Source: Desulfovibrio fairfieldensis | GTDB lineage: Bacteria; Desulfobacterota; Desulfovibrionia; Desulfovibrionales; Desulfovibrionaceae | DNA length: 64,000 nucleotides | NCBI RefSeq assembly: GCF_001553605.1 | Contig: NZ_CP014229.1 | Coordinates: forward strand, 1,640,501-1,704,500 | Reading direction: 5' to 3' | Position numbers and translations under genes: made by a program | In this document: positions 1-64,000 of the stretch, in pieces | How the letters are laid out: each line of letters begins with the position of its first letter | How positions within the stretch are numbered: the first letter of the stretch is position 1 | Notes under the pieces: model-generated | Told to the model about the DNA's origin: nothing | Seen by the model: only the letters and a program-made list of their open reading frames with translations | Databases searched by the model: none

Positions 1-36
1 GCCTTTATGGTCAACATTGAAAAGAAGGCGGGCTAG
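1..36 (+). CDS. C-terminal end of upstream gene, probably formate dehydrogenase alpha subunit (partial)
   Basis: An open frame enters from the left edge and stops at TAG 34-36, two bases before the next start codon. Only eleven residues are visible, so the identity is inferred from position: an iron-sulfur subunit of the formate dehydrogenase type normally follows directly after its molybdenum or tungsten catalytic subunit. Confidence 0.5.
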   Translation, partial: AFMVNIEKKAG

Positions 37-38
37 TC

Positions 39-779
39 ATGGGCAAGATGTTCTTTGTGGATTTGACGCGCTGTACAGCCTGCCGTGGCTGTCAGATCGC
101 CTGTAAGCAATGGAAAAACCTGCCCGCTGAAAAAACCCGCAACAGCGGTTCGCACCAGAACCCGCCCGATCTCTCGGGGCAGACCATCAGGGTGGTGCGT
201 TTCAAGGAAACAGCGGACAAGAACGGCAAGGTCAGCTGGAACTTCTTCCCCGAGCAGTGCCGCCACTGCGTGGATGCCCCCTGCAAAGCACAGGCGGATA
301 TGGAATCGGAAAGCGCCTTTTTGCACGATGAAGCCACCGGGGCCGTGGTGCCCATGCCGGATTCGGCCAAAGTGGACTTTGAAGGCGTGCGCTCGGCCTG
401 TCCCTATGACATTCCCCGCAAAGACGAGGAAAGCGGCCGGATCACCAAGTGCGACATGTGCTTTGACCGCATTACTCAGGGCATGGTTCCGGCCTGCGTG
501 GCCTCATGCCCCACAGGCTGCATGAACTTCGGCGACGAGGAAGAAATGCAGGCCCTCGCCGGGAAGCGCCTGGAGGAAGTCAAAAAAGACTGGCCCGAGG
601 CCAGCCTGGGGGATGCGGACAGCGTGCGCGTCATCTATCTCTTCAAAGAAGCCCCGGCCGCCTATTTTGAGCATGCCGTGGCCGACGCCTCACGGACCAT
701 GCTGGCCAGCACCGAAAAAACGCAGCCCGCCCGGAACATCTCCCGCCGGGACCTGTTCCAGCGCGTGCTGCGCGGCTAG
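39..779 (+). CDS. Formate dehydrogenase iron-sulfur (beta) subunit, 4Fe-4S ferredoxin-type
   Basis: A 246-residue electron-transfer subunit that should carry electrons from the catalytic subunit of a formate dehydrogenase through several [4Fe-4S] clusters. The first cluster motif is CTACRGCQIAC (Cys12, 15, 18, 22). Further groups follow at Cys74/77/82, the ACPYDIPRK stretch, CDMC, and a final ACVASCPTG motif. This spacing matches the FdhB/HybA-like family of sulfate-reducer formate dehydrogenases. There is no signal peptide or C-terminal membrane anchor, as expected for a soluble two-subunit enzyme whose export, if any, rides on the alpha subunit. The ATG lies two bases after the stop of the preceding frame, so the two genes are one transcription unit. 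A related oxidoreductase (for example a polysulfide or DMSO reductase type) would have a similar subunit, so the formate assignment is likely but not proven. Confidence 0.8.
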   Translation: MGKMFFVDLTRCTACRGCQIACKQWKNLPAEKTRNSGSHQNPPDLSGQTIRVVRFKETADKNGKVSWNFFPEQCRHCVDAPCKAQADMESESAFLHDEATGAVVPMPDSAKVDFEGVRSACPYDIPRKDEESGRITKCDMCFDRITQGMVPACVASCPTGCMNFGDEEEMQALAGKRLEEVKKDWPEASLGDADSVRVIYLFKEAPAAYFEHAVADASRTMLASTEKTQPARNISRRDLFQRVLRG

Positions 780-920
780 GAGCTGTCTCTAATTGTTCTT
801 TCGCTCTCTGCCGGCGTCAGGCTCGCCCGTGCGACGGTCGAATATGTTTGAATATGCTCCCTCCGCCCAGGATTCGCCTTTCTTGGCAGAGAACGAAAAT
901 CCTAATTTAGAAACAGCTCC
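779..920. repeat. Long imperfect palindrome (MITE-like intergenic repeat)
   Basis: The arms at 779-812 and 885-920 are imperfect inverted copies of each other. Both begin GGAGCTGT and end TCTCTGCC when read inward, and the interior pairs partly as well (GGCG...CGCC). The left arm overlaps the stop region of the formate dehydrogenase subunit. It could fold into a long hairpin acting as a terminator, but the size suggests a small dispersed element. No second copy was seen in this window. Confidence 0.5.
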
Positions 921-951
921 CAGAGCATCAGCGAATCATTATCGAAAACCG

Positions 952-988
952 GAGGCCGGGAGCGTTGACAATCAACGCTCCCGGCCTC
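952..988 (-). terminator. Perfect hairpin downstream of the chemotaxis receptor
   Basis: A 17-bp perfect inverted repeat (952-968 and 972-988) with a three-base loop sits a few bases beyond the stop codon of the minus-strand receptor gene. On the minus strand it is followed by a short T-rich run. It fits an intrinsic terminator, probably working for both strands. Confidence 0.7.
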
Positions 989-991
989 TCC

Positions 992-3112
992 TTATCCCTG
1001 CTTCAGTTCCATGATCAATTGCCGCAGCACTTCTTCCTGTGCCGCAAGGCTTTCCAAAGCCCGCGAAGCCTCGCGCATGGCTTCGGCCACATCGCCGGAA
1101 ATACCGTTCACCCGGCCCACGGCTCTGGTGATCTCTTCCGAAGCCGAAGACTGCTCTTCAGCGGCCGTGGCTATGGTGCGCACCTTGTCCGAAGCCTCAA
1201 CGGCCATGGAGACGATCTCTTCCAGAGCCGCGCCGGAGCTGTCCGCCAGGGTCGAGGTGCTGACGATCATTGCGACGGTCTGTTCCACATGCCGGATATT
1301 GTTGCCTGTGGCCTTTTGAATGTCGCCGATGGCGCTGCCCACTTCCGTGGTGGCGCTCATGGTTTTTTCCGCCAGCTTGCGCACTTCGTCGGCCACCACG
1401 GCAAAACCGCGTCCCGCGTCCCCGGCCCGCGCCGCCTCAATGGCGGCGTTCAGAGCCAAAAGATTGGTCTGGTCGGCAATGTCCGAGATAGTGGTCATAA
1501 TCCGGCTGATGCCCTCGGCCTGCTCGCCGAGCGCTTCCATGGCTTCTTTGAGCACCGAGGCCTGATTACGGGCTTTTTCAATGCCGTTCACGGCGTCACG
1601 CACCACACCCGCGCCTTCGTGGGCGCGGCTGCGCATCCTGTCGCTGAACGAAGCCGTTTCAGAAGCATTGCGCGCCACCTCTGAGACCGTGGCGTTCATC
1701 TCATCCATGGCGGTAGAGGTTTCGCCCATGCCCGCCGCGGCATCTTCCGCTCCGGCCCCGGCTCCGGCAATGCGGCTGCTCAGAATCTCCGATGCCTCGG
1801 ACACGGCGCGCACAATGTCCTCCATCCGCGCGGCCGCGGACTGGATGCCCTCCCTGCGGGCGCTGTCGGCAGCCTTGCGCGCGGCATGGGCTTCCTCCAA
1901 GGCCAGCCGGGCTTCCTCGCCCTTGCGGCGCGCCTGTTCCGACTGTTCGGTCACTTCCGCCAGACGCTGCCGCAGGCTGCCCACCATGCTGCGCAAGGCA
2001 TCGGCCAGACGGCCGGTTTCATCCCGTGCGTGCAGAGCCAGTTCCTGGTCCAGATTACCGGCCGCCACTCCCTGAGCGAAATCCACTGTCGCGCGCAGGG
2101 GCTTGGTGATCATACGCGTAATGCCCACAGCCAGCGCGGCGCCCAAAAGCAATACCGCCGCCAGAATAATCAGGCTGTTGCGAACGGTGGATTTCAGATC
2201 CTCGTAATTGCTGTTGACAATGCCTTCGGCAATGCGCAAGCCCGTTACCCCGATATCGTGCGTCAGACGGCTTGTGGCTGCGGCATGGTCTGCCAGCCGC
2301 GTCGAAATCTCAGCCTCTTTGCCTTTGGCCGCGAACATTTCGCGCGCGCCGGTCATATATTCGCTCATGCTTTTTTCCGCCCGCGCAAAGGCTTCCTGAC
2401 AGGCGGGCTTGACCAGCCTTCCCTTTACTGTCGCGGCAAGCGCGTTCATACGCGTGAAAATTTCTTCCGCCGCGGCAAAAGCCGCCGCATCATTGTTGTA
2501 TATAACGCCTTTCATCAACAGGCGGATTTCCTGGGTCATGGCGTAAAGACGCGCCGCGTCACGCTGATTGTCGGCATATTGCAGACTCATGGCCGTATTG
2601 CCGGCCTCGACAAACTCGCGGGTGGTTTCCCGGACCAGATCTTCCAGAGCCGTCAGGGATTCCAGAGCCGCCGCGCCGAGCCCCTCCATACGCGCTATGA
2701 CGGAGCGCGTGTGTTCCCCGGTTTCGATAGTTTCCCGGGTGGATGCTGCCAGAGCTTCAAACGGCGCCGGGAAATCGCGCACGAATTCCACCAAGGGCAC
2801 ATGCGAGGGGTATTTTATGGAATGCTCGCGCATTTTTTCAAAGTCGGCCCGCACTTTTTCCAGAGCCTGTAACGCCTCCTGTCCGGCCTGTTCGCTTCCG
2901 GGGGCCTCATTGATGCGCGTCAACGCGTCGTTGAGGCTCCAGCCCAGGTTGAGGGCGAATTTGACCTTGGGAATATATTCGGCGGCCACGCGCCGGGAAT
3001 CATCGGCCGCCCGCCGCATTTCCGCCGAAGAAAGATAGCCCGCCAGACAGGCGAGCAGAAGAAGCAGCGCGAAACCGCTGCCGATTTTTTTGCCTATACT
3101 GCTCGTAAACAT
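992..3112 (-). CDS. Methyl-accepting chemotaxis protein
   Basis: A 706-residue transmembrane chemoreceptor that would pass ligand information to CheA/CheW. It has an N-terminal membrane segment (about residues 10-28), a periplasmic sensing region of about 280 residues rich in predicted helix, a second membrane segment (about 313-335), a HAMP domain beginning TKPLR (about 337-390), a coiled region and a cytoplasmic signalling domain. The conserved hairpin tip is clear at about 545-585 ([19 protein letters not shown] then [17 protein letters not shown]). The ligand cannot be read from sequence. The start ATG has a GAGG ribosome site eight bases upstream. It is monocistronic, with a strong hairpin after the stop. 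The C-terminus lacks an obvious CheR-docking pentapeptide. Confidence 0.93.
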
Positions 3113-3537
3113 AAGAACGCCTCGTTATGTGGAGAAACCCGCTTCATTGCGGTATATAGACGCACGGCCGCAACGTCCGCGGCTGTGCGCTGAAGTCCTT
3201 CGCAACGGGTCGACCTGAACCACGGGCCCATGAATGCCTCCGGCCCGGAACAGGCAAACGCCTTGCCTTCATATGATCATATTTATTAAAAGATATATAT
3301 GGGAGATTGCTGGTCGACCCCGGTTATTTTGTCTGTCGGCAATCGTTCCCGGCGGAACTTCATAAGGGTCATCCCAAGTGTTTGATGCGGCTTATTGAAC
3401 GAGCCGAAACCCCGGTATCCGGGCCGCCCCAGGGGGGTCCGGATACCGGGAAAAAAAGATTATATGAGGAGGGCCGGGAGAAAAGGCAAACAGACAAGAG
3501 GCCGGACAGTGGATCAGTGGGGGACAGCGGAGATAGG
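3113..3537. other. Intergenic region between two minus-strand genes
   Basis: About 425 bases without a convincing gene. It should hold the promoter of the chemotaxis receptor (minus strand; an AT-rich patch lies at 3270-3305) and the 3' end of the aldo/keto reductase transcript. The only distinct structure is the hairpin at 3411-3450. Confidence 0.5.
3411..3450. terminator. Strong 15-bp hairpin downstream of the aldo/keto reductase
   Basis: The arms 3411-3425 and 3436-3450 match with one G-T type mismatch, and the loop GCCCCAGGGG can pair further. Seven A residues follow on the plus strand. On the minus strand, which is the direction of the reductase gene 90 bases upstream, only a short GTTT follows, so termination there would be weak. 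Confidence 0.4.
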
Positions 3538-4374
3538 TCAACGGGGATATGTCAGCGGGTCCGGTCCCATACGTCCCTGCCCGTCCGGTAGTTCCAGGTC
3601 ATCCAAGGCCGCCACCTGCTCCGAGGTCAGTCGGAAATCAAAAACCTCGCTGTTTTCCCTGATCCGTTCCCGATGGACGGATTTGGGAATGGGCAAAAGA
3701 CCTTTTTCCAGATGCCAGCGCAGCAGTATCTGAGCCGGTGTTTTGTTGAGCGTGGCGGCCAGTTCCCGCACAACGGGCTGCTCCATGTCCCGTCCCCGGC
3801 CCAACGGGCTCCAGGAAACGACCTGGATGCCGCATTGGGCGCAGAAACGGCAGAGCCCCGCCTGGCTGAACAAAGGGTGGACTTCAATCTGGTTGAGCGC
3901 AGGCCAGAAACCGAAGGTGTCGCGCATCTCGCTGAGATGCTCGGCCAGAAAATTGGAAACGCCCAGGACGCGGATCTTGCCCTGCTCTTTCTGGCGCAAC
4001 AACTGCTCAAAAGCGCGCAGCCGCCGGGCGTCGTCCAGGCCCGGCCAGTGCAGCAGACAGCCGTCCAGATAATCCAGGCCCAACAGCTTGAGGCTCTGTT
4101 CCAGAGCGCGTACCGGCTCGGCAAAGTCCGTGGGCCAGATTTTGGAAAGCACGAACAGCGTTTCGCGCGGTTGGCCGCTCTGCCGCAAGGCTTCGCCCAC
4201 CGTGTCTTCATTGTGGTAATACGCGGCCGTGTCAATATAACGGTAGCCGCAGGCCACGGCCTCCCGCACGGCCAGAGCCAGTTCAGGTCCTGAAGCCTTA
4301 TAACAGCCGAAACCGAAACCGGGCATCTCCATGCCGTCATTAAGACGCAACAAAGCGGAAATATTTTCAATCAT
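3538..4374 (-). CDS. Aldo/keto reductase (AKR5-like)
   Basis: A 278-residue NADPH-dependent reductase of aldehydes or ketones with the TIM-barrel AKR fold. The catalytic tetrad can be placed: Asp48 and Tyr53 in IDTAAYYHNE, Lys78 in LSKIW and His109 in LLHW. The cofactor end is marked by IPKSVHRERIRENSEVFDF. Length is normal for the family (270-290). The ATG at 4374 was chosen because GGGAG lies seven bases upstream; a longer frame reaching to 4488 would run through the palindromic promoter element at 4435-4459 and is unlikely. The substrate is not predictable; close relatives include 2,5-diketogluconate and methylglyoxal reductases. Confidence 0.88.
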   Translation of the reverse strand: MIENISALLRLNDGMEMPGFGFGCYKASGPELALAVREAVACGYRYIDTAAYYHNEDTVGEALRQSGQPRETLFVLSKIWPTDFAEPVRALEQSLKLLGLDYLDGCLLHWPGLDDARRLRAFEQLLRQKEQGKIRVLGVSNFLAEHLSEMRDTFGFWPALNQIEVHPLFSQAGLCRFCAQCGIQVVSWSPLGRGRDMEQPVVRELAATLNKTPAQILLRWHLEKGLLPIPKSVHRERIRENSEVFDFRLTSEQVAALDDLELPDGQGRMGPDPLTYPR

Positions 4375-4434
4375 ATAAAACTCCCGCCGTACCGGATTGT
4401 TCCGGCACGGCCTGCTGTCATTAGAATATTTTAG

Positions 4435-4459
4435 GTTTGAAATGTGACACAGTTCAAAC
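4435..4459 (-). promoter_or_regulatory. Palindromic operator-like site upstream of the aldo/keto reductase
   Basis: GTTTGAA-N11-TTCAAAC, a 7-bp perfect dyad. It is the core of a 54-base segment (4419-4472, minus strand) that matches the segment 19521-19574 upstream of the AEC permease at 46 of 54 bases. The conserved part ends in AAAAT-TT-TAATG, which may contain the -10 region. The regulator is unknown; TTTGAR-N11-TTCAAA is compatible with a dimeric helix-turn-helix protein. Confidence 0.5.
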
Positions 4460-4587
4460 TCTACGCCGCCCGCATGCCGGGCATGCACGTCTTTTCAGAA
4501 TACTGTGGGCGAGGCGGCCCGGCAAGCCCCGGCAACGTCGCAGGCCCGTCCGCCGCCTTGACAGCGCCCATTTCGGGTCTTATGAAA

Positions 4588-4605
4588 GGTAGTCTTGTTA
4601 CTATC
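4588..4605 (+). promoter_or_regulatory. Candidate metal-regulator operator before znuA
   Basis: GGTAGT-N6-ACTATC is a near-perfect dyad ending 20 bases before the znuA start. Its place suggests control of the metal transporter by a Zur- or MntR-like repressor, but the motif was not matched to a known consensus. Confidence 0.3.
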
Positions 4606-4624
4606 TTAACCGTGGAATACCGCC

Positions 4625-5617
4625 ATGTCAGCACATTCCGCCGCGCCGGGCCGCCCGCCTGCCCGTCTGCCCCATATTCTGCTTGTCCTGGCTGTTCTGG
4701 CCGGGCTTTTTTTCAGCATGCGGCCCCAACCCGTGCAGGCCGCGCCGCCCCAAGCCTCCGGCCAACCCGCTGAACTGCGCGTGCTGGCGACCACGTTTCC
4801 GGTATATCTGTTCACCCGTAATGTGGCCCACAGCCGCCCCTATGTGCGGGTGGAGCTGCTGATTCCGGCTCAGGCCGGTTGCCCCCATGACTACGCCCCC
4901 ACGCCCCGCGATCTGCAAAAATTGGCGCAGGCCCAGGTGGTGGTAATGAACGGCCTGGGGCTGGAAGAGTTCCTGGCCGCCCCCCTGAAAAAAATCAACG
5001 CCAAGGCCACGGTCATTGACAGCAGCAAAGGCATTGATCCTCTGCCCCTGCCGCGCGGCATGTCGCCTTCTCCGCATGCCGGACACGACCACGGCAATGT
5101 CAATCCGCACATTTTTGCCGGACCGCGGCAAGCCGCCGCCATGGTCTATAATATCGCCGCAGGCCTGGCCCGCGTTGATCCTCAAGGGGCGGCGGCCTAT
5201 CGTGCCGCCGCCGAGGACTATGCCGCGCGCCTGCTTTCCGTGGGCCGCCGTCTTGCCGAGGTGGGGGCCTGCGCCCCGCGCAAGGGCATTGTGCTGCAAC
5301 ACGACGCGCTGGCCTATCTGGTCCATGACGCGGGCCTGGAGGTTATGGACGTGATTCAGGAAAGCGAGGACGTTCAACCCTCGGCGGCCCGGCTCATGGA
5401 ACTGGTGCGGCGCATCCGCAAAGAAAAGCCCGTGCTCATTGCCGGCGAGCCGCAGTATTCGGACAAACCCGCCCAGACCCTGGCGCGCGAAACCGGCGTG
5501 CCCGCAGCGCAGCTTGATCCCGTGGCCTCGGGTCCCGCCGATGCGCCCCTGAGCTACTATGAGGCCGTCATGACCGCCAATTGCAAAACCCTTGAGCGTT
5601 ACTTTGACCCGCGTTGA
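4625..5617 (+). CDS. znuA: Zinc/manganese ABC transporter, periplasmic metal-binding protein
   Basis: A 330-residue cluster-9 (ZnuA/TroA-type) solute-binding protein that captures a divalent metal in the periplasm. After a long N-region there is a signal peptide (hydrophobic 17-31, cleavage near VQAA 37-40). The likely metal ligands are visible: His88 in GCPHDY, His162 in NPHIF, His226 in LQHD and either Glu275 (AGEPQYS) or Asp298 (LDP). A short His-rich loop, HAGHDHGNVNPH (about 151-162), favours zinc, but manganese cannot be excluded. The gene is first in an operon with overlapping znuC and znuB. The ribosome site is weak. An operator-like dyad lies 20 bases upstream. Confidence 0.88.
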   Translation: MSAHSAAPGRPPARLPHILLVLAVLAGLFFSMRPQPVQAAPPQASGQPAELRVLATTFPVYLFTRNVAHSRPYVRVELLIPAQAGCPHDYAPTPRDLQKLAQAQVVVMNGLGLEEFLAAPLKKINAKATVIDSSKGIDPLPLPRGMSPSPHAGHDHGNVNPHIFAGPRQAAAMVYNIAAGLARVDPQGAAAYRAAAEDYAARLLSVGRRLAEVGACAPRKGIVLQHDALAYLVHDAGLEVMDVIQESEDVQPSAARLMELVRRIRKEKPVLIAGEPQYSDKPAQTLARETGVPAAQLDPVASGPADAPLSYYEAVMTANCKTLERYFDPR

Positions 5618-6548
5618 AGGTTCCGCCCCGGCCATCGTCTTTGAGCATCTGAGCGTACGCCGGGGAAACAATCAGATTCTTGAGGACATCTGCGCCAGCG
5701 TGCCGCGTGGCGGCAATACCGTGCTGGTGGGCCCCAACGGCGCGGGCAAGACCACCCTGCTGCTCTGCCTCATCGGCGAAGCGCCCTATACCGGGCGCAT
5801 CCTTCCCGACGGCAGGCGCGGCGCGGCCTGGCCGCGCCTGGCTTATGTGCCCCAGCAATTGCAGATGGACGGCGGCCTGCCGTTGCTGGTCAGCGAATTT
5901 CTGTCTCTGGAGCGCCAGCGCAGGCCGCTCTGGCTGGGACTGAAAGCCGGGGCGCGCGCACGGGCTCGCCGCCTGCTGGCTCTGGTACGGGCCGAGCATC
6001 TGGAAAACCGCCGCCTGGGCGACCTCTCCGGCGGCGAACTGCGCCGGGTGCTGCTGGCAGCGGCTCTGGGGCATGAGCCGGAGCTGCTGGTGCTGGACGA
6101 GCCGGAAGCGGGCGTGGACTTTCAGGGCGAACGCCTGTTCTGGGAAGTGCTGGACACGGCCCGGCGCGAATACGGCTTTACCCAGCTCATGGTCAGCCAC
6201 AATCTGCCCTTGGCGGCCCATTACGCCACGCATGTGATCTGCCTGAACAAATGTGTGCGCGCCGAGGGTCCGCCGCGCACCACCCTGACCGCCGCCACCT
6301 TGCTGAATCTCTTCGGTGTGCCCATCCACCTCTATCCGGACCAGTGCGACGGCGCGGACCCGGCCTGCCCCCAGTGCGGGGCGCTGCACGGGCCGGATCA
6401 TCTGCCGTCCGATCCGGGACAGCGGCTGAACGTCCTGGCCCCCCTGCCCTGCCGGGGCTGCGCTCTGCACATGCCCCCGGCGGCCACGGCAGCGCCGGAC
6501 AATCCGGCCGAAGCGGGCAATACCGCCGGGGGAAATCCTCATGCCTGA
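5592..6548 (+). CDS. znuC: Zinc/manganese ABC transporter, ATP-binding protein with Cys-rich C-terminal tail
   Basis: A 318-residue ABC ATPase that energises metal import with the neighbouring permease. Walker A is GPNGAGKTT (about 47-55), the Q-loop VPQQ, the signature LSGGELRR, Walker B LLVLDEPEAGVD, and the H-switch MVSH. The start is TTG at 5592, the only sensible start after an in-frame stop at 5571; it overlaps the end of znuA by 26 bases, so translation is probably coupled. Unlike ordinary ZnuC proteins (about 250 residues) it has a tail of about 69 residues holding Cys252, Cys259, Cys262, Cys287 and Cys290 plus several His, arranged like a zinc-ribbon (CPQC ... CRGC). The tail could bind the transported metal. 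Confidence 0.88.
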   Translation: MSVTLTRVEGSAPAIVFEHLSVRRGNNQILEDICASVPRGGNTVLVGPNGAGKTTLLLCLIGEAPYTGRILPDGRRGAAWPRLAYVPQQLQMDGGLPLLVSEFLSLERQRRPLWLGLKAGARARARRLLALVRAEHLENRRLGDLSGGELRRVLLAAALGHEPELLVLDEPEAGVDFQGERLFWEVLDTARREYGFTQLMVSHNLPLAAHYATHVICLNKCVRAEGPPRTTLTAATLLNLFGVPIHLYPDQCDGADPACPQCGALHGPDHLPSDPGQRLNVLAPLPCRGCALHMPPAATAAPDNPAEAGNTAGGNPHA

Positions 6549-7404
6549 TTTCTCGCCGGTTTACACGCTGATCGGCCTGTTGCCCCTGGACTGCCTGCAG
6601 GCCCGCTTCATGCAACAGGCCCTGCTGGGTCTGTTGCTGCTCACGCCCATGGCAGCCGTGCTGGGCGTGGAGGTCATCAATTTCCGCATGGCCTTCTTTT
6701 CCGACGCCATCGGGCACTCGGCCTTCGCCGGAGTGGCCCTGGGCCTGATTCTGGCTGTGAACCCCCGGCTGTCCATGCCGCTTTTCGGCGTGCTGGTGGG
6801 GCTGGCGGTCATGGTCGTGCGCCGCAAAAGCAATCTCTCCGCCGATACGGCCATCGGCATCGTGTTTTCAGCGGTGGTGGCCTTCGGCCTGGCCGTGGTC
6901 AGCCGGGCCAGCGGCGTGGCCCGCGACATGCAGCAATTCCTCTACGGCGACATCCTGACCATCAGCGAAGGCGAAATCGCCTTTCTGGGCCTGCTCTTCC
7001 TGGGCATGTTGCTCTTTCAGGCCGTGGGCTACAACCGCCTCCTGGCTATAGCCCTCAATCCGGTCATGGCCAGGGTGCACGGCATACGCGTGGCTCTCTG
7101 GCAATATCTTTTCGCGGGCCTGCTGGCCCTGGTGGTCATGTTTTCGGTCTGGGCCGTGGGCGTGCTGCTGGTCACGGCGATGCTCATCGTACCGGCGGCC
7201 ACTGCCCGCAATCTGGCCCGCACCGCAGGCGGCATGTTCTGGTGGGCGTTGCTGGCGGGCATCAGTTCCGGCTTCGCCGGGCTGACTCTGTCCGCCCAGG
7301 ATTGGCTGGCCACGTCCAGTGGAGCCACCATAATTCTGGTTTCCTGCTGCTGGTTCGCGGCAAGCTGCGTCTGGGCCGCCCTGCGCGGGCACCGGCGGGC
7401 CTGA
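6541..7404 (+). CDS. znuB: Zinc/manganese ABC transporter, membrane permease
   Basis: A 287-residue ABC-3 family permease with about eight hydrophobic membrane segments. The family signature is seen in FFSDAIGHSAFAGVALG and in RKSNLSADTAIGIVFS. It overlaps the znuC end by eight bases, so the three genes form one operon in the usual A-C-B order. With ZnuA and ZnuC it should import zinc or manganese across the inner membrane. Confidence 0.9.
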   Translation: MPDFSPVYTLIGLLPLDCLQARFMQQALLGLLLLTPMAAVLGVEVINFRMAFFSDAIGHSAFAGVALGLILAVNPRLSMPLFGVLVGLAVMVVRRKSNLSADTAIGIVFSAVVAFGLAVVSRASGVARDMQQFLYGDILTISEGEIAFLGLLFLGMLLFQAVGYNRLLAIALNPVMARVHGIRVALWQYLFAGLLALVVMFSVWAVGVLLVTAMLIVPAATARNLARTAGGMFWWALLAGISSGFAGLTLSAQDWLATSSGATIILVSCCWFAASCVWAALRGHRRA

Positions 7405-7418
7405 ACCCGCGCGCTGCC

Positions 7419-8420
7419 ATGTCCCCCTGGCCCACTCTTCAGATCACCACAGCCCACGGCCCGAGCCGGGCCGTGGCCCCGTATGTCATTTCAGCCAGCC
7501 GGGCCACGGACATTCCGGCTTTTCACGTCCGCTGGCTGCTGGAACGCCTGCGCGCCGGATATTGCCTCTGGCGCAATCCCTTTAACGCCGGACAAGGACA
7601 ATACGTTTCCTTCGAGCGTTGCAGGCTGCTGGTCTTCTGGAGCAAAAATCCCCTGCCCCTGCTGCCGCATCTGTCGGAAATCGAGGATTACGGCTTCAAG
7701 TATTACTTTCAGTTCACGCTCAACAATTATGAAGCCGAGGGCCTGGAGCCGGGCCTGCCCCCGCTGGAGCAGCGCCTGGAAACCTTCTGCCGCCTGTCGG
7801 AACGGCTCGGCAGGCAGCGGGTGATCTGGCGCTGGGACCCGCTGCTGCTGGCCGCGCAACTGCCTCCGGAAGCCCTGCTGGAACGCCTGGACGCCCTGGG
7901 CCGCAGGATCAGCCCGTATACGGACAAGCTGGTAATCAGCTTTCTGGATATGTATCTGAAGATCAGAAGCCGTCTGGCCGCCCATACCACAGTGCCGCGC
8001 GCGCCTTCGGAAGCGGAAATGCTGGCCCTGGCTCAAGGCCTGGCCCGCCGCAACGCCGCGTGGCCGCATCCCTTGGCGCTGAGCACCTGCGCCGAAGCTC
8101 TGAATCTTTCCGCCCTGGGCATCGCGTCCAATGCCTGCGTGGATCCGGCATTGGTCAGTCGCCTCTGCCCGGACGACGCGGAGATCCAGCGGTTCTGCGG
8201 CCTGGACCCGACACGCGCGTCCTTACTGCCTGCAAGCAGACCCGGCAAGGCCGCCAAAGATCCCAGCCGCCGCAAGCACTGCCAATGCCTGCCCGCCAAG
8301 GATATCGGCGCGTACAGCACCTGCGCCCACGCCTGCGTCTATTGTTATGCCAATCAATCCCAGGCTGTGGTCCGGGCCCGGCTGTTGTCGCGGCGGCCCG
8401 GCGCGGAAAGCCTGATCTGA
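7419..8420 (+). CDS. DUF1848-type protein with C-terminal radical-SAM-like cysteine motif
   Basis: A 333-residue protein recognised by ISASRATDIPAF near the N-terminus, VFWSKNPLPLL, and RWDPLLL. These are hallmarks of DUF1848, a family without an assigned reaction. Near the C-terminus lies CAHACVYCYAN (Cys302, 306, 309), a CX3CX2C motif like that of radical SAM enzymes but at the opposite end from the usual place; Cys288 and Cys290 precede it. An iron-sulfur cluster is therefore likely, and SAM radical chemistry is possible. ATG 7419 is 14 bases after znuB, so it may be co-transcribed with the metal transporter. Confidence 0.72.
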   Translation: MSPWPTLQITTAHGPSRAVAPYVISASRATDIPAFHVRWLLERLRAGYCLWRNPFNAGQGQYVSFERCRLLVFWSKNPLPLLPHLSEIEDYGFKYYFQFTLNNYEAEGLEPGLPPLEQRLETFCRLSERLGRQRVIWRWDPLLLAAQLPPEALLERLDALGRRISPYTDKLVISFLDMYLKIRSRLAAHTTVPRAPSEAEMLALAQGLARRNAAWPHPLALSTCAEALNLSALGIASNACVDPALVSRLCPDDAEIQRFCGLDPTRASLLPASRPGKAAKDPSRRKHCQCLPAKDIGAYSTCAHACVYCYANQSQAVVRARLLSRRPGAESLI

Positions 8421-8438
8421 ATCCTCGGGCACAGTGCG

Positions 8439-9794
8439 TTACACGGCCTCGGGCGGGGGCAGGCCCTCACGCTTCAGACGGCGCATACTCGCGTAATAAG
8501 CGATGCCCAAGGGCAACGCGGCCCCCAGCCAGGCCAGGGGATTGGCCAGGCAAACCCCGTTGAAGCCCCACCAGACAGCCAGCACCACGGCGGCCAGCGC
8601 GCGCATAAGCAGCTCCATGACACCGGCCAGCGTGGGGATCAGACTTTGCCCGAGACCCTGGAGGGTATTACGGTAAATAAAGAGCAGTGCCAGCACCCAG
8701 TACATGCAACCGCTGATCTCCAGATAAGTCTGCCCCATCTCGATGACCCGCTCCTGCCCCCCACCCACGAAAAGCGCGATAAGATGGTGCCCGCCCGTAA
8801 TATTGACCACGGCAATAGCGATACTGAAACCCACGGACATGAAACAGCACTGGCGCACGCCCTGCCGGATGCGCTCCAGATTGCGCGCGCCGTAGTTCTG
8901 TCCCGTGTAGGTGGCCATGGCCAGACCAAAGGACATCATGGGCAGCACGGCCACCATGTCGATTTTCTGCGCGGCGGTGTAGGCGGCCACGGCCAGGGGG
9001 CCCAGGCTGTTCAGGGCCGCCTGCAGAATGATCGCGCCCACGGCGATGACCGACATCTGGAAGCCCATGGGCAAGCCGATGCGCATGGGTTTCCAGATAT
9101 CCTTGAAGCCGAGTTTCCAGTCCTTGGCGTGCGGCCGCAGCAGGGGCTGCTTGTTGAGGATGTAGCCCACGCAGAGCAGGCCCGATACCACCTGGGCCAG
9201 CACTGTGGCCCAGGCCGCGCCCGCCACGCCCATCTTAAAGTAAAGAATGAAGATGAAATCCAGAATAATATTCAGGAGGCAGGCGATGATCAGGAAAAAC
9301 AGCGGGGTCTTGCTGTCGCCCAGGGCCATGATCATGTTGGAGAGCAGATTGAAAAGCACGGCCGCGCCGATGCCCCAGGAAATGACGATGATATAACTGT
9401 GGGCGTCCTCCATGATCTCTGGCGGCGTGAGCATGAGTACAAGCACCGTGCGTGAAAGCAACACGCCGGAGATCGTCAGAACGGCCGCCACAACCGCGCT
9501 GAGCAGAATACCGGCGCAAAAACTGCGCCGCACGCCCACCTTGTTGCAGGCGCCGAAAAACTGGGCCGTGACAATGGAAAACCCCGAAGTCATGCCCATG
9601 ACAAAGCCCAGGACCAGAAACAGCAGGCTGCCGGTGCTGCCCACGCCCGCCAGGGCCGTGACCCCGATAGTCCTCCCCACGATCAGGGTATCGGCCATAT
9701 TGTAGATCTGCTGGAAAAGATTGCCGATAAAGAGCGGCAGCGCGAAGAAAAAAATCAGCTTCGCCGGGCTGCCCTGAGTCAGATTTTTAGCCAT
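8439..9794 (-). CDS. MATE family efflux transporter
   Basis: A 451-residue polytopic inner-membrane protein with about twelve hydrophobic helices, an antiporter of the multidrug and toxic compound extrusion family. The start MAKNLTQGSP (ATG 9794, GGAG just upstream) begins the family's typical opening, followed by NMADTLIVGR in the first repeat and a matching second repeat (QKIDMVAVLPM). Substrate and coupling ion (Na+ or H+) are not readable. It faces the DUF1848 gene tail to tail. The ISAs1 element lies 120 bases upstream of its start. Confidence 0.9.
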   Translation of the reverse strand: MAKNLTQGSPAKLIFFFALPLFIGNLFQQIYNMADTLIVGRTIGVTALAGVGSTGSLLFLVLGFVMGMTSGFSIVTAQFFGACNKVGVRRSFCAGILLSAVVAAVLTISGVLLSRTVLVLMLTPPEIMEDAHSYIIVISWGIGAAVLFNLLSNMIMALGDSKTPLFFLIIACLLNIILDFIFILYFKMGVAGAAWATVLAQVVSGLLCVGYILNKQPLLRPHAKDWKLGFKDIWKPMRIGLPMGFQMSVIAVGAIILQAALNSLGPLAVAAYTAAQKIDMVAVLPMMSFGLAMATYTGQNYGARNLERIRQGVRQCCFMSVGFSIAIAVVNITGGHHLIALFVGGGQERVIEMGQTYLEISGCMYWVLALLFIYRNTLQGLGQSLIPTLAGVMELLMRALAAVVLAVWWGFNGVCLANPLAWLGAALPLGIAYYASMRRLKREGLPPPEAV

Positions 9795-9903
9795 GTCTCC
9801 ATCACAATAAATACGTTCGATGCATCCGGACGGCCGAAAAGACGCCTCCCGAATGCAACATTTCAAATTACCACCTGAACCATGCCGCCCGCAAGCATTG
9901 CGG

Positions 9904-9913
9904 CGCCATGTCC
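9904..9913 (+). repeat. Target-site duplication of the ISAs1 element, left copy
   Basis: CGCCATGTCC directly before the left end of the insertion sequence; the identical ten bases recur at 11066-11075. A perfect duplication indicates an insertion that has not been rearranged since. Confidence 0.9.
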
Positions 9914-11065
9914 CAGGGCAGACGCATCTAAAAAAAGTCTATAAAAAGGAGGCATGCAAGAAACTCATGAACTCATTCTGACGATTTTTAGGGGACTGCC
10001 TGATCCTCGGGTAGAGCGGACGAAGATACATAGTCTTGAAGTTATTTTGTTTATTTCCTTATGCTCGTACCTGTCAGGCGCAGAGGGCTTCTATGACATG
10101 GAAGATTATGCACATGCCAAGCAAGAGTGGCTACGCAAGCACATAGGCATGCAAAGTGTTCCAAGTCACGATACCTTCAACCGAGTATTTCAGGCGATTT
10201 CCCCCTCCTGTTTCGGGGAGTGCCTTATGGAGTTATCACGGCGACTGCGTGAGCAGGTGTGTGGCGACATAGTTGCCTTTGATGGCAAAACGCACCGTCG
10301 CACGGGGACTAAGGCCAACAACGCCTTACACATGCTTAATGCCTGGTCGGTGGAAAATCGTCTGGTACTCGGACAAATGGCGGTTGAGGAGAAAAGCAAT
10401 GAAATAACGGCTGTTCCTCAACTGATGGATATGCTGGATCTTAAGGGATGTGTCGTTACAGCAGATGCGCTTAACTGCCAGAAAGCCGTAGCAGCCAAGG
10501 CCATAGAAAAGAAAGCCGATTATCTTTTGGCGCTTAAGGCTAACCACCAAGTATTATTTGACGAGGTAAGCGCCTATATGGATGATCTTTCCGGGCAATC
10601 GCCTCCAGGTTTTGAACAAGTAGAGAAAGACCATGGGCGAATTGAAACTCGGCGGTGCTGGCAGTCAGCCTCCGTTGATTGGCACGCGGGTAAGGCGGAA
10701 TGGCCAGGCTTACGGAGCTTTGTGCTTATCGAATCCATACGGGAGCACGGAGATACTGTCGAAACAAGCCGCCGTTATTACATAAGCAGTCTGCCCCAGG
10801 GCGAATCTTACGCCGCCCAAAGCGCTCGTGCACATTGGCAGATAGAAAACTCACTGCACTGGTGCCTGGATGTCGTTTTTAACGAGGATCAAAGTCGGGC
10901 ACGAACCCGTAACGCAGCCAAGAATTTAGGAACACTGCGAAGTATCTGTCTGAATTTACTGCGACGTATCCCCGGGAAGTCAAGTCTGAAGGGTAAACGC
11001 TTCAAAATATCCTTGAATGACGACTTCCTCCTTGAAGCTCTCAAAATTTAGATGCGTCTGCCCTG
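9914..11065 (+). mobile_element. Complete ISAs1-family insertion sequence (1,152 bp)
   Basis: The element starts CAGGGCAGACGCATCTA (9914-9930) and ends with its exact reverse complement (11049-11065), giving 17-bp perfect terminal inverted repeats. Ends beginning CAGGG and ten-base target duplications are what is known for the ISAs1 family. It carries one transposase gene. It sits between the MATE gene and the alpha-2-macroglobulin gene and may have displaced promoter sequences of the latter. Confidence 0.93.
9954..11051 (+). CDS. ISAs1-family transposase
   Basis: A 365-residue DDE transposase. The N-terminus (FRGLPDPRVERTKIHSL ... FYDMEDYA ... SHDTFNRVF) is the ISAs1-associated domain. The DDE catalytic core shows Asp in IVAFDGKTHRR, Asp in VVTADALNCQ, and the Glu region near LDVVFNEDQSR. 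It is full-length with no frameshift, so the element is probably active. AGGAGG sits unusually close to the ATG. Its codon use is less GC-rich than the flanking genes. The stop codon overlaps the right terminal repeat. Confidence 0.95.
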   Translation: MQETHELILTIFRGLPDPRVERTKIHSLEVILFISLCSYLSGAEGFYDMEDYAHAKQEWLRKHIGMQSVPSHDTFNRVFQAISPSCFGECLMELSRRLREQVCGDIVAFDGKTHRRTGTKANNALHMLNAWSVENRLVLGQMAVEEKSNEITAVPQLMDMLDLKGCVVTADALNCQKAVAAKAIEKKADYLLALKANHQVLFDEVSAYMDDLSGQSPPGFEQVEKDHGRIETRRCWQSASVDWHAGKAEWPGLRSFVLIESIREHGDTVETSRRYYISSLPQGESYAAQSARAHWQIENSLHWCLDVVFNEDQSRARTRNAAKNLGTLRSICLNLLRRIPGKSSLKGKRFKISLNDDFLLEALKI

Positions 11066-11075
11066 CGCCATGTCC
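11066..11075 (+). repeat. Target-site duplication of the ISAs1 element, right copy
   Basis: CGCCATGTCC immediately after the right end of the element, identical to 9904-9913. Confidence 0.9.
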
Positions 11076-11158
11076 GCCCCGTGCTTGACAACAGTGCGGC
11101 TTTAGGCAAGCTCAAAATAAAAATATTTTTATCCCACCTCCAAGCCCGGAGAATCAGC

Positions 11159-14100
11159 ATGTCCACGCCCGAGCTCATTTTCGGCACTGTGCGCAACAGG
11201 CTTGTATTTGCCCTTTTTCTGTTGTTCCTGTCTGTTGGAAACGCCTGGGCCGCGCCGAAATACAAGACTCCGATCCCCCAGAAGGTCAACGGCCTGATCA
11301 GTTACTGGCGTTTTGAAGGCCCGGTGGAGCAACCCGGCGGCCGGGAAAGGCTGGAACTGGGCTTCAGCATGGACAAGCAAAAGTGCCGGGATGCCTACGG
11401 CGAGGACGGCGAATCGGTCTGTCGGCGTAATTTCGGCAGACGGCCCGCGCCCGAAGTAACGATCACGCCGCCCATTCCGGGCCACTGGGAATGGAGCGGA
11501 GACCGCCTGCTCTTTTTCCCGGAAAAAGGCTGGCCCGTGGACACGGCCTACAAGGTGGATATCAGCCGGGCCCTGCCGCCGCGCACAGCCGTGTCCGGCG
11601 CGGTGACCTTCCGCAGCGCGCCTTTGCGCGCAAAAATTACGGGCAGCTTCAAATTTGATCCTGAAAATCTCAAAACCATGACCGTCAGCGGCGAAATACA
11701 CTTCAATTCGTCTGTGGACAAAACCGGCGTGGAGAGCCGTTTCAGCGCCACTCCCCAGGGCGAAGGCCTCTTGCTGGGTGAGCCCGTGCTGCATTTCAAC
11801 GGTGATGATCGTCTGAACTACAGCCTGCCGGTCCTGCGCCTGGCGGCAAAAGACGCGGGCCTGCGCGTCTCCCTGGCGCCGGGCTTCACGGCGGTGCACG
11901 GTGGCCCCCCTTCCAAGGGCGAGGACTTTTTCGTGCGCCTGCCCACTATCGACAACCTGTTCACACTGAACGCCGCTGATCTCAGCGTTGCCACCCGACC
12001 CGACCTGCGGGCGCAGATGGTGCTTGCGCTGCATTTTTCCCTGCCGGTCAAGCCTTCGGAGGTTCTGGGCAAGCTGGACGTGCGCCTCTTGCCGCCGGGC
12101 CTGGAAAGTGAGGAACAAAGACAGCCCGACAACGAAGACGAAGAGGGCGATGGAAACGAAAAATCCCGGCGAGCCCCGGCCTGGACCATGGAACAGCTCA
12201 CTCCGGAAATAGTCTCCCAGGCTCCCCGGCTCGCATTGCAAGCCGGGGATGAGGAGGACAAGCCGTCCACGGATATTTTCTTCGCTATTGCCGACAACCT
12301 GGAGGCCGACCGCAGCCTGTTGTTGTGCCTGCCCCAGGGCCTGGCCAGCGCCGCGGGGCTGCATTCCGGCGCGGAAAGCCGGAAGCTGCTGCAAACGCCC
12401 GCCTTTCCCGAAGCTCTGCGTATTATGCAGAAGGGCGGCGTGCTGGCTCTGACCGGCGACGCCGTGGTCTCCATCTACAGCCGCAATCTGGATGCCGTGG
12501 ACTATGAAGTGGCCCAGATCCGGCCCGAATTTCTCAATACCTTTCTGCTGGCCAACCTGGATCAACTGGACTACGACAATTACGATTATGACCAGGCCTA
12601 TACCGGCAGCCGCCCGGATCTTGACAATCTGAGCGTCATCAGCCGGGGCAGCCTGCCGCTGCAGCGGCGTGACGCCATGTCGGCCCAGTTCAGCGCGCTC
12701 AATCTGCGCCCCCTGCTCCGCGACGGTCAGAAAGGCCTGTTCTATCTCAGCCTCACGGGTCGGCGCGACGCCGACAGCGTGAGTAAAGAAAACCGCTTTG
12801 TGCTGATGACGGACCTGGGCCTGATCCATAAGACCTCCGCCCAGGGCGGAAGTGTGGTCTATGCCGTCAGCCTGGCCGACGGCAAACCGCGCGGCAATGT
12901 GAACGTCCAGGTGATCGGAGCCAATGGCCTGCCTGTGTTCAGCGCCAGAACCGATGCGCGCGGCAAGGCCGTGCTGCCCTCTCTCGCGGGCTTCACGCGC
13001 GAAAAGAAGCCCCTGGCCCTGGCGGCGGCCCAGGGGAGCGATCTGGCCTTCCTGCCCCTGGAGCAATATGCACGCAAGCTCAATTATTCGCGCTTCGACG
13101 TGGGCGGCAACCGGCTTTCCGACCAGGGGCTCAACGCCTATCTGTTCAGCCAGCGCGGCATGTACCGTCCCGGTGAAAGCCTGCATTTCGGCTATCTGGT
13201 CAAACAGGGACAATGGGGCTCCACGGAGCTTGCGGGCCTGCCGTTGCGGGCCACGCTGTACAATCCGCGCGGCAACAAGGCGGCCGGTAAAAAAATCACG
13301 CTGGCGGCCGAGGGTTTCGGCGAACTATCTTTCCCCCTGGAGGAAATAGCCCCCACCGGCCCTTGGGAATTGCGCCTGAGCACCGCCGACGGCGGACAGC
13401 GCGGCGAAGTTTTGCGCGTTTCCAGGGTCATGGTGGAGGAATTCCAGCCCGAAACCCTTCGCCTGCAATTGCGGCTCACGCCCGGCGCGGGCAAGGGCTG
13501 GCTGCGGCCCCAGGACCTGAAACAAGGGCCGGAAAAGGATCAGGAAAACGGCCTGTCCGCGCGGGTGAATCTGGTCAATCTCTTCGGCGCGCCCGCTGTG
13601 GGCCACGACGTCAAACTGCAAGTGCGCTTCGCGCCCGCAGCGTTTCACTTCCGCGAATATGCCGACTACAACTTTTACAATGCGGCCCGGAGTCTGAACG
13701 GCCAATCGGCGGAAGTGCCGACCCGGCAGACCGACGACCAGGGGGACGCCGTGTTCGCCCTGGATCTGGCGGGCTACGAGAACTCCACCTTCCGGTTGAG
13801 CGCCCTGGCCGAAGGCATGGACGCCGGCGGCGGGCGCAGCGTCATGGCCGACGCTTCCCTGCTGTTTTCGCCTCTGGAATCAGTAGTGGGCTGGCGTAGC
13901 GACGCCGACCTGAACTATCTGCCCCAGCACGGCAAAGCCCGGCTGGACCTGCTGGCCGTGGACCATAAACTCGCCCTCGTGGACCTGGGAGAACTGGAAC
14001 TGAGCTTTGTGGGCATCAGTTATACGCGCAGTCTGACCCGCGACGGCCAGGGACAGTACCGCTATCAGAATCTGCCCCGGCGCAAGCCGTTGGGCACGCA

Positions 14101-17005
14101 AAAGCTTCGCATGGACAAAAAGGCGGTTGTGGACCTGCGCCTGGACGAACCGGGCCCGCATCTGCTGGAAGCCCGCGACAAGACCGGCAATCTGGTCCTG
14201 CGAGTGCCCTACGAAGTAGCCGGTACGGCCCAGGCGCGCCTGGGCGAGGAGCACGAGGCCAGGCTTACCGCAAAACTCAGCAAGCAGGACTACGCCCCGG
14301 GCGAAACCATGGAAATAGCCCTGAACACGCCTTACAAAGGCGCGGGCCTGATTACGGTGGAGCGGGAAGACGTGCTGGCTGAAACATGGTTCACAGCCCA
14401 GGCCGGACAGAGCGTGCAGCGCCTGACCCTGCCCAGGGGGACTGAAGGCCGGGTATATTGCAATATCACCTACTTCCGGTCCATGGACGACGCGGATATC
14501 TTTACCCAACCTCAGGCCAGCGTGGTGCTGCCGTTCAGCATCAATATGCGGGGACGCGATCTGGGCCTGAGCGTGCGCACCGAAGCGGACGCCGCACGCG
14601 CGGCAAGCCGGGTGGTCAGGCCGGGGCAGACCCTCCCCGTGCGGGTGCGCGCCGAACAACCGTCCAAAGCCATTGTCTTCGCCGTGGACGAAGGCATTTT
14701 GCAGCTCACCTCCTACGCCACGCCCGACCCCCTGCGGGCACTGCTGGGCGACCGGGCCCTGGAGGTGGACACCTATCAGTATTTCGACCTGCTGATGCCG
14801 GAATACCGCCACCTGCGCGGCATGATTTCGGCCTTTGGCGGCGGCGAAGCTCCCGCTCCGCCGAATCAAGCCGCCCTGGGTCAGAACCCGTTCCGCAGGC
14901 CCGGCGAAGCGCCCATGGTCTTCTGGTCCGGCGTGCTTGACGTGGGGCCCGAGGAAAGCCTGGTCCAGATCCCGGTGCCGCCGCAATTCAACGGCAAACT
15001 GCGGATCATGGCCGTGGGCTGCGCGCCCGGAGCCGTGGGCGCGGCCCGGACCGAGGCCGTGTCCAGGGCCGAAGTCGTCATTCAACCCATGCTGCCGCTT
15101 TTCGTGACGCCGGGCGATGTCTTTGAGGCCTCCGTCAGCCTGACGGACATGCTGGAACGTCCGGAGGGTCAGGAGGACACAGCGCGCCGGGTGGCTCTTG
15201 GCGTGCGGAGCGACGGCGGCTGCACGCTGCTGGACGCTCTGCCCGAGCCCCTGGATCTTAAACCGGCACGGCAACAGACTGTGCGCCTGCGCTTCCGCGC
15301 CGAGGACCTGCCGGGAGGGCACGAGCTGAGCTTTATTGCCACGCCCCTGCCCGGCCAGCCCGGCGAAACGGTGACGCGGCCCATGGGCCTTTCCATCCGG
15401 CCCGCGCTGCCGCGCTCCACCGACGTGCTTCTGGGCCGGGTCGGGCAGGCCCCGTACACGGCCGAGGCCAAGTCGCCCCGCCGACTCTACCCGCAGTTCG
15501 CGGAACTGCGCGCCTCCATCTCCGCCCTGCCGTTGCCGCTGGCCCACGGCCTGATGCGCTGGCTGGCCGCGTATCCTTACGGCTGCACGGAGCAACGCGT
15601 CAGCGCGGCTTTTCCCGACCTGGCGCTTCTGGCCCGGCCCGAATTGACGCCGCCTGACGCCCGCTACACGCCACAGAAAATTCGTGCCTGGGTGTTGGAA
15701 ACCATGCAGATGCTTCAAGCCCGGCAGCTGGATGAAGGGCATTTCGCGACCTGGCCCGGTGGCGGCAGAGGCGATCTCTTCCTTTCCGCCTATGCGGCGG
15801 ACTTCCTGACCACCGCCAGGGCGGCGGGCCTCTCTCTGGCCGGAGGCCTGGACAAAGGATTCCTGGCCGCTCTGGAACAGGAGGCCATGCAGAGCCCCGA
15901 CAGCCTGGAAGACGCCCGCGTCAAGGCCTATGCGACATGGGTGCTGACCCGCAACGGCGTACTGACCAGCAACATCCTGGCCACACTCTCGGCCTGGCTG
16001 GAGCGTTATGGGCCGGAGCAGTGGCGCAATGACCTGACCACCGTGTTCATGGCCGGCAGCTGGAAACTGATGAGAGAAGACAAACTGGCCGGAGAGTTGA
16101 TCAGGGGATACCGTCCCGAGGCCGCGAAATCCTTCCGGGCGGATTATCCTTTCGACGGCTTGAGCTCCCGCGCCCTGTTTCTTACGGTGCTGGCAGGACA
16201 ATTCCCGGAGGAACTCCGGGGGCAGAAGGCCCAGGACATGCTCGACGACATCTTCGACCTGGCGGCGCAACAGCGCTATACGACCATCTCGGCGGCGCAG
16301 GCGGCCAGGGCCTTGATGGCGTACAGCCAGAGCCTGGACGCCGGGCTGGCGCAGGCCTCGGTCAGCGGGCTGGATCAGACAGGCCAAACGCTTGCTCTGC
16401 CGCCGCTTCAGGGCCAGGGCGTGCGCGCCCTGGCCCTGGACAGCGAAAGCGGCGCGCCCTCCCGCGCGCTGCTGGAGCAACTGGCCGGGCTGAGCTTCAC
16501 GGCGGACGCGCCCTTTTTCTGGCAACTGGAAAACGTGGGCTTCGGGCGGGATCTGCCCACGCAGGCCGTCAGCAAAGGGCTCAGCATACGGCGCGAACTG
16601 CGCACGCCCGAAGGCGATCCCGTCACAGCCCCCCGGCAGGGCGACGAGGTGGTGGTAGCTGTCATTGCCCGCGCCTTTGACAGAGAGCGGGAGAATATCG
16701 CCCTTGTGGACATGCTGCCCGGCTGCTTTGAATTTGTGGTCAGCCAGAGCGGAGAAAGCGCGGAACTGGCCACAAATCAGGGAAGCGTCCACGAGGACCG
16801 GGACATGGAGCCCGATTATGCCGAACGCCGGGAAGACCGGATGCTGATTTTCACGGATCTGGCGACGAGCGAGCGGGTTTTCCGCTACCGGGTCAAGATC
16901 ACGGGCCGGGGCGAATTTACCTGGCCGCCCGTGCAGGCCGAAGCCATGTACGACCCGGAAGCCCGGGCCTTGAGCCTGCCGGAGAAGATAGTCATTGAGG
17001 AGTAA
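11159..17005 (+). CDS. Bacterial alpha-2-macroglobulin family protein (thioester type)
   Basis: A 1,948-residue secreted protease trap. The chosen ATG 11159 has GGAGA upstream and opens directly into a signal peptide (hydrophobic VFALFLLFLSV, cleavage near NAWAA about residue 32). There is no lipobox, so it should be a soluble periplasmic protein. After many macroglobulin-like beta domains comes the thioester domain with YPYGCTEQ, where Cys1476 and Gln1479 can form the internal thioester that traps proteases. It is longer than the E. coli homologue (about 1,650), the extra length lying in the N-terminal half. A charged low-complexity insert is seen near residues 318-343. It overlaps pbpC by 11 bases; this pairing is known in many bacteria and links protease defence to peptidoglycan repair. 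Confidence 0.9.
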   Translation: MSTPELIFGTVRNRLVFALFLLFLSVGNAWAAPKYKTPIPQKVNGLISYWRFEGPVEQPGGRERLELGFSMDKQKCRDAYGEDGESVCRRNFGRRPAPEVTITPPIPGHWEWSGDRLLFFPEKGWPVDTAYKVDISRALPPRTAVSGAVTFRSAPLRAKITGSFKFDPENLKTMTVSGEIHFNSSVDKTGVESRFSATPQGEGLLLGEPVLHFNGDDRLNYSLPVLRLAAKDAGLRVSLAPGFTAVHGGPPSKGEDFFVRLPTIDNLFTLNAADLSVATRPDLRAQMVLALHFSLPVKPSEVLGKLDVRLLPPGLESEEQRQPDNEDEEGDGNEKSRRAPAWTMEQLTPEIVSQAPRLALQAGDEEDKPSTDIFFAIADNLEADRSLLLCLPQGLASAAGLHSGAESRKLLQTPAFPEALRIMQKGGVLALTGDAVVSIYSRNLDAVDYEVAQIRPEFLNTFLLANLDQLDYDNYDYDQAYTGSRPDLDNLSVISRGSLPLQRRDAMSAQFSALNLRPLLRDGQKGLFYLSLTGRRDADSVSKENRFVLMTDLGLIHKTSAQGGSVVYAVSLADGKPRGNVNVQVIGANGLPVFSARTDARGKAVLPSLAGFTREKKPLALAAAQGSDLAFLPLEQYARKLNYSRFDVGGNRLSDQGLNAYLFSQRGMYRPGESLHFGYLVKQGQWGSTELAGLPLRATLYNPRGNKAAGKKITLAAEGFGELSFPLEEIAPTGPWELRLSTADGGQRGEVLRVSRVMVEEFQPETLRLQLRLTPGAGKGWLRPQDLKQGPEKDQENGLSARVNLVNLFGAPAVGHDVKLQVRFAPAAFHFREYADYNFYNAARSLNGQSAEVPTRQTDDQGDAVFALDLAGYENSTFRLSALAEGMDAGGGRSVMADASLLFSPLESVVGWRSDADLNYLPQHGKARLDLLAVDHKLALVDLGELELSFVGISYTRSLTRDGQGQYRYQNLPRRKPLGTQKLRMDKKAVVDLRLDEPGPHLLEARDKTGNLVLRVPYEVAGTAQARLGEEHEARLTAKLSKQDYAPGETMEIALNTPYKGAGLITVEREDVLAETWFTAQAGQSVQRLTLPRGTEGRVYCNITYFRSMDDADIFTQPQASVVLPFSINMRGRDLGLSVRTEADAARAASRVVRPGQTLPVRVRAEQPSKAIVFAVDEGILQLTSYATPDPLRALLGDRALEVDTYQYFDLLMPEYRHLRGMISAFGGGEAPAPPNQAALGQNPFRRPGEAPMVFWSGVLDVGPEESLVQIPVPPQFNGKLRIMAVGCAPGAVGAARTEAVSRAEVVIQPMLPLFVTPGDVFEASVSLTDMLERPEGQEDTARRVALGVRSDGGCTLLDALPEPLDLKPARQQTVRLRFRAEDLPGGHELSFIATPLPGQPGETVTRPMGLSIRPALPRSTDVLLGRVGQAPYTAEAKSPRRLYPQFAELRASISALPLPLAHGLMRWLAAYPYGCTEQRVSAAFPDLALLARPELTPPDARYTPQKIRAWVLETMQMLQARQLDEGHFATWPGGGRGDLFLSAYAADFLTTARAAGLSLAGGLDKGFLAALEQEAMQSPDSLEDARVKAYATWVLTRNGVLTSNILATLSAWLERYGPEQWRNDLTTVFMAGSWKLMREDKLAGELIRGYRPEAAKSFRADYPFDGLSSRALFLTVLAGQFPEELRGQKAQDMLDDIFDLAAQQRYTTISAAQAARALMAYSQSLDAGLAQASVSGLDQTGQTLALPPLQGQGVRALALDSESGAPSRALLEQLAGLSFTADAPFFWQLENVGFGRDLPTQAVSKGLSIRRELRTPEGDPVTAPRQGDEVVVAVIARAFDRERENIALVDMLPGCFEFVVSQSGESAELATNQGSVHEDRDMEPDYAERREDRMLIFTDLATSERVFRYRVKITGRGEFTWPPVQAEAMYDPEARALSLPEKIVIEE

Positions 17006-19337
17006 ACGGCGTTCGTGCGGGAGGCTGGTCCTTGTCGGCCTCCCGCTTTCGCTCTGCTGCGCGGCGCTGGCCTTTGTGCTGGCGCTGCATGCCGCGCCCA
17101 GGCCCGACCTTTACGGCAAGGCGGGCTTCTCGCGCATTTTTCTGGACCGCCGGGACCGCGTGCTGCGCATTACCCTGGCCCCGGACGGCACATACCGTAT
17201 TTTCACGCCCCTGACGGCCATGCCCCCGGAACTCATGGAAGCCACCCTGCTCTACGAGGACCGTTCCTTTTATCGCCACCCCGGCGTCAATCCGCTGGCC
17301 CTGCTGCGTTCCGTGGCCCAGATGGCTCTCGGGGGCCGCCGCATGGGCGGCTCCACCATCAGCATGCAGGTGGTGCGCCTGACCCGGAAGTTCTCCACGG
17401 CCAGCATTCCCGGCAAACTGCGCCAGATCTGGCAGGCTCTGGTGCTGGAACGGCATTACGGCAAGGATGAAATTCTCGAAGCCTACCTCAATCTTGCGCC
17501 CTACGGCGCCAATGTGGAAGGCGTGGGCGCGGCGGCGCGCATCTGGTTCCACAAGGAGGCCGCCGAACTCAGCCTGCCCGAAATTCTGGCCCTCGCACCG
17601 GTGCCCCAGCACCCGGCTGCGCGCAATCCCCTGGCAAGCCGGGGCCGCGCCCTGTCCCTGGCCCGTGCGCGCCTGGACAGAATCTGGCGCGAGGCCCATC
17701 CGCAGGATGCCGGCCAAGGCCTGCCCAATGTGCCTTTGCGGGTGCATGCGCTTTCAGAGCTGCCCTTTGCCGCGCCGCATGCCGTGGACAGCCTGCTGGC
17801 CGGAAGCGAACTGCCCCAAGGCCGTATCTCCACCACCCTGGATCTCGGCCTGCAACGCCTGCTGGAGCGCCAGTTGCGCCGGGCCGTGGAGGCCGGACGG
17901 CTGTGGGGCATGGACAATGCCGCCGCCCTGCTGCTGGACTGGCGCAGCTGTGAAATCCTCGCCCTGGCCGGATCAGCCGATTATTTCAACGCCGCGATCC
18001 AGGGGCAGGTGGACGGCACGGCGGCGCGACGCTCGCCCGGCTCCACCCTGAAGCCCTTTATTTACGCCCTGGCCCTGCAGGAGGGACTGATCCATCCGGA
18101 AACCCTGCTTTCCGACACGCCGCGCGCGTTCAAAGGCTATGAGCCGGAAAATGCCGACGGCGGTTTTCGCGGCCCTATCAGCGCGCGTATGGCCCTGCTG
18201 GGCAGTCGCAACATCCCCGCCATCGCTCTGGCCAGCCAGTTGCCCGCGCCGGGCCTGTACGGTTTTTTGGGCAAAGCCGGGGTGCGTTTCGAGCACGGAC
18301 CGGAGCATTACGGACTGGCCCTGGTTCTGGGCGGCGCGGAGGTGAGCATGCGCGAGCTGGCCGGGCTGTATGCCCTGCTGCCCAACCGGGGCATCTGGCG
18401 CGCTCCCGTGCTCCGGCGAGACGAACACGCGACCGGTCCGCTTCCCCTGCTCAAGCCCGAAGCGGCCTTTGTGGCTCTGCAAATGTTGCGCGCGCCGTCG
18501 CCCCAAGGCTTTGACCGCACGCCGACCTACTGGAAAACCGGCACGTCCAACGGCCTGCGCGACGCCTGGACCGCCGGGGTTTTCGGGCCTTACGTCCTGG
18601 TAGTCTGGGTGGGCCGTTTTGACGGCGCGGCCAATCCCGGCTTCAATGGCCTGCACGCGGCGACCCCCATTTTCTTCAGTATCCGGCGCTCCCTTGAGGC
18701 CCTGAACCCGACCGGCGCTTTGCCGGATCCGGCCGCCGACGACGAGGGCTTGAATATCCGCCGTATCGCCGTCTGCACGGCCACGGGCGATACGGACCTC
18801 AGCCTCTGCCCGGAACCATCGCGCCAGACCGGCACCTGGTTCATCCCCGGCATCTCGCCCATCCGCGATTCGGGCATTCTGCGACGCATCCTGGTGGATG
18901 ATGCGACGGGCTTTCGTCAATGCCGGGCCGTGCCGGGACGCACCAGGGAAGTCGTCTGGGAATTCTGGCCCGCCGACCTGCGTCGTCTTTTCAGTCAGGC
19001 CGGCGTACGCAAGCCCCCGGCCCCACCTCTGGCTCCGGAATGCCGCGAGACGGATACCCCCTGGCAGGTTCCCGGCCGCGCCCCGCTGATTTCTTCGCCC
19101 AAACCGGGCTTGGTCTATGCGGCGAGCCTCAAACATCCGCAAAAAATTCCCCTGCTGGCCGACGCGGACGCCGACGCGGGCTGCGTCTACTGGTTCGCGG
19201 ATACGCGCTATCTTGGCCGCAGCGAGCCGGACGAACCGCTGCTCTGGCAGGCCGCGCCGGGCGTCACCCGGCTCACGGCCGTTGACGACCTGGGCCGGGC
19301 GAGCAGCGTACGGGTGGTGACGGAAAGCTTGCCCTGA
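16995..19337 (+). CDS. pbpC: Penicillin-binding protein 1C (bifunctional transglycosylase/transpeptidase)
   Basis: A 780-residue class A PBP anchored by one N-terminal membrane helix (about 10-32). The transglycosylase domain carries catalytic Glu88 in YEDRSFYRHPG and the GGSTISMQ motif (about 118-125). The transpeptidase domain carries Ser350 in SPGSTLKP (SxxK), SRN (404-406) and KTGTS (514-518). A C-terminal PBP1C-specific domain of about 120 residues follows. All catalytic residues are present. The start is TTG at 16995 with GGAGAAG seven bases upstream, inside the end of the alpha-2-macroglobulin gene. PBP1C is thought to mend peptidoglycan when proteases breach the outer membrane. Confidence 0.93.
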   Translation: MRSKRRSCGRLVLVGLPLSLCCAALAFVLALHAAPRPDLYGKAGFSRIFLDRRDRVLRITLAPDGTYRIFTPLTAMPPELMEATLLYEDRSFYRHPGVNPLALLRSVAQMALGGRRMGGSTISMQVVRLTRKFSTASIPGKLRQIWQALVLERHYGKDEILEAYLNLAPYGANVEGVGAAARIWFHKEAAELSLPEILALAPVPQHPAARNPLASRGRALSLARARLDRIWREAHPQDAGQGLPNVPLRVHALSELPFAAPHAVDSLLAGSELPQGRISTTLDLGLQRLLERQLRRAVEAGRLWGMDNAAALLLDWRSCEILALAGSADYFNAAIQGQVDGTAARRSPGSTLKPFIYALALQEGLIHPETLLSDTPRAFKGYEPENADGGFRGPISARMALLGSRNIPAIALASQLPAPGLYGFLGKAGVRFEHGPEHYGLALVLGGAEVSMRELAGLYALLPNRGIWRAPVLRRDEHATGPLPLLKPEAAFVALQMLRAPSPQGFDRTPTYWKTGTSNGLRDAWTAGVFGPYVLVVWVGRFDGAANPGFNGLHAATPIFFSIRRSLEALNPTGALPDPAADDEGLNIRRIAVCTATGDTDLSLCPEPSRQTGTWFIPGISPIRDSGILRRILVDDATGFRQCRAVPGRTREVVWEFWPADLRRLFSQAGVRKPPAPPLAPECRETDTPWQVPGRAPLISSPKPGLVYAASLKHPQKIPLLADADADAGCVYWFADTRYLGRSEPDEPLLWQAAPGVTRLTAVDDLGRASSVRVVTESLP

Positions 19338-19533
19338 GTGCGTGCCCGCCATGCGCGCACGGCGTCGTCCGGCTGTTTGCTTTGACAAGAATTGGCCGAG
19401 ACCATATCCTGTTTCCCCCTTTTGTTTCGGAACCCGTTGGGGAAACTTCCGTGCCAAGGCAATTCACTCATTTCAAATGTTAATTGCTCTGGCGGTCGCG
19501 TGAGCGGACCCCGCAGCACTCGGGCGGTGTAGA

Positions 19534-19558
19534 GTTTGAGATGTGTAACATTTCAAAC
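19534..19558 (+). promoter_or_regulatory. Palindromic operator-like site upstream of the AEC permease
   Basis: GTTTGAG-N11-TTCAAAC, 34 bases before the start codon. It is the centre of the 54-base block 19521-19574 that is 46/54 identical to the block before the aldo/keto reductase (minus strand 4472-4419). Conservation extends from CGGGCGG to TAATG, wider than a single operator. Confidence 0.5.
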
Positions 19559-19591
19559 GCAAAATGTTGTAATGGCCGGAGCCGGTTTTTC

Positions 19592-20563
19592 ATGGACAGG
19601 TTGCTGCTCACTCTCGGGATCATTTTCGTCAGCCTGGCGGCGGGCTATGCCTTCCGGCACGCCGTCACGACCGGGCGCGTCCGCCTTTCCGAGGGAACCC
19701 TGATCCTTGCGCGTCAACGCCTGCAGACAGCGGCGGTCTTTGTGCTGATTCCCATCTCGGCCATGCTCTCCCTCTGGGGCCTGCCCTCGCCGGACACGCG
19801 CCTGCTGGCCCTCCCCCTGCTGGGCCTTGCCGCCTGGATCTGGGGCGGCGCCCTCTCGCTGCTCTTCGCCCGCTGGCTCAGGCTGGACCGGGCCCAGACC
19901 GGCAGCCTGTACTGCTGCGGCACCTTCACCAACATCGGCGCCGTGGGCTCACTGGTCTGCGTGCTCTTTCTCGGCGAAAGCGCCATCGCCCTGGTGGCCT
20001 TGTACCGGCTCTGCGAGGAACTGTTTTATTTCAGCGTTTCCTTTCCTATCGCCCGCTGGTACAGCCGGGAAAACGGCGGCCAACGGCTTTCCTTCCGCAA
20101 TCTGCGCTTTGATCCCATTTTAAAAGTGGTGCTCAGCGCCCTTCTGCTCGGCATCGCGCTCAATCTGCTGCATGTGCCCCGCCCGGAATTCTGCGGCCGC
20201 CTGGCCTCCGGCTTTATGATTCTGGCTACCGTGCTTTTTCTGTTTGCCATCGGTCTGAGCCTGCGGCTGTCGCGCCTGGCCCGGTATACCCGCCAGAGCC
20301 TTGCCGTGTGCGCCATAAAATTCATCGGCGTGCCGCTGTTGATCACCGGCATTGCCAAGGCAGTCGGTTACGGGGCCATCGACAACGGCCTGCCCCTGAA
20401 AGTGGTGGCCGTGCTCTCATCCATGCCCGTGGCCATGACCGCGCTGGTGCCCCCGTCCCTGTTCAGTCTGGACCTGGATCTGGCCAATGCCTGCTGGATT
20501 TTCAGCACCCTGGCTCTGGTGGCGGTGCTGCCCGCTCTGCTTCTGGTCCTGCCGCGGCTCTGA
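19592..20563 (+). CDS. AEC (auxin efflux carrier) family permease
   Basis: A 323-residue inner-membrane protein with about ten hydrophobic segments of the AEC/BASS-like fold. Bacterial members move small organic acids such as malate or malonate, or unknown solutes. ATG 19592 follows GGAG at a workable distance; a longer frame extends upstream but would cross the conserved promoter palindrome. The gene lies directly before a TRAP transporter operon, with 76 bases between, so both may serve organic acid uptake or release. Confidence 0.8.
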   Translation: MDRLLLTLGIIFVSLAAGYAFRHAVTTGRVRLSEGTLILARQRLQTAAVFVLIPISAMLSLWGLPSPDTRLLALPLLGLAAWIWGGALSLLFARWLRLDRAQTGSLYCCGTFTNIGAVGSLVCVLFLGESAIALVALYRLCEELFYFSVSFPIARWYSRENGGQRLSFRNLRFDPILKVVLSALLLGIALNLLHVPRPEFCGRLASGFMILATVLFLFAIGLSLRLSRLARYTRQSLAVCAIKFIGVPLLITGIAKAVGYGAIDNGLPLKVVAVLSSMPVAMTALVPPSLFSLDLDLANACWIFSTLALVAVLPALLLVLPRL

Positions 20564-20639
20564 CGCCCGGCGCGCCGCAGTCGATCCCGCGATAAAATAT
20601 CTGATTTTACCGCGCATATCTTCAGAGGAGGTTTTACTG

Positions 20640-21722
20640 ATGAAACGCTGTTTGCTCCGGAGCGCCCTGGCGCTCTGCGCCTGTCTGCTGGCCGCGCCGC
20701 TCCCGTCCCCGGCGGCCCCTTACAAAGCCGAGTACAAACTGAGCGTGGTGCCCGGCGCCACGTCCGGCTGGGGCATGACCGCCGCGTATTTCGCCGACCT
20801 TGTGCGCGAACGCTCGCAGGGGCGCATCAACATCAAGGTCTATCCTTCCAGCCAGCTGCTGGCGGGCAAGCAGACCTCGGAATTCCTGATGCTGCGCAAC
20901 GGGGCCATTGACTTCGCCCTGGCTTCGACCATCAACTGGTCCCCCCAGATCAAGGAACTGAACCTCACGGCCCTGCCCTTCTTCCTGGCCGTGCAGCCGG
21001 ACCGCTACAAGGCCATGGACGCCGTCATGGCGGGCAAATCCGGCAAGATGATGGTTGACGCCATTGAGAAAAAGGGCGTGAAAATCATCGGCTGGGCCGA
21101 GAACGGCTTTCGCGAAATGACCACCAGCAAGGGCCCCATCAGCAAGCCCGAGGACATGAGCGGGCTCAAGATCCGGGTGGTGGGCAGCCCCATCTTCATT
21201 GAGACCTTCCGGGCGCTGGGCGCCAATCCCGTGAACATGAACTGGAGCGAAGCCACCACCGGCTTCCAGCAGGGCGTGGTGGACGGGCAGGAAAACCCCA
21301 CCAACGGCATCAATATCCCGCTGAAAATCTGGGATTATCACAAGTATCACTGCGACTGGCACTACATCATCGACCCGCTGCTCATGGGCGTGAACCCCAC
21401 GGTCTGGAAGAGCTTCAGCCCCGAGGACCAGAAACTGCTTCTGGAATGCGCCGCGGAAACCGAAAAATACGGCAAGGCGCTTTCCCGCCTGTGCATGGAC
21501 GACGGCTCTTCCCTGGCCTACCTGAAGAGCATCGACAAGCTGCCGGAAGTGACCGAGCCCTACGCCTTCATGGAACAACAGGGCATGATCGTCACCCGGT
21601 TGAGCCCGGAACAGATCGCCAAGTTCCATGAGGCCACCCAAAAGGTGCGCGCGGACTGGACCGCCAAGATCGGCCCGGATCTGGTCAAAGCCGCTGAAGA
21701 GGACATGGCCGCCGCCAAGTAA
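20640..21722 (+). CDS. dctP: TRAP transporter substrate-binding protein (DctP family)
   Basis: A 360-residue periplasmic binding protein. The start ATG 20640 has a strong GAGGAGG site and leads into a signal peptide (LLRSALALCACLLAAPLPSPAA, cleavage about residue 26). Family motifs are YPSSQL, the DFALAS strand and LKIRVVGSPIF, where Arg179 is the conserved arginine that pairs with the carboxylate of the ligand. The GFQQGVVDGQENP motif is also typical. The substrate is probably a carboxylate; the exact compound is unknown. It precedes dctQ and dctM, separated from them by an intergenic repeat. Confidence 0.92.
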   Translation: MKRCLLRSALALCACLLAAPLPSPAAPYKAEYKLSVVPGATSGWGMTAAYFADLVRERSQGRINIKVYPSSQLLAGKQTSEFLMLRNGAIDFALASTINWSPQIKELNLTALPFFLAVQPDRYKAMDAVMAGKSGKMMVDAIEKKGVKIIGWAENGFREMTTSKGPISKPEDMSGLKIRVVGSPIFIETFRALGANPVNMNWSEATTGFQQGVVDGQENPTNGINIPLKIWDYHKYHCDWHYIIDPLLMGVNPTVWKSFSPEDQKLLLECAAETEKYGKALSRLCMDDGSSLAYLKSIDKLPEVTEPYAFMEQQGMIVTRLSPEQIAKFHEATQKVRADWTAKIGPDLVKAAEEDMAAAK

Positions 21723-21723
21723 C

Positions 21724-21865
21724 TAGAGCAGATTAACTTTGAAATTTTACAAATTTCAAAGTCGGCATTCTGGCGAAAAACGTGGTTTTCACCAGAATCC
21801 ACGCCGCTTCGCGGCGCGCCGCACCGTGTACGGCGTTAGGGCGGTTTCAAAGTGGAAATGCTCTA
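21724..21865. repeat. 142-bp MITE-like element with 21-bp terminal inverted repeats
   Basis: The ends read TAGAGCA-N5-ACTTTGAAA and TTTCAAAGT-N5-TGCTCTA, an exact inverted match except for the five central bases. Inside are two more hairpins: ACTTTGAAATTT/AAATTTCAAAGT (21736-21762) and ATTCTGG...CCAGAAT (21767-21798). It starts right after the dctP stop codon and separates dctP from dctQ. No target duplication is visible. Confidence 0.55.
21736..21762. promoter_or_regulatory. Perfect 12-bp dyad of the TTTGAA-N11-TTCAAA type
   Basis: The dyad matches the core of the site before the AEC permease at 20 of 23 bases. Lying between dctP and dctQ it could weaken transcription, set dctP in excess, or be an operator; alternatively it is simply the end of the repeat element. 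Confidence 0.4.
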
Positions 21866-21949
21866 AAGAGTCGGGCGGATGCCGAAGCTCAGCGCCTGTT
21901 GGCGAACGGGCCTTTGCTCCGGCATCCGCGCCGGAATGCGGAGAGCAGG

Positions 21950-22420
21950 ATGTTGCGTTTTCTGGATACGCGCTTTGAGGAACTTCTCGGCTCGCTGTTG
22001 CTGGCGGTCATGGTGAGCATCGCGTTCATCAATGTGATCGTGCGCTACTGCACGTCTTTTTCCTTTGCCTGGACCGAGGAGCTGACCGTCAATTTTTTTG
22101 TCTGGGTGGTGCTGCTGGGCACGGCGCGCTCTTTCCGGGAAGGGAGCCACCTGGGCATGAACCTGCTCTATGACGCACTGCCGCGCAACGCGCGCCGGAT
22201 CTGCTACTGGCTCGGCATGCTGCTCTGCATCGCCTTTTTCGGGGCGCTGTGCTGGACCGGCACGCTGGAAGTGCTGGACGAGTACGATCTGGAATCCATT
22301 TCCGAGTCCCTGGGCATTCCGGTCTGGTGGTACACTATCGCCACGCCGCTCTTTTCCCTGCTGATTATTTTCCGCATGCTGCAACGGTCCTGCGCCGATC
22401 TGCGCTCGGGCAACTACTAG
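21950..22420 (+). CDS. dctQ: TRAP transporter small membrane subunit (DctQ family)
   Basis: A 156-residue inner-membrane protein with four hydrophobic helices. Family features are the NVIVRYCTSFSFAWTEEL stretch and VNFFVWVVLLGTARSFREGSHL. It bridges the binding protein and the large permease. ATG 21950 with GGAGAG just upstream was preferred over a longer frame that would read through the intergenic repeat. The dctM gene follows after 11 bases. Confidence 0.9.
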   Translation: MLRFLDTRFEELLGSLLLAVMVSIAFINVIVRYCTSFSFAWTEELTVNFFVWVVLLGTARSFREGSHLGMNLLYDALPRNARRICYWLGMLLCIAFFGALCWTGTLEVLDEYDLESISESLGIPVWWYTIATPLFSLLIIFRMLQRSCADLRSGNY

Positions 22421-22431
22421 AGGGGGTCGTC

Positions 22432-23730
22432 ATGGAAACAACCTTGTTTCAGGACCCCGCGTTCTGGCTGCTCACGCTCTTTCTGATCCCCCTGCTGCTC
22501 AGGGTGCCCATCGCCCTTTCCCTGGGCTTTGCGGCCCTGGTGGTCGTCTGGAAGTGGGACATGGGCTTCAGCATGCTCTCCTACAACTTTTTCGCGGGCA
22601 TCGCCAAATTTCCCCTCCTGGCCATCCCCTTCTTCATCCTGGCGGGCTATATCATGGAGCGCGCGGGCATCGCGGCGCGCATTGTGGCCCTGATGGAAGC
22701 CCTGACCGGCTCCATGACCGGCGGCCTGGCCGTGGCTACCGTGGCCGTGGCCACCTTCTGGGGAGCGGTAAGCGGCTCCGGCCCGGCCACGGTGGCCGCG
22801 CTGGGCCTGATCCTGATCCCCGGCATGGCCATGGCGGGCTATGACAAAGCCTTTGCCGCGGCCACGGTTTCCGTGACCTCGGGTCTGGCCATCGTCATTC
22901 CGCCGAGCATCGCCTTCATCGTCTACGGCGGCGTGGCCAATGTCTCGGTACCGGCGCTGTTCGCGGCGGGCTTTATCCCCGGCGTCATTGTGGCCTTGTT
23001 CATCATGGGCGCGGTGCTGATCATTTCGCGCAAAAAGGGCTACCGGGGCGAAAAGCGCGGCCAGCCGGTGAGCAAGGCCTTGCGCGAGGCCTTCTGGGGC
23101 ATAATGACGCCTGTGGTCATTCTCGGCGGCATTTACGGCGGCGTGTTCACGCCCACCGAGGCCGCGGCTGTGGCCGTGTTCTATGGCCTGTTCGTGGGCG
23201 TGTTCATTTACCGCACCATCAACAGCCTGAACATGCTGTTCGAAATTTTTTCCGCCAGCATGCGGGCCACAGCCGTGGTCATGATTGTGGTGACCTGCGC
23301 GGGCCTTTATTCCTGGGTGGCCTCCACCGTGGGCCTGGTGGAAAAAGGTTCGGCCGTGCTGCTCTCCCTGTCGGACAACCAGTGGGTTGTGCTGCTGATG
23401 ATCAACATCATCCTGCTGCTGGCAGGCATGCTGCTGGACGCCATCTCCATTTATTACGTTTTTCTGCCCTTCATGCTGCCCATCATGGCCCACTTTCACT
23501 GGGATCCCATCTGGTTCGGCATCATGATGACGGTCAACCTGGCCGTGGGACAAGTCACGCCGCCCGTGGCGGTCAATCTGTATGTGGGGGCCAACATCAG
23601 CGGCCTGAGCATGGAGCAGATCAGCAAACCGGCCCTGCCGCTGATTTTCGCGGCATTGCTGGCCCTGGTCGTCATTGTGCTCTTCCCCCGGCTTTCCACA
23701 TTCCTGCCGCAACTGCTCGGCCTGTCATAG
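22432..23730 (+). CDS. dctM: TRAP transporter large permease subunit (DctM family)
   Basis: A 432-residue polytopic permease that couples solute uptake to a sodium or proton gradient. About twelve membrane helices, with signatures FFILAGYIMERAGIAARIV, GAVSGSGPATVAALG and VAVNLYVGANISGL. Start ATG 22432 follows an AGGGGG site. It completes the dctP-dctQ-dctM operon, which ends at a hairpin (23763-23797). Confidence 0.93.
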   Translation: METTLFQDPAFWLLTLFLIPLLLRVPIALSLGFAALVVVWKWDMGFSMLSYNFFAGIAKFPLLAIPFFILAGYIMERAGIAARIVALMEALTGSMTGGLAVATVAVATFWGAVSGSGPATVAALGLILIPGMAMAGYDKAFAAATVSVTSGLAIVIPPSIAFIVYGGVANVSVPALFAAGFIPGVIVALFIMGAVLIISRKKGYRGEKRGQPVSKALREAFWGIMTPVVILGGIYGGVFTPTEAAAVAVFYGLFVGVFIYRTINSLNMLFEIFSASMRATAVVMIVVTCAGLYSWVASTVGLVEKGSAVLLSLSDNQWVVLLMINIILLLAGMLLDAISIYYVFLPFMLPIMAHFHWDPIWFGIMMTVNLAVGQVTPPVAVNLYVGANISGLSMEQISKPALPLIFAALLALVVIVLFPRLSTFLPQLLGLS

Positions 23731-23762
23731 CCGACATTCTACTTGAAAGGCTCTAAACGCGA

Positions 23763-23797
23763 CAAAGCCCCCGTCCTAGATTCGAACGGGGGCTTTG
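23763..23797. terminator. Bidirectional hairpin between dctM and the macrodomain gene
   Basis: CAAAGCCCCCGT (23763-23774) pairs perfectly with 23786-23797 across an 11-base loop, between two convergent genes. The T run is short (TTTG) on either strand. Confidence 0.7.
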
Positions 23798-23808
23798 CCG
23801 CCAATGTC

Positions 23809-24375
23809 TTACAAAGATGAATCGCTACATATGCCGAGGCATTCCCGCAGCGCTTCCTCATGGGCCATACGGGAAGCCGGGGAAAAACAAACCAGCCGCA
23901 CCTCGTCCGGTTCCGGGTGATCGCGCAGGAAATCCAGCACCGTGGCCACGGCGATATGAGCCGCCTCCCGTGCCGGATAGCCGTAAACACCGGTGGAAAT
24001 GGCCGGAAAGGCCACAACCCGCGCCTTGACGCCCACGGCCTCTTCCAGAGCGCGTCGGTATGCCGAGGCCAACAGACGCGCTTCGCCGTGCGTGCCGCCC
24101 CGCCAGACCGGGCCCACTGTGTGGATGACATAGCGCGCGGGAAGGCGAAAGCCGGGCGTGACTTTGGCCTCGCCCGTGGGACAACCGCCCAGAGGACGGC
24201 AGACGGCCAGGAGTTCCGGTCCGGCGGCACGGTGAATGGCTTCGTCCACGCCGCCTCCGCCCAGCAGGCCTTCATTGGCGGCATTGACAACGACATCCAC
24301 TGCTTGGCGGGTGATGTCGCCTTCCATAATGCGCAACCGTCGCGCGGCCTTTTCCATATGATTTGCTTTCGGCAT
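23809..24375 (-). CDS. Macrodomain protein (YmdB-like O-acetyl-ADP-ribose deacetylase)
   Basis: A 188-residue single macrodomain that should hydrolyse O-acetyl-ADP-ribose or remove ADP-ribose from targets. The ADP-ribose pocket is clear: [19 protein letters not shown] (about residues 29-46, with Asn31, Asn34 and Asp44) and [10 protein letters not shown] later. No partner ADP-ribosyltransferase lies nearby. Two starts are possible, 24375 or MEKAARR at 24357; neither has a strong ribosome site. It lies just downstream of cfa on the same strand (12 bases), so both may be co-transcribed. Confidence 0.85.
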
Positions 24376-24387
24376 GGCATTGCGGCT

Positions 24388-25494
24388 TCAGGGCCGACAA
24401 TATCCTCCCACAGCCCCGTGCGGGCTGAGTACGATCTGCCACAATTGCAGATCACGCGCGCGGAACGCCCCGGCGCAACTCAGCAAATAGTAATGAAACA
24501 TACGAAACACGCTTTCCGAGCAAGAGAATTTTCCCTCTTCCCGTCCTCGTCTGAAGTTCTCGGCCCAGGCCATCAGAGTCTTGTCGTAATCGGCCCCGAA
24601 ATTGTGCCAGTCTTCCATGACAAAACGTCCGGCAATGGCATTACCGATCTCGGCAATGCTGGGCAGGATGCCGTTGCGGAAGATATATTTTTCAATCCAC
24701 GGGTCCACGGAAAGGCGTTTCTGATTGGCGCCGATGGTGTGCAGCAGAAAAAGGCCGTCCTCACGGAGCAGATGATAGGCCGAATCCATGAACACGGCAT
24801 AGTTTTTGTGGCCCACATGCTCGAACATGCCCACGGAAACAACGCGCTCATACTTCCCGATCAGGGAACGATAGTCTTTCAGCAGCCACTCCACATCCAG
24901 GCCCTGGCTGTGGCTCTCGGCATATTGGGCCTGAGCCCAGGAAACTGTGACGCCCGTCACATGCACACCATACTGCTGTGCCATGTAGCGCCCCAGGCCG
25001 CCCCAGCCGCAGCCGATGTCCAGGACGCGCATACCCGGCTTTAACTGCAATTTGCGGCAGATCAGCTCCATTTTATCCTGCTGGGCCCGCTCCAGGCTGT
25101 CGGCGTGTTCCCAATAACCGCAGCTATACTGCATGAATGGGTCGAGCATGGCTTCAAACATGTCGTTGTCAAAGTCATAATGCCCTCTGGCCACCATGCG
25201 TGCGCGGGCCACGCTTTGCAAATTACGCAAGGCATAGGCGGCAATGCCCAGCAAGACCGGCAGTGTCAGCCGGAAATGCTTTTCCAGGTCGCCGCGCATA
25301 ATCCGGTAAAAGAGCTGGTCCAGGGCTTGGCAGTCCCACCAGCCTTCCATATAGGCTTCGCCGAGGCCCAGGCTGCCCTGGCGGATGACCCGGTCCCAAA
25401 GGCGATGGTTATGTATTTGAATATCCCAAGGTCGGGATCCGTTTATCTGTACGTCAATCTTGGCCAGCATCTCCTTGATGACCGACTCTGTCAT
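24388..25494 (-). CDS. cfa: Cyclopropane-fatty-acyl-phospholipid synthase
   Basis: A 368-residue SAM-dependent enzyme that converts cis double bonds of membrane phospholipid acyl chains into cyclopropane rings. The N-terminal lipid-binding part holds GLGEAYMEGWWD; then MQYSCGYW (about 121-128) and the SAM motif VLDIGCGWGGLG (about 157-168), VTVSWAQ and GMFEHVGHKNY follow. Length fits the family (370-390). GGAG lies eight bases before the ATG. The modification usually protects cells against acid and entry into stationary phase. Confidence 0.93.
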   Translation of the reverse strand: MTESVIKEMLAKIDVQINGSRPWDIQIHNHRLWDRVIRQGSLGLGEAYMEGWWDCQALDQLFYRIMRGDLEKHFRLTLPVLLGIAAYALRNLQSVARARMVARGHYDFDNDMFEAMLDPFMQYSCGYWEHADSLERAQQDKMELICRKLQLKPGMRVLDIGCGWGGLGRYMAQQYGVHVTGVTVSWAQAQYAESHSQGLDVEWLLKDYRSLIGKYERVVSVGMFEHVGHKNYAVFMDSAYHLLREDGLFLLHTIGANQKRLSVDPWIEKYIFRNGILPSIAEIGNAIAGRFVMEDWHNFGADYDKTLMAWAENFRRGREEGKFSCSESVFRMFHYYLLSCAGAFRARDLQLWQIVLSPHGAVGGYCRP

Positions 25495-25600
25495 GGTTAT
25501 GGCTCCAAATGCTTTTTCCGCCGCTCTGTATTGTCAAAAAGCCGCCGCCGAAAAAGAACAGCGGAAACAAAAAGAAGGTCAGGGGCAACAGCTTTTTCAT
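25454..25600 (-). CDS. Possible small membrane or leader peptide overlapping the cfa start
   Basis: A 48-residue frame beginning MKKLLPLTFFLFPLFFFGGG with AAGG eight bases upstream; it overlaps the first 41 bases of cfa in another frame. The hydrophobic N-terminus resembles a signal anchor and translation could couple to cfa. No homologue is recognised and it may be chance. Confidence 0.25.
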   Translation of the reverse strand: MKKLLPLTFFLFPLFFFGGGFLTIQSGGKSIWSHNHDRVGHQGDAGQD

Positions 25601-25824
25601 ATATTACCTTATACTTCTTTTGAAGTATCCCCATCCGCGCCTGTTGACAAGAGGCGCATGTTCTAAAAATACCTTATTATTTATTATAGTTAAATAAAAA
25701 ATTTACGGCCTTGCACTTGTGCATAACAAAAGGCTACGGGGTACGCGGCGAACTTTGCCTTGCGGAACGGATTTTGCTATTACTTCGGACATATCACTAT
25801 GCTTCTGTCCCACAGGATGAATTG
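25601..25824. other. AT-rich divergent promoter region between cfa and rfbB
   Basis: About 220 bases, markedly AT-rich at 25660-25705. TTGACA at 25644-25649 on the plus strand could be a -35 element but no good -10 lies at 17 bases. This is the left border of the glycan locus and should hold its first promoter. Confidence 0.35.
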
Positions 25825-26904
25825 ATGGCACATACTCTTCTGGTTACGGGCGGCGCGGGCTTCATCGGCTCGGCTGTAGTCCGCGAGATGCTTTCGGCCA
25901 GCGCTTGGCGCGTGGTCAACGTGGACAAACTCACCTACTCCGGCAATCCGGCCTCCCTGGCCGATGTGGCGGACAATTCGCGTTATAATTTCATCCAGGC
26001 CGACATCGCGGATGCTGCGGCCATGCGCGCGGCCTTTGAAATTTTTGAGCCGGACGCGGTCATGCATCTGGCGGCGGAAAGCCATGTGGACCGCTCCATT
26101 GACAGCCCGGCGGCCTTTCTGGAAACCAACGTGCACGGCACCTTTGTCCTGCTGGAAGAGGCCCGTCGCTACTGGAAAAGCCTGACTGCCTCGGGTTCCC
26201 CCAAGGCTCGGGATTTTCGTTTCCATCATATTTCCACAGATGAGGTTTTCGGCGATCTGAGCGGCGGCCAGGGCTTTTTCACTGAAGAGACGCCCTATGC
26301 GCCCAGTTCGCCCTATTCGGCCAGCAAAGCGGCTTCGGACCATCTGGTGCGGGCCTGGCAGCGCACTTACGGCCTGCCAACTCTGGTGACCAATTGCTCC
26401 AATAATTACGGGCCGCGCCAATTTCCGGAAAAATTGATTCCTCTGACCATTCTCAATGCCCTGGCCGGGCGGGAGCTGCCTGTGTATGGCGACGGCGGCC
26501 AGATCCGCGACTGGCTCCATGTGGAGGATCATGTGCGCGCCCTGCTCCTGGTGCTGGCGCGCGGGTGTGTGGGCGAAACGTATGCCGTGGGTGGGCACTG
26601 CGAAAAAAGGAATATCGACGTGGTGCGCGCCATTTGTGAACTTCTGGAAGAAATGGCGCCTCAGAAACCGGCGGGGGTCAGCCGCTATGCGGATCTGATC
26701 AGCTTTGTGCGCGACCGGCCCGGCCATGACAGTCGCTATGCCATTGACGCCTCCAAGATCGCCACGGAGCTGGGCTGGCGGCCGCGCGAAAGTTTTGCCA
26801 CCGGCCTGCGCAAAACCGTGCGCTGGTACCTCGACAATGAGGCTTGGTGGCGGGCCGTTCTGGACGGCAGTTATCGTTGCGAACGCCTGGGCACCCGGGT
26901 CTGA
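25825..26904 (+). CDS. rfbB: dTDP-glucose 4,6-dehydratase
   Basis: A 359-residue extended SDR that converts dTDP-glucose to dTDP-4-keto-6-deoxyglucose with bound NAD. The NAD motif is GGAGFIG (9-15), the catalytic Asp-Glu pair lies in STDEVFGD (Asp139, Glu140), and Tyr164/Lys168 form the YxxxK motif in YSASK. Length is typical. ATG 25825 with AGGA upstream was chosen; an upstream in-frame extension reads through the AT-rich promoter. First of three rfb genes, followed 12 bases later by rfbA. Confidence 0.95.
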
Positions 26905-26916
26905 GGAGAGGGAGGC

Positions 26917-27792
26917 ATGGACTACAAAGGCATTGTTCTGGCCGGCGGCACGGGCACGCGCCTGCACCCCATTACCCTGGGCGTGTCCAAACAGCTTCTG
27001 CCCATTTACGACAAACCCATGATCTATTATCCCCTGTCCGTGCTCATGCTGGCGGGAATCAGGGAAATACTGGTCATTTCCACCCCCTTGGACCTGCCCC
27101 AGTACCAGCGCCTGCTGGGAGACGGCTCCCGTTTCGGACTGAGCCTGAGTTATGCCGTGCAGCCCGAACCCGCGGGCATTGCCCAAGCCTTTCTCATCGG
27201 CGAGCGTTTTCTGGAGTCGTCGCCGGTTTGCCTGATTCTGGGCGACAATATCTTTCACGGCCAGCATTTCACCGAAAAACTGTTGCGCGCCGCCTCCCAG
27301 CGGCAGGGAGCCACCATTTTCGGCTATATGGTCAAAGACCCCGAACGCTTCGGCGTGGTGAGCTTTGACGATGCGGGTAAAGCCATGGCTATCGTGGAGA
27401 AGCCGACCAAGCCCCTGTCGCCTTTTGCCGTCACCGGACTGTATTTTTATGACCACGCTGTAGTGGACATCGCCAAGAAGATCCTTCCCTCGGCGCGCGG
27501 CGAGCTGGAAATCACCAGTGTCAACCAAGCCTATCTTGAACGCGGCCAACTGCGCGTGGAAAAACTGGGACGCGGCTTTGCCTGGCTGGATACAGGCACA
27601 CACGCCAGCCTTCTGGAAGCCTCGGCCTATGTCCAGACCATTGAGGAACGCCAGGGGCTCAAAGTAGCCTGCCTGGAAGAAATCGCCTGGCGACAGGGCT
27701 GGATAGACGACACGGCCATGGAACAAGCCGGACATTTCTTTGCCAAAACCGGTTACGGCCAATATCTATTGCGCCTGTTGCAGGCGCGCTGA
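26917..27792 (+). CDS. rfbA: Glucose-1-phosphate thymidylyltransferase
   Basis: A 291-residue nucleotidyltransferase that makes dTDP-glucose from dTTP and glucose-1-phosphate. The signature GGTGTRLHP (10-18) followed by [12 protein letters not shown] is diagnostic; LGDNIFHG holds the metal-binding Asp. It supplies the substrate for RfbB. GAGGGAGG precedes the ATG. Length is exactly that of family members. Confidence 0.96.
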
Positions 27793-27802
27793 AGGGAAAA
27801 AG

Positions 27803-28348
27803 ATGGAATTCAAGACGTTGGCCCCTAATGGTCCAGTGCTGATGATCCCGGTTGTCCACGGCGACGAACGCGGTTTTTTTATGGAAACTTTTCGTCAGAA
27901 TGAATTTGAGGCCCAATGCGGCCCGCATACTTTTGTTCAGGACAATCACAGCAAGTCCCGTCAAGGCGTCCTGCGCGGCATGCACTATCAGCTCCGGCAG
28001 CCTCAGGGCAAGCTGGTGCGGGTGGTTCACGGGCAAGTTTACGATGTGGTCGTTGATCTGCGTGTTTCCTCGCCCACGTTCGGCCAAAACTTCGCCGCTC
28101 TCCTCGATGATGCGAATCGCCATATGCTCTGGGTACCGCCCGGCTTTGCGCACGGCTTTCTGGTACTGAGTTCAGAGGCGGAATTCATATACAAGTGCAC
28201 AACGTATTACGCGCCTGATGACGAATACTGTCTGCGCTGGGATGATCCAGTTCCCGGCATTACGTGGCCATTACTCGCCGAAGCCCTTGTCGTCTCCGCC
28301 AAAGACCGGGAAGGACTTGCCTTCGGGGATTGTCCCAAATATCGCTGA
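27803..28348 (+). CDS. rfbC: dTDP-4-dehydrorhamnose 3,5-epimerase
   Basis: A 181-residue cupin-fold epimerase acting on dTDP-4-keto-6-deoxyglucose. FVQDNHSKSRQGVLRGMHYQ holds the catalytic His (His61), and FAHGFLVLS and the Tyr in KCTTYYAP complete the site. ATG 27803 lies ten bases after rfbA with AAGGGAAAAAG upstream. The usual fourth gene, rfbD (the reductase that finishes dTDP-rhamnose), is not in the window, so either it lies elsewhere or the intermediate is diverted. Confidence 0.95.
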   Translation: MEFKTLAPNGPVLMIPVVHGDERGFFMETFRQNEFEAQCGPHTFVQDNHSKSRQGVLRGMHYQLRQPQGKLVRVVHGQVYDVVVDLRVSSPTFGQNFAALLDDANRHMLWVPPGFAHGFLVLSSEAEFIYKCTTYYAPDDEYCLRWDDPVPGITWPLLAEALVVSAKDREGLAFGDCPKYR

Positions 28349-28354
28349 CAGGAA

Positions 28355-29518
28355 ATGAATATGATAAGCACGCCGTGCCGCATTTCAGTCATTATCCCCT
28401 GCTACAATTACGGTCGCTTCTTGCCCGACGCCGTCAACAGCGTGCTGGGTCAGAAAAAAGACGGGCTGGCAGTAGAAATCATTGTCGTGGACGACGGCTC
28501 CACGGACGACACTGCTGCCGTGGCTCAACGTCTCGGGTCGTCCATCCAGTATATCTATCAGGAAAATCAGGGGCTTTCAGCGGCGCGCAATACAGGAATC
28601 CGGGCCGCTAAAGGTGATTACCTTGTTTTTTTGGATGCTGACGACCTACTGACCGCCGGAACGCTGGCAAGCCATCTGGACAATTTTACAGCCCATCCGG
28701 AATTGGACGTCAGCGTCTGCCTGAGCCTTCAAACCTTTGAAAATAAGAACGGCTCGACGGCAAATTATTTATGGCCTCTCAAATGCGCCCATCTGGACAT
28801 GCACCTCTGCCGCAGCAACATTTCTCCAGTGCATACCTTTATGCTGCGCGCCAACGCCGCACAGGAAATCGGTTTTTTTGATCCTGACCTCAAGGCCTGT
28901 GAAGATCAGGACTATTGGCTGCGTTGCGCCGCTCTGGGCAAACGTTTTGGAGTCAATCCCGAGGGCTTGGTCATTTACCGGCAGCACGGCCAAAGCATGA
29001 CCAGCCAGATGCCACGACAGTTGGCCCACGATGCCGCTATTCGTTTTAAAATCAGTATGCTGCTGGAAACCAGGCCGGATTTTCCCCGGGCCGGAAAATT
29101 TTACGGCTGGCTGGCGCACGCCGCCGGAACTATCTGCAGCGCCTGCGGACTCTACTCAAGCGCGCCTCAGTTCGCTCTAAAACTGCTGGACGAATCGTCC
29201 AAAGCCATACTGAGGACCGCTGCGCTTGCAGCACAGACGAAGATAGAAGATGCCCATCTGATTCTGGCGGAACGCTACTTCGCCGGCGAATATTTCTTGC
29301 GGGCCAGTGGCTTTGCCGCTCATTTCTGCCGTACTCTTGAAAAAGCGACAGGTTTTCTTTCAACTCGCCACCCGCAGCTTGCCGCTCTAAGTACCGACTT
29401 ATTGGATGCCAAACAAAAAAATATTTTTTTACGACTGTGCTGTGATTACCAGCGGATGGCGGCAACAGTCAAAAAAAAATTATCCTCTCAGTCTCCGAAT
29501 CGATACGCTCAGCCATGA
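28355..29518 (+). CDS. Family 2 glycosyltransferase
   Basis: A 387-residue GT-A enzyme. ISVIIPCYNYGRFL opens the nucleotide-sugar fold, VVDDGSTDD (about 45-53) binds the nucleotide, and VFLDADDLL (about 92-100) holds the DxD-like metal site. EDQDYWLR is the acceptor-side motif. Residues from about 230 onward form a helical C-terminal region not recognised. It probably adds a sugar to a lipid-linked glycan. It follows rfbC by six bases. Confidence 0.85.
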   Translation: MNMISTPCRISVIIPCYNYGRFLPDAVNSVLGQKKDGLAVEIIVVDDGSTDDTAAVAQRLGSSIQYIYQENQGLSAARNTGIRAAKGDYLVFLDADDLLTAGTLASHLDNFTAHPELDVSVCLSLQTFENKNGSTANYLWPLKCAHLDMHLCRSNISPVHTFMLRANAAQEIGFFDPDLKACEDQDYWLRCAALGKRFGVNPEGLVIYRQHGQSMTSQMPRQLAHDAAIRFKISMLLETRPDFPRAGKFYGWLAHAAGTICSACGLYSSAPQFALKLLDESSKAILRTAALAAQTKIEDAHLILAERYFAGEYFLRASGFAAHFCRTLEKATGFLSTRHPQLAALSTDLLDAKQKNIFLRLCCDYQRMAATVKKKLSSQSPNRYAQP

Positions 29519-29643
29519 TGCCATTCCCTTCAAAAGATGGCTCTGTCCTTTCACCGGCAAACATTACTTCGGCATAAACATTGCTTAAAACCTGTTACCG
29601 TAAAAACATCGGCACCCTCCAACCAATGTCTATGGGATTATAT

Positions 29644-30153
29644 ATGGCTGAGCACACACCACATTGCGCAGATTTACAGAAAAAATATTTGCATCATGAA
29701 TGTCCCGAACACGGTTTGGAGTATTTTCTTTATGATGAAACCGTGCTTGCTGTACTTTTGCGAACTGCTTACAAAAACAAAGATATTAAATTTTTTACTC
29801 CGAGCACATTCTCTCAACAACTCGGCTACATGAATCGCCCCATAGGATACGATATTCCTCCGCATGATCATAATCCGGTTTCCCGCAAAGTGGAATGGAC
29901 GCAGGAAACCCTATTTATCCGTTCGGGGCGCGTCCGACTTGATCTCTATGCGCCTGGCACACGAAACCATCTCGGCAGCTGTGAACTGCTGCCCGGAGAT
30001 GTCGTTTTGCTGGCTCACGGCGGACATGGTTTCCATATGCTGGAACCAAGTGAAATGATTGAAGTCAAGCAAGGACCGTACGCCGGTGACATGGACAAAA
30101 CACGTTTTGTGCCGCAAGACGGTCCGCTAGCGAGGAGCAATGCTCATGAATGA
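29644..30153 (+). CDS. Cupin-fold protein of surface-glycan loci
   Basis: A protein of about 169 residues. The C-terminal half has a single cupin barrel: IPPHDHNPVSRKVEWTQE (His and Glu ligands) and LLPGDVVLLAHGGHGFHMLE. The end, EMIEVKQGPYAGD, is conserved in small cupins found beside aminotransferases in lipopolysaccharide clusters; their reaction is not established, sugar-nucleotide isomerisation being one idea. The start is uncertain: ATG 29644 is favoured by GGGA upstream, but ATG 29626 or TTG 29581 are possible. It overlaps the next gene by eight bases. Confidence 0.65.
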   Translation: MAEHTPHCADLQKKYLHHECPEHGLEYFLYDETVLAVLLRTAYKNKDIKFFTPSTFSQQLGYMNRPIGYDIPPHDHNPVSRKVEWTQETLFIRSGRVRLDLYAPGTRNHLGSCELLPGDVVLLAHGGHGFHMLEPSEMIEVKQGPYAGDMDKTRFVPQDGPLARSNAHE

Positions 30154-31267
30154 CTTTCTCCCTGTTTGCGAACCGCTTCTTGCGGGCAACGAGCTCAAAT
30201 ATGTCACCGATGCGGTGGCAAGCGGCTGGATTTCCTCCTCGGGTTCATACGTTTCGGCTTTTGAGCAGGCTTTTGCAGACTATTGTGGCGTACGGCACGG
30301 CATAGCCGTATGCAACGGCACGGTGGCCCTGCATCTTGCCCTGACGGCCTTGGGCGTGGGCAAAGGGGATGAGGTGATTATTCCAGATTTCACCATGATC
30401 TCCTCCGCCCTTGCCGTTTGCGGTACCGGTGCCGTGCCCGTATTCGTTGACGCCGACGCGGACACCTGGAACATTTCGCCCCGTGAAGTGGAAAAATTGA
30501 TCACGCCACGCACAAAAGCCATCATGGCCGTACATATTTTCGGCACCCCTTGCGACATGGCCGCGCTGGAGGAAATCGCCTCCCGTTACAACGTCGCTCT
30601 CATGGAAGACGCAGCGGAAGCCCACGGCGCGACTTTTCAGGGACGCAAGGCGGGCGCGCTCTCGCGTATCGCTGGCTTCAGTTTTTTTGCCAATAAAAAC
30701 ATCACCACTGGCGAAGGCGGTATGGTTGTCACCGATGACGATGCGCTTGCCAACGCCTGCCGCTACTACAAGAATGTCTGTTTTCCCTTGGACGCCCCGC
30801 GAACCTATCTGCATGAAGACCTGGGATTCAACTACCGCATGAGCAACCTGCACGCCGCTCTCGGCCTTGCTCAAACGGAAAAAGCGGAGGAATATTGGTG
30901 CCTGAGGGTAGAGCACGGCCATATGTACCGCGAGCGACTCGCCGCTATCCCCGGCGTCCGTCTTCAGCGCCAACAAGAAAGAGGCGAAAGCGTCTTCTGG
31001 ATGAACGGCATTGCCCTATCCCCCAATTATGGCAAGGGAAGAGATGAACTCATCGCCCATCTGCGGCAACAGGGAATCGACACACGACTTTTCTTCAACG
31101 GCATGCACCGCCAGCCCGCTTTGAAGCGATATGGCTGCGATTGTGCGAGGTCATACCCGGTTTCTGACTATCTGGCGGACAATGGTTTCTATCTTCCCAG
31201 CGGCAGCGGGCTAACAGAAGCGGATATTGATCGCGTCTGTGCGGCTATCCGCGCATTCCGCGCATAA
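30146..31267 (+). CDS. DegT/DnrJ/EryC1/StrS aminotransferase (perosamine-synthase-like)
   Basis: A 373-residue PLP enzyme that transfers an amino group from glutamate to a keto sugar nucleotide. The PLP lysine lies in FFANKNITTGEGGM; the EDAAEAHGA motif and IPDFTMISSALAV are typical. It most resembles RfbE/Per proteins that make 4-amino-4,6-dideoxy sugars, so it could act on the dTDP-4-keto sugar of RfbB or on the LegB product. ATG 30146 is preferred because GAGGAG lies eight bases upstream; ATG 30140 is too close to that site. Confidence 0.85.
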   Translation: MNDFLPVCEPLLAGNELKYVTDAVASGWISSSGSYVSAFEQAFADYCGVRHGIAVCNGTVALHLALTALGVGKGDEVIIPDFTMISSALAVCGTGAVPVFVDADADTWNISPREVEKLITPRTKAIMAVHIFGTPCDMAALEEIASRYNVALMEDAAEAHGATFQGRKAGALSRIAGFSFFANKNITTGEGGMVVTDDDALANACRYYKNVCFPLDAPRTYLHEDLGFNYRMSNLHAALGLAQTEKAEEYWCLRVEHGHMYRERLAAIPGVRLQRQQERGESVFWMNGIALSPNYGKGRDELIAHLRQQGIDTRLFFNGMHRQPALKRYGCDCARSYPVSDYLADNGFYLPSGSGLTEADIDRVCAAIRAFRA

Positions 31268-31283
31268 CGAGGGATGGTAAGCC

Positions 31284-32063
31284 ATGTTCGAGGATTATGC
31301 CAAGTACTATAATCTGCTGTACCAGGACAAAAATTACGCGGAAGAAACGGATTTTGTACTGGGGCTGTTGACCAATGATAATCGCGCGCTCCACAGCCTA
31401 CTTGACCTTGGCTGCGGCACAGGCCGCCATGCTCTGGAGCTGGGCAAGAAGGGACTTGCCGTGGAAGGGGTGGACATCTCGGAAACAATGCTTGACATGG
31501 GCCGCCAGATGCTTTCGGCCGTACGGCCCGCGCCTGCCGATCTTCCCGTGCTCCGTGAAGGCGACATCCGCGCTGTGCGACTAGGCAAAACCTTTGATGC
31601 CGTCATCTGTCTGTTTCACGTCATGAGTTACCAAAACAACGACGAAGACGCCCGCGCTCTCTTGAGCACCGCGTGGGAGCATCTGAAGCCGGGCGGCCTT
31701 TTTCTCTTTGATTTCTGGCACGCCCCCTGCGTGTTCAAGGTTCAACCGGAACACCGCATCAAAGTCATGGAAAATGAAGAAATACACATCCTCAGGGAAG
31801 CTACACCCACATGGAATAGTGCGGGCAATATCGTCACTGTGCACTATGACATGACCCAGACCCGCAAGGAGGACGGCAGCGTTTTTACCTTCAGCGAGGA
31901 CCACCCCATGCGCTGCTGGTATCCTGAGGAGCTGCGCGGCCTCGCCCGCACCGGCTTTGCCTTCCTGGCCGAAGACGGCTGGCTCAAAGAGCAAGCGCCT
32001 ATTGATGAGGATTGGGCTGCCTGGATGCTGTTGCGGAAAACACCACAAAAAAATCTACTATGA
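31284..32063 (+). CDS. Class I SAM-dependent methyltransferase
   Basis: A 259-residue methyltransferase with SAM motif I LLDLGCGTGRHA (39-50), an acidic loop GVDISETML and a later LKPGGLFLFDFW. It probably methylates a sugar, amino or hydroxyl group of the glycan. The stop overlaps the next start (ATGA), so translation is coupled. Confidence 0.82.
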   Translation: MFEDYAKYYNLLYQDKNYAEETDFVLGLLTNDNRALHSLLDLGCGTGRHALELGKKGLAVEGVDISETMLDMGRQMLSAVRPAPADLPVLREGDIRAVRLGKTFDAVICLFHVMSYQNNDEDARALLSTAWEHLKPGGLFLFDFWHAPCVFKVQPEHRIKVMENEEIHILREATPTWNSAGNIVTVHYDMTQTRKEDGSVFTFSEDHPMRCWYPEELRGLARTGFAFLAEDGWLKEQAPIDEDWAAWMLLRKTPQKNLL

Positions 32064-33277
32064 AAACACGCATTGCAGTCTATTCCCGAACCCGAAGCTT
32101 TTGGGGTGGCTCTTTCCAGTACGCCAAGGCCTTCGTCGAGGCTCTTGCCGGGCTTGATCCTAACTTCTTCGAAGTTCAGGTCTGGCATGAAGATGACGGA
32201 GACTGGAAGGAGTTATGTTCGCGCCTGAACTTTCCAGGGCATATTCTTGGCACATATAAGTTCCCCCCGCAATTTCTCCCTGTAGCAAAAAAAATTCTTG
32301 AGGCACTGAAGAACATCGGAGAAGACGACGATGCGCATCGAGGCTCTTTGTTGACCTCACTTCTCCCATTTTCCGAGGACGCAGCCATAGATGTTTACCG
32401 CCCTCATGTGGTGATCTCACCACAAATGGGTTGCCCCCGCTATGTGAAGGGTGCGCGGCATATTGGCGTCATTCACGATCTCATGCATAGATATGAATCG
32501 CGCTTTCCCGAAGTTGGAACGCCAACTGAAATCGCAATGAGAGAAAGCCTGTTTCAAGGTATGGTTTCACGCTGTGAGACCATCCTGGTGGATTCACACA
32601 CAGGACTTTGCCATGTACGCGAATGCTACCATCAAGTCCGCGAGGAACAGCTCAAGATCCTGCCCTTCGCGGCATTCGATGAAGTCACACAATGCGTGCC
32701 GCGCCGCCCCGGATGCTATCTGCCTGAAAAATTTTTCTTCTATCCCGCCCAGTTCTGGTTGCATAAAAACCATGTAGGACTGACTCGGGCAGTCGCCCGG
32801 CTCAAAATCGAGATTCCCGATCTTGTGGTAGTGGCGGCGGGCAACACAAAACAAAACGGCTTTGAACCCTTCATGGCGATTCTCAATAGCGAAGGTTTAG
32901 GACAGCATTTCATTTTGCCCGGCTATCTTCCGGTGGAAGAGCTGGCATGGTGCTATCATCATGCACGAGCACTTGTCATGCCAACCTTTTTCGGCCCCAC
33001 CAACATTCCGCCGCTTGAGGCCATGGCCCTAGGGTGCCCGTTGGCTGTTTCAAATATTTACGGCATGCCGGATCAATGCGGCAACGCGGCGCTCTATTTC
33101 AAACCGGATGACTCTGCCGACATGGCTCATGTTCTGCACCGACTCTGGACGGACGATGCCTTGTGTCTTGACCTCAAAAAAAAAGGATTAAGCCGCACAC
33201 ACTTATACAATATTTCAAATTTCAAAAAGCAGGTGCTGCGCATAGTGCAGGGAGTATGTTCTGCGCTATATTCATAA
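32060..33277 (+). CDS. GT-B (family 4-like) glycosyltransferase
   Basis: A 405-residue glycosyltransferase with two Rossmann-like halves. The N-terminus has the glycine-rich acceptor loop SFWGGSFQYAK. The C-terminal donor domain has LPGYLPVEELAWCYHHA and TFFGPTNIPPLEAMALGCP, in which the Glu of the E-x7-E region contacts the nucleotide sugar. It overlaps the preceding methyltransferase by four bases. A visible drop in GC content begins just after this gene. Confidence 0.85.
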   Translation: MKTRIAVYSRTRSFWGGSFQYAKAFVEALAGLDPNFFEVQVWHEDDGDWKELCSRLNFPGHILGTYKFPPQFLPVAKKILEALKNIGEDDDAHRGSLLTSLLPFSEDAAIDVYRPHVVISPQMGCPRYVKGARHIGVIHDLMHRYESRFPEVGTPTEIAMRESLFQGMVSRCETILVDSHTGLCHVRECYHQVREEQLKILPFAAFDEVTQCVPRRPGCYLPEKFFFYPAQFWLHKNHVGLTRAVARLKIEIPDLVVVAAGNTKQNGFEPFMAILNSEGLGQHFILPGYLPVEELAWCYHHARALVMPTFFGPTNIPPLEAMALGCPLAVSNIYGMPDQCGNAALYFKPDDSADMAHVLHRLWTDDALCLDLKKKGLSRTHLYNISNFKKQVLRIVQGVCSALYS

Positions 33278-33369
33278 ATTTATCACTAAGTTATGATACA
33301 TAATTAAAGATATTGGTAATATAAATATAATATTTTATATTATCTACACACTATGGAGGTGGAGATGCT

Positions 33370-34269
33370 ATGAGTAAAGAAGTACGCGATATATTAGAGA
33401 TACACCAAAAAAGCGGAAAAATTGTCTCTATGCTTGAACAACAGTATCGTGAACAGGCATATCGTAAATATCTTGAAGCGGGAAGAGTACCTTGGTCTGA
33501 AGGTTACAATGTTGCCCACGATATTTTCGTACGGAAAACGTTGAACTCACGCAACCTAATGCAAATTTTTGCTGACTCTTGCGCGTCCCTTCCCCCGAAC
33601 TATGGTCAAAATCTAGATGAGCGGATAGTAGAATGGCCTTGGATTCTGACGCATCTTCCCCCCAAAAGTTACCGCATTTTGGATGCCGGATCCGCCATGA
33701 ACCATGAACATGTACTATCCTACCCAGTATGGAAGAATAAAAAGCTGGATATTATGACCTTGGCTCCAGAAGCATTCTGCGCGTGGAAGCAGGGTATCTC
33801 CTATATTTTTCACGACTTACGGGATACGCCCTATCGCGACGAAGAATTTGATGTTATTATCTCGGTCTCTACCCTCGAACATGTCGGCATGGACAACCGG
33901 CAGTATGATGGCCATAGCTGTGAACATTCGTTGAATGATGTTTTTAGGGTATTGCATGAATTTCAAAGGATTCTTAAACCATGGGGTACACTACTTTTTA
34001 CTGTTCCTTTTGGAAGATACGAAGATCACGATAAATTTCAACAATTTGACTCTGACCTACTAGAACGGTGTGCTAAAGCTTTTGCACCAATCTCCAGACA
34101 GGAAACATTTTTTCTGTATACAAAAGAGGGATGGAAAAAGGCCGTACGCGAAGATTGCAGTGAAGCTCGATATGCTTTTCCCCATGTTGAGAATGGCAGA
34201 TTAGAGGATAACGCTGCGGCAGCCCGCTGTGTTGCCTGCTGCGAATGGCATAAAAAAGGATCATCCTAA
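33370..34269 (+). CDS. SAM-dependent methyltransferase, glycan locus
   Basis: A 299-residue protein whose middle part has the methyltransferase fold: YRILDAGSAMNHEH (about 101-114), DVIISVSTLEHVGMDN and LKPWGTLLFTVPFG. The N-terminal 90 residues are not recognised. The gene is preceded by a 90-base AT-rich stretch and a strong GGAGGTGGAG ribosome site, suggesting its own promoter. It probably modifies a sugar residue. Base composition is AT-richer than the rfb genes. Confidence 0.7.
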   Translation: MSKEVRDILEIHQKSGKIVSMLEQQYREQAYRKYLEAGRVPWSEGYNVAHDIFVRKTLNSRNLMQIFADSCASLPPNYGQNLDERIVEWPWILTHLPPKSYRILDAGSAMNHEHVLSYPVWKNKKLDIMTLAPEAFCAWKQGISYIFHDLRDTPYRDEEFDVIISVSTLEHVGMDNRQYDGHSCEHSLNDVFRVLHEFQRILKPWGTLLFTVPFGRYEDHDKFQQFDSDLLERCAKAFAPISRQETFFLYTKEGWKKAVREDCSEARYAFPHVENGRLEDNAAAARCVACCEWHKKGSS

Positions 34270-34459
34270 CATCGCCTTTGAATGGTCACGGAGCAGATTC
34301 TTGTGGCTAACGGCCGATTCTGTATTCATGGAAGGTATCACAGGATTAATCCCCACGACATTTTTACAAGACACTAGTTTATTAAACTTTTGCCTCGAAC
34401 TTCATCGTTATCCCCGATTGTGGGTGCAGACTTAACAACTTTTCCAGAAAGGTTTATTG

Positions 34460-35581
34460 ATGAGTGAAACAGAAAGACAAGAGGGCCATGACATCGGCAA
34501 GGATATGACGACATGGCTGCAAAATATGCCTGAGATAGAAAAGCCAAAGGCCAGCTTAAGGTTGCGCAGACTTTTAGGGAAAATCCTGCAAAAGGGAGAT
34601 ACGCCACTTGCCGTAAAATTAGGCGGTTTGGTGGCCGCGCACGGCTTGCAGGCGCCGGGCCTGCATTACCTCGTGGCCTTGGCCATGCTGAAAGATGGTC
34701 GCCCCTACTCTGCCCAAGCAGCGTTGGCGCTCTCAGAGAGCCAAGATTATCCTCAAGAATCAGCCGAACTGGCTTTGGAGATCAAAAACTATCTGACCAG
34801 ACTAAACTTACCACTGCAGGCATCATACGGGAATTTGACATGTACGAATCTCGCATATGCGAATCGCTATCTAGGGCAACGCTGTTTTATTCTTGGCAAC
34901 GCACCTTCCCTAAAAAACCATAACCTCAAATTATTATGCCATGATGTTGTCTTCTCAGTCTCCAATGGCTACCTCCATTCCGATTATGCGATATATAGAC
35001 CACACTTTCACTGCCTACCTACGATCCCTTATGATGAAATGCGCCTGACACACGATCATGCGGCCAAATGGCTGGCCGATATGGACGAGAAGATTTGGGA
35101 CGCCACCATAACTCTCAGCGTGGCGGACTTCACGCTTGCGCATGAACGGGGTATTTTTGCCAACAGGTCACACCTCTGCATGGATATGAGCCTACCGTGG
35201 CAAGCATTGCCACTAAACCCCTGTGATATTTGCGGACCAATGTCCGGTGTGCAAAGTGTGCCTATCATGGCACTGATGTTAGCCTTCTTTATGGGCTTTG
35301 AGAAAATATATCTTCTTGGAATTGATCACACTGATTTGATAACAAGACGATACAATTATTTTTATAAAAAAAGTATGAATACAGGGCTTGAGAGAGGTGT
35401 TGACACTAAAGGTAACATTACAGATGACAATTTTACTTTAATCAAGTGTATGTATAAACTTTTTTCACAGTATAGTTTCTTAAAAAATGAATCAATCAAA
35501 CGCAATACACATATATACAATACAAATCCACACAGTTTTCTCGATATATTTCCACTTGTCGAATATAATCATCTTTTTTAA
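34460..35581 (+). CDS. DUF115/MptE-like or GT42-like protein, candidate sugar transferase
   Basis: A 373-residue protein. The N-terminal 120 residues look like helical repeats. The remaining part has the Rossmann-type motif RCFILGNAPSLK (about 141-152) and later SGVQSVPIMAL ... GFEKIYLLGIDH. The same layout is found in DUF115 proteins, including flagellin glycosylation (Maf) factors, and in GT42 sialyltransferases (GNGPSLK ... SGV ... GYKEIYLSGID). In a nonulosonic-acid locus a transferase for that sugar is therefore a reasonable guess. ATG 34460 lies seven bases after AGAAAGG. Confidence 0.6.
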   Translation: MSETERQEGHDIGKDMTTWLQNMPEIEKPKASLRLRRLLGKILQKGDTPLAVKLGGLVAAHGLQAPGLHYLVALAMLKDGRPYSAQAALALSESQDYPQESAELALEIKNYLTRLNLPLQASYGNLTCTNLAYANRYLGQRCFILGNAPSLKNHNLKLLCHDVVFSVSNGYLHSDYAIYRPHFHCLPTIPYDEMRLTHDHAAKWLADMDEKIWDATITLSVADFTLAHERGIFANRSHLCMDMSLPWQALPLNPCDICGPMSGVQSVPIMALMLAFFMGFEKIYLLGIDHTDLITRRYNYFYKKSMNTGLERGVDTKGNITDDNFTLIKCMYKLFSQYSFLKNESIKRNTHIYNTNPHSFLDIFPLVEYNHLF

Positions 35582-35683
35582 TTAGTTAAAATATAAAATT
35601 ATTATTCAAATATGAAATAGAATATTACGATATTGATTCTATTTCAGGGTCGTCACCACAGTCATAAACTGACGGAGAAGATC

Positions 35684-36679
35684 ATGAAAAAAGTATTAGT
35701 TACCGGAGCTGATGGTTTTATCGGTTCTCATCTTGTGGAATTTTTGCTGAATAAGGGATATGATGTTCGCGCCTTTGTCCTGTATAACTCTTGGGGCAAA
35801 TGCGGCTGGCTGGACACGTTACCTGCTCATATACTCAACGATCTTGATATCTTCAGCGGCGATGTGCGTGATCCCAATGGGGTGCGCATGGCCCTTCGCG
35901 GCTGTGGTAGTGTACTGCACTTAGCAGCTCTAATCGGCATCCCTTACTCTTATAATTCTCCAGACTCCTATGTAGACACCAACATCACCGGTACACTCAA
36001 TATTCTGCAGGCTGCACGAGATCTGGAGATAGACCGTGTGGTTCACACCTCCACTAGTGAGGTCTATGGTACCGCGCAGCAGGTGCCTATTACTGAAGAC
36101 CACCCTTTACAGGCCCAATCCCCTTACGCTGCGACTAAAATTGCCGCCGACCAATTGGCTTTGTCGTTTTACCGTAGCTTCGGACTACCCATCAGCATAT
36201 TGCGCCCCTTCAATACCTACGGTCCGCGTCAGTCAGCTCGGGCAGTCATTCCATCCATTATCAACCAAATTTCTTCCGGCATGCGCACGTTGCATTTAGG
36301 GGCGCTGCATCCTACGCGCGATTTTAGTTTTGTGACCGATACCACTGCGGCTTTTGAGGCCGTCTTGCGCTGTCCAGAGGCCGTGGGACGAGTTCTGAAC
36401 GGAGGGAGTGGTTTCGAAATCAGCATACTCAATGTAGCCAACCTGATCGCGGCCCGCATGGGCGCGGAGATAAAAATTACCTGCGACACTGACCGTCTGC
36501 GCCCTAAGAAAAGTGAAATTGAGCGTTTATGTGCTGATAATAACCAACTGCGCACTATCACAAATTGGGAACCGGAGTTTTGCGGTCTTGAAGGATTTTC
36601 CCGAGGGATTGACAGAACAATTGATTGGTTTACGAGGGAAGGTAACATTGTGCAGCGTAAGAATAGGTATATCATATGA
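35684..36679 (+). CDS. legB: NAD-dependent sugar-nucleotide 4,6-dehydratase, LegB type
   Basis: A 331-residue extended SDR. VLVTGADGFIGSHL is the NAD motif, STSEVYG holds the catalytic acid, and SPYAATK holds the Tyr and Lys. The stretch FNTYGPRQSARAVIPSII with PTRDFSFV is characteristic of LegB, which in Campylobacter dehydrates GDP-N-acetylglucosamine in legionaminic acid synthesis. The next gene encodes the type of nucleotidyltransferase that makes that substrate, and the two overlap (ATGA), which supports the assignment. ATG 35684 has a GGAGAAG site. Confidence 0.82.
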   Translation: MKKVLVTGADGFIGSHLVEFLLNKGYDVRAFVLYNSWGKCGWLDTLPAHILNDLDIFSGDVRDPNGVRMALRGCGSVLHLAALIGIPYSYNSPDSYVDTNITGTLNILQAARDLEIDRVVHTSTSEVYGTAQQVPITEDHPLQAQSPYAATKIAADQLALSFYRSFGLPISILRPFNTYGPRQSARAVIPSIINQISSGMRTLHLGALHPTRDFSFVTDTTAAFEAVLRCPEAVGRVLNGGSGFEISILNVANLIAARMGAEIKITCDTDRLRPKKSEIERLCADNNQLRTITNWEPEFCGLEGFSRGIDRTIDWFTREGNIVQRKNRYII

Positions 36680-37731
36680 TCCGCAAAATATCCGATATAG
36701 ATTTACAACAATGCCTTTGTCCTGTAAGTTGTAGTCTTCTTGAAGCTATCAAACGTCTTGCAACACAACGTCATAAAATTGTCTTTGTGTTGGATGCTGA
36801 AGGACGCTTGCAAGGCACACTAGTAGATGGCGACGTACGGCGCGCTCTTTTACGAGGTGTGGCGCTAGAAGCCCCGATTTCTCAATCTATGTTCCGCCAG
36901 CCATGGGTAATCCGATCAAAAGATGAGCTAGGCGCGACTCAACTGGCCCTAGACAAAGCCCCCCGATACATTCCACTGATTAATGCTCAGGGCCATGTGC
37001 TGGCCGTGTATGACGTGTTCGCATCCGTACAGGTGAAGGCTGAACATCCTAATATAGTTGTTCTTATGGCCGGGGGCTTAGGAAGCCGTCTGGGTAGTCT
37101 CACCCGTGATTGCCCCAAACCAATGCTGAAACTTGGTGGCAAACCAATTTTGCAGCACATTCTTGAAAAATTCATACATCAGGGTTTTTGTTCCTTTTAT
37201 ATTTCAGTAAATTATAAACGAGAAGTTATTGAACATTACTTTGGCGATGGACAGCAGTGGGGAGTTTCAATCCGGTATTTACGTGAAACAAAGCGTTTGG
37301 GGACAGCAGGCGCTCTTTCATTAATACAGAAACAAGAACAATATCCCATCATTGTCATGAATGGGGATGTACTCGCAGATGTGGATTTCGACAGCATATT
37401 GGATTTTCATGTTTTGTCAGGGGCATCTATAACATCTGTCTTGGGACGTCACCAAGAACAAATCCCCTTTGGAGTAGCTACAGTATGCCAAAATAGAATC
37501 GTAGAGCTCAGAGAAAAACCGCTCATCACATATTATGTCAATGCGGGCATCTATGTTCTAGATCCCAAGCGGGTTCATGATGTCCCAGCAGACACCTTTT
37601 ACGACATGCCCGACCTCTTACAACGTTGTATTGAAGAGGGGGATTGCCCAGCAGCCTATCCATTGCACGAGCATTGGCAAGACATTGGTCGTCCGGAAGA
37701 ACTGGAACGGGCTATAGTGTATACAGGGTAG
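36676..37731 (+). CDS. CBS-domain nucleotidyltransferase (PtmE-like sugar-1-phosphate guanylyltransferase)
   Basis: A 351-residue fusion. Residues 1-120 form a pair of CBS domains (LQGTLVDGDVRRALL; VLAVYDVF). The rest is a sugar nucleotidyltransferase with GGLGSRL (133-139), CPKPML, the MNGDVLADVDF metal site and WQDIGRPEEL near the end. The same architecture occurs in PtmE, which makes GDP-glucosamine for legionaminic acid in Campylobacter. The CBS pair may sense adenine nucleotides. It overlaps legB by four bases. Confidence 0.8.
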   Translation: MIRKISDIDLQQCLCPVSCSLLEAIKRLATQRHKIVFVLDAEGRLQGTLVDGDVRRALLRGVALEAPISQSMFRQPWVIRSKDELGATQLALDKAPRYIPLINAQGHVLAVYDVFASVQVKAEHPNIVVLMAGGLGSRLGSLTRDCPKPMLKLGGKPILQHILEKFIHQGFCSFYISVNYKREVIEHYFGDGQQWGVSIRYLRETKRLGTAGALSLIQKQEQYPIIVMNGDVLADVDFDSILDFHVLSGASITSVLGRHQEQIPFGVATVCQNRIVELREKPLITYYVNAGIYVLDPKRVHDVPADTFYDMPDLLQRCIEEGDCPAAYPLHEHWQDIGRPEELERAIVYTG

Positions 37732-37736
37732 CGGTT

Positions 37737-38612
37737 ATGAGCACGAAAAAAGTGCTGGTGACGGGACATACGGGCTTTTTAGGACAAGCCCTCCGCATCA
37801 AGTTGGAGCGGCAAGGCCATATCGTAGTAGGTTGCTCCACCTCCACGGGTCAAAACCTTTTGCACGACGACTGGTATCACGATTTGCCTCATATAGGCTA
37901 TGATTACGTATTTCACACAGCAGCAGCAACGTTCATTCCCCAAGCATGGGAGCACCCTGAAAATTTTTTTGCTCTTAATGTGGAGGGGACGCGGCGCGTC
38001 TTAGATTTTTGTGTCGAACAAAAAGCTTCATTGTGTTATGTTAGCGCTTACGTCTATGGCACCCCGCAACGTCTTCCCATTAATGAGGGCCATCCCGTTT
38101 ACCCGGACAATCCCTATGGTCACAGTAAATTCCTCGGTGAACAACTTTGCCATTTTTATTGTACATACCGACACGTTCCATTGACCATTGTGCGTCCGTT
38201 CAATATTTATGGCCCTGGCCAGAGCGAACACTTTGTCATTCCGCATATTATCAAACAACTACAGGCCACAGGTGAGGTAGAACTCACTACAGCCCAAACT
38301 CGCCGGGACTTTATCTATGTGGACGACGTAGCACAGGCTCTTATAGCTTTGCTGGAGTCAAACGGAAAAGGCACCGTGTACAATCTTGGCAGCGGTGGAT
38401 CTCGTTCTATTCGGAGTGTCGTTGAACATATTGCCTCCCTGATGGGCTATTCACCTACTATCCGCATCATTCCCGGCCAGCGGACGCATGACATCATGGA
38501 TGCGGTGGCTGATATCTCCCGCTTTACGCGGGACTTCGGTCCCCTCAGTCTGACGAACTTCCATGAAGGGTTACGCCGTTGCGTGTCACACTTCTTACGT
38601 AACCTCCAATGA
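37737..38612 (+). CDS. NAD-dependent epimerase/dehydratase or reductase (SDR)
   Basis: A 291-residue extended SDR. VLVTGHTGFLGQAL is the cofactor motif; VSAYVYG and NPYGHSK hold the catalytic residues. RRDFIYVDDVAQAL and YNLGSG are typical of sugar-nucleotide epimerases and reductases. The exact reaction is not predictable; being next to legB it may reduce or epimerise the 4-keto product. ATG 37737 follows the preceding stop by five bases. Confidence 0.8.
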   Translation: MSTKKVLVTGHTGFLGQALRIKLERQGHIVVGCSTSTGQNLLHDDWYHDLPHIGYDYVFHTAAATFIPQAWEHPENFFALNVEGTRRVLDFCVEQKASLCYVSAYVYGTPQRLPINEGHPVYPDNPYGHSKFLGEQLCHFYCTYRHVPLTIVRPFNIYGPGQSEHFVIPHIIKQLQATGEVELTTAQTRRDFIYVDDVAQALIALLESNGKGTVYNLGSGGSRSIRSVVEHIASLMGYSPTIRIIPGQRTHDIMDAVADISRFTRDFGPLSLTNFHEGLRRCVSHFLRNLQ

Positions 38613-38696
38613 CATTTTTGCCACAAGCAGCCCAAGTCGTTGCCGAATTTTTGTGTACTTCTGCTACGACAGCAGGCCTGAGTATAGGGATAAAAT

Positions 38697-39767
38697 ATGA
38701 CGAATTACGTGAACAAAGGGAATTATAGTCTTGAGACTCCCGCCCGAGAGGCTGAGTTTGAACGGCGACGCGCCCATGGCTGGGAACCCGCCTACAGGGC
38801 CTATCGGCAAGAGTGGTTGGCTCGGGTGGAAAAACGCCGTTTCGGAGAATGGCCTCTGTTGGTCGATATGGAACTTTCTTCCATTTGTAATCTTCACTGC
38901 CCTATGTGCTACACTAACACCAGAACCTTTAAAAACACTGTGGATCGTCAATTTATGCCGGTGCAGCTTTTCCGCGATATTGTGGATGAAATTGCAGCGC
39001 ATGTCCCTGCCTTGCGCCTTTCGTTCCGCGGTGAATCCACTTTACATCCACAATTTCTGGATTGCCTCGCCTACGCCAAACAGAAAGGTATAGGCGAAGT
39101 TTCTTTCTTAACCAATGCCAGTCGATTAGATAAAACCTTTATCCATGAAATTATCATGGCTGGAGCTGACTGGATTACCGTCTCACTTGACGGTCTGCAC
39201 GAAATTTACGAGAATATCCGCAAACCACTGCGCTTTGAAGAGACTGTGGAAAAACTCAAATTTTTACGGGCATCGCGTGAACGTTTGTGTAAAGTGCGTC
39301 CGGTGGTCAAGGTACAGAGTGTATGGCCCGCCATCGCAAAAGATCCTTTGGCTTATTATAACTATTTAAGCCCTCTTGTGGATTTTGTGGCCTTCAACCC
39401 TCTCGTAGACTATCTGGAAGTAGATAGCTTGGATTCGATAATCTATGTACCGGACTTTTATTGTCCCATGCTGCACCAACGTCTTGTCATCACTTCCGAT
39501 GGTATGGCCTTACCTTGCTCCAACGACAGCAAGGAAGGTCTGTCGTTAGGTAGCGTGAAAAGCAGGAGCGTATATGATATCTGGAATAGTGAAACTCTCC
39601 GCGCCCTGCGCGAGGCACATGCACGTTGTGACGGCTTCAAACAATATTCCCCATGCCGCCACTGCTATTTGCCTCGCGCTACGACAGATAGCTTTGTTCC
39701 TCTAGCCGATGGGCGTCGTATCATTGTGAAAAATTATCTAAATAGGGTTCAATCTATTGGAAAATAG
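38697..39767 (+). CDS. Radical SAM protein with SPASM-like C-terminal cluster domain
   Basis: A 356-residue iron-sulfur enzyme. CNLHCPMCY gives the radical SAM cluster (Cys64, 68, 71). LRLSFRGESTLHP is the glycine-rich SAM motif. The C-terminal part has Cys256 (FYCPML), Cys274 (ALPCSND), Cys311, and Cys320/Cys323 (SPCRHCYLP), which fit an auxiliary cluster of the SPASM type. Such enzymes modify peptides, or sugars and aminoglycosides. It lies inside a sugar-nucleotide pathway, five to eight bases from the next gene, so it probably acts on a sugar: deoxygenation, epimerisation or dehydrogenation. Function is unproven. Confidence 0.8.
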   Translation: MTNYVNKGNYSLETPAREAEFERRRAHGWEPAYRAYRQEWLARVEKRRFGEWPLLVDMELSSICNLHCPMCYTNTRTFKNTVDRQFMPVQLFRDIVDEIAAHVPALRLSFRGESTLHPQFLDCLAYAKQKGIGEVSFLTNASRLDKTFIHEIIMAGADWITVSLDGLHEIYENIRKPLRFEETVEKLKFLRASRERLCKVRPVVKVQSVWPAIAKDPLAYYNYLSPLVDFVAFNPLVDYLEVDSLDSIIYVPDFYCPMLHQRLVITSDGMALPCSNDSKEGLSLGSVKSRSVYDIWNSETLRALREAHARCDGFKQYSPCRHCYLPRATTDSFVPLADGRRIIVKNYLNRVQSIGK

Positions 39768-39775
39768 GAGGAACT

Positions 39776-40786
39776 ATGATTTTTAACCAAGCTTCATGCT
39801 ATGTGGTGGCAGAAATAGGCGGTAATTTTTCAGATGTGGCTACAGGAATAAAACTAGTGGATGCGGCGGCCGATGCCGGTGCAGACGCTATTAAATTACA
39901 AACATACCGCAGTAAAACTATTACATCGCGTTACGCCATGTTCGACATGGAAAATACGAACTACCTTTCGCAGGAAGCTTTTTTCAGGCGGCATGAACTC
40001 TCAGAAGAAGCTCATAAGAGACTTTTCTCCCATGCTTCTCAACGCGGGCTAGGCTTTTTCTCCACGCCTTCACATCCAGAAGATGTAGAAATGCTCGAAC
40101 GTCTTGGTGTGCCATGCTATAAAATAGGAGCGGATGACGCGAACAATTTACCATTCTTACGTTATGTTGCCAAAACAGGCAAGCCCGTCATTTTCTCAAC
40201 AGGCATGTGCACAATACAGGAGGTGCGGAAAGCCGTAGAAACAATTATATCTGAAGGTAATAGACAAATTATATTACTGCACACCATTTCTGGCTACCCC
40301 ACGCATCCACATGATGTAAATCTTAGGGCTATGCTATCCTTAAAACAGGAATTTCCGCAATTTCCAGTGGGCTTTTCTGACCATACTCTGGGGATCTGGG
40401 CATCTTTGGCAGCAGCCACTCTCGGTGCGGCACTGATTGAGCGCCATTTCACCTTGGATCGTCACTCCGATGGGCCTGATCATATGCTTTCGTCCGAGCC
40501 GCAGGAACTTGCCGTTCTCGTGCGCCAAATCCGTCTCATGGAATGTATGATGGGCAGCGACGTCAAAGGTCCCTATGGCCCGGAAGTAAAAAATCGTCGT
40601 AACAACCGCAAGAGTCTGGTGGCCATGCGCGCTATCGCCGCAGGTACTGTCCTTACCACTGAAGATATCTGGCCCAAGCGTCCGGGCACAGGCATTGAAC
40701 CTAAATTTTTGGATATGTTCCTCGGACGCGCTGCCGCGCGCGACATTCCAGAGGATACTATTCTCACATGGAACGACATTCGATGA
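39776..40786 (+). CDS. N-acetylneuraminate-synthase-family protein (SpsE/NeuB/LegI type)
   Basis: A 336-residue TIM-barrel synthase that condenses phosphoenolpyruvate with a six-carbon sugar to give a nine-carbon nonulosonic acid, or a shorter homologue. YVVAEIGGNFSD opens the barrel; AIKLQTYRS, FFSTPSHPEDV, YKIGADD and GFSDHTLG line the active site, and IERHFTLDRHSDGPDH binds metal and PEP. The C-terminal 60 residues are an antifreeze-like SAF domain (RRNNRKSLVAMRAI). It starts the triad SpsE-SpsF-SpsG, the same order as in the Bacillus spore-coat polysaccharide operon. GGAGGAA precedes the ATG. Confidence 0.9.
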   Translation: MIFNQASCYVVAEIGGNFSDVATGIKLVDAAADAGADAIKLQTYRSKTITSRYAMFDMENTNYLSQEAFFRRHELSEEAHKRLFSHASQRGLGFFSTPSHPEDVEMLERLGVPCYKIGADDANNLPFLRYVAKTGKPVIFSTGMCTIQEVRKAVETIISEGNRQIILLHTISGYPTHPHDVNLRAMLSLKQEFPQFPVGFSDHTLGIWASLAAATLGAALIERHFTLDRHSDGPDHMLSSEPQELAVLVRQIRLMECMMGSDVKGPYGPEVKNRRNNRKSLVAMRAIAAGTVLTTEDIWPKRPGTGIEPKFLDMFLGRAAARDIPEDTILTWNDIR

Positions 40787-41472
40787 ACGAAATGGCCGTT
40801 CATAATATAGGACTGATAGTGCAGGCGCGTATGGAGTCGACCCGCCTGCCGGGTAAAATTTTAATGCCCATAGGGAAATACCCATTACTTGAGCATATCT
40901 GTCGTCGTATGGCTGATGTGCCGGGAAAACTCGTTATCGCCACTTCCACCCGCCCGGCGAACGACGCAGTGGAAGCTTTCTGCCAAGAACGAAGCATAGC
41001 TTACTTTCGTGGTCCGGAAGAAAACGTATTAGAACGTTATGTATTATGTGCATGCCATTACGGCTTTCAACATGTGGTACGTCTGACTGGCGATAATCCT
41101 TTTCCTGACGCGTATGCTTTACAGCGGCTTGTACGTCTACACTTAACACAACAGGCTGATTTCTCAACTTCTTTCGGGGTATTGCCCATTGGCGTCGGCT
41201 GCGAGGTTTTTCGCCGAGAAATGCTGGAATACACTTTGCACAACGCAAATAAGCCTCACCACTTTGAGCATGTGGATGAATATTTACTGGAGCATAAAAG
41301 TGAAATTCGCAATGCCGCTTTGCCACCGGATGAGTCAACCTTTGCGCCTGAGGTGCGCCTAACCGTGGACTATGTTGAAGACTTAGTGCGGGCACGCTGC
41401 ATCGTGGCTCACGCTGGCGAGATGGTGAACACTAAAGAGGCCATACGACTATGCAGAAGCGGGCAGTGCTGA
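40783..41472 (+). CDS. SpsF-type cytidylyltransferase-like protein
   Basis: A 229-residue nucleotidyltransferase of the SpsF/CMP-sugar family. GLIVQARMESTRLPGKIL is its signature; LTGDNPFPD holds the metal site. It probably activates the product of the preceding synthase as a CMP sugar. ATG 40783 overlaps the synthase stop (ATGA); ATG 40768 in the same frame is possible. It overlaps the next gene by 22 bases. Confidence 0.82.
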   Translation: MNEMAVHNIGLIVQARMESTRLPGKILMPIGKYPLLEHICRRMADVPGKLVIATSTRPANDAVEAFCQERSIAYFRGPEENVLERYVLCACHYGFQHVVRLTGDNPFPDAYALQRLVRLHLTQQADFSTSFGVLPIGVGCEVFRREMLEYTLHNANKPHHFEHVDEYLLEHKSEIRNAALPPDESTFAPEVRLTVDYVEDLVRARCIVAHAGEMVNTKEAIRLCRSGQC

Positions 41473-42461
41473 TTTGTGTTGAAGGTTCACATAGTAAAGG
41501 GTTAGGACATGTGTACCGCTCCCTACGCTTGGCGCGAGCTTTGCGTACAGCTGGCATCTCATCTTTCTTTGTCGCCAATGACGATATAACCTCCTGCAAT
41601 ATCTTACGAATGGAGGGCTTTGAAGTCTTCATAGCCCCAGTAGGAGAGAAGGACGGACAATGGGAAAGAGACTTGCTGGCACAGCGCCAAATCAATCTGT
41701 GGTGGAATGACCGGCTTGATACTACTCTGGCCCATGCCCAGGCATTACCGCCGGAACTGCCGCGCATACATATGGATGATGCCGGTGCTGGCTTGTTAGG
41801 GGCAACCGCTGTGGTACTAACCATGCCCTGCCACTTTACAGTTGCACGGAAAGCTCCTTGCCCCGCTTTTGTTGGACTTGAATACATGTTGCTCGAAGAA
41901 AATCTCGGCCTGAGTAAGTATGTTCGCAAAGAAGATAAACAATGGCGTATTTTAGTCAGTATGGGTGGGAGCGACACATGGGGTGGCAGTATTTTTGTCC
42001 TGCGCTGCCTCGCTCATGCTCGTTGGCAGGATAGGCTGTCCATAACGCTGATAACCGGCGCCGGTTACTCCCATGAAAACCAGTTGCGTCCACTGCTAGC
42101 CGCCCATCCAGCGTGGCGGCGTAAGGCCTGCGTCCCTGACATGGCGACAGAATTTTTACAAAGTGACCTGCTTATCTGTACAGGTGGTATGACCCCTTTT
42201 GAAGCCGCCGCCACAGGTCTGCCCGCGTGCATCGTGGCGTCTGAGCCCCATGAAGAGGACAATGCTGCTTTTTTGGAACAACAGGGGGCTGGCTTTGTAG
42301 GCGGCAGACGTAAGGGGAATTATTTTGAAGGTAACGTAGTTTTGGTAATGGAAAGATCACTGTCTTCACTAGAAAACATAAGTAAAAAAGCTGGAACATT
42401 ATGTGACGGAATGGGATGCTCACGTTGCATAAACATCATCAAAGGTATACTTCATGCCTAA
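41451..42461 (+). CDS. PseG/SpsG-like UDP-sugar hydrolase
   Basis: A 336-residue GT-B-fold protein. SKGLGHVYRSL contains the catalytic GxGHxxR motif (His20, Arg23) of PseG, which removes the nucleotide from the bacillosamine-type sugar before the synthase acts. LVSMGGSDTWGG and ICTGGMTPFEAAATGLP build the nucleotide site. In pseudaminic acid synthesis the hydrolase precedes the synthase; here the two are separated only by the SpsF gene, so a related nonulosonic or other acid sugar is expected. Confidence 0.82.
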   Translation: MQKRAVLICVEGSHSKGLGHVYRSLRLARALRTAGISSFFVANDDITSCNILRMEGFEVFIAPVGEKDGQWERDLLAQRQINLWWNDRLDTTLAHAQALPPELPRIHMDDAGAGLLGATAVVLTMPCHFTVARKAPCPAFVGLEYMLLEENLGLSKYVRKEDKQWRILVSMGGSDTWGGSIFVLRCLAHARWQDRLSITLITGAGYSHENQLRPLLAAHPAWRRKACVPDMATEFLQSDLLICTGGMTPFEAAATGLPACIVASEPHEEDNAAFLEQQGAGFVGGRRKGNYFEGNVVLVMERSLSSLENISKKAGTLCDGMGCSRCINIIKGILHA

Positions 42462-43170
42462 AGTTTCCAGTACAGTAGTCATCCACCAACCGGATTTTAT
42501 TCCATATCTCGGTTTTTTTCATCGTTTATTGCAGACCGATATCTGGATAGTACTCGATCATATACAATTGAACAAAGCCGGGTGGGTACATCGGGACAAA
42601 CTCAAAACCCCCAACGGTGTGAAGTGGATAAGCATTCCTCTGAAGAAATGCCATCTCTCCACGCGAATTATGGATGCCCTTATAGCAGAAGGGCCGTGGC
42701 GTGAAAAACATCTGAACCAGTGGCACAGTTTTTATCATACTACTCCATATTGGCAAAATATACTGCCATATCTGGAGGACATTTACGCCAATTCTTCTTC
42801 AACGCTCATGGGATTTACCATGTACTCGATTGAGGTCATGCTTAAACTGTTTGGAATTCATGTCCCGCGTATTATCTACAGTAGTGAATTACAACCTAAA
42901 TATACAAGCAATGCTTTGGTGGCTGAATTAACGCGTAAGGTGGACAGCACTCGTTACCTCTCAGGTACCGGAGCCCGGAACTATTTTGAATCAACACCTT
43001 TTATCGAAGCGGGCGTGGAGGTTTTCTGGCAACATTTTACCCATCCGATTTATTCACAACCTTATGGAGCATTTGAGCCGAACCTCTCCGCATTTGATAT
43101 ACTTTTCAACTGTGGTATTGCCAAAAGTCGTATTTTGCTGCAGATGGCCTTAGAGGAGACCTCAATTTAG
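42454..43170 (+). CDS. WbqC-family protein
   Basis: A 238-residue protein whose opening VVIHQPDFIPYLGFFHRL, with VLDHIQLNKAGWVHRDKL, marks the WbqC family. These proteins are found in O-antigen and glycan clusters and are of uncertain biochemistry; some may be glycosyltransferases or amidating or acylating enzymes. It overlaps the PseG-like gene by eight bases and ends the tightly packed run that began with the synthase. Confidence 0.78.
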   Translation: MPKVSSTVVIHQPDFIPYLGFFHRLLQTDIWIVLDHIQLNKAGWVHRDKLKTPNGVKWISIPLKKCHLSTRIMDALIAEGPWREKHLNQWHSFYHTTPYWQNILPYLEDIYANSSSTLMGFTMYSIEVMLKLFGIHVPRIIYSSELQPKYTSNALVAELTRKVDSTRYLSGTGARNYFESTPFIEAGVEVFWQHFTHPIYSQPYGAFEPNLSAFDILFNCGIAKSRILLQMALEETSI

Positions 43171-43839
43171 TTTTTACACGAAAACTAATATAAATATGTT
43201 TATTGGTATATGGGCCATAAAGATACGTAAATTATGTGACATACTCTCTCAGCGATAAAAACAATTATACTGTTGTATAACAATTTATCAATCATATTGT
43301 GTAGATTTTTTAATAAACATCTAGACTGACTATCTGCCATCATTATATTTTTCGCCATTAAAATGGTGCACTGCATACTAAAATAAATGGATAACTCATT
43401 TCTATTAATAAAAAATTATTCCTTAATGAAATATGCTATTTATTTTACATAAGTATTTGATGACATTCGCAAATGGTATAGCATTTTTAAATATGCGGAT
43501 TTCGAGATGCTTGGTATATTGGTAAGAAATGTGTTATTTCAAGAAATACCATGATAGCAATAATAGGAAATTATACAAAGTGATTCCTTTGTTCAAATAC
43601 TTAAGTATAGTCATACTTTTGAATACGGCACACCGATCAAAACCTAGAAGGCTATTATTGGCAAGTTTCCATAGACCTATTACTGGATTAGATAGAGAAG
43701 CCAAAACTTGAGGACAGACAATATCTTCATAGGAGATGGTGCAGTCAAGGAGCGAACAGTGGTCACATGATCCTGCTAATGCCGCAGCTGCGGGCATATC
43801 CGCCAACGTATTAAAAATGAGCTGCTGGGGGAAAGTTAT
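43171..43839. other. AT-rich intergenic region with a gene remnant
   Basis: About 670 bases, very AT-rich. The first 370 bases hold nothing recognised. The last part contains the remains of an acyltransferase gene (see 43551-43828) and the ribosome site GGGGGAAAG of the following deacetylase gene. Confidence 0.6.
43551..43828 (+). pseudogene. Remnant of a hexapeptide-repeat sugar acetyltransferase (NeuD-like)
   Basis: Reading from 43714, one frame gives TDNIFIGDGAVKERTVVT and then a stop. Shifting frame at about 43763 gives HDPANAAAAGISANVLKM. Joined, they match the C-terminal end of left-handed beta-helix acetyltransferases (IGDGAVVGAG-VVTHDIPANAVAAGNPAKVLK pattern). A short MIAIIG start with an immediate stop at 43551 may be the old N-terminus. 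The gene would normally be over 600 bases, so most of the middle is lost. An N- or O-acetyltransferase is just what the surrounding pathway lacks. Identification rests on pattern recognition. Confidence 0.5.
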
Positions 43840-44472
43840 ATGAATATATTGGCTATCGGAGCCCATATTGACGATGTAGAACTGGGGTGCGGAGGCACAC
43901 TCATTAAGCATGCCCGCCACGGCGAGGTAGTCCATATCATGATACTCTGCGATTCTGCATATTCTGCCCCAGACGGCACAGTCATCCGAAGAGCAGATAC
44001 CGCAAGAGCAGAAGCCGAACAATCGGCTGCCATCATTGGAGCCACCCTGACAATACTTCCCAACAAAAACTTTTATATAGATTGTGATGAGAAAATGGTA
44101 AGCGCTATTTTGGCCTATATACAAAAAAATAATATTGACACTATCTATGCTCACTGGCCGCATGATACGCATCTAGATCATGTCAATGCAGCTAAAGCAT
44201 CTATGATGGCTGGCCGCCATGTCCCTCGCTTTCTTATGTATCAATCTAACTGGTACGTATCGACTGAAATATTTAGAAATAATTTTTTTGTAGATATCAC
44301 AAATACTTTTGATACTAAAATGCAAACTATTAAATGTTTTAAAACAGAATTACATCGTGTACATAATGCATGGATTGATTATTTTACAAATAAATGTATT
44401 AATGACGGCATGTTAATTGGTGTAAACTATGCTGAATCTTTTGAAATATTACGCTATCTTATGCCAGATTAA
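43840..44472 (+). CDS. PIG-L family deacetylase (LmbE-like)
   Basis: A 210-residue zinc-dependent deacetylase-like protein. The metal motif is AHIDDVELGCGG (His9, Asp11/12, Glu14), with Ile in place of the usual Pro of AHPDD. The second motif HWPHDTHLDHVNA supplies the distal His ligands. Known members remove the N-acetyl group from GlcNAc linked to inositol, malate or other aglycones. Here it probably works on an acetamido sugar of the glycan. The last third is noticeably AT-rich. Confidence 0.85.
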   Translation: MNILAIGAHIDDVELGCGGTLIKHARHGEVVHIMILCDSAYSAPDGTVIRRADTARAEAEQSAAIIGATLTILPNKNFYIDCDEKMVSAILAYIQKNNIDTIYAHWPHDTHLDHVNAAKASMMAGRHVPRFLMYQSNWYVSTEIFRNNFFVDITNTFDTKMQTIKCFKTELHRVHNAWIDYFTNKCINDGMLIGVNYAESFEILRYLMPD

Positions 44473-45168
44473 AGGGAATATAATGTCTATATAGAATAGT
44501 TTTTCAAAAATCCATAATTTATTAAATTATGGGACATCGCATCAAAAATAATCTCAGATATCGAAGTTTGTATGCATTATTGATGTTAAACAGACAAACT
44601 TCTGCAAGTTTACGTGCAGATTTTGTGAAACTAAAATAAAAAGCAATCATAAGACTACAAGAAGCTATGGCTATATACACATGCAACAAAATATCTGATG
44701 AAGTAATACCATACAAAATGTATTATATACTTTATAAGTTAGCCAGCATTACCCACAGCTGGCTGAGATAAGCAGATGCAAAAATATAATCTACTCATGC
44801 GCTTCACCACAAATGGTAGCCAGTTACACATGAAGATATACACCTCGTTGTTGATAATGATATAGATTCCATTAAATTTTCTTTCCAAGCTACAAGCTGA
44901 AAGACTTATCATAAAATATATGTATCGACTTTTATGACCAACTGTTTGAGAAAATAGACAAACTAAAAAATTCGCGGCAGTATAAAGATACCCTTCATTC
45001 AAATTTCTACAATAATCATTTTGCGGAATCTAAATGAAGGCTGTGTACTTCTCACGAAAAAAGTAAAAACCGAGATTTCCGCCTACTCAGGGAAATGCGC
45101 GCTAAAGAAATACGGATCTAATCGAAACCTAACACATCACGAATGCATCAACTTAAGCTTAACCTTTC
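44473..45168. other. AT-rich region between convergent genes, no gene recognised
   Basis: About 700 AT-rich bases between the deacetylase and a minus-strand glycosyltransferase. Short open frames exist on both strands but none has a recognisable domain or ribosome site. A 9-bp AT-rich hairpin lies at 44512-44532. It looks like decayed sequence at the right border of the AT-rich island. Confidence 0.5.
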
Positions 45169-45927
45169 TCACTCGATAAACCCGTGCTCCTGCCCAGAAC
45201 TTTCGGCCGTTCCCATCAGGGCCGCAGTAAATTCTTCAATCCGCGGTTCCACCTTGGTTTTCAAAATCCGCAGGCGCTCCCTGAGTAGCTGTTTCCGTGA
45301 ATTTTCACTACTGCTTATGCCGGTCAGTTCAAAAAAACTGACGCAGACCGGCAGACGAGCCAGATTGTCAAGGCGGATATGTTCCGCGCAAAAGGCGAAA
45401 TCGCCAGCTATTTTATATATTCTGTCAAAAGGATGACTTTTGAGAAAGTCCGTCCGGATGAATGTTGCGGGAAACGGAAGCCCCATATCACTGATAAAAA
45501 GGGAAAAGACCTCATGTCGGCTTCTGTTCAGGATGCCGCTTACATTGCCGTTGGCACCCATCAGCAGCACGCCATAGGCGAAAATAATGTCGTCATCAAG
45601 TTTTCTCAAAAAATGAACGCATTGCGCAAGCACATTGTCATTCATCAGAAAATCGTCAGCGCCGAGAAAAAGTGCCCAGTCTCCGCTGGCCCTGGCCACA
45701 GCTTTATTCCAGGCGTCATAAATGCCCCGGTCCGGCTCGGAAACCCAAGAAACAGAAGCACGATGACTTTCAAGGATTTCCAGCGTGCCATCTGTTGATC
45801 CGCCGTCCTGCACAATGATTTCCCAATGGGGGTAACACTGCCTTTCCACTGAGCGCAAAGTACGTTCAAGCTGAGCGGCCGCATTGTAGGTTGCCATAAG
45901 GATGGAAATCCGAATATGTTGCTTCAT
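45169..45927 (-). CDS. Family 2 glycosyltransferase
   Basis: A 252-residue GT-A enzyme: ISILMATYNAAAQLERTL, VQDGGSTDGTLEIL (nucleotide binding, about 39-52) and ALFLGADDFL (metal site, about 85-94). WVSEPDRGIYDAWNKA is typical of WcaA/WcaE-like transferases that extend capsule or O-antigen. It is on the opposite strand to the main glycan run and returns to the GC-rich composition of the flanks. Confidence 0.88.
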   Translation of the reverse strand: MKQHIRISILMATYNAAAQLERTLRSVERQCYPHWEIIVQDGGSTDGTLEILESHRASVSWVSEPDRGIYDAWNKAVARASGDWALFLGADDFLMNDNVLAQCVHFLRKLDDDIIFAYGVLLMGANGNVSGILNRSRHEVFSLFISDMGLPFPATFIRTDFLKSHPFDRIYKIAGDFAFCAEHIRLDNLARLPVCVSFFELTGISSSENSRKQLLRERLRILKTKVEPRIEEFTAALMGTAESSGQEHGFIE

Positions 45928-46044
45928 AAGAACCCGCTGTTACGGCACTAAAAATAAAGAACATAGTTTCATTGTGCTATCTTCATTTATCCTATGTCAT
46001 GGAAGCATAAATGGCAATGGAGCAGACAGCCCGGAGACAGCAGC

Positions 46045-47067
46045 CTATTCAACTTCAGCTTGACTGAGAAAAGCCTCTCCGCTTTGTTCCGTCAGCCATT
46101 GGAGATACTGAGGATATTGGCGTTGCAGCAACCCCAAGGCATTTGACTCGGCCAGCGCATAGCGCCGGGGGGTTTTATTGCCCGTGCCCACCCAGTGCTT
46201 CAGATACCGCGTAAGCTCGAAATGCCGGGCGCGCAAACCCAGCGCGTGCATGTCTCTGAACCAGGCCACGCCCGTATCAAGATTTTCCGTGCCGCAACGG
46301 CGAAATGCTCCCGGCGTGAATGCCGGGCCCTGTGGCGTGCAGAACGGGCGCGTCTTTTCCAGATCCAGCAGGCAGGCCCATTCGCTGACCCGGCATTCCG
46401 GCAGGGGCCAGGGCTGGGCGTCGAACATGCCCGCGAATCCCTCATCATAAGGCCTCACAAAAATGCCACGCTGTCGCGCCAGAGCATAAAGACGGCACAA
46501 GGCTTCATAATCCGGCCGGAACTCCGTATAGTGCAACGGGCCGCATGCGCCACAGCCCATAATTTCGCGCGTGAGTTCCTCACGCCGTGCCGGACAGTTC
46601 CAACATTGCCCCACTGCCCCCAGAGCGAAGGCGTCGCCCATTTCCCGCAGCATGTCGCCCAGAATATCGCGCAGCACCAGTACGTCGTTGTGCATCAGAA
46701 AAAGCTTGCGGCTCCGGCTCTGCTCAAAGGCATATTGATAACGGATGCCCAGCCGGTAGTCCGGATCGTCAAGCCGGGCGGGATCGACAGCTTCGCGTGC
46801 CAGCCAGAAATTCGGCTGGAATACCTCACAGCGCTCGTCCAACTCCTCTCGCAGATACCGGGCAATATAATACGGGCTGATGGCATCGTATCGCGAACCA
46901 TACGGCTCAAACTGCAGCCAGATCACCCCCACATGCTCCCCACTGTGCTTGAGCAGCGACAGCAGCGAGAGTGCGGTCTGAAACGGTTTGGCGAAAATAT
47001 TGACCGCCACGTCCACCGTTTCAGCGCCCTCGGAAAGGGGTACGGGAGGCATTTGCCTGTCATTCAT
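46045..47067 (-). CDS. Unrecognised protein, possibly glycosyltransferase-like
   Basis: A 340-residue soluble protein without signal peptide. VDVAVNIFAKPFQTALSLLSLLKHS at the start and KLFLMHNDVLVLRDILGDML in the middle resemble the strand-loop layout and DxD-like site of GT-A glycosyltransferases, but the match is weak. It contains six cysteines, including GQCWNCPARRE and GCGACG, so metal binding is also possible. It lies 18 bases after the sensor gene on the same strand and is probably co-transcribed with it and the BTLCP protease. Confidence 0.45.
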   Translation of the reverse strand: MNDRQMPPVPLSEGAETVDVAVNIFAKPFQTALSLLSLLKHSGEHVGVIWLQFEPYGSRYDAISPYYIARYLREELDERCEVFQPNFWLAREAVDPARLDDPDYRLGIRYQYAFEQSRSRKLFLMHNDVLVLRDILGDMLREMGDAFALGAVGQCWNCPARREELTREIMGCGACGPLHYTEFRPDYEALCRLYALARQRGIFVRPYDEGFAGMFDAQPWPLPECRVSEWACLLDLEKTRPFCTPQGPAFTPGAFRRCGTENLDTGVAWFRDMHALGLRARHFELTRYLKHWVGTGNKTPRRYALAESNALGLLQRQYPQYLQWLTEQSGEAFLSQAEVE

Positions 47068-47085
47068 AACGGCTTGCGCTCGCCT

Positions 47086-49233
47086 CTAATGCCGTGCGGG
47101 ATCGATTTGCGACTCGCTCCTTTCATCCACCGGCCCGCCGCTTTCCTGCCCATCATCCGCCACAGGCGCTTCAATGGCCCGTTGCACGGCATCCGTCGGC
47201 AATAGTGCCAGCGCCGCCACCACAGCGGGATCAAAGCCGGGATCCTGGGAAAGCAGACGCACCGCCTCATCCGGGCTCATGCCCGCCCGGTAGGAACGCG
47301 CGCTGACCATGGCGCAGAAAGCGTTGACCACCGCCAGAATACGGGCATTGGCCACGATTTCCTCGCCCTTGAGGTGCCGGGGCTGGCCCGTGCCGTCCAC
47401 GCGTTCACCCATCTGATAAACGGCTTCGGGCACCGGCAGGCCGAATTGCAGATCGTGCAGTGCTTTGTAGGCATATTCCGGTGCGCGCAGGACTTCCTGC
47501 TGTTCCTCGGGTGTGAGCTTGCCTTTCTTGGTCAGAAGATGATGCGGCACAAAGATCTTGCCCACCTGAGAGAGCCGCGCGGCCAAGCGCAGGGTTTCCC
47601 TGTCCTTGTCCGGCAGCCCCATGCTGGCGGACAATAATCCCGAAACTCGCTCCATTTTTTGCGAATGGCCGATCAGATTCACGTCCACGCTTTCAATGGC
47701 CCGTACCAGGGCGGCAATGCTGTTGGCCTGACGTTCGCGCGCGGCCTCGGCCCGACGGCGGAATTCCGTGATATCCTGGAAAATTCCCACGCAGCCGCCC
47801 TTGACCTTTGCCCCGTCTTCCTGATTGTCCTCAAAGGGAAAAAGCGTCACGCGGTAGAGGCGCGCGCCGTCAGGCCGGTCCAGAGAAATTTCAATGCTGT
47901 CCATCCGGCCGCTGCCGCTCACGCGCTCCATACCTTGGAGTAAATCAGATGCGGCCTTTTGCGGCAGCACGTCTGCCAGGGCCGCGTTAGCCATGTCCTC
48001 TTCGTTTCGGGCAGCGATCTGGCAAAATGCCGGATTGCAGACCTGCACACGGCCCTGGCCGTCCACCAGCAAGAGCCCGGCCTGCAGCGAGGCATTGATG
48101 CTGTCCAGCATCAGCTTCTGCTGGCGAATCACCGTATACAGATGCTGGAAATGGCGGGCCGTGGCCCGGTGCGACCGGCTGACCATGCTGGCCCAGACAA
48201 AAGCCAGCAACAGGGCGACACCCAGACTTCCCAGCACGCCCAGGCCGTAAATCTGGGTGGCCTGTCCTTCCAGTTGGGAATCCACCAGAGAGGCGGGCAC
48301 CTCCACGACCAAGCACCAGTCCAGGTCTGTGAGTTTGGCGCCCAGAGAGTAGACTTCTCCACCGCCTGCCAGGGCGTTGCGACGCATAAAGGGCAGATTC
48401 AAGTCATTTCCCGGCTGAAAGGCGGCCGGTACAAGGACGGCTTTGCCGTCACGCAACAGCACAACCTCCAGGCCTTCGGGGCCCCGATCCCAAATGCGCG
48501 GCTGGAAATCCTCATGCTGCTCCGGGCTCTGGGTCAGAAAACCGATCATGGCTTTTTCCACGGGCACGGTGAGCAGCAGAAAGGCCACAGGTTTGGGGTC
48601 GCCCTCGCCCAGCACCTCATACAGCGGATCAACCATGTCCATGACCAGACCATCGCCCAGATTGCGCACAGGGCCGAAAGCCAGGGCCCTGGCCGTATCG
48701 GCGCGGCGCACCAGCGCGATCTGCGCCGGGCTGAGAGATGCGGCCTGTGCCGGGGCCACCAGTGAAGTCCCGTCCGGAGCCACCACGCGGGCGGCCGTCC
48801 AGCCCCTGCGGCGCACGAAATCCTGCAGGATATCCTGCATATAGGAGAGCTGCTCGGCCATGGAGCGCAGGGCCTCATCTTCGCTCCGGGCCACATCGGA
48901 AGCGGAGAGCCGGGCCAGCCTATCAGGCCCCAGGCCGCGCACATCCGCGGCGAACAGGCGGAACATTTCCGCCGAACTGATGAAACGCGCCTGCTCCACA
49001 AGTTTGTTGCGCCAGGCGCGGACGGATTCCAGAGATTTGTCCACCCAGGCCTGCTGGATGTCGCGCTGTTTGCTCAGAATCTCCTGGGTGGTGTACTTGA
49101 GCTGGAAATTGCAGAGCACAAAGGCCACGGCTGCCACCAGCACAAAAAGCAACAGGCCCACACTCACCACGACGGTCTTTTTCATGCGGTACTGCCTGGC
49201 TACGGCCTGCGCGTTCATTTCCTGCATTTCCAT
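47086..49233 (-). CDS. Membrane sensor with Cache-like periplasmic domain, PAS domain and degenerate HD-GYP domain
   Basis: A 715-residue inner-membrane receptor. TM1 spans about 20-41, a periplasmic region about 45-325 that resembles a double Cache sensor (VVAPDGTSLVAP; GEVYSLGAKLTDLDWCLVVEVP), TM2 about 328-350, a PAS domain about 370-495, then an HD-GYP-like domain. The HD-GYP part keeps the opening GHSQKMERV (His523) and GKLTPEEQ, but the HD pair is Ser-Gln (555-556, LSQVGK), the HHE motif is replaced by MGE, and GYP is GQP (616-618). It should not cleave cyclic di-GMP but may still bind it. It lies 11 bases after a LapG-like protease gene. Confidence 0.78.
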   Translation of the reverse strand: MEMQEMNAQAVARQYRMKKTVVVSVGLLLFVLVAAVAFVLCNFQLKYTTQEILSKQRDIQQAWVDKSLESVRAWRNKLVEQARFISSAEMFRLFAADVRGLGPDRLARLSASDVARSEDEALRSMAEQLSYMQDILQDFVRRRGWTAARVVAPDGTSLVAPAQAASLSPAQIALVRRADTARALAFGPVRNLGDGLVMDMVDPLYEVLGEGDPKPVAFLLLTVPVEKAMIGFLTQSPEQHEDFQPRIWDRGPEGLEVVLLRDGKAVLVPAAFQPGNDLNLPFMRRNALAGGGEVYSLGAKLTDLDWCLVVEVPASLVDSQLEGQATQIYGLGVLGSLGVALLLAFVWASMVSRSHRATARHFQHLYTVIRQQKLMLDSINASLQAGLLLVDGQGRVQVCNPAFCQIAARNEEDMANAALADVLPQKAASDLLQGMERVSGSGRMDSIEISLDRPDGARLYRVTLFPFEDNQEDGAKVKGGCVGIFQDITEFRRRAEAARERQANSIAALVRAIESVDVNLIGHSQKMERVSGLLSASMGLPDKDRETLRLAARLSQVGKIFVPHHLLTKKGKLTPEEQQEVLRAPEYAYKALHDLQFGLPVPEAVYQMGERVDGTGQPRHLKGEEIVANARILAVVNAFCAMVSARSYRAGMSPDEAVRLLSQDPGFDPAVVAALALLPTDAVQRAIEAPVADDGQESGGPVDERSESQIDPARH

Positions 49234-49244
49234 ATCAGTTCACC

Positions 49245-50291
49245 TTATTTCAGCTTGCGGCCTTTGAGATGCGCCCAGCGCCCGAATTCATTGACCGAAT
49301 ATTGCGGGCTGTAGTGGCTGAAGCGCGTATGGGACAAAACGGCGTTGCTCAGGCTGTCGAGCACATAGGCGTCGTTGTTCATATACACCACCAGCACGGC
49401 ATGGGCCATATTGCGGATCGTATCGCGCACCACCACTATACGCATTGTTTCGGGCGGAATGCCCAATTCCTTAAGCGTAAAATATTTGATGATCGAATAA
49501 TCTTCGCAGTCGCCGGATTTCTTCAGAAATTCCGCAGGGATCTCCCAATAATCTTCCTGGCCCCAATTGTCTATGTCCTCACGATACGGCCAGGTGTTCC
49601 AGAAAGAATTGACGTAGCGCAGAAGATCCATGGCATTTTTACCCTTGGCTTTCTCCTTGAACTGCGCCCAGGTCACCTTCTTGTTGAAATGTTTTTCCGG
49701 CAGAAAAATGGGATCAGCCTGATTGCGCTTGAGCAGGTCCAGCCAGGCGGGCAGCGATGAAAGCGGCCGCTTGAATTCTACCGTGCCGAACAGTTTGATT
49801 TTCGACGCGGCAGATGCGGAAGACGCGGCCGGAGGTTCCGCAGCTGCCGCGGAAGGCAGATCGTCCTTTTCGGGCAGAACAGCGGGCGGCGCCCCCACCG
49901 TATCGGCGGAAACGGGTCGTCGGGCTTGTGCGGGAGAATATCCGTCACTATCGGGGGAGGTGGAATCTGGAGGGCTCTGAACGACCCGGGCAGCGGCATC
50001 GGGAGGCGGCGTCTCTGACGGCGCGACGTCCGGCATTCCGTCGGGCAAGGAGGCAGATTCATCTTTGGGGAGCGACGGCGGCACGACGCTGAAGGCGGAC
50101 TCGTCCACCTGATCCAGCACCTTGGGACGCTCCGAAACAGCGCTGTCGCCGCCCGGAACAACTCCAGACGCGATATCCGCGGCAAAGCCGTAAGCGCCCG
50201 CTGCCAGCAGAAAGCACACAACGGCCACGGCCAGGGCAAAAGCCCCGCCGCGCCGTTTCAACGGCTTGTCAGACTGGAAAAATATGGGCAT
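49245..50291 (-). CDS. Transglutaminase-like cysteine protease (BTLCP, LapG-like)
   Basis: A 348-residue protein with an N-terminal membrane segment (about 15-37), a Pro/Ser/Ala-rich linker of about 120 residues, and a C-terminal protease domain. The catalytic triad is readable: Cys262 in KSGDCEDYS, His297 in MAHAVLVVY and Asp312 in VLDSLSN. LapG enzymes sit in the periplasm and clip large biofilm adhesins at the cell surface. ATG 50291 was chosen; a GTG at 50318 would add nine residues. The long linker between anchor and protease is unusual. The downstream receptor gene suggests regulation by inside-out signalling as in LapD-LapG. Confidence 0.82.
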   Translation of the reverse strand: MPIFFQSDKPLKRRGGAFALAVAVVCFLLAAGAYGFAADIASGVVPGGDSAVSERPKVLDQVDESAFSVVPPSLPKDESASLPDGMPDVAPSETPPPDAAARVVQSPPDSTSPDSDGYSPAQARRPVSADTVGAPPAVLPEKDDLPSAAAAEPPAASSASAASKIKLFGTVEFKRPLSSLPAWLDLLKRNQADPIFLPEKHFNKKVTWAQFKEKAKGKNAMDLLRYVNSFWNTWPYREDIDNWGQEDYWEIPAEFLKKSGDCEDYSIIKYFTLKELGIPPETMRIVVVRDTIRNMAHAVLVVYMNNDAYVLDSLSNAVLSHTRFSHYSPQYSVNEFGRWAHLKGRKLK

Positions 50292-50571
50292 GCGCGCCGC
50301 CCGCTCCTGCTGGAACACGTGAGCCTGAAACAGACGGCCGCCAAGCCGCCTCGGCCTTGGGAACTACAAGGAAAAACCGCAATATTTTTCCCATATGAAA
50401 CCGAAGATTATCGTTCTTTTATATATACGTTGCCCGCTGCGCCTTGTCCAGACGGGGAAAACCTCAGGCCTTTCAGCCGGTCAATACGAATGACTTGGCA
50501 AGCGGCCTTAAATGCTTACAAACAATATAACAGCCCATAACGGCTCAATAACGTGAACAAGGAGACCGACG

Positions 50572-50928
50572 ATGCGGATGTGGCTGGTGCCGCCGTCACA
50601 CATGTGCCGGAAGCACCTTTTGGGAGAACATGTGGAACTGCACATGCTTCTCGGCACCCTGAAAAAAGGGCAATCCATCACCGGCTTTCTGTCTGGCGGC
50701 TTGGTCGACCCGTGCCGGATGTACAAACGACATGGCGAACTGGTCCGGGAAATGGAGCGACGAGGCTATACGCACAACTCGCCGCTGACGGAAGAAGAAT
50801 GTACCGAGGCGCTCCGGGATTATGACTGCTCCACGGCGCACATCGACATAAATGCCAATGCGCTGGAGTTGCGGCGGCGCTGCCGGGAGTGTGCCCGCCT
50901 GGTCCCGCCTGAGGCGGTTCAATCGTGA
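50572..50928 (+). CDS. Pyrimidine dimer DNA glycosylase/endonuclease V family protein
   Basis: A 118-residue protein of the T4 endonuclease V family, which excises UV-damaged pyrimidine dimers. MCRKHLLGEHVELHML aligns with the phage enzyme's QHLMAEYRELPRV, placing catalytic Glu23 at Glu22. GFLSGGLVDPCRMYKRHGELVREMERRGY matches its DNA-binding core. T4 uses Thr2 as nucleophile; here residue 2 is Arg, so the N-terminal start or mechanism may differ. GGAGACCGACG precedes the ATG. It appears monocistronic. Confidence 0.72.
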   Translation: MRMWLVPPSHMCRKHLLGEHVELHMLLGTLKKGQSITGFLSGGLVDPCRMYKRHGELVREMERRGYTHNSPLTEEECTEALRDYDCSTAHIDINANALELRRRCRECARLVPPEAVQS

Positions 50929-51054
50929 GAGGACCCGTGAAAAACAGTAAAGGAATCGGGCTGTTCCTCCAATGCCCTGCCGCTCGCCCTGTGGGTCCTC
51001 TTTTGAAGGATATTTCATCTGTGGCAGATCACCGGGCATAGTTCCGGCGTATCA

Positions 51055-51064
51055 ACTGAACAAT
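51055..51064 (+). repeat. Target-site duplication of the 377-bp element, left copy
   Basis: ACTGAACAAT, repeated exactly at 51442-51451. Ten bases, the same length as that of the complete ISAs1 element. Confidence 0.9.
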
Positions 51065-51441
51065 CAGGGCAGACGCATCTAAAAAGTCTTTATTCCCCGG
51101 TAGATCGGGGAACGAACAAAAAAAGCGAAGCCATCTTTGCTCCGCCGGAGCGAAGCGCAGGCGGATGGCTGGTGCCGGGAGAATCCTAAAAAATAAGATT
51201 TTTGCGCGCTGGCAAGAAAAATGGCACTTTTTGCGCGGAAACCGACCGGAAGGCGGCCCAAAGGGCCGTGCCCGTTGGCGAGCCGGGCGAGCCTTACGGG
51301 CATCGAGAGCAGAGCTGTACTCAAGTACATGAGCAGCAAAAAGCGCCAAGTGACGCAGCCAGCGCACAAAAGGCTGGTTTTGACGGATCATCACGGCAGA
51401 TAAGGGGCCTGCAAGGGCTGGAATTAGATGCGTCTGCCCTG
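51065..51441. mobile_element. 377-bp non-autonomous element (MITE) with ISAs1 ends
   Basis: It begins CAGGGCAGACGCATCTA and ends with the exact reverse complement (51425-51441), identical to the 17-bp ends of the full ISAs1 element at 9914-11065, and is flanked by a perfect 10-bp duplication. The inside shows no transposase homology. It holds several short hairpins, for example TTCCCCGG-TAGA-TCGGGGAA near 51092 and GTACTTGAGTAC-type symmetry near 51320. The element should be moved in trans by the intact transposase. It occupies most of the 588-base gap between the glycosylase and the LpdD-like gene. Confidence 0.88.
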
Positions 51442-51451
51442 ACTGAACAAT
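51442..51451 (+). repeat. Target-site duplication of the 377-bp element, right copy
   Basis: ACTGAACAAT, identical to 51055-51064. Confidence 0.9.
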
Positions 51452-51516
51452 TTCTCCGGCTTGCCATAACAACCATTCTGCCCCATCCTGCCAAAAGATC
51501 GCCTGAAGGAGCGGAT

Positions 51517-51879
51517 ATGCGTTTTTGTCTGCGGCGGGGACGGCTGAAACTGGAATTGCGCGTCCAGCATCTGGGACGCGATCTCCAGATAATTCTGAGC
51601 GGCGGCGCGGCGCACTTGGGAGCAGTTGCTCTGGCCGTGCCGGACAAGGCCTCTGAAACAGCTTTATTTGTTCTGCCCGGCCATAGGGAGGATCAACTGG
51701 CCCGACGCATGGCCCGGCGTATGGCCGACGCTTTAAAGTGCGTTGTCTGCGTGAGCGCGGGCATCCATTACAACGACATCAGCAGGGAAGAAATCGCCGC
51801 AGTGGAAGACATGGCCGACGCTCTGACCGAGCGCTGCCTGGTCGACTTGGCGGCGAAACAAAAGGATGCAACATGTTGA
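51517..51879 (+). CDS. LpdD-like protein (prenylated-flavin decarboxylase accessory)
   Basis: A 120-residue protein resembling LpdD, the small subunit or prenyl-FMN chaperone of gallate-type UbiD decarboxylases. Recognised patterns are LGRDLQIILSGGAAHLGAVALA, VLPGHREDQLARRMA and CVVCVSAGIHYNDISREEI. No UbiD or UbiX gene lies in the window. ATG 51517 follows GAAGGAG; the frame is open further upstream but only through the mobile element. The next small gene overlaps its stop. Confidence 0.65.
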   Translation: MRFCLRRGRLKLELRVQHLGRDLQIILSGGAAHLGAVALAVPDKASETALFVLPGHREDQLARRMARRMADALKCVVCVSAGIHYNDISREEIAAVEDMADALTERCLVDLAAKQKDATC

Positions 51880-52079
51880 CAGTCAACGATCTGGAAGAAT
51901 TGGAAACCTACATGCGTTCCGGCGAACTGGAAGCGGATTTCAAGGACGGTTGCGAGAACGACCGTTTTTATCTGCTGGAACTGCTGGAAAAACTCATGGA
52001 CGTGGCTGAGTTGGCCGACGCCACAGCCACGCGGCTCATCTTCCGGGGCCTGCCGGTGCCGCCGCCTCCCGCCGAATAA
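51873..52079 (+). CDS. Small acidic protein of unknown function
   Basis: A 68-residue acidic protein (LTVNDLEELETYM ... ENDRFYLLELLEKLMDVAELADA) with a helical look and a Pro-rich end. It overlaps the LpdD-like gene by seven bases, with AAAGGA upstream, so it is translated with it and may be its partner. No family is recognised. Confidence 0.55.
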   Translation: MLTVNDLEELETYMRSGELEADFKDGCENDRFYLLELLEKLMDVAELADATATRLIFRGLPVPPPPAE

Positions 52080-52100
52080 CAGTCGTCTGGAACAGTTAGC

Positions 52101-52161
52101 ACTTGAAATGCTCGTTTACGGCGAGAAAAGGCCGCCTACTCGCATTTCGCGACAAGGATTT
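52101..52161 (+). repeat. Dispersed intergenic repeat, copy 1 (right of LpdD-like operon)
   Basis: About 61 bases, containing AAATGCTCGTTT-CGGCGAG and CGCATTTCGCG-CAAG-ATTT. A second copy at roughly three-quarters identity lies inverted at 55495-55555. The two copies face each other around bioB and bioDA. Confidence 0.55.
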
Positions 52162-52308
52162 GTCTGCACCCTGCGCCGCAACGGTCGGCGCGGGAGCTTT
52201 TGCCGCAGGCGAATTTGTGAGCTGTACGGATAAAGACAGCAACGCAGCTACGGACGGCGACAGCAATTAGTTACGTGGACAGACAGCCAAGGAAACTACT
52301 GTCTCTGT

Positions 52309-52335
52309 CCGTTAGCAGGCAGAGCCTGCTAACGG
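52309..52335. terminator. Perfect 12-bp hairpin downstream of bioDA
   Basis: CCGTTAGCAGGC pairs with 52324-52335 across the loop AGA. It lies 50 bases beyond the bioDA stop codon on the minus strand. There is no T run on either side, so it may stop transcription weakly or protect the 3' end. Confidence 0.4.
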
Positions 52336-52383
52336 CTACCGCGCAGAGCAGTCGGCGCGTTTCATGCGTGAACGGCCCTAACT

Positions 52384-54492
52384 TCATGCGCAATGCACGC
52401 CCCGGCGCAGAGCCGTCTCCACAGCCGCGCAGAGCCGGGCGACATCCTCAATCGGGCTCACATAGGGCGGCATGAGGTAAATAAGGCGGTTGAACGGTCT
52501 GATCCAGACGCCCTGCTCCACAAAGCAATTCTGGAGGGCCGCCGTATTCACGGGCTGCTTCGTTTCCACCACGCCGATGCCGCCCAGCACCCGCACATCC
52601 TCCACGCCGGGCACGCGGCGGCAGGGTTCCAGTCCCCGGCGCATGGCTGTTTCCAGCCCGGCCACCTGCGCCTGCCAACGGTTTTCATCCAAAATGTCCA
52701 AGGCGGCCCCGGCCACGGCGCAGGCCAGGGCATTGGCCATAAAGGTGGGCCCGTGCATAAAGACCCGGCCTTCCCGGCAGATGCCTTGCGCGACTTCCCC
52801 TGTGCAGGCCGTGGCCGCCAGGGTGAGCATGCCGCCGGTCAGGGCCTTGCCGCAGCAAAGAATATCCGGCGTGATTCCGGCCCATTCAGCGGCGAAAAAT
52901 CTGCCGGTGCGGCCGAAGCCCGTGGCGATCTCGTCAAAAATCAGCAGCACGCCGGCCTTACGGCAGAGGTCCGCCAAAGCTCGCAGATAGTCCGGGTGGT
53001 AAAACCACATACCGCCCGCGCCCTGCACCACGGGCTCCAGAATCACGGCCGCAATTTCTTCGCCGTGCCGTTCCAGCTGACAGCGGGCGTCGTCCAGACA
53101 GGCCGGATCAAAAGGCGCGTCAAAACGGCAGGACGGCCGTTCCATGAAGATCTGTTGCGGCAACAGGCCCGCAAACAGGCTGTGCATGCCCGTAACCGGG
53201 TCACAGACCGACATGGCCCCCAGAGTGTCGCCGTGATAACCGCCGCGCGGTGTCAGGAAACGCGTACGCCGAGTCTCTCCCCTGCCCTGCTGATATTGAA
53301 GGGCCATCTTCAGGGCCACTTCCACTGCCACGGAACCGGAATCGGCAAAAAAAACACGCTCCAGGCCTTGGGGCATGCGGCGCAGCAGGCGTTCGGCCAG
53401 ATCCACCGCCGGAACATGCGTCAACCCGCCGAACATCACGTGCGGCATGCTTCCGGCCTGGGCCCGCAGCGCCGCCAGCAGCCGGGGATGATTGTAGCCA
53501 TGCGCCGCCGCCCACCAGGAGGACATGCCGTCGATCAATTCCCGCCCATCGGCCAGGACAATGCGATTGCCGTGGCTGCGCCGAACCGCGCAAAGGGGCG
53601 GCAGATGCACGGCCGAGGCATAGGGATGCCAGACAGCGCCGTGGTCGCGTTCCACCAAATCCGAAACCTGCGGACCGCGCCCTTGCTCCGCCAGACGGCG
53701 CAACTTTTCCGCCAGAGGGGCCAGACCAGAGGCCAGGATTTGCCAACCCGCGCCGTCCAATCGTTCCAGACGGGGCAGTTCCAGCACGGGCGCGCCGCAA
53801 CCGGCCTGAGCCAGCCTCGTGCGCAGAATTTGGGGATTGTCAGCCAGAATACAGGCTTCGTCGTCATCCGGCGCATCCGCGGCAGCGGGACACGTGGGAA
53901 TCAGGGCCAGGGCACATAGCGACAGCCCCTTGTCGCGCAGAGAGGCCAGGGAAAGCAAGCTATGATTCAGCGCTCCCAGTCCGTTGCCGCCCACCAGCAG
54001 CACAGGCAGATCCAGGGCGGACATCAGATCCAGCATGTCCTCGCGCTCATTGAGCGGCACGCACAGGCCGCCCGCGCCTTCCAGCAGCAGGATATCCGCC
54101 GCTCCGTCCAGGCTTTCCCAATGATTCAGGATGGTCCGGGCCAGACCCGCCACATCCAGGCGCGCGCCCTCACGCGCGGCAGCCAAATGGGGCGAGGCAG
54201 GCAGGGAAAAACAACGCAGCACCGCCGCCGGAGCCAGCCCCGGCGGGGGCGGCAGATCGGCCACAGCCGCCGCGTACACCGGCGCGTCGGCTTGGGACGC
54301 GGCATATTCCTCCCCGGCGCGCACACCGGTCTGCACAGGCTTTACAGCCTGGGCCGCCACGCCCGCCAGGCGCAGAGCCCGCAACAGGGCCGCCGTGACA
54401 ACGGTTTTGCCCACATCCGTCCCGGTGCCGCTGACAAAAACGGCGCACAAAGGGCGACGGACCGCATCCCGTCCGGATTCCGCATCACGCAT
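52384..54492 (-). CDS. bioDA: Fused dethiobiotin synthetase / adenosylmethionine-8-amino-7-oxononanoate aminotransferase
   Basis: A 702-residue fusion of two consecutive biotin enzymes. Residues about 15-270 are BioD: P-loop GTGTDVGKT (about 22-30), VKPVQTG, LLLEGAGGLCVPL. Residues about 275-702 are BioA: HPYASAVHLPP, GMSSWWAAAHGYNHP, FADSGSVAVEVALKMA, RGGYHGDTLGAMS, LIFDEIATGFGRTG and the PLP lysine in CCGKALTGG (about residue 549). BioA makes DAPA from KAPA and SAM; BioD closes the ureido ring, so the fusion could channel DAPA. ATG 54492 (or GTG 54495) overlaps the bioB end, after GGAGG. Confidence 0.93.
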   Translation of the reverse strand: MRDAESGRDAVRRPLCAVFVSGTGTDVGKTVVTAALLRALRLAGVAAQAVKPVQTGVRAGEEYAASQADAPVYAAAVADLPPPPGLAPAAVLRCFSLPASPHLAAAREGARLDVAGLARTILNHWESLDGAADILLLEGAGGLCVPLNEREDMLDLMSALDLPVLLVGGNGLGALNHSLLSLASLRDKGLSLCALALIPTCPAAADAPDDDEACILADNPQILRTRLAQAGCGAPVLELPRLERLDGAGWQILASGLAPLAEKLRRLAEQGRGPQVSDLVERDHGAVWHPYASAVHLPPLCAVRRSHGNRIVLADGRELIDGMSSWWAAAHGYNHPRLLAALRAQAGSMPHVMFGGLTHVPAVDLAERLLRRMPQGLERVFFADSGSVAVEVALKMALQYQQGRGETRRTRFLTPRGGYHGDTLGAMSVCDPVTGMHSLFAGLLPQQIFMERPSCRFDAPFDPACLDDARCQLERHGEEIAAVILEPVVQGAGGMWFYHPDYLRALADLCRKAGVLLIFDEIATGFGRTGRFFAAEWAGITPDILCCGKALTGGMLTLAATACTGEVAQGICREGRVFMHGPTFMANALACAVAGAALDILDENRWQAQVAGLETAMRRGLEPCRRVPGVEDVRVLGGIGVVETKQPVNTAALQNCFVEQGVWIRPFNRLIYLMPPYVSPIEDVARLCAAVETALRRGVHCA

Positions 54493-55426
54493 CACCGCCC
54501 GCCTCCAGGCCCTGAGCCGCGATCATGGCCAAATCCTCTTCAATGCCCTGCCCGTGGGTGGTGAGATAATCGCCGGTCATCAGGGCATTGGCTCCGGCGG
54601 CGAAAATTTCATGCTGTCGTGCCCCCAGCGTCGTGGGCCGCCCTCCGCAGATCCGTAGCGTGGCTTCAGGCAGAATATGGCGGAACAAGGCAATGATCCG
54701 CAGGGCCTCGTCAGCGGAGAGCGGCTGCTGACCGGCCAAAGGCGTTTCCGGATGGGGATGCAGAAAATTCATGGGCACATTGCGTACGCCCAGGGCCTTG
54801 AGACTGAAAGCAAAGGCAATGCGCTCTTCCCAGCTCTCACCCAGGCCGAACAGGCCGCCGGTACAGGCTGTCAGACCGGCGCGCATGGCGTGGGCCACAG
54901 TGTCTCGACGCTGTTCCCAGGTCTGAGTGGTGCAGACGCGCGGGTAATGGCCTTGTGCCGTTTCCAGATTGTGGTGATAGCGCGTGAGCCCGGCCTGGGC
55001 CAATTGTTCGAGCTGGGCCGAGTTCAGCCGTCCCAGCGAGGCGCAGACGCGGGGCCGCACATTGTCAGGCAAGGCGGCCAGCACGGCGCGCAGTCGCGCC
55101 AGCTCCGCTTCGCTGAGCGCGGCACCGCTGGTGACGATGCCGATATGGTTTACGGGCAGAGCGGCCAATTCCAGAATGCGTTCCCGAAGCGTTTCGTCCG
55201 GTAAAAGATCGAAAACAGCTATGGGCGTGTGATTGTGCCGACTCTGGGAACAGAAGCGGCAGTCCATGGCGCAGTTGCCGCTGCGGGCGTTGATGATGGC
55301 GCAAAGATCCACCCTGCGCCCGAAGACCGCCTCGCGCAAACGCCCGGCCTGTTCGAAAAGCCGGGCAGCGGGCAAAGACAAAAGAGCCTGGGCCTGGGCG
55401 GGCGTTGCCGCCGGAAACATATTCAT
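54485..55426 (-). CDS. bioB: Biotin synthase
   Basis: A 313-residue radical SAM enzyme that inserts sulfur into dethiobiotin. The cluster motif is CAMDCRFCSQS (Cys52, 56, 59); CASLGRL, RYHHNLET, GGLFGLGES and RICGGRP line the substrate and [2Fe-2S] site. First gene of the operon with bioDA, which overlaps its 3' end by eight bases. AAGG lies about twelve bases before the ATG. No BirA-type operator was recognised upstream; a perfect hairpin lies there instead. Confidence 0.95.
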   Translation of the reverse strand: MNMFPAATPAQAQALLSLPAARLFEQAGRLREAVFGRRVDLCAIINARSGNCAMDCRFCSQSRHNHTPIAVFDLLPDETLRERILELAALPVNHIGIVTSGAALSEAELARLRAVLAALPDNVRPRVCASLGRLNSAQLEQLAQAGLTRYHHNLETAQGHYPRVCTTQTWEQRRDTVAHAMRAGLTACTGGLFGLGESWEERIAFAFSLKALGVRNVPMNFLHPHPETPLAGQQPLSADEALRIIALFRHILPEATLRICGGRPTTLGARQHEIFAAGANALMTGDYLTTHGQGIEEDLAMIAAQGLEAGGDA

Positions 55427-55454
55427 CGTACCAACCTTCGGAATTCATGAAAGT

Positions 55455-55482
55455 GCTCTCTCCGGCGCATGCCGGAGAGAGC
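55455..55482 (-). promoter_or_regulatory. Perfect 12-bp hairpin before bioB
   Basis: GCTCTCTCCGGC pairs exactly with 55471-55482 across a GCAT loop, 29 bases upstream of the bioB start. It could be a leader structure affecting translation or an attenuator; no T run follows it on the minus strand. Confidence 0.4.
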
Positions 55483-55494
55483 ATGGGGACCTTG

Positions 55495-55555
55495 AAATTC
55501 TTGCCGCGAAATGCGCGTCGGTGGGCTTTGCTCGCCGGAAACGAGCATTTTACGT
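55495..55555 (-). repeat. Dispersed intergenic repeat, copy 2
   Basis: Inverted partner of 52101-52161, with AAATGCTCGTTTCCGGCGAG and CGCATTTCGCGGCAAG on the minus strand. Both copies lie just outside the biotin genes. Confidence 0.55.
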
Positions 55556-55659
55556 AGTAAATACTCTAAAAAGAAAGCCGCGCCGCTGTTTGCTCACACG
55601 CGGCACAAAAAAAGGCACTTCGGCATACGCGCCTGCATCCGGCGCAACAGCGGATATGG

Positions 55660-55688
55660 AAAAGCCCGCCATACAGCGGGCTTTTTTT
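55660..55688. terminator. Hairpin terminator of the MucR-like gene
   Basis: AAAAGCCCGC and GCGGGCTTTTTTT form a compact stem with T runs on both strands, six bases after the stop of the minus-strand regulator gene. Confidence 0.8.
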
Positions 55689-55693
55689 CCGTT

Positions 55694-56092
55694 TTATTTA
55701 ACTTTACGCCGCTTTTCCCACAGCTTCATATCTTTCATCTTTTTGCGACGCTCGCGTTGCAGGGCTTTGCAAACAAGAGGCGCATCTTTCTTGAAGCCCC
55801 ACTTTTCCCTGTACTCGGCGGTATCCATGCCGTGGCTGGCCAGATGCCGTTTGGTCAGGATCTTAAAGCTCTTTCCACATTCAAGGCAGGTAACGGATTT
55901 TTCTTTTACCGACTTGCGGGCTTCCTGAGCCATTTCCGCGCTGTCCAGCTCCACAGGAGCTTCGCCTTCGGCCACCGCACGGATGCCCATCGCCACCTTC
56001 TGAATAAAGGCCGCGATTTCCTCTTCAGTCATGATCCGTACACCGGCCTGCGCACGGGTTATTTCCAGCGCTTCTTTTAAATAATCGTCCAT
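55694..56092 (-). CDS. MucR/Ros-family zinc-finger transcriptional regulator
   Basis: A 132-residue DNA-binding protein. The C2H2-like finger is CLECGKSFKILTKRHLASHG (Cys69, Cys72, His83, His87), followed by YREKWGF and a basic tail. Family members bind AT-rich DNA and often act as silencers of exopolysaccharide or virulence genes. AGGGG precedes the ATG. It may affect the AT-rich glycan island, which is speculation. Confidence 0.9.
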   Translation of the reverse strand: MDDYLKEALEITRAQAGVRIMTEEEIAAFIQKVAMGIRAVAEGEAPVELDSAEMAQEARKSVKEKSVTCLECGKSFKILTKRHLASHGMDTAEYREKWGFKKDAPLVCKALQRERRKKMKDMKLWEKRRKVK

Positions 56093-56204
56093 TACCTAAC
56101 CCCTTCTTGGTATGTCTTCTGTTTTCAGCGCGACGCACGGTGCCTTAAAATGCAGAGCCGTGCCCCAGGACAGCTTTAGCCCCCACATACTATATGGTTT
56201 TTTA

Positions 56205-56233
56205 CCCATACACACAGTTTTCCAACACGTCAA
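56205..56233 (-). promoter_or_regulatory. Candidate sigma-70 promoter of the MucR-like gene
   Basis: On the minus strand TTGACG (56228-56233) and TATGGG (56205-56210) are separated by 17 bases, about 113 bases before the start codon. An alternative -10, TATAGT, lies slightly downstream. Confidence 0.35.
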
Positions 56234-56289
56234 TTGTATTGTGCTCTGTTGGGGTTGCTACAGCCATTTTTCATCCATTCAGAAGCGGA

Positions 56290-57036
56290 TCAATTGGCGT
56301 TAAAAAAATCATACTTTGACACGGTGCCCAGGAAATTTTCATCCATGTACTGCCATTGCACGCCCTGGGCATAGCCCTGGCGCAGTTGGGAAAGGTCGGA
56401 GGGCACGGGCCCCACGCTGAACGTTTCCCGAGCCCGTTGCTCAAAGGCTCTGAGCGTATCGGCGGCACCCAGAGGCAAGGCCGAAAGAGATTCAATACCG
56501 GCGGGAAGCGGTTCACGATATTCCATAATGATTTTGTCGTCATTGAAATTATAGCGGGCCGCAAAGCCCCGCGCCAGCCAGCGCACGGGCTGTCCTGTCG
56601 TCGTCTTGTCGGCCACCAGAGCCCCGAAGGGGTCATGGCCGTTATCCACAATATAGGTGCAGGCCTGATATCCCACGCCGTCGAAAACCTCCACGCCTTC
56701 ATCCACGCTGAACGGGCGGCGCATGATGCCGTCCCAGTACCAGCCCTGCGGCACTTCGGCCTGGGCCACCACAGCCATGGGGCTGATGTCGCCGGTTCCG
56801 TAAACGGCAAGCCAGACCCGAATGGGCAGACCGCCCATCATGCCGCTCCAGGTCAGATTGACCGAGCCCTGCCCTGCCGTGAGCAGCGGCATATTTTTAG
56901 CCTCCAAGGAAATAGCCGGGCGGGTTGTGGAAACATACGCTGAACCCAGCATGCCGCGTTGTTGTGCGGCATTACAGCCGGTCATCAGCAACACCAGAGC
57001 CGCCACACAGAAAAGACGCATGTGTTTTATCGCCAT
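56290..57036 (-). CDS. Putative lipoprotein (possibly DUF4851)
   Basis: A 248-residue protein with a lipoprotein signal: basic MAIKHMR, hydrophobic LFCVAALVLL and lipobox LMTGC (Cys21). The mature part is soluble with a likely beta-rich fold (GLPIRVWLAVYGTGDISP; GWYWDGIMRRPFSV). It recalls lipoproteins called DUF4851 in Desulfovibrio, but this is from memory of the pattern only. Function unknown. It is monocistronic. Confidence 0.65.
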   Translation of the reverse strand: MAIKHMRLFCVAALVLLMTGCNAAQQRGMLGSAYVSTTRPAISLEAKNMPLLTAGQGSVNLTWSGMMGGLPIRVWLAVYGTGDISPMAVVAQAEVPQGWYWDGIMRRPFSVDEGVEVFDGVGYQACTYIVDNGHDPFGALVADKTTTGQPVRWLARGFAARYNFNDDKIIMEYREPLPAGIESLSALPLGAADTLRAFEQRARETFSVGPVPSDLSQLRQGYAQGVQWQYMDENFLGTVSKYDFFNAN

Positions 57037-57423
57037 TGCGCAATGCTCCTCAAGATCGGCGTTCCACCGTTAATCCGGCCGGACGCCGGGTAACTGTTTC
57101 TTGTTCACTACAAACATATGCCAAGGCCCGGCGACTGGCAATCAGTATTATGAGAACAGTGGAACGGATGGCCGGATGCGGCCGAAAGAATGCCATTACG
57201 ACGGCAGAAAAGAAAGGAAGCGCGGGAATCGGAGGATTTCAGAGTAAATTGCCCCGGCGGCCGCGAAGACAGCCGCCCGACGCGAGCGTCAGCCGTTGGC
57301 GGTTATGCCGCCTTATGGATGGCGACAGCAGAGATAGGTACAAGCGTAATGTACATGCGCCGGCCTGCCGGAGGGATCAGTTTCAACCTTTTGAGGTGTT
57401 ACAATCTCAAAAGGTAACCTGCT
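57037..57423. other. Intergenic region between lipoprotein and TPR genes
   Basis: About 390 bases. It should hold the lipoprotein promoter (minus strand) and the 3' end of the TPR transcript. The only distinct structure is the dyad at 57387-57414. No convincing gene. Confidence 0.5.
57387..57414. promoter_or_regulatory. CCTTTTGAG dyad similar to the TTTGAR-N11-TTCAAA sites
   Basis: CCTTTTGAG and CTCAAAAGG are separated by GTGTTACAAT. The inside resembles the site at 19534-19558 (GTTTGAGATGTGTAACAT) with one base less. It lies just after the stop of the TPR gene, so a factor-independent terminator without a T run is the simpler reading. Confidence 0.35.
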
Positions 57424-60400
57424 CTATTGTTGTGCTGGCTGTTGCGCTTGGGAGGGCTGTTGTTGCGGCGCAGGGGTGCCCCCGGGCATGTAGTTCTGCA
57501 GATCGCGCGAAACCTCAAAAGTACGCAGTTCGGCGGCCGCGGCCTTGGCGAAGGGGGAGTCGGGGAAACGTCGGGCAAGGTCCTCCAGCAGGGCCTGGGC
57601 GCGGCTGGAATTGCCCAGTTTGCGGTAAAGGCGCGCCTCCCGGAAGCGCAGACCCGGATATTCCGACGAATTTTCCGGCACAAAATCATTGTAACGGTTC
57701 ACCCATTGCAGGGCCTCGGGGATGCGGTTGCCCACCTCGCAAATATCCATCAGCGCGGCCACCGCTTCCTTAATACGTTGCGGATCGGCCTTGTCGGAGC
57801 GCTCATCCTGCAGCTGGGTGAACAGGTCAATAACCTTGCGGTTGAGCTCGTAGGAGCTTTTGATATCCTTGCGGTTTTCCGCGTCACGGGCCAGAAAATA
57901 GGTGGCATAGGCCCGCTGGTAGAGCGGAATATCGGGACGCGCCGCCAATTGTTGCCACATGGCCAACGCCGGTCCGGTCAGATTCAGATTCTGAGCGGAG
58001 AGAGCCAGTGCGTAATCCAGTTGCTTGCGCAACTGGGGCTTCATATCCCAGGTGGAAACCAGCTTGCCCAGGTCCAGAACCTTGTCCCAAGCCCCGGCCT
58101 TGAGATAACGGTTGAAAAATTCCGTAAAGGCCGCTTCGCCGTACTGCGGGTCCATGGGAGACTTCAAAAACTCTCCCAGCAGCTCAAAGGCCTTCTGCTC
58201 ATTGCCGCGCTCCAGCCAACCCTGGGCCAGGGCGTAGCGCAAACGCGGGTCTGGCGCGCCGTAGCGCTCACGCACCAGGGGAAAGCCGTTCCACAGGATC
58301 AGAATACGGCCGTAATTCTGCTCGGCCAGGGAATTGGCCAGTTCCTTCTGAAAAGCCCGCCAGATGATTTCACGGGCCTGGGGCACGTCGGGATGTTCGG
58401 GGTAGCCGTCGATGAAATCCGCCGCTTTGCCCATGGCCTCGGTATACTGTTTGTCCCAGTACAGCCACATGGCCTGCTTGAGCCGGGCCAGCACGGCGTC
58501 CGGGGCTGTTTTGGAGGATTCGGCCAGCGCCGCGTAGGTCTGCCACAGCGGCGGCTCCCCACCCTTGGCGAAGACCTTGCTCATTTCCTCATAAGTGATG
58601 GGCGATTCGTAAATACCCTTTTCCGCAAGACGCAGCCGGGCCGTGGAGGCTGCGGGCGAGGCTGCGAAGCGGCGCTCCAGCTCGTGATAAATAAAGTCAG
58701 CGGCGGTGGCATTGCCCTGGCGCAGATAGGTGTCGCCCATCTTAAGCAGAATCGAGTCGTTGCCCTGGCGGCCGGGCTCCAGGTTGATGTAGAGCCAATA
58801 GAGATCCAGCGCCGTGTCGATCCTTTGCAGGGTCTCATCATTACCGGCCTGCAACAGCAGGAAGGAGGGCTCGCCAATATAGTAGCGCGGCCAGCGCTTG
58901 CTGATGAAATCCAGAATGATCTGGGCCTTGTCGGGTTTTTTCTGATTGAAAAACGCCTGTGCCAAGCCCACGGAGGCGGCCTGCAATTGGGAAGATTCGG
59001 GATATTTGTCCAGCACTATGGAAAAGGACTGCTCCGCTTCGGCATTGAGCTTCCGCTTGAGCTGCGCCTGCCCCAGGGCCGTGAAGCCCTGCGCCACACC
59101 GGGATAATCAGGATAACGCCGGAGCAGGGCCACAATATAGCCGCCCGCGTCCACCAGATTGCCCACATTGACGTTGGCAAGACCCAGACGCAGCAGGGCA
59201 TCGGGTACGCGGGGCGAACGCAGGTCGGCGTTCATGGCTTCGTTGGTGGAAGAAACAATAGCCTCATAACCCGCCAGAGGGTTATCGGCATAGCGCGCCC
59301 AGAGGCAGTCGCTGATATAATAGAGCACCTTTTCCCGCATTTCAGGCGTGATGTCGGTCAGCGCGCGGATTTTCTCCAGCTGCGGCAGGGCTTCGTCAAA
59401 TTTGTTCTCGCTGATCAGGCGTTCGGCCTCGGCCAGCATTTTATCGGGCTCCGGCGGCTTGGGCACAGGATTGCCCTGCTCATCCACGTAGATGACTTCC
59501 CGGGGCTTTTCCGCAGCCGCGTCTTTTTTCTCGTCCTTGTTTTCGCCCACAGACAGGCCCACGGCCCTCTTGTTCACCGCGCCGGAAGCCTCCGGCCCTT
59601 TATCCTGTACCAAAGGCGCGTCCGGGGCTTTTTCCCGGCTCTCCCGCGAAACAGTGTTCTGCGGAACTGGCGCATCCTGTCCGTCCTGACCGATTTGGGC
59701 GTCCTGGGGGGTCTGCGCTTCGGGGGTGGCAGCCACGGCATCGTCCGCAGCCTTCCGCTCCACAACGGGGGCGGAGGACGTTTCAGAGGCAACGGGTGGC
59801 GCGGTCTCACCGCTTTCTTGCGCGGGAGCCCCAGGCGCGGCAGTGGGTTGCGCCGCCTCAACGTTCTGCGTCGGAGCCGCGTTACCGTCGGCCCCGCCGG
59901 GACGGGCTTCTGTCCTGTTTTCATTATTTCCGGCGGATGCGGAGGCGCTCTTACCGGGTTCCGGCAATGTAGCCGTGGAGAGGCCGCCGGCTTCGGGCCA
60001 GTCTTCCGGGCCGCCGGTATTGACCTTGCCGAGCAGATCCTGGCGGGAGAGCATCATCCCCCTGTCGCCCAACTCTTTGGGGCCGTTGTTTTCCGGAACC
60101 TCAGCGGCATAGGCCGGTGCGGACCAGAAGCCTCCGCTTTCGGCCCCGGACGGGGAAAAATCCGGTATGGATCGCTGCTCAACCGCAACAGGCGAGGCCA
60201 AAGGCGTCGGCACATCCAGATCCGCCAGCCGGGAATACGGCAAAGCGCGTAATCCGCTCAACTGGCGGCGCAAAAGATCAGAAGGAATCTGCCCGACCGG
60301 AAGAATTACCGTGTTCCCGGCGTTCGCCAAGCCTGCGGAAAGCCGCGCCCGCGTGTCGACCGGGGCCGCGACCGGAGCGGCGGCCTGGGCAGGCGTATTC

Positions 60401-60819
60401 GTCGGATCCCCCGCAGCCGGGGCGGCAAAGAATTCCATAGCCACCCTGTCAGGCGCGGGGCGGGTCAGCACGTAATTGACGACGCGCGGGGAAAGGCGGA
60501 TGCGCAGCCGCCCGTTGTCGAGCGCCAGAGCTTGCAGCAACGCGCCGGGCTCAGGGGCAACCCCGGCCTGACGCAAAGAATGGGCCGGGCTGTTCAGCAG
60601 CAGCTCCAGATCCACAGCGCCGGTGCGCGTCACGCTGCGGGCCTGGCCGGGGCTGTCCAGCACCAGGATCAGCCGTCCGGCATCCGCGCCGGGCAGCCAT
60701 TGCCAGAGCATGGCCCACGCCTGCTCCGGCCGGAGCAGGCACACGCCCAACAGCAGGCAAAGCCACGGCAAAAAGCGGCGGAACGCACCCTGCACAACGG
60801 CGCTATGAGACCGGGACAT
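57424..60819 (-). CDS. Large secreted or anchored tetratricopeptide-repeat protein
   Basis: About 1,131 residues. A signal peptide or anchor (FLPWLCLLLGVCLLRP, cleavage near AWA) is followed by an AMIN-like beta domain (about 40-140: RLILVLDSPGQARS; DRVAMEFFA), then about 300 residues rich in Ala, Pro, Glu and Gln, and from about 450 a long array of TPR-like helical repeats up to the C-terminus (LEKIRALTDITPEM, ALLRRYPDYPGVAQGFTALGQAQLK, and so on). It ends in a Gln/Pro-rich tail. It probably scaffolds an envelope complex. The start is ATG 60819 or GTG 60843; neither has a strong ribosome site. It lies downstream of the sigma-54 activator. Confidence 0.75.
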   Translation of the reverse strand: MSRSHSAVVQGAFRRFLPWLCLLLGVCLLRPEQAWAMLWQWLPGADAGRLILVLDSPGQARSVTRTGAVDLELLLNSPAHSLRQAGVAPEPGALLQALALDNGRLRIRLSPRVVNYVLTRPAPDRVAMEFFAAPAAGDPTNTPAQAAAPVAAPVDTRARLSAGLANAGNTVILPVGQIPSDLLRRQLSGLRALPYSRLADLDVPTPLASPVAVEQRSIPDFSPSGAESGGFWSAPAYAAEVPENNGPKELGDRGMMLSRQDLLGKVNTGGPEDWPEAGGLSTATLPEPGKSASASAGNNENRTEARPGGADGNAAPTQNVEAAQPTAAPGAPAQESGETAPPVASETSSAPVVERKAADDAVAATPEAQTPQDAQIGQDGQDAPVPQNTVSRESREKAPDAPLVQDKGPEASGAVNKRAVGLSVGENKDEKKDAAAEKPREVIYVDEQGNPVPKPPEPDKMLAEAERLISENKFDEALPQLEKIRALTDITPEMREKVLYYISDCLWARYADNPLAGYEAIVSSTNEAMNADLRSPRVPDALLRLGLANVNVGNLVDAGGYIVALLRRYPDYPGVAQGFTALGQAQLKRKLNAEAEQSFSIVLDKYPESSQLQAASVGLAQAFFNQKKPDKAQIILDFISKRWPRYYIGEPSFLLLQAGNDETLQRIDTALDLYWLYINLEPGRQGNDSILLKMGDTYLRQGNATAADFIYHELERRFAASPAASTARLRLAEKGIYESPITYEEMSKVFAKGGEPPLWQTYAALAESSKTAPDAVLARLKQAMWLYWDKQYTEAMGKAADFIDGYPEHPDVPQAREIIWRAFQKELANSLAEQNYGRILILWNGFPLVRERYGAPDPRLRYALAQGWLERGNEQKAFELLGEFLKSPMDPQYGEAAFTEFFNRYLKAGAWDKVLDLGKLVSTWDMKPQLRKQLDYALALSAQNLNLTGPALAMWQQLAARPDIPLYQRAYATYFLARDAENRKDIKSSYELNRKVIDLFTQLQDERSDKADPQRIKEAVAALMDICEVGNRIPEALQWVNRYNDFVPENSSEYPGLRFREARLYRKLGNSSRAQALLEDLARRFPDSPFAKAAAAELRTFEVSRDLQNYMPGGTPAPQQQPSQAQQPAQQ

Positions 60820-60944
60820 TCCGGCGCTCGGGATTCTATTCACTGGCTATGGCAGTAAAATATGACGGATCAGACATCCGTCCCGTTTTATGCAAAAGAT
60901 ATGCCTGCGCATGGCGGAAAAGAAGCTCTTTCGCGCCATCGACA

Positions 60945-62051
60945 TCAGGGATTGCGCTTTTTGAGCTTTTCAATGAGGGTGGTGCGCTTGATGCCCAGAT
61001 ATTCCGCGGCCTGGTTCTTCACGCCCTCGGCCCGGCTCAGCGCCTCGTCGATCAGGCGGCTTTCCACGGCGTCCAGAAAATCCTTGAGATTCAGCCCACG
61101 GGTTTCCAACACGCCCAGATCCGGCCAGACAAATTCCCCGGATCGGGCCGGTACGTGCCCGGGCTCCGCAGGGAGCGGCGCGCCCGGCAGCGATTGCGTG
61201 GACGTAGCAAGTTGCGGTGATGAGGCGGCATCCTCGGGCGCGCCCTGCTCTTCCACTTCCGGCAGAGCCGACACATCGCCCACCTGGTCCAGGATCTTGC
61301 GCGGCAGGTCCGAGGGCTGCACCACCGCGCCGTCCACCAGGATGCTCAGGCGCTCCATAAAATTTTCCAGCTCGCGCACATTGCCGGGCCAGGCATAAGC
61401 CGCCAGAACGCGGCGGGTATCCGGCGCGAGGGCCAGAGTCGGGCGGCATTTCTTACGGCAGAAATGATCCAGAAAATGCCGCGCGAGCAGCAATACGTCG
61501 CCGCCGCGCTCGCGCAGGGGAGGCAGATGCAGGGGGATCACGTTCAGACGGTAATAAAGGTCCTCTCGGAAGTGCCCGGCCTCCACTTCGGCTTCCAGGT
61601 CACGGTTGGTGGCCGCCACAATGCGCACATCCACCTTTTTGCAACCGCTGCCGCCCACGCGTTCGATTTCCTTTTCCTGGAGCACGCGCAGAATCTTCAC
61701 CTGAAGACTCAGCTCCATCTCGCCGATTTCATCCAGAAAAATGGTGCCCCCGTCAGCCAGTTCAAAGCGGCCCGGCCTGGAGCGGATGGCATGGGTGAAG
61801 GCGCCCTTTTCATGCCCGAAAAGTTCGCTTTCCAGCAATTCCTTGGGGATGGCCCCGCAATTGATGGGCACAAAGGGCTTGTCGGCGCGGCGGCTGTTGG
61901 CGTGCAGGGCGCGCACCAGCAATTCCTTGCCTGTTCCGGATTCGCCGGTTACAAGCACAGTACTGTCCGTGGGGGCCACTTTGCCGAGAATTTTGAAGAC
62001 TTCGGCCAGCGTGGTGCTTTGGCCGATAATGCCGCTTGTATTTAGCTCCAT
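60945..62051 (-). CDS. Sigma-54-dependent transcriptional activator (AAA+ and Fis-type HTH, no receiver)
   Basis: A 368-residue enhancer-binding protein that opens sigma-54 promoters by ATP hydrolysis. Walker A is GESGTGKE (36-43), Walker [11 protein letters not shown] (101-110), sensor and arginine-finger motifs [14 protein letters not shown] follow. The sigma-54 contact loop reads GAFTHA (83-88) where most members have GAFTGA. A linker of about 80 residues leads to a Fis-type helix-turn-helix ([18 protein letters not shown]). There is no N-terminal sensory domain, as in PspF, so activity must be set by another protein or by expression. It precedes the TPR gene by about 130 bases. Confidence 0.9.
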
Positions 62052-62176
62052 GGTCTCTTCCCCGCGTTACAGAGCTTTTCAGGTGTCAATACACTGACGC
62101 GCGCTGAATTGCCAGTGAAAAAAACAGGATGCCGATTTGTTTTGCCGCACCGGCGCAACTTTTTTACACATCGCCC

Positions 62177-64000
62177 ATGAGCCAGATACCTTCCGCACCC
62201 ACCCCGCCCGCTTCGCAAGAGCCATCCCGCCGTTCTTGTCCGCCCCGCCCTCCCTGGCCCCCCTGTCCCGTGGACGAACTGCGCCCCGAGCTGCTGCGCC
62301 TCCTGGGGAGCGGCGGCAGCCTGGTGCTCAGCGCCCCGCCCGGCGCGGGCAAGAGCAGCCGCGTGCCCCTCTGGCTGCTGGGCGCGCCCTGGCTGGCAGG
62401 CCGCAAGATTTTGCTGCTGGAGCCGCGCCGCGTGGCCGCACGGGCTCTGGGCCGCTACATGGCCCGCCTGCTCGGCGAGGAACCGGGGCACACCGTGGGC
62501 TGGCGCATGCGCGAGGAAAGCCTCATCGGCCCGGACACCCGCATTGAAGTCATTACCGAGGGCGTGCTGATCCGCCTGTTGCAGGCCGACCCGGAACTGC
62601 CCGAGGCAGCCTGCGTGATTTTCGACGAATTCCACGAGCGCTCGCTCCAGGCCGATCTGGGCCTGGCCCTCTGCCTGGAAAGCCGGGCCGCCCTGCGCCC
62701 CGACCTGCGCCTGCTGGTCATGTCCGCCACGCTGGACGTGCAGGCCGTGGCTCGGCTGCTGGGAAATTGTCCCGGCCTGAGCTGTGCAGGGCGCAGCTTT
62801 CCGGTGGAAACGCGGCGGCAGCCCTTGCGCGGCATGGGCACGCCCTTTGGCCCCGAACTCTGGCGGCATACAGCGGCGGTAATCCTGCAACTGCTGCGTG
62901 AGGAACCCGGCAGCCTGCTGGCCTTTCTGCCCGGTGCGGGCGAAATCCGGCAGGTGGCAGCCCTGCTGGAAAGCCGTTTGCCGCCGGACGCGCGTCTCTG
63001 CCCGCTGTACGGCAATCTCTCCGCCCGCGAACAGGACGCGGCCATTGCTCCGGCCCGGCCCGGCACGCGCAAGGTGGTGCTGGCCACAGCCATTGCCGAA
63101 ACATCCCTGACCATTGAAGGCGTGCGCCTAGTGGTGGACGCGGGCCTGGCGCGCAGCGCGCGTTTTGATCCCTCCTGCGGCCTCAGCCGCCTGGTCACCG
63201 ACCGTGTCTCCCTGGCCGGAGCGGCCCAGCGCGCGGGGCGGGCCGGGCGTACGGAACCGGGCATCTGCTGCCGCCTCTGGGCCAAAGAAGAGGAAAACGG
63301 CATGCGCCCGCAGATCCGGCCCGAAGTTCTGGATGCCGATCTGAGCGGCCTGCTGCTGCAGCTGGCGGTCTGGGGAACAGGAGGACCGGACGGAGTGTCC
63401 TCCCTGGCCTGGCTGGATCAGCCGCCCGCCGCCGGGCTGGCCGTGGCCCGGCAGACCCTGTGTGATCTGGGCGCGCTGGACAACCAGGGCCGCGCCACCG
63501 CCCTAGGCCGGAACATGGCCGCGCTGCCCGCAAGCCCGCGCCTGGCCCGGTTGCTGCTCCACGGCAAAGAACGCGGGCACGGGGCCCTGGCCTGCTGTCT
63601 GGCCGCTCTCCTGGAAGAGCGCGACCCGCTGCCGCGCGCGGGCCGGGAAGGCAACGGCGAAACAAGCAGCGATCTGGCCTGCCGCCTGGACTGGCTTTGC
63701 CGGGGCCGCGACGTGCCGGAAAAGACGCGCCCGCGCCGCTGGGCCCGGCGTTTGGCCGGTCTGCTAAACGTCCGGCAAGAAATTTTCGAGACCGCCCTGG
63801 CGGATCAGGACGCCGTGGGGCCGCTGCTGGCCCTGGCCTGGCCCGAATGGCTGGCCCAGCGTCTTCCCGTCCCCCAGCCCGGACAAGCCGGGGGACAAGC
63901 CATGGCTTCATTTCTGCTGCGTTCCGGCCGGGCCGCGCAATTGCCCGTGAGCGACGCCCTGGCCCGTTGCGAATTTCTGGCCGTGGCCGCCGTATCCGGC
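62177..64000 (+). CDS. hrpB: ATP-dependent helicase HrpB (partial, runs off the right edge)
   Basis: The first 608 residues of a DEAH-type helicase; family members have about 820. Motif I is PPGAGKSS (54-61), motif II DEFH (150-153), motif III SAT (183-185), and motif VI QRAGRAGRTEPG (351-362). The DEFH variant and the RREESLIGPDTRIEVITEGVL-like stretch (here RMREESLIGPDTR) point to HrpB rather than HrpA. Substrate is unknown in most bacteria. A Pro-rich N-terminal extension of about 30 residues precedes the helicase. ATG 62177 has no strong ribosome site. Confidence 0.92.
   Translation, partial: MSQIPSAPTPPASQEPSRRSCPPRPPWPPCPVDELRPELLRLLGSGGSLVLSAPPGAGKSSRVPLWLLGAPWLAGRKILLLEPRRVAARALGRYMARLLGEEPGHTVGWRMREESLIGPDTRIEVITEGVLIRLLQADPELPEAACVIFDEFHERSLQADLGLALCLESRAALRPDLRLLVMSATLDVQAVARLLGNCPGLSCAGRSFPVETRRQPLRGMGTPFGPELWRHTAAVILQLLREEPGSLLAFLPGAGEIRQVAALLESRLPPDARLCPLYGNLSAREQDAAIAPARPGTRKVVLATAIAETSLTIEGVRLVVDAGLARSARFDPSCGLSRLVTDRVSLAGAAQRAGRAGRTEPGICCRLWAKEEENGMRPQIRPEVLDADLSGLLLQLAVWGTGGPDGVSSLAWLDQPPAAGLAVARQTLCDLGALDNQGRATALGRNMAALPASPRLARLLLHGKERGHGALACCLAALLEERDPLPRAGREGNGETSSDLACRLDWLCRGRDVPEKTRPRRWARRLAGLLNVRQEIFETALADQDAVGPLLALAWPEWLAQRLPVPQPGQAGGQAMASFLLRSGRAAQLPVSDALARCEFLAVAAVSG

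Follow-up and report, generated by a model that had tools for sequence, protein, structure and literature searches.

Gene content of the locus

Eight intact genes lie tightly packed on the + strand, between positions 35633 and 43170, of the window, the 64,000-nucleotide stretch of Desulfovibrio fairfieldensis DNA that was analysed. Pfam and NCBIfam searches recovered the complete run read in an initial annotation, from LegB and a nucleotidyltransferase through an SDR, a radical SAM protein, NeuB with a SAF domain, SpsF and SpsG to WbqC. Two neighbouring genes, one for a PIG-L deacetylase that starts 669 bases past WbqC and one for a weak MptE-like protein, are absent from that annotation. The features are as follows.

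28001..46000, no strand: low-G+C glycan island, G+C 0.40-0.56 (2-kb steps) against 0.55-0.70 outside
34457..35581, + strand: weak MptE-like/DUF115-type protein (PF01973, E 3e-4, under cut-off)
35633..36679, + strand: LegB, NDP-GlcNAc 4,6-dehydratase family (TIGR04180, 487.4 bits, above the cut-off of 475)
36676..37731, + strand: PtmE-like sugar-1-phosphate nucleotidyltransferase (PF00483, E 5.5e-36)
37737..38612, + strand: SDR2, extended SDR, likely 4-keto-sugar reductase (PF01370, E 8.5e-46)
38697..39767, + strand: radical SAM/twitch (SPASM) enzyme (PF04055, E 4.3e-16; PF13186 SPASM, E 3.9e-13)
39776..40786, + strand: NeuB/SpsE-type nonulosonate synthase with SAF domain (PF03102, E 1.7e-83; PF08666, E 5.5e-12)
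40768..41472, + strand: SpsF-like CMP-sugar synthetase, CTP_transf_3 (PF02348, E 4.7e-23)
41451..42461, + strand: SpsG/PseG-like nucleotide-sugar hydrolase (TIGR03590, 93.4 bits, under the cut-off of 153.55)
42454..43170, + strand: WbqC-family protein (PF08889, E 1e-61), predicted fold BshC/class I aminoacyl-tRNA synthetase-like
43840..44472, + strand: PIG-L/LmbE N-deacetylase, closest named family BshB1 (PF02585, E 8.1e-18; TIGR04001, 90.1 bits, under the cut-off of 182.5)

The description of these genes as mostly overlapping holds for NeuB, SpsF, SpsG and WbqC (8 to 22 bases) and for LegB and PtmE (4 bases), but the radical SAM gene is separated from SDR2 by 84 bases and from NeuB by 8. The SpsF-like gene overlaps NeuB by 19 bases and belongs to the same operon. 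Two features of a nonulosonic acid cluster, a NeuB-type synthase with a SAF domain and a CMP-sugar synthetase in its operon, are present, and from its sequence the cassette is predicted to make a nonulosonic (sialic-acid-like) acid. The synthase itself scores under the equivalog cut-offs for NeuB (342 against 399.65 bits) and PseI (280.5 against 340.25 bits).

For the second gene, called a CBS-nucleotidyltransferase in the initial annotation, the nucleotidyltransferase domain was found, but the N-terminal CBS match is weak and under cut-off (E 8.8e-4, 20 of 24 bits); the best NCBIfam rows of this protein, none of them reaching cut-off, are sugar-1-phosphate nucleotidyltransferases of the guanylyl-, uridylyl- and other types. 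The PseG-like GxGHxxR motif reads GLGHVYR in the SpsG/PseG-like protein. The closest solved protein to SDR2 is GDP-6-deoxy-D-mannose reductase (6x3b, E 9.9e-26). The MptE-like protein, a possible transferase of the acid sugar, has no solved relative at E <= 0.1. The radical SAM gene was not found at E <= 1e-60 in other sampled genomes of the genus, and the glycan island was likely acquired horizontally.

Conservation and fusions of the radical SAM gene

The gene neighbourhood singled out in the initial annotation recurs in other genomes. NeuB lies nearby in 66 of the 80 radical SAM loci with flanking DNA that were analysed (of 142 confirmed), two are fused to NeuB, and a PIG-L relative occurs in 46 and an MptE-like relative in 30 of the same 80. 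The NeuB-bearing loci span 15 named phyla, and the cassette itself occurs across many unrelated bacteria as well as in a few archaea. These gene contents rest on locus profiles built from the loci on which they were searched and on score thresholds of our own, near which the PIG-L, SpsG and NeuB proteins of distant loci score. Among 237 radical SAM proteins, at least 23 are fused to an SDR, at least 16 to NeuB and at least one to SpsG; these lower bounds come from the 120 of 1096 and 120 of 475 matches listed, with proteins longer than 395 residues tallied, and include partial sequences (two SDR2 and two NeuB fusions), while the 475-match search started from a fusion protein and was thereby biased towards fusions. 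Because of the proximity of NeuB and these fusions, the radical SAM gene belongs to the sugar cassette, beyond chance linkage.

It had also been asked whether homologous loci consistently lack the radical SAM gene. Two related cassettes do lack it and retain the remaining genes, so the radical SAM reaction is an optional tailoring step; NeuB stands beside the gene in the 66 loci counted above. In a tree of 75 family rows and 6 outgroup rows, drawn without L017, L018 and some other loci with unclustered ORFs, placement of the window protein is weak (SH-aLRT 87). The type labels on this tree are our own, and L023 is counted as Ax although it carries families F11 and F12. A further family, F17, of median length 566, occurs in 13 of the 80 loci, and its representative has no match in Pfam or PDB sequences.

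PIG-L and WbqC occur together in 45 loci, no more than 300 bases apart in 27 of them. Either protein is found in 50 loci and either F11 or F12 in 22, and the two sets coincide in L023 alone; nine of the 80 radical SAM loci, some of them cut by contig ends, carry neither.

Predicted chemistry of the radical SAM protein

BtrN, a sugar-alcohol dehydrogenase, is both the best profile match and, for the predicted structure, the best fold match of the radical SAM protein. The core CxxxCxxC cysteines (C64, C68 and C71) are kept in all 72 sequences aligned, and a further four (C256, C274, C320 and C323), which align with cysteines of BtrN, are likewise invariant and are the predicted ligands of an auxiliary [4Fe-4S] cluster. 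By analogy with BtrN, the enzyme is predicted to carry out a two-electron oxidation of a sugar alcohol. The fold-match lists are a re-ranking of the Foldseek top 1000, so that a family missing from them is not thereby excluded. Whereas the initial annotation named deoxygenation, epimerisation and dehydrogenation side by side, the BtrN-like profile, fold and cysteines favour dehydrogenation. Our leading reading, to which we give somewhat less than an even chance, is that this conserved member of a nonulosonic-acid cassette is a BtrN-like dehydrogenase that oxidises one hydroxyl of a 6-deoxy-amino-sugar near the condensation with PEP.

The strongest of the alternatives, though unlikely, is that the enzyme resembles DesII or AprD4, abstracting a hydrogen beside C4 and expelling the C4 substituent to give a 3-keto-4-deoxy sugar, which an SDR would reduce on the way to a nonulosonic acid without a C7 substituent. 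With a 4-OH sugar, however, DesII dehydrogenates rather than dehydrates, and a four-cysteine auxiliary cluster better suits an electron acceptor. In addition, a DegT protein is followed by an acetyltransferase in L068 and a formyltransferase in L071, suggesting that the amine is retained in acylated form. Next in probability, and also unlikely, the radical SAM enzyme may modify the amine substituent rather than the ring, with PIG-L or the peptidase-like F11 freeing the amine and WbqC, a GNAT or an AMP-ligase/carrier-protein system adding an acyl or aminoacyl group. The near-exclusive distribution of PIG-L/WbqC and F11/F12 looks like two versions of one such module. An AMP-binding ligase is added in L017 and L018; L007 holds a ligase, a carrier-protein match under cut-off and an aminoglycoside N-acetyltransferase-like protein; by our own reading the relative P0092 has an ACP-like N-terminus, and the predicted fold of WbqC points the same way. 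Yet the commonest fusion partners, SDR2 and NeuB, are backbone enzymes, cassettes with PIG-L and WbqC exist without radical SAM, and the nine radical SAM loci noted above have neither module.

The enzyme may instead be a radical epimerase acting at a single hexose carbon (C2 or C5), perhaps in place of a 2-epimerase, but this is doubtful and ranks below both. The window genome has neither an Epimerase_2 nor a GlcNAc_2-epim protein, and therefore no known 2-epimerase, and PseG, which SpsG resembles, is not known to epimerise. An enzyme of the cysteine type was rejected, there being no eighth invariant cysteine in the alignment to serve as hydrogen donor (the best other column reaches 46 of 72). 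Substitution for a 2-epimerase was rejected as well, since having radical SAM does not go together with lacking a known 2-epimerase: Epimerase_2 is present in three of the seven radical SAM genomes searched (G298, G299 and G301) and also in G549, whereas the radical SAM-free G580 and G628 lack it, both having GlcNAc_2-epim proteins on other contigs. Far less probable still is a peptide-maturation enzyme that lies beside glycan genes by chance. Many SPASM enzymes modify peptides, according to an excerpt of PMC9012708, and the peptide maturases SkfB and SuiB lie no more than 1.7 and 2.7 Z units below the best fold match. Peptide maturation was nevertheless rejected, because the protein is under every NCBIfam cut-off among the best 25 of 38 rows (top scores 92.3 of 380 and 73.1 of 170 bits) and its relatives are fused to three sugar enzymes; the 15 phyla with NeuB nearby and the mere 84 and 8 bases of free DNA around the gene also count against it.

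If the enzyme is a BtrN-like dehydrogenase, the pathway might begin with an NDP-GlcNAc, probably the GDP form, from the PtmE-like enzyme, which LegB would convert to a 4-keto-6-deoxy sugar and SDR2 would reduce at C4. The radical SAM enzyme would then abstract a hydrogen atom from a carbinol carbon and pass the second electron to the auxiliary four-cysteine [4Fe-4S] cluster, leaving a ketone. The site could be C3, a guess modelled on DesII and its action on TDP-quinovose; the neighbouring SDR2 could reduce the ketone again with inversion, or the ketone could be retained. SpsG would remove the nucleotide, NeuB would add PEP and SpsF would form the CMP-sugar, and PIG-L with WbqC might exchange the N-acetyl for another acyl or aminoacyl group. 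The end product would probably be a surface sugar not yet described. More broadly, we entertain as an improbable extension that such undescribed nonulosonic acids are widespread, their backbone reshaped by a BtrN-like radical SAM dehydrogenase and their N-acetyl exchanged for an amino acid by a BshB/BshC-like PIG-L and WbqC, so that bacterial and archaeal surfaces would carry an aminoacyl, possibly cysteinyl, nonulosonate.

Searches of the open-licence literature found no paper that connects radical SAM to either nonulosonic acid or legionaminic acid, and none on WbqC function by title or abstract. The excerpt of a Campylobacter capsule region paper that mentions radical SAM describes a different gene set; a Leptospirillum paper met in the wider search also mentions radical SAM. 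Hosts, phages and immune systems all recognise sialic-acid-like sugars, and the corresponding gene clusters serve in genome-based prediction of surface chemistry. If the proposal is correct, a radical iron-sulfur step adds a reaction type found in neither textbook route, and labels such as legionaminic acid or spore-coat sugar are wrong or incomplete for these clusters. Because radical SAM is present in some natural cassettes and absent from others, the question can be tested directly, and the pairing with PIG-L offers a testable role for WbqC.

Comparison with known pathways

The GDP-legionaminic acid route of Campylobacter jejuni consists of PtmE, LegB, LegC, LegH, LegG, LegI and LegF. The cassette shares with it LegB (above its family cut-off), a PtmE-like nucleotidyltransferase and a NeuB-type synthase, but has no LegC, LegH or LegG, and the textbook legionaminic route was rejected on this ground. 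A LegC aminotransferase is missing among the eight genes, and, as regards LegG, a hydrolysing 2-epimerase, no PF02350 (Epimerase_2) match was found in the window genome. LegC-type function may be supplied from outside the cassette by an upstream DegT protein (30140-31267), whose score with the LegC model is 319.8 bits (cut-off 420).

The Bacillus subtilis Sps legionaminic acid pathway comprises six enzymes, SpsM, C, D, G, E and F, with no separate 2-epimerase named in the excerpt of PMC7439481. Homologues of SpsE, SpsF and SpsG are common to both; SDR2 stands in the cassette in place of the SpsC aminotransferase and the SpsD acetyltransferase, and radical SAM, WbqC and PIG-L are extra. LegB and the PtmE-like enzyme suggest GDP where the Sps pathway has UDP.

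Bacillithiol biosynthesis pairs a deacetylase, BshB, with BshC, much as PIG-L here stands beside a WbqC whose predicted fold has a BshC-like, class I aminoacyl-tRNA synthetase-like core. This likeness hints at N-acyl exchange. However, PIG-L falls under the BshB1 cut-off, WbqC is under half the length of BshC, and BshC was not found in the window genome. Kinship by sequence profile was rejected after an hhalign comparison of WbqC with 31 BshC proteins gave 0.2% probability, no better than 16 unrelated controls; therefore only a resemblance of fold is claimed.

Among radical SAM enzymes, the deaminase DesII and the dehydratase AprD4 act on amino- or 6-deoxy-sugars, as predicted for the cassette enzyme, and AprD4 is paired with a reductase as radical SAM is here with SDR2. 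Their chemistry is that of lyases, whereas the cassette gives no sign of substituent loss. BtrN of butirosin biosynthesis shares the radical SAM core and a four-cysteine twitch domain in which the auxiliary cysteine spacing is equal within one residue. The two proteins are 16% identical in structural alignment, and the cassette protein exceeds BtrN by about 100 residues and has a conserved N-terminal region. BtrN serves an aminocyclitol, whereas the radical SAM protein described here is tied to a nonulosonic-acid route.

The low-G+C island and its genes

The window (G000:C1:1640501-1704500, from a genome of 3.70 Mb in one contig) holds a low-G+C island at about 28-46 kb, where G+C is 0.40-0.56 vs 0.55-0.70 in the flanking DNA (2-kb steps). 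Inside this island lie eight plus-strand genes packed end to end. The initial annotation had described a run of SDR, radical SAM/SPASM, NeuB, SpsF, SpsG and WbqC genes behind LegB and a nucleotidyltransferase, and all of them are present.

Cassette genes and neighbours
34457-35581, MptE-like protein (weak match), upstream of the cassette
35633-36679, plus strand, LegB
36676-37731, plus strand, PtmE-like nucleotidyltransferase
37737-38612, plus strand, extended SDR (SDR2)
38697-39767, plus strand, radical SAM/SPASM protein
39776-40786, plus strand, NeuB/SAF synthase
40768-41472, plus strand, SpsF-like protein
41451-42461, plus strand, SpsG/PseG-like protein
42454-43170, plus strand, WbqC
43840-44472, PIG-L deacetylase, downstream of the cassette

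The same island carries a second sugar-nucleotide set (window 25711-28348 and 29581-31267) of RmlB- and RmlC-family genes with, on our reading, a putative RmlA-like ORF between them, followed by an ORF without a Pfam match and a DegT aminotransferase. Against the LegC model (cut-off 420) the DegT protein (30140-31267) reaches 319.8 bits; given the RmlB/RmlC-family genes upstream, it more likely serves a sugar other than the cassette product. At 9954-11051 of the window, an intact ORF that we read as a putative ISAs1-type transposase is flanked by a transporter-like ORF on one side and a very large ORF on the other.

Conservation and variants of the cassette

A search of the protein database with the window radical SAM protein gave 1096 matches (E <= 1e-3). 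An alignment of 22 relatives led to 142 confirmed loci in species genomes, and the gene content of the best 80 of these was scored by profiles over thresholds that we set. The neighbourhood proposed for searching, radical SAM with SpsE, SpsF, SpsG and WbqC, recurs in other genomes: among the best 80 loci NeuB is found in 66, SpsF and SpsG in 60 each, WbqC in 49, PIG-L in 46, LegB and PtmE in 41 each and SDR2 in 37, with all nine core genes together in 29. SDR2 lies within 300 bases of the radical SAM gene in 35 of the 37 loci that have it. These 80 loci (77 bacterial and 3 archaeal records) span 18 named phyla, and those bearing NeuB span 15. NeuB was not seen in 12 of the 80, several of which are short or cut contigs; L079 (21 kb), L078 (14 kb) and L019 (13 kb) have no further cassette gene over threshold. 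The radical SAM gene beside nonulosonic-acid genes is a cassette and no coincidence.

Two kinds of gene content can be distinguished among the 80 loci. WbqC or PIG-L is found in 50, and F11 (DUF4910/DUF2172, with the solved relative 3k9t, a 'putative peptidase') or F12 (GNAT) in 22; the two kinds co-occur in L023 only, and none of the 41 LegB loci has F11 or F12. The parallel cassette (L023, L030, L033 and other F11/F12 loci) comprises radical SAM, usually NeuB, the peptidase-like protein and GNAT, with no LegB over threshold. An iron-containing alcohol dehydrogenase occurs in 9 of the 22 F11/F12 loci, and F11 is accompanied by an AMP-binding ligase in L007, L017 and L018. Family F17 (median 566 residues) is found in 13 of the 80 loci, accompanied by F11 or F12 in 12 of these, and its representative (L030:11868-13595) has no match by sequence in Pfam or PDB. 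In L068, L071 and L073 a DegT aminotransferase takes the place of SDR2; downstream of it L068 has an acetyltransferase and L071 a formyltransferase. A quick tree of 81 proteins shows clustering of the gene-content types that we assigned (17 changes, vs a mean of 40.9 over 200 shuffles, none of which was as low) and unites the three DegT loci in one clade (support 97). The window protein sits on a long branch with weak placement.

Placement of the radical step in the pathway

Fusions were tallied, among 237 proteins, as those longer than 395 residues that match radical SAM. They include at least 22 SDR2-radical SAM and at least 16 NeuB-radical SAM fusions, at least one called LegB-SDR2-radical SAM, and at least one SpsG-radical SAM fusion (P0150, whose residues 1-328 match SpsG at 400 bits). 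NeuB, SAF, radical SAM and SPASM domains are all present in the database relative P0123, whose contig is as long as that of L018, and in one polypeptide of L017, with an ORF of equal length at the corresponding place in L018. Fusion to SDR2, SpsG and NeuB places the radical SAM enzyme in the nonulosonic-acid pathway, between hexose reduction and PEP condensation or close to these steps. The N-terminal stretch of another relative, P0092, appears to us to be a putative acyl carrier protein-like domain.

Co-occurrence was also viewed from the side of NeuB. In the family of Rhizobium phaseoli (G297, source of L047; 199 genomes), NeuB is found in 33 genomes at E <= 1e-40 and the radical SAM gene in 3 at E <= 1e-60; the 3 genomes with NeuB at E < 1e-100 are exactly these, with gaps of 97-583 bases between the two matches, and the next-best NeuB is at 7.6e-72. 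In the family of Sporofaciens (Lachnospiraceae; G298, source of L011; 200 genomes), NeuB is found in 76 genomes and radical SAM in 2, and only one of the three genomes with NeuB at E < 1e-100 has radical SAM. The other two, G580 and G628, hold LegB, PtmE, SDR2, NeuB, PIG-L, SpsF, SpsG and WbqC all together, with radical SAM absent from both genomes at E <= 1e-60. The gene order is slightly altered in one radical-free cassette (L102), and a GtrII-like protein lies downstream in both. These cassettes count against readings in which the radical SAM enzyme makes an obligatory intermediate; because they lack the gene, the radical step is not needed for the backbone route, and SDR2 is likely the consumer of the LegB ketone.

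The window NeuB reaches neither the NeuB nor the PseI equivalog cut-off. A search of the window genome found neither an Epimerase_2 nor a GlcNAc_2-epim protein, and hence no known 2-epimerase there; either C2 is inverted by SpsG or by a further enzyme, or the acid retains a different configuration. Outside the window, the same genome has a second NeuB-type synthase (L002, G000:C1:2764210-2764923), adjoined by what we read as a putative MoeA-like gene.

Distribution and predicted reaction

Of 297 genomes in the window's class, 10 have a radical SAM match at E <= 1e-60. The window stands alone at 2e-172; the other nine range from 3e-74 to 7e-66, and all of them belong to other genera. Horizontal gain of the gene by the window genome is likely. 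In the window's family, six genomes (G025, G067, G090, G120, G153 and G271) carry more distant radical SAM genes as tandem pairs, in loci of about 4 kb (L085-L089, L091 and L093-L098), most of which have NeuB-like or partial WbqC-like matches. The link between radical SAM and nonulosonate seems to be wider than the window radical SAM family.

The radical SAM gene is a real and conserved part of the cassette, is apparently mobile, and is predicted to provide a tailoring step in nonulosonic-acid biosynthesis. In the open-licence PMC literature, 'radical SAM' was not found jointly with 'nonulosonic acid' or 'legionaminic acid'. A study of Bacillus subtilis reports that legionaminic acid depends on SpsC, D, E, G and M and that its transfer requires SpsF (PMC7439481). 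Among radical SAM enzymes, AprD4 is reported to act with the reductase AprD3 (PMC5461906). For the cassette enzyme, the reaction predicted as most likely is an oxidation like that of BtrN, the radical SAM dehydrogenase of butirosin biosynthesis.
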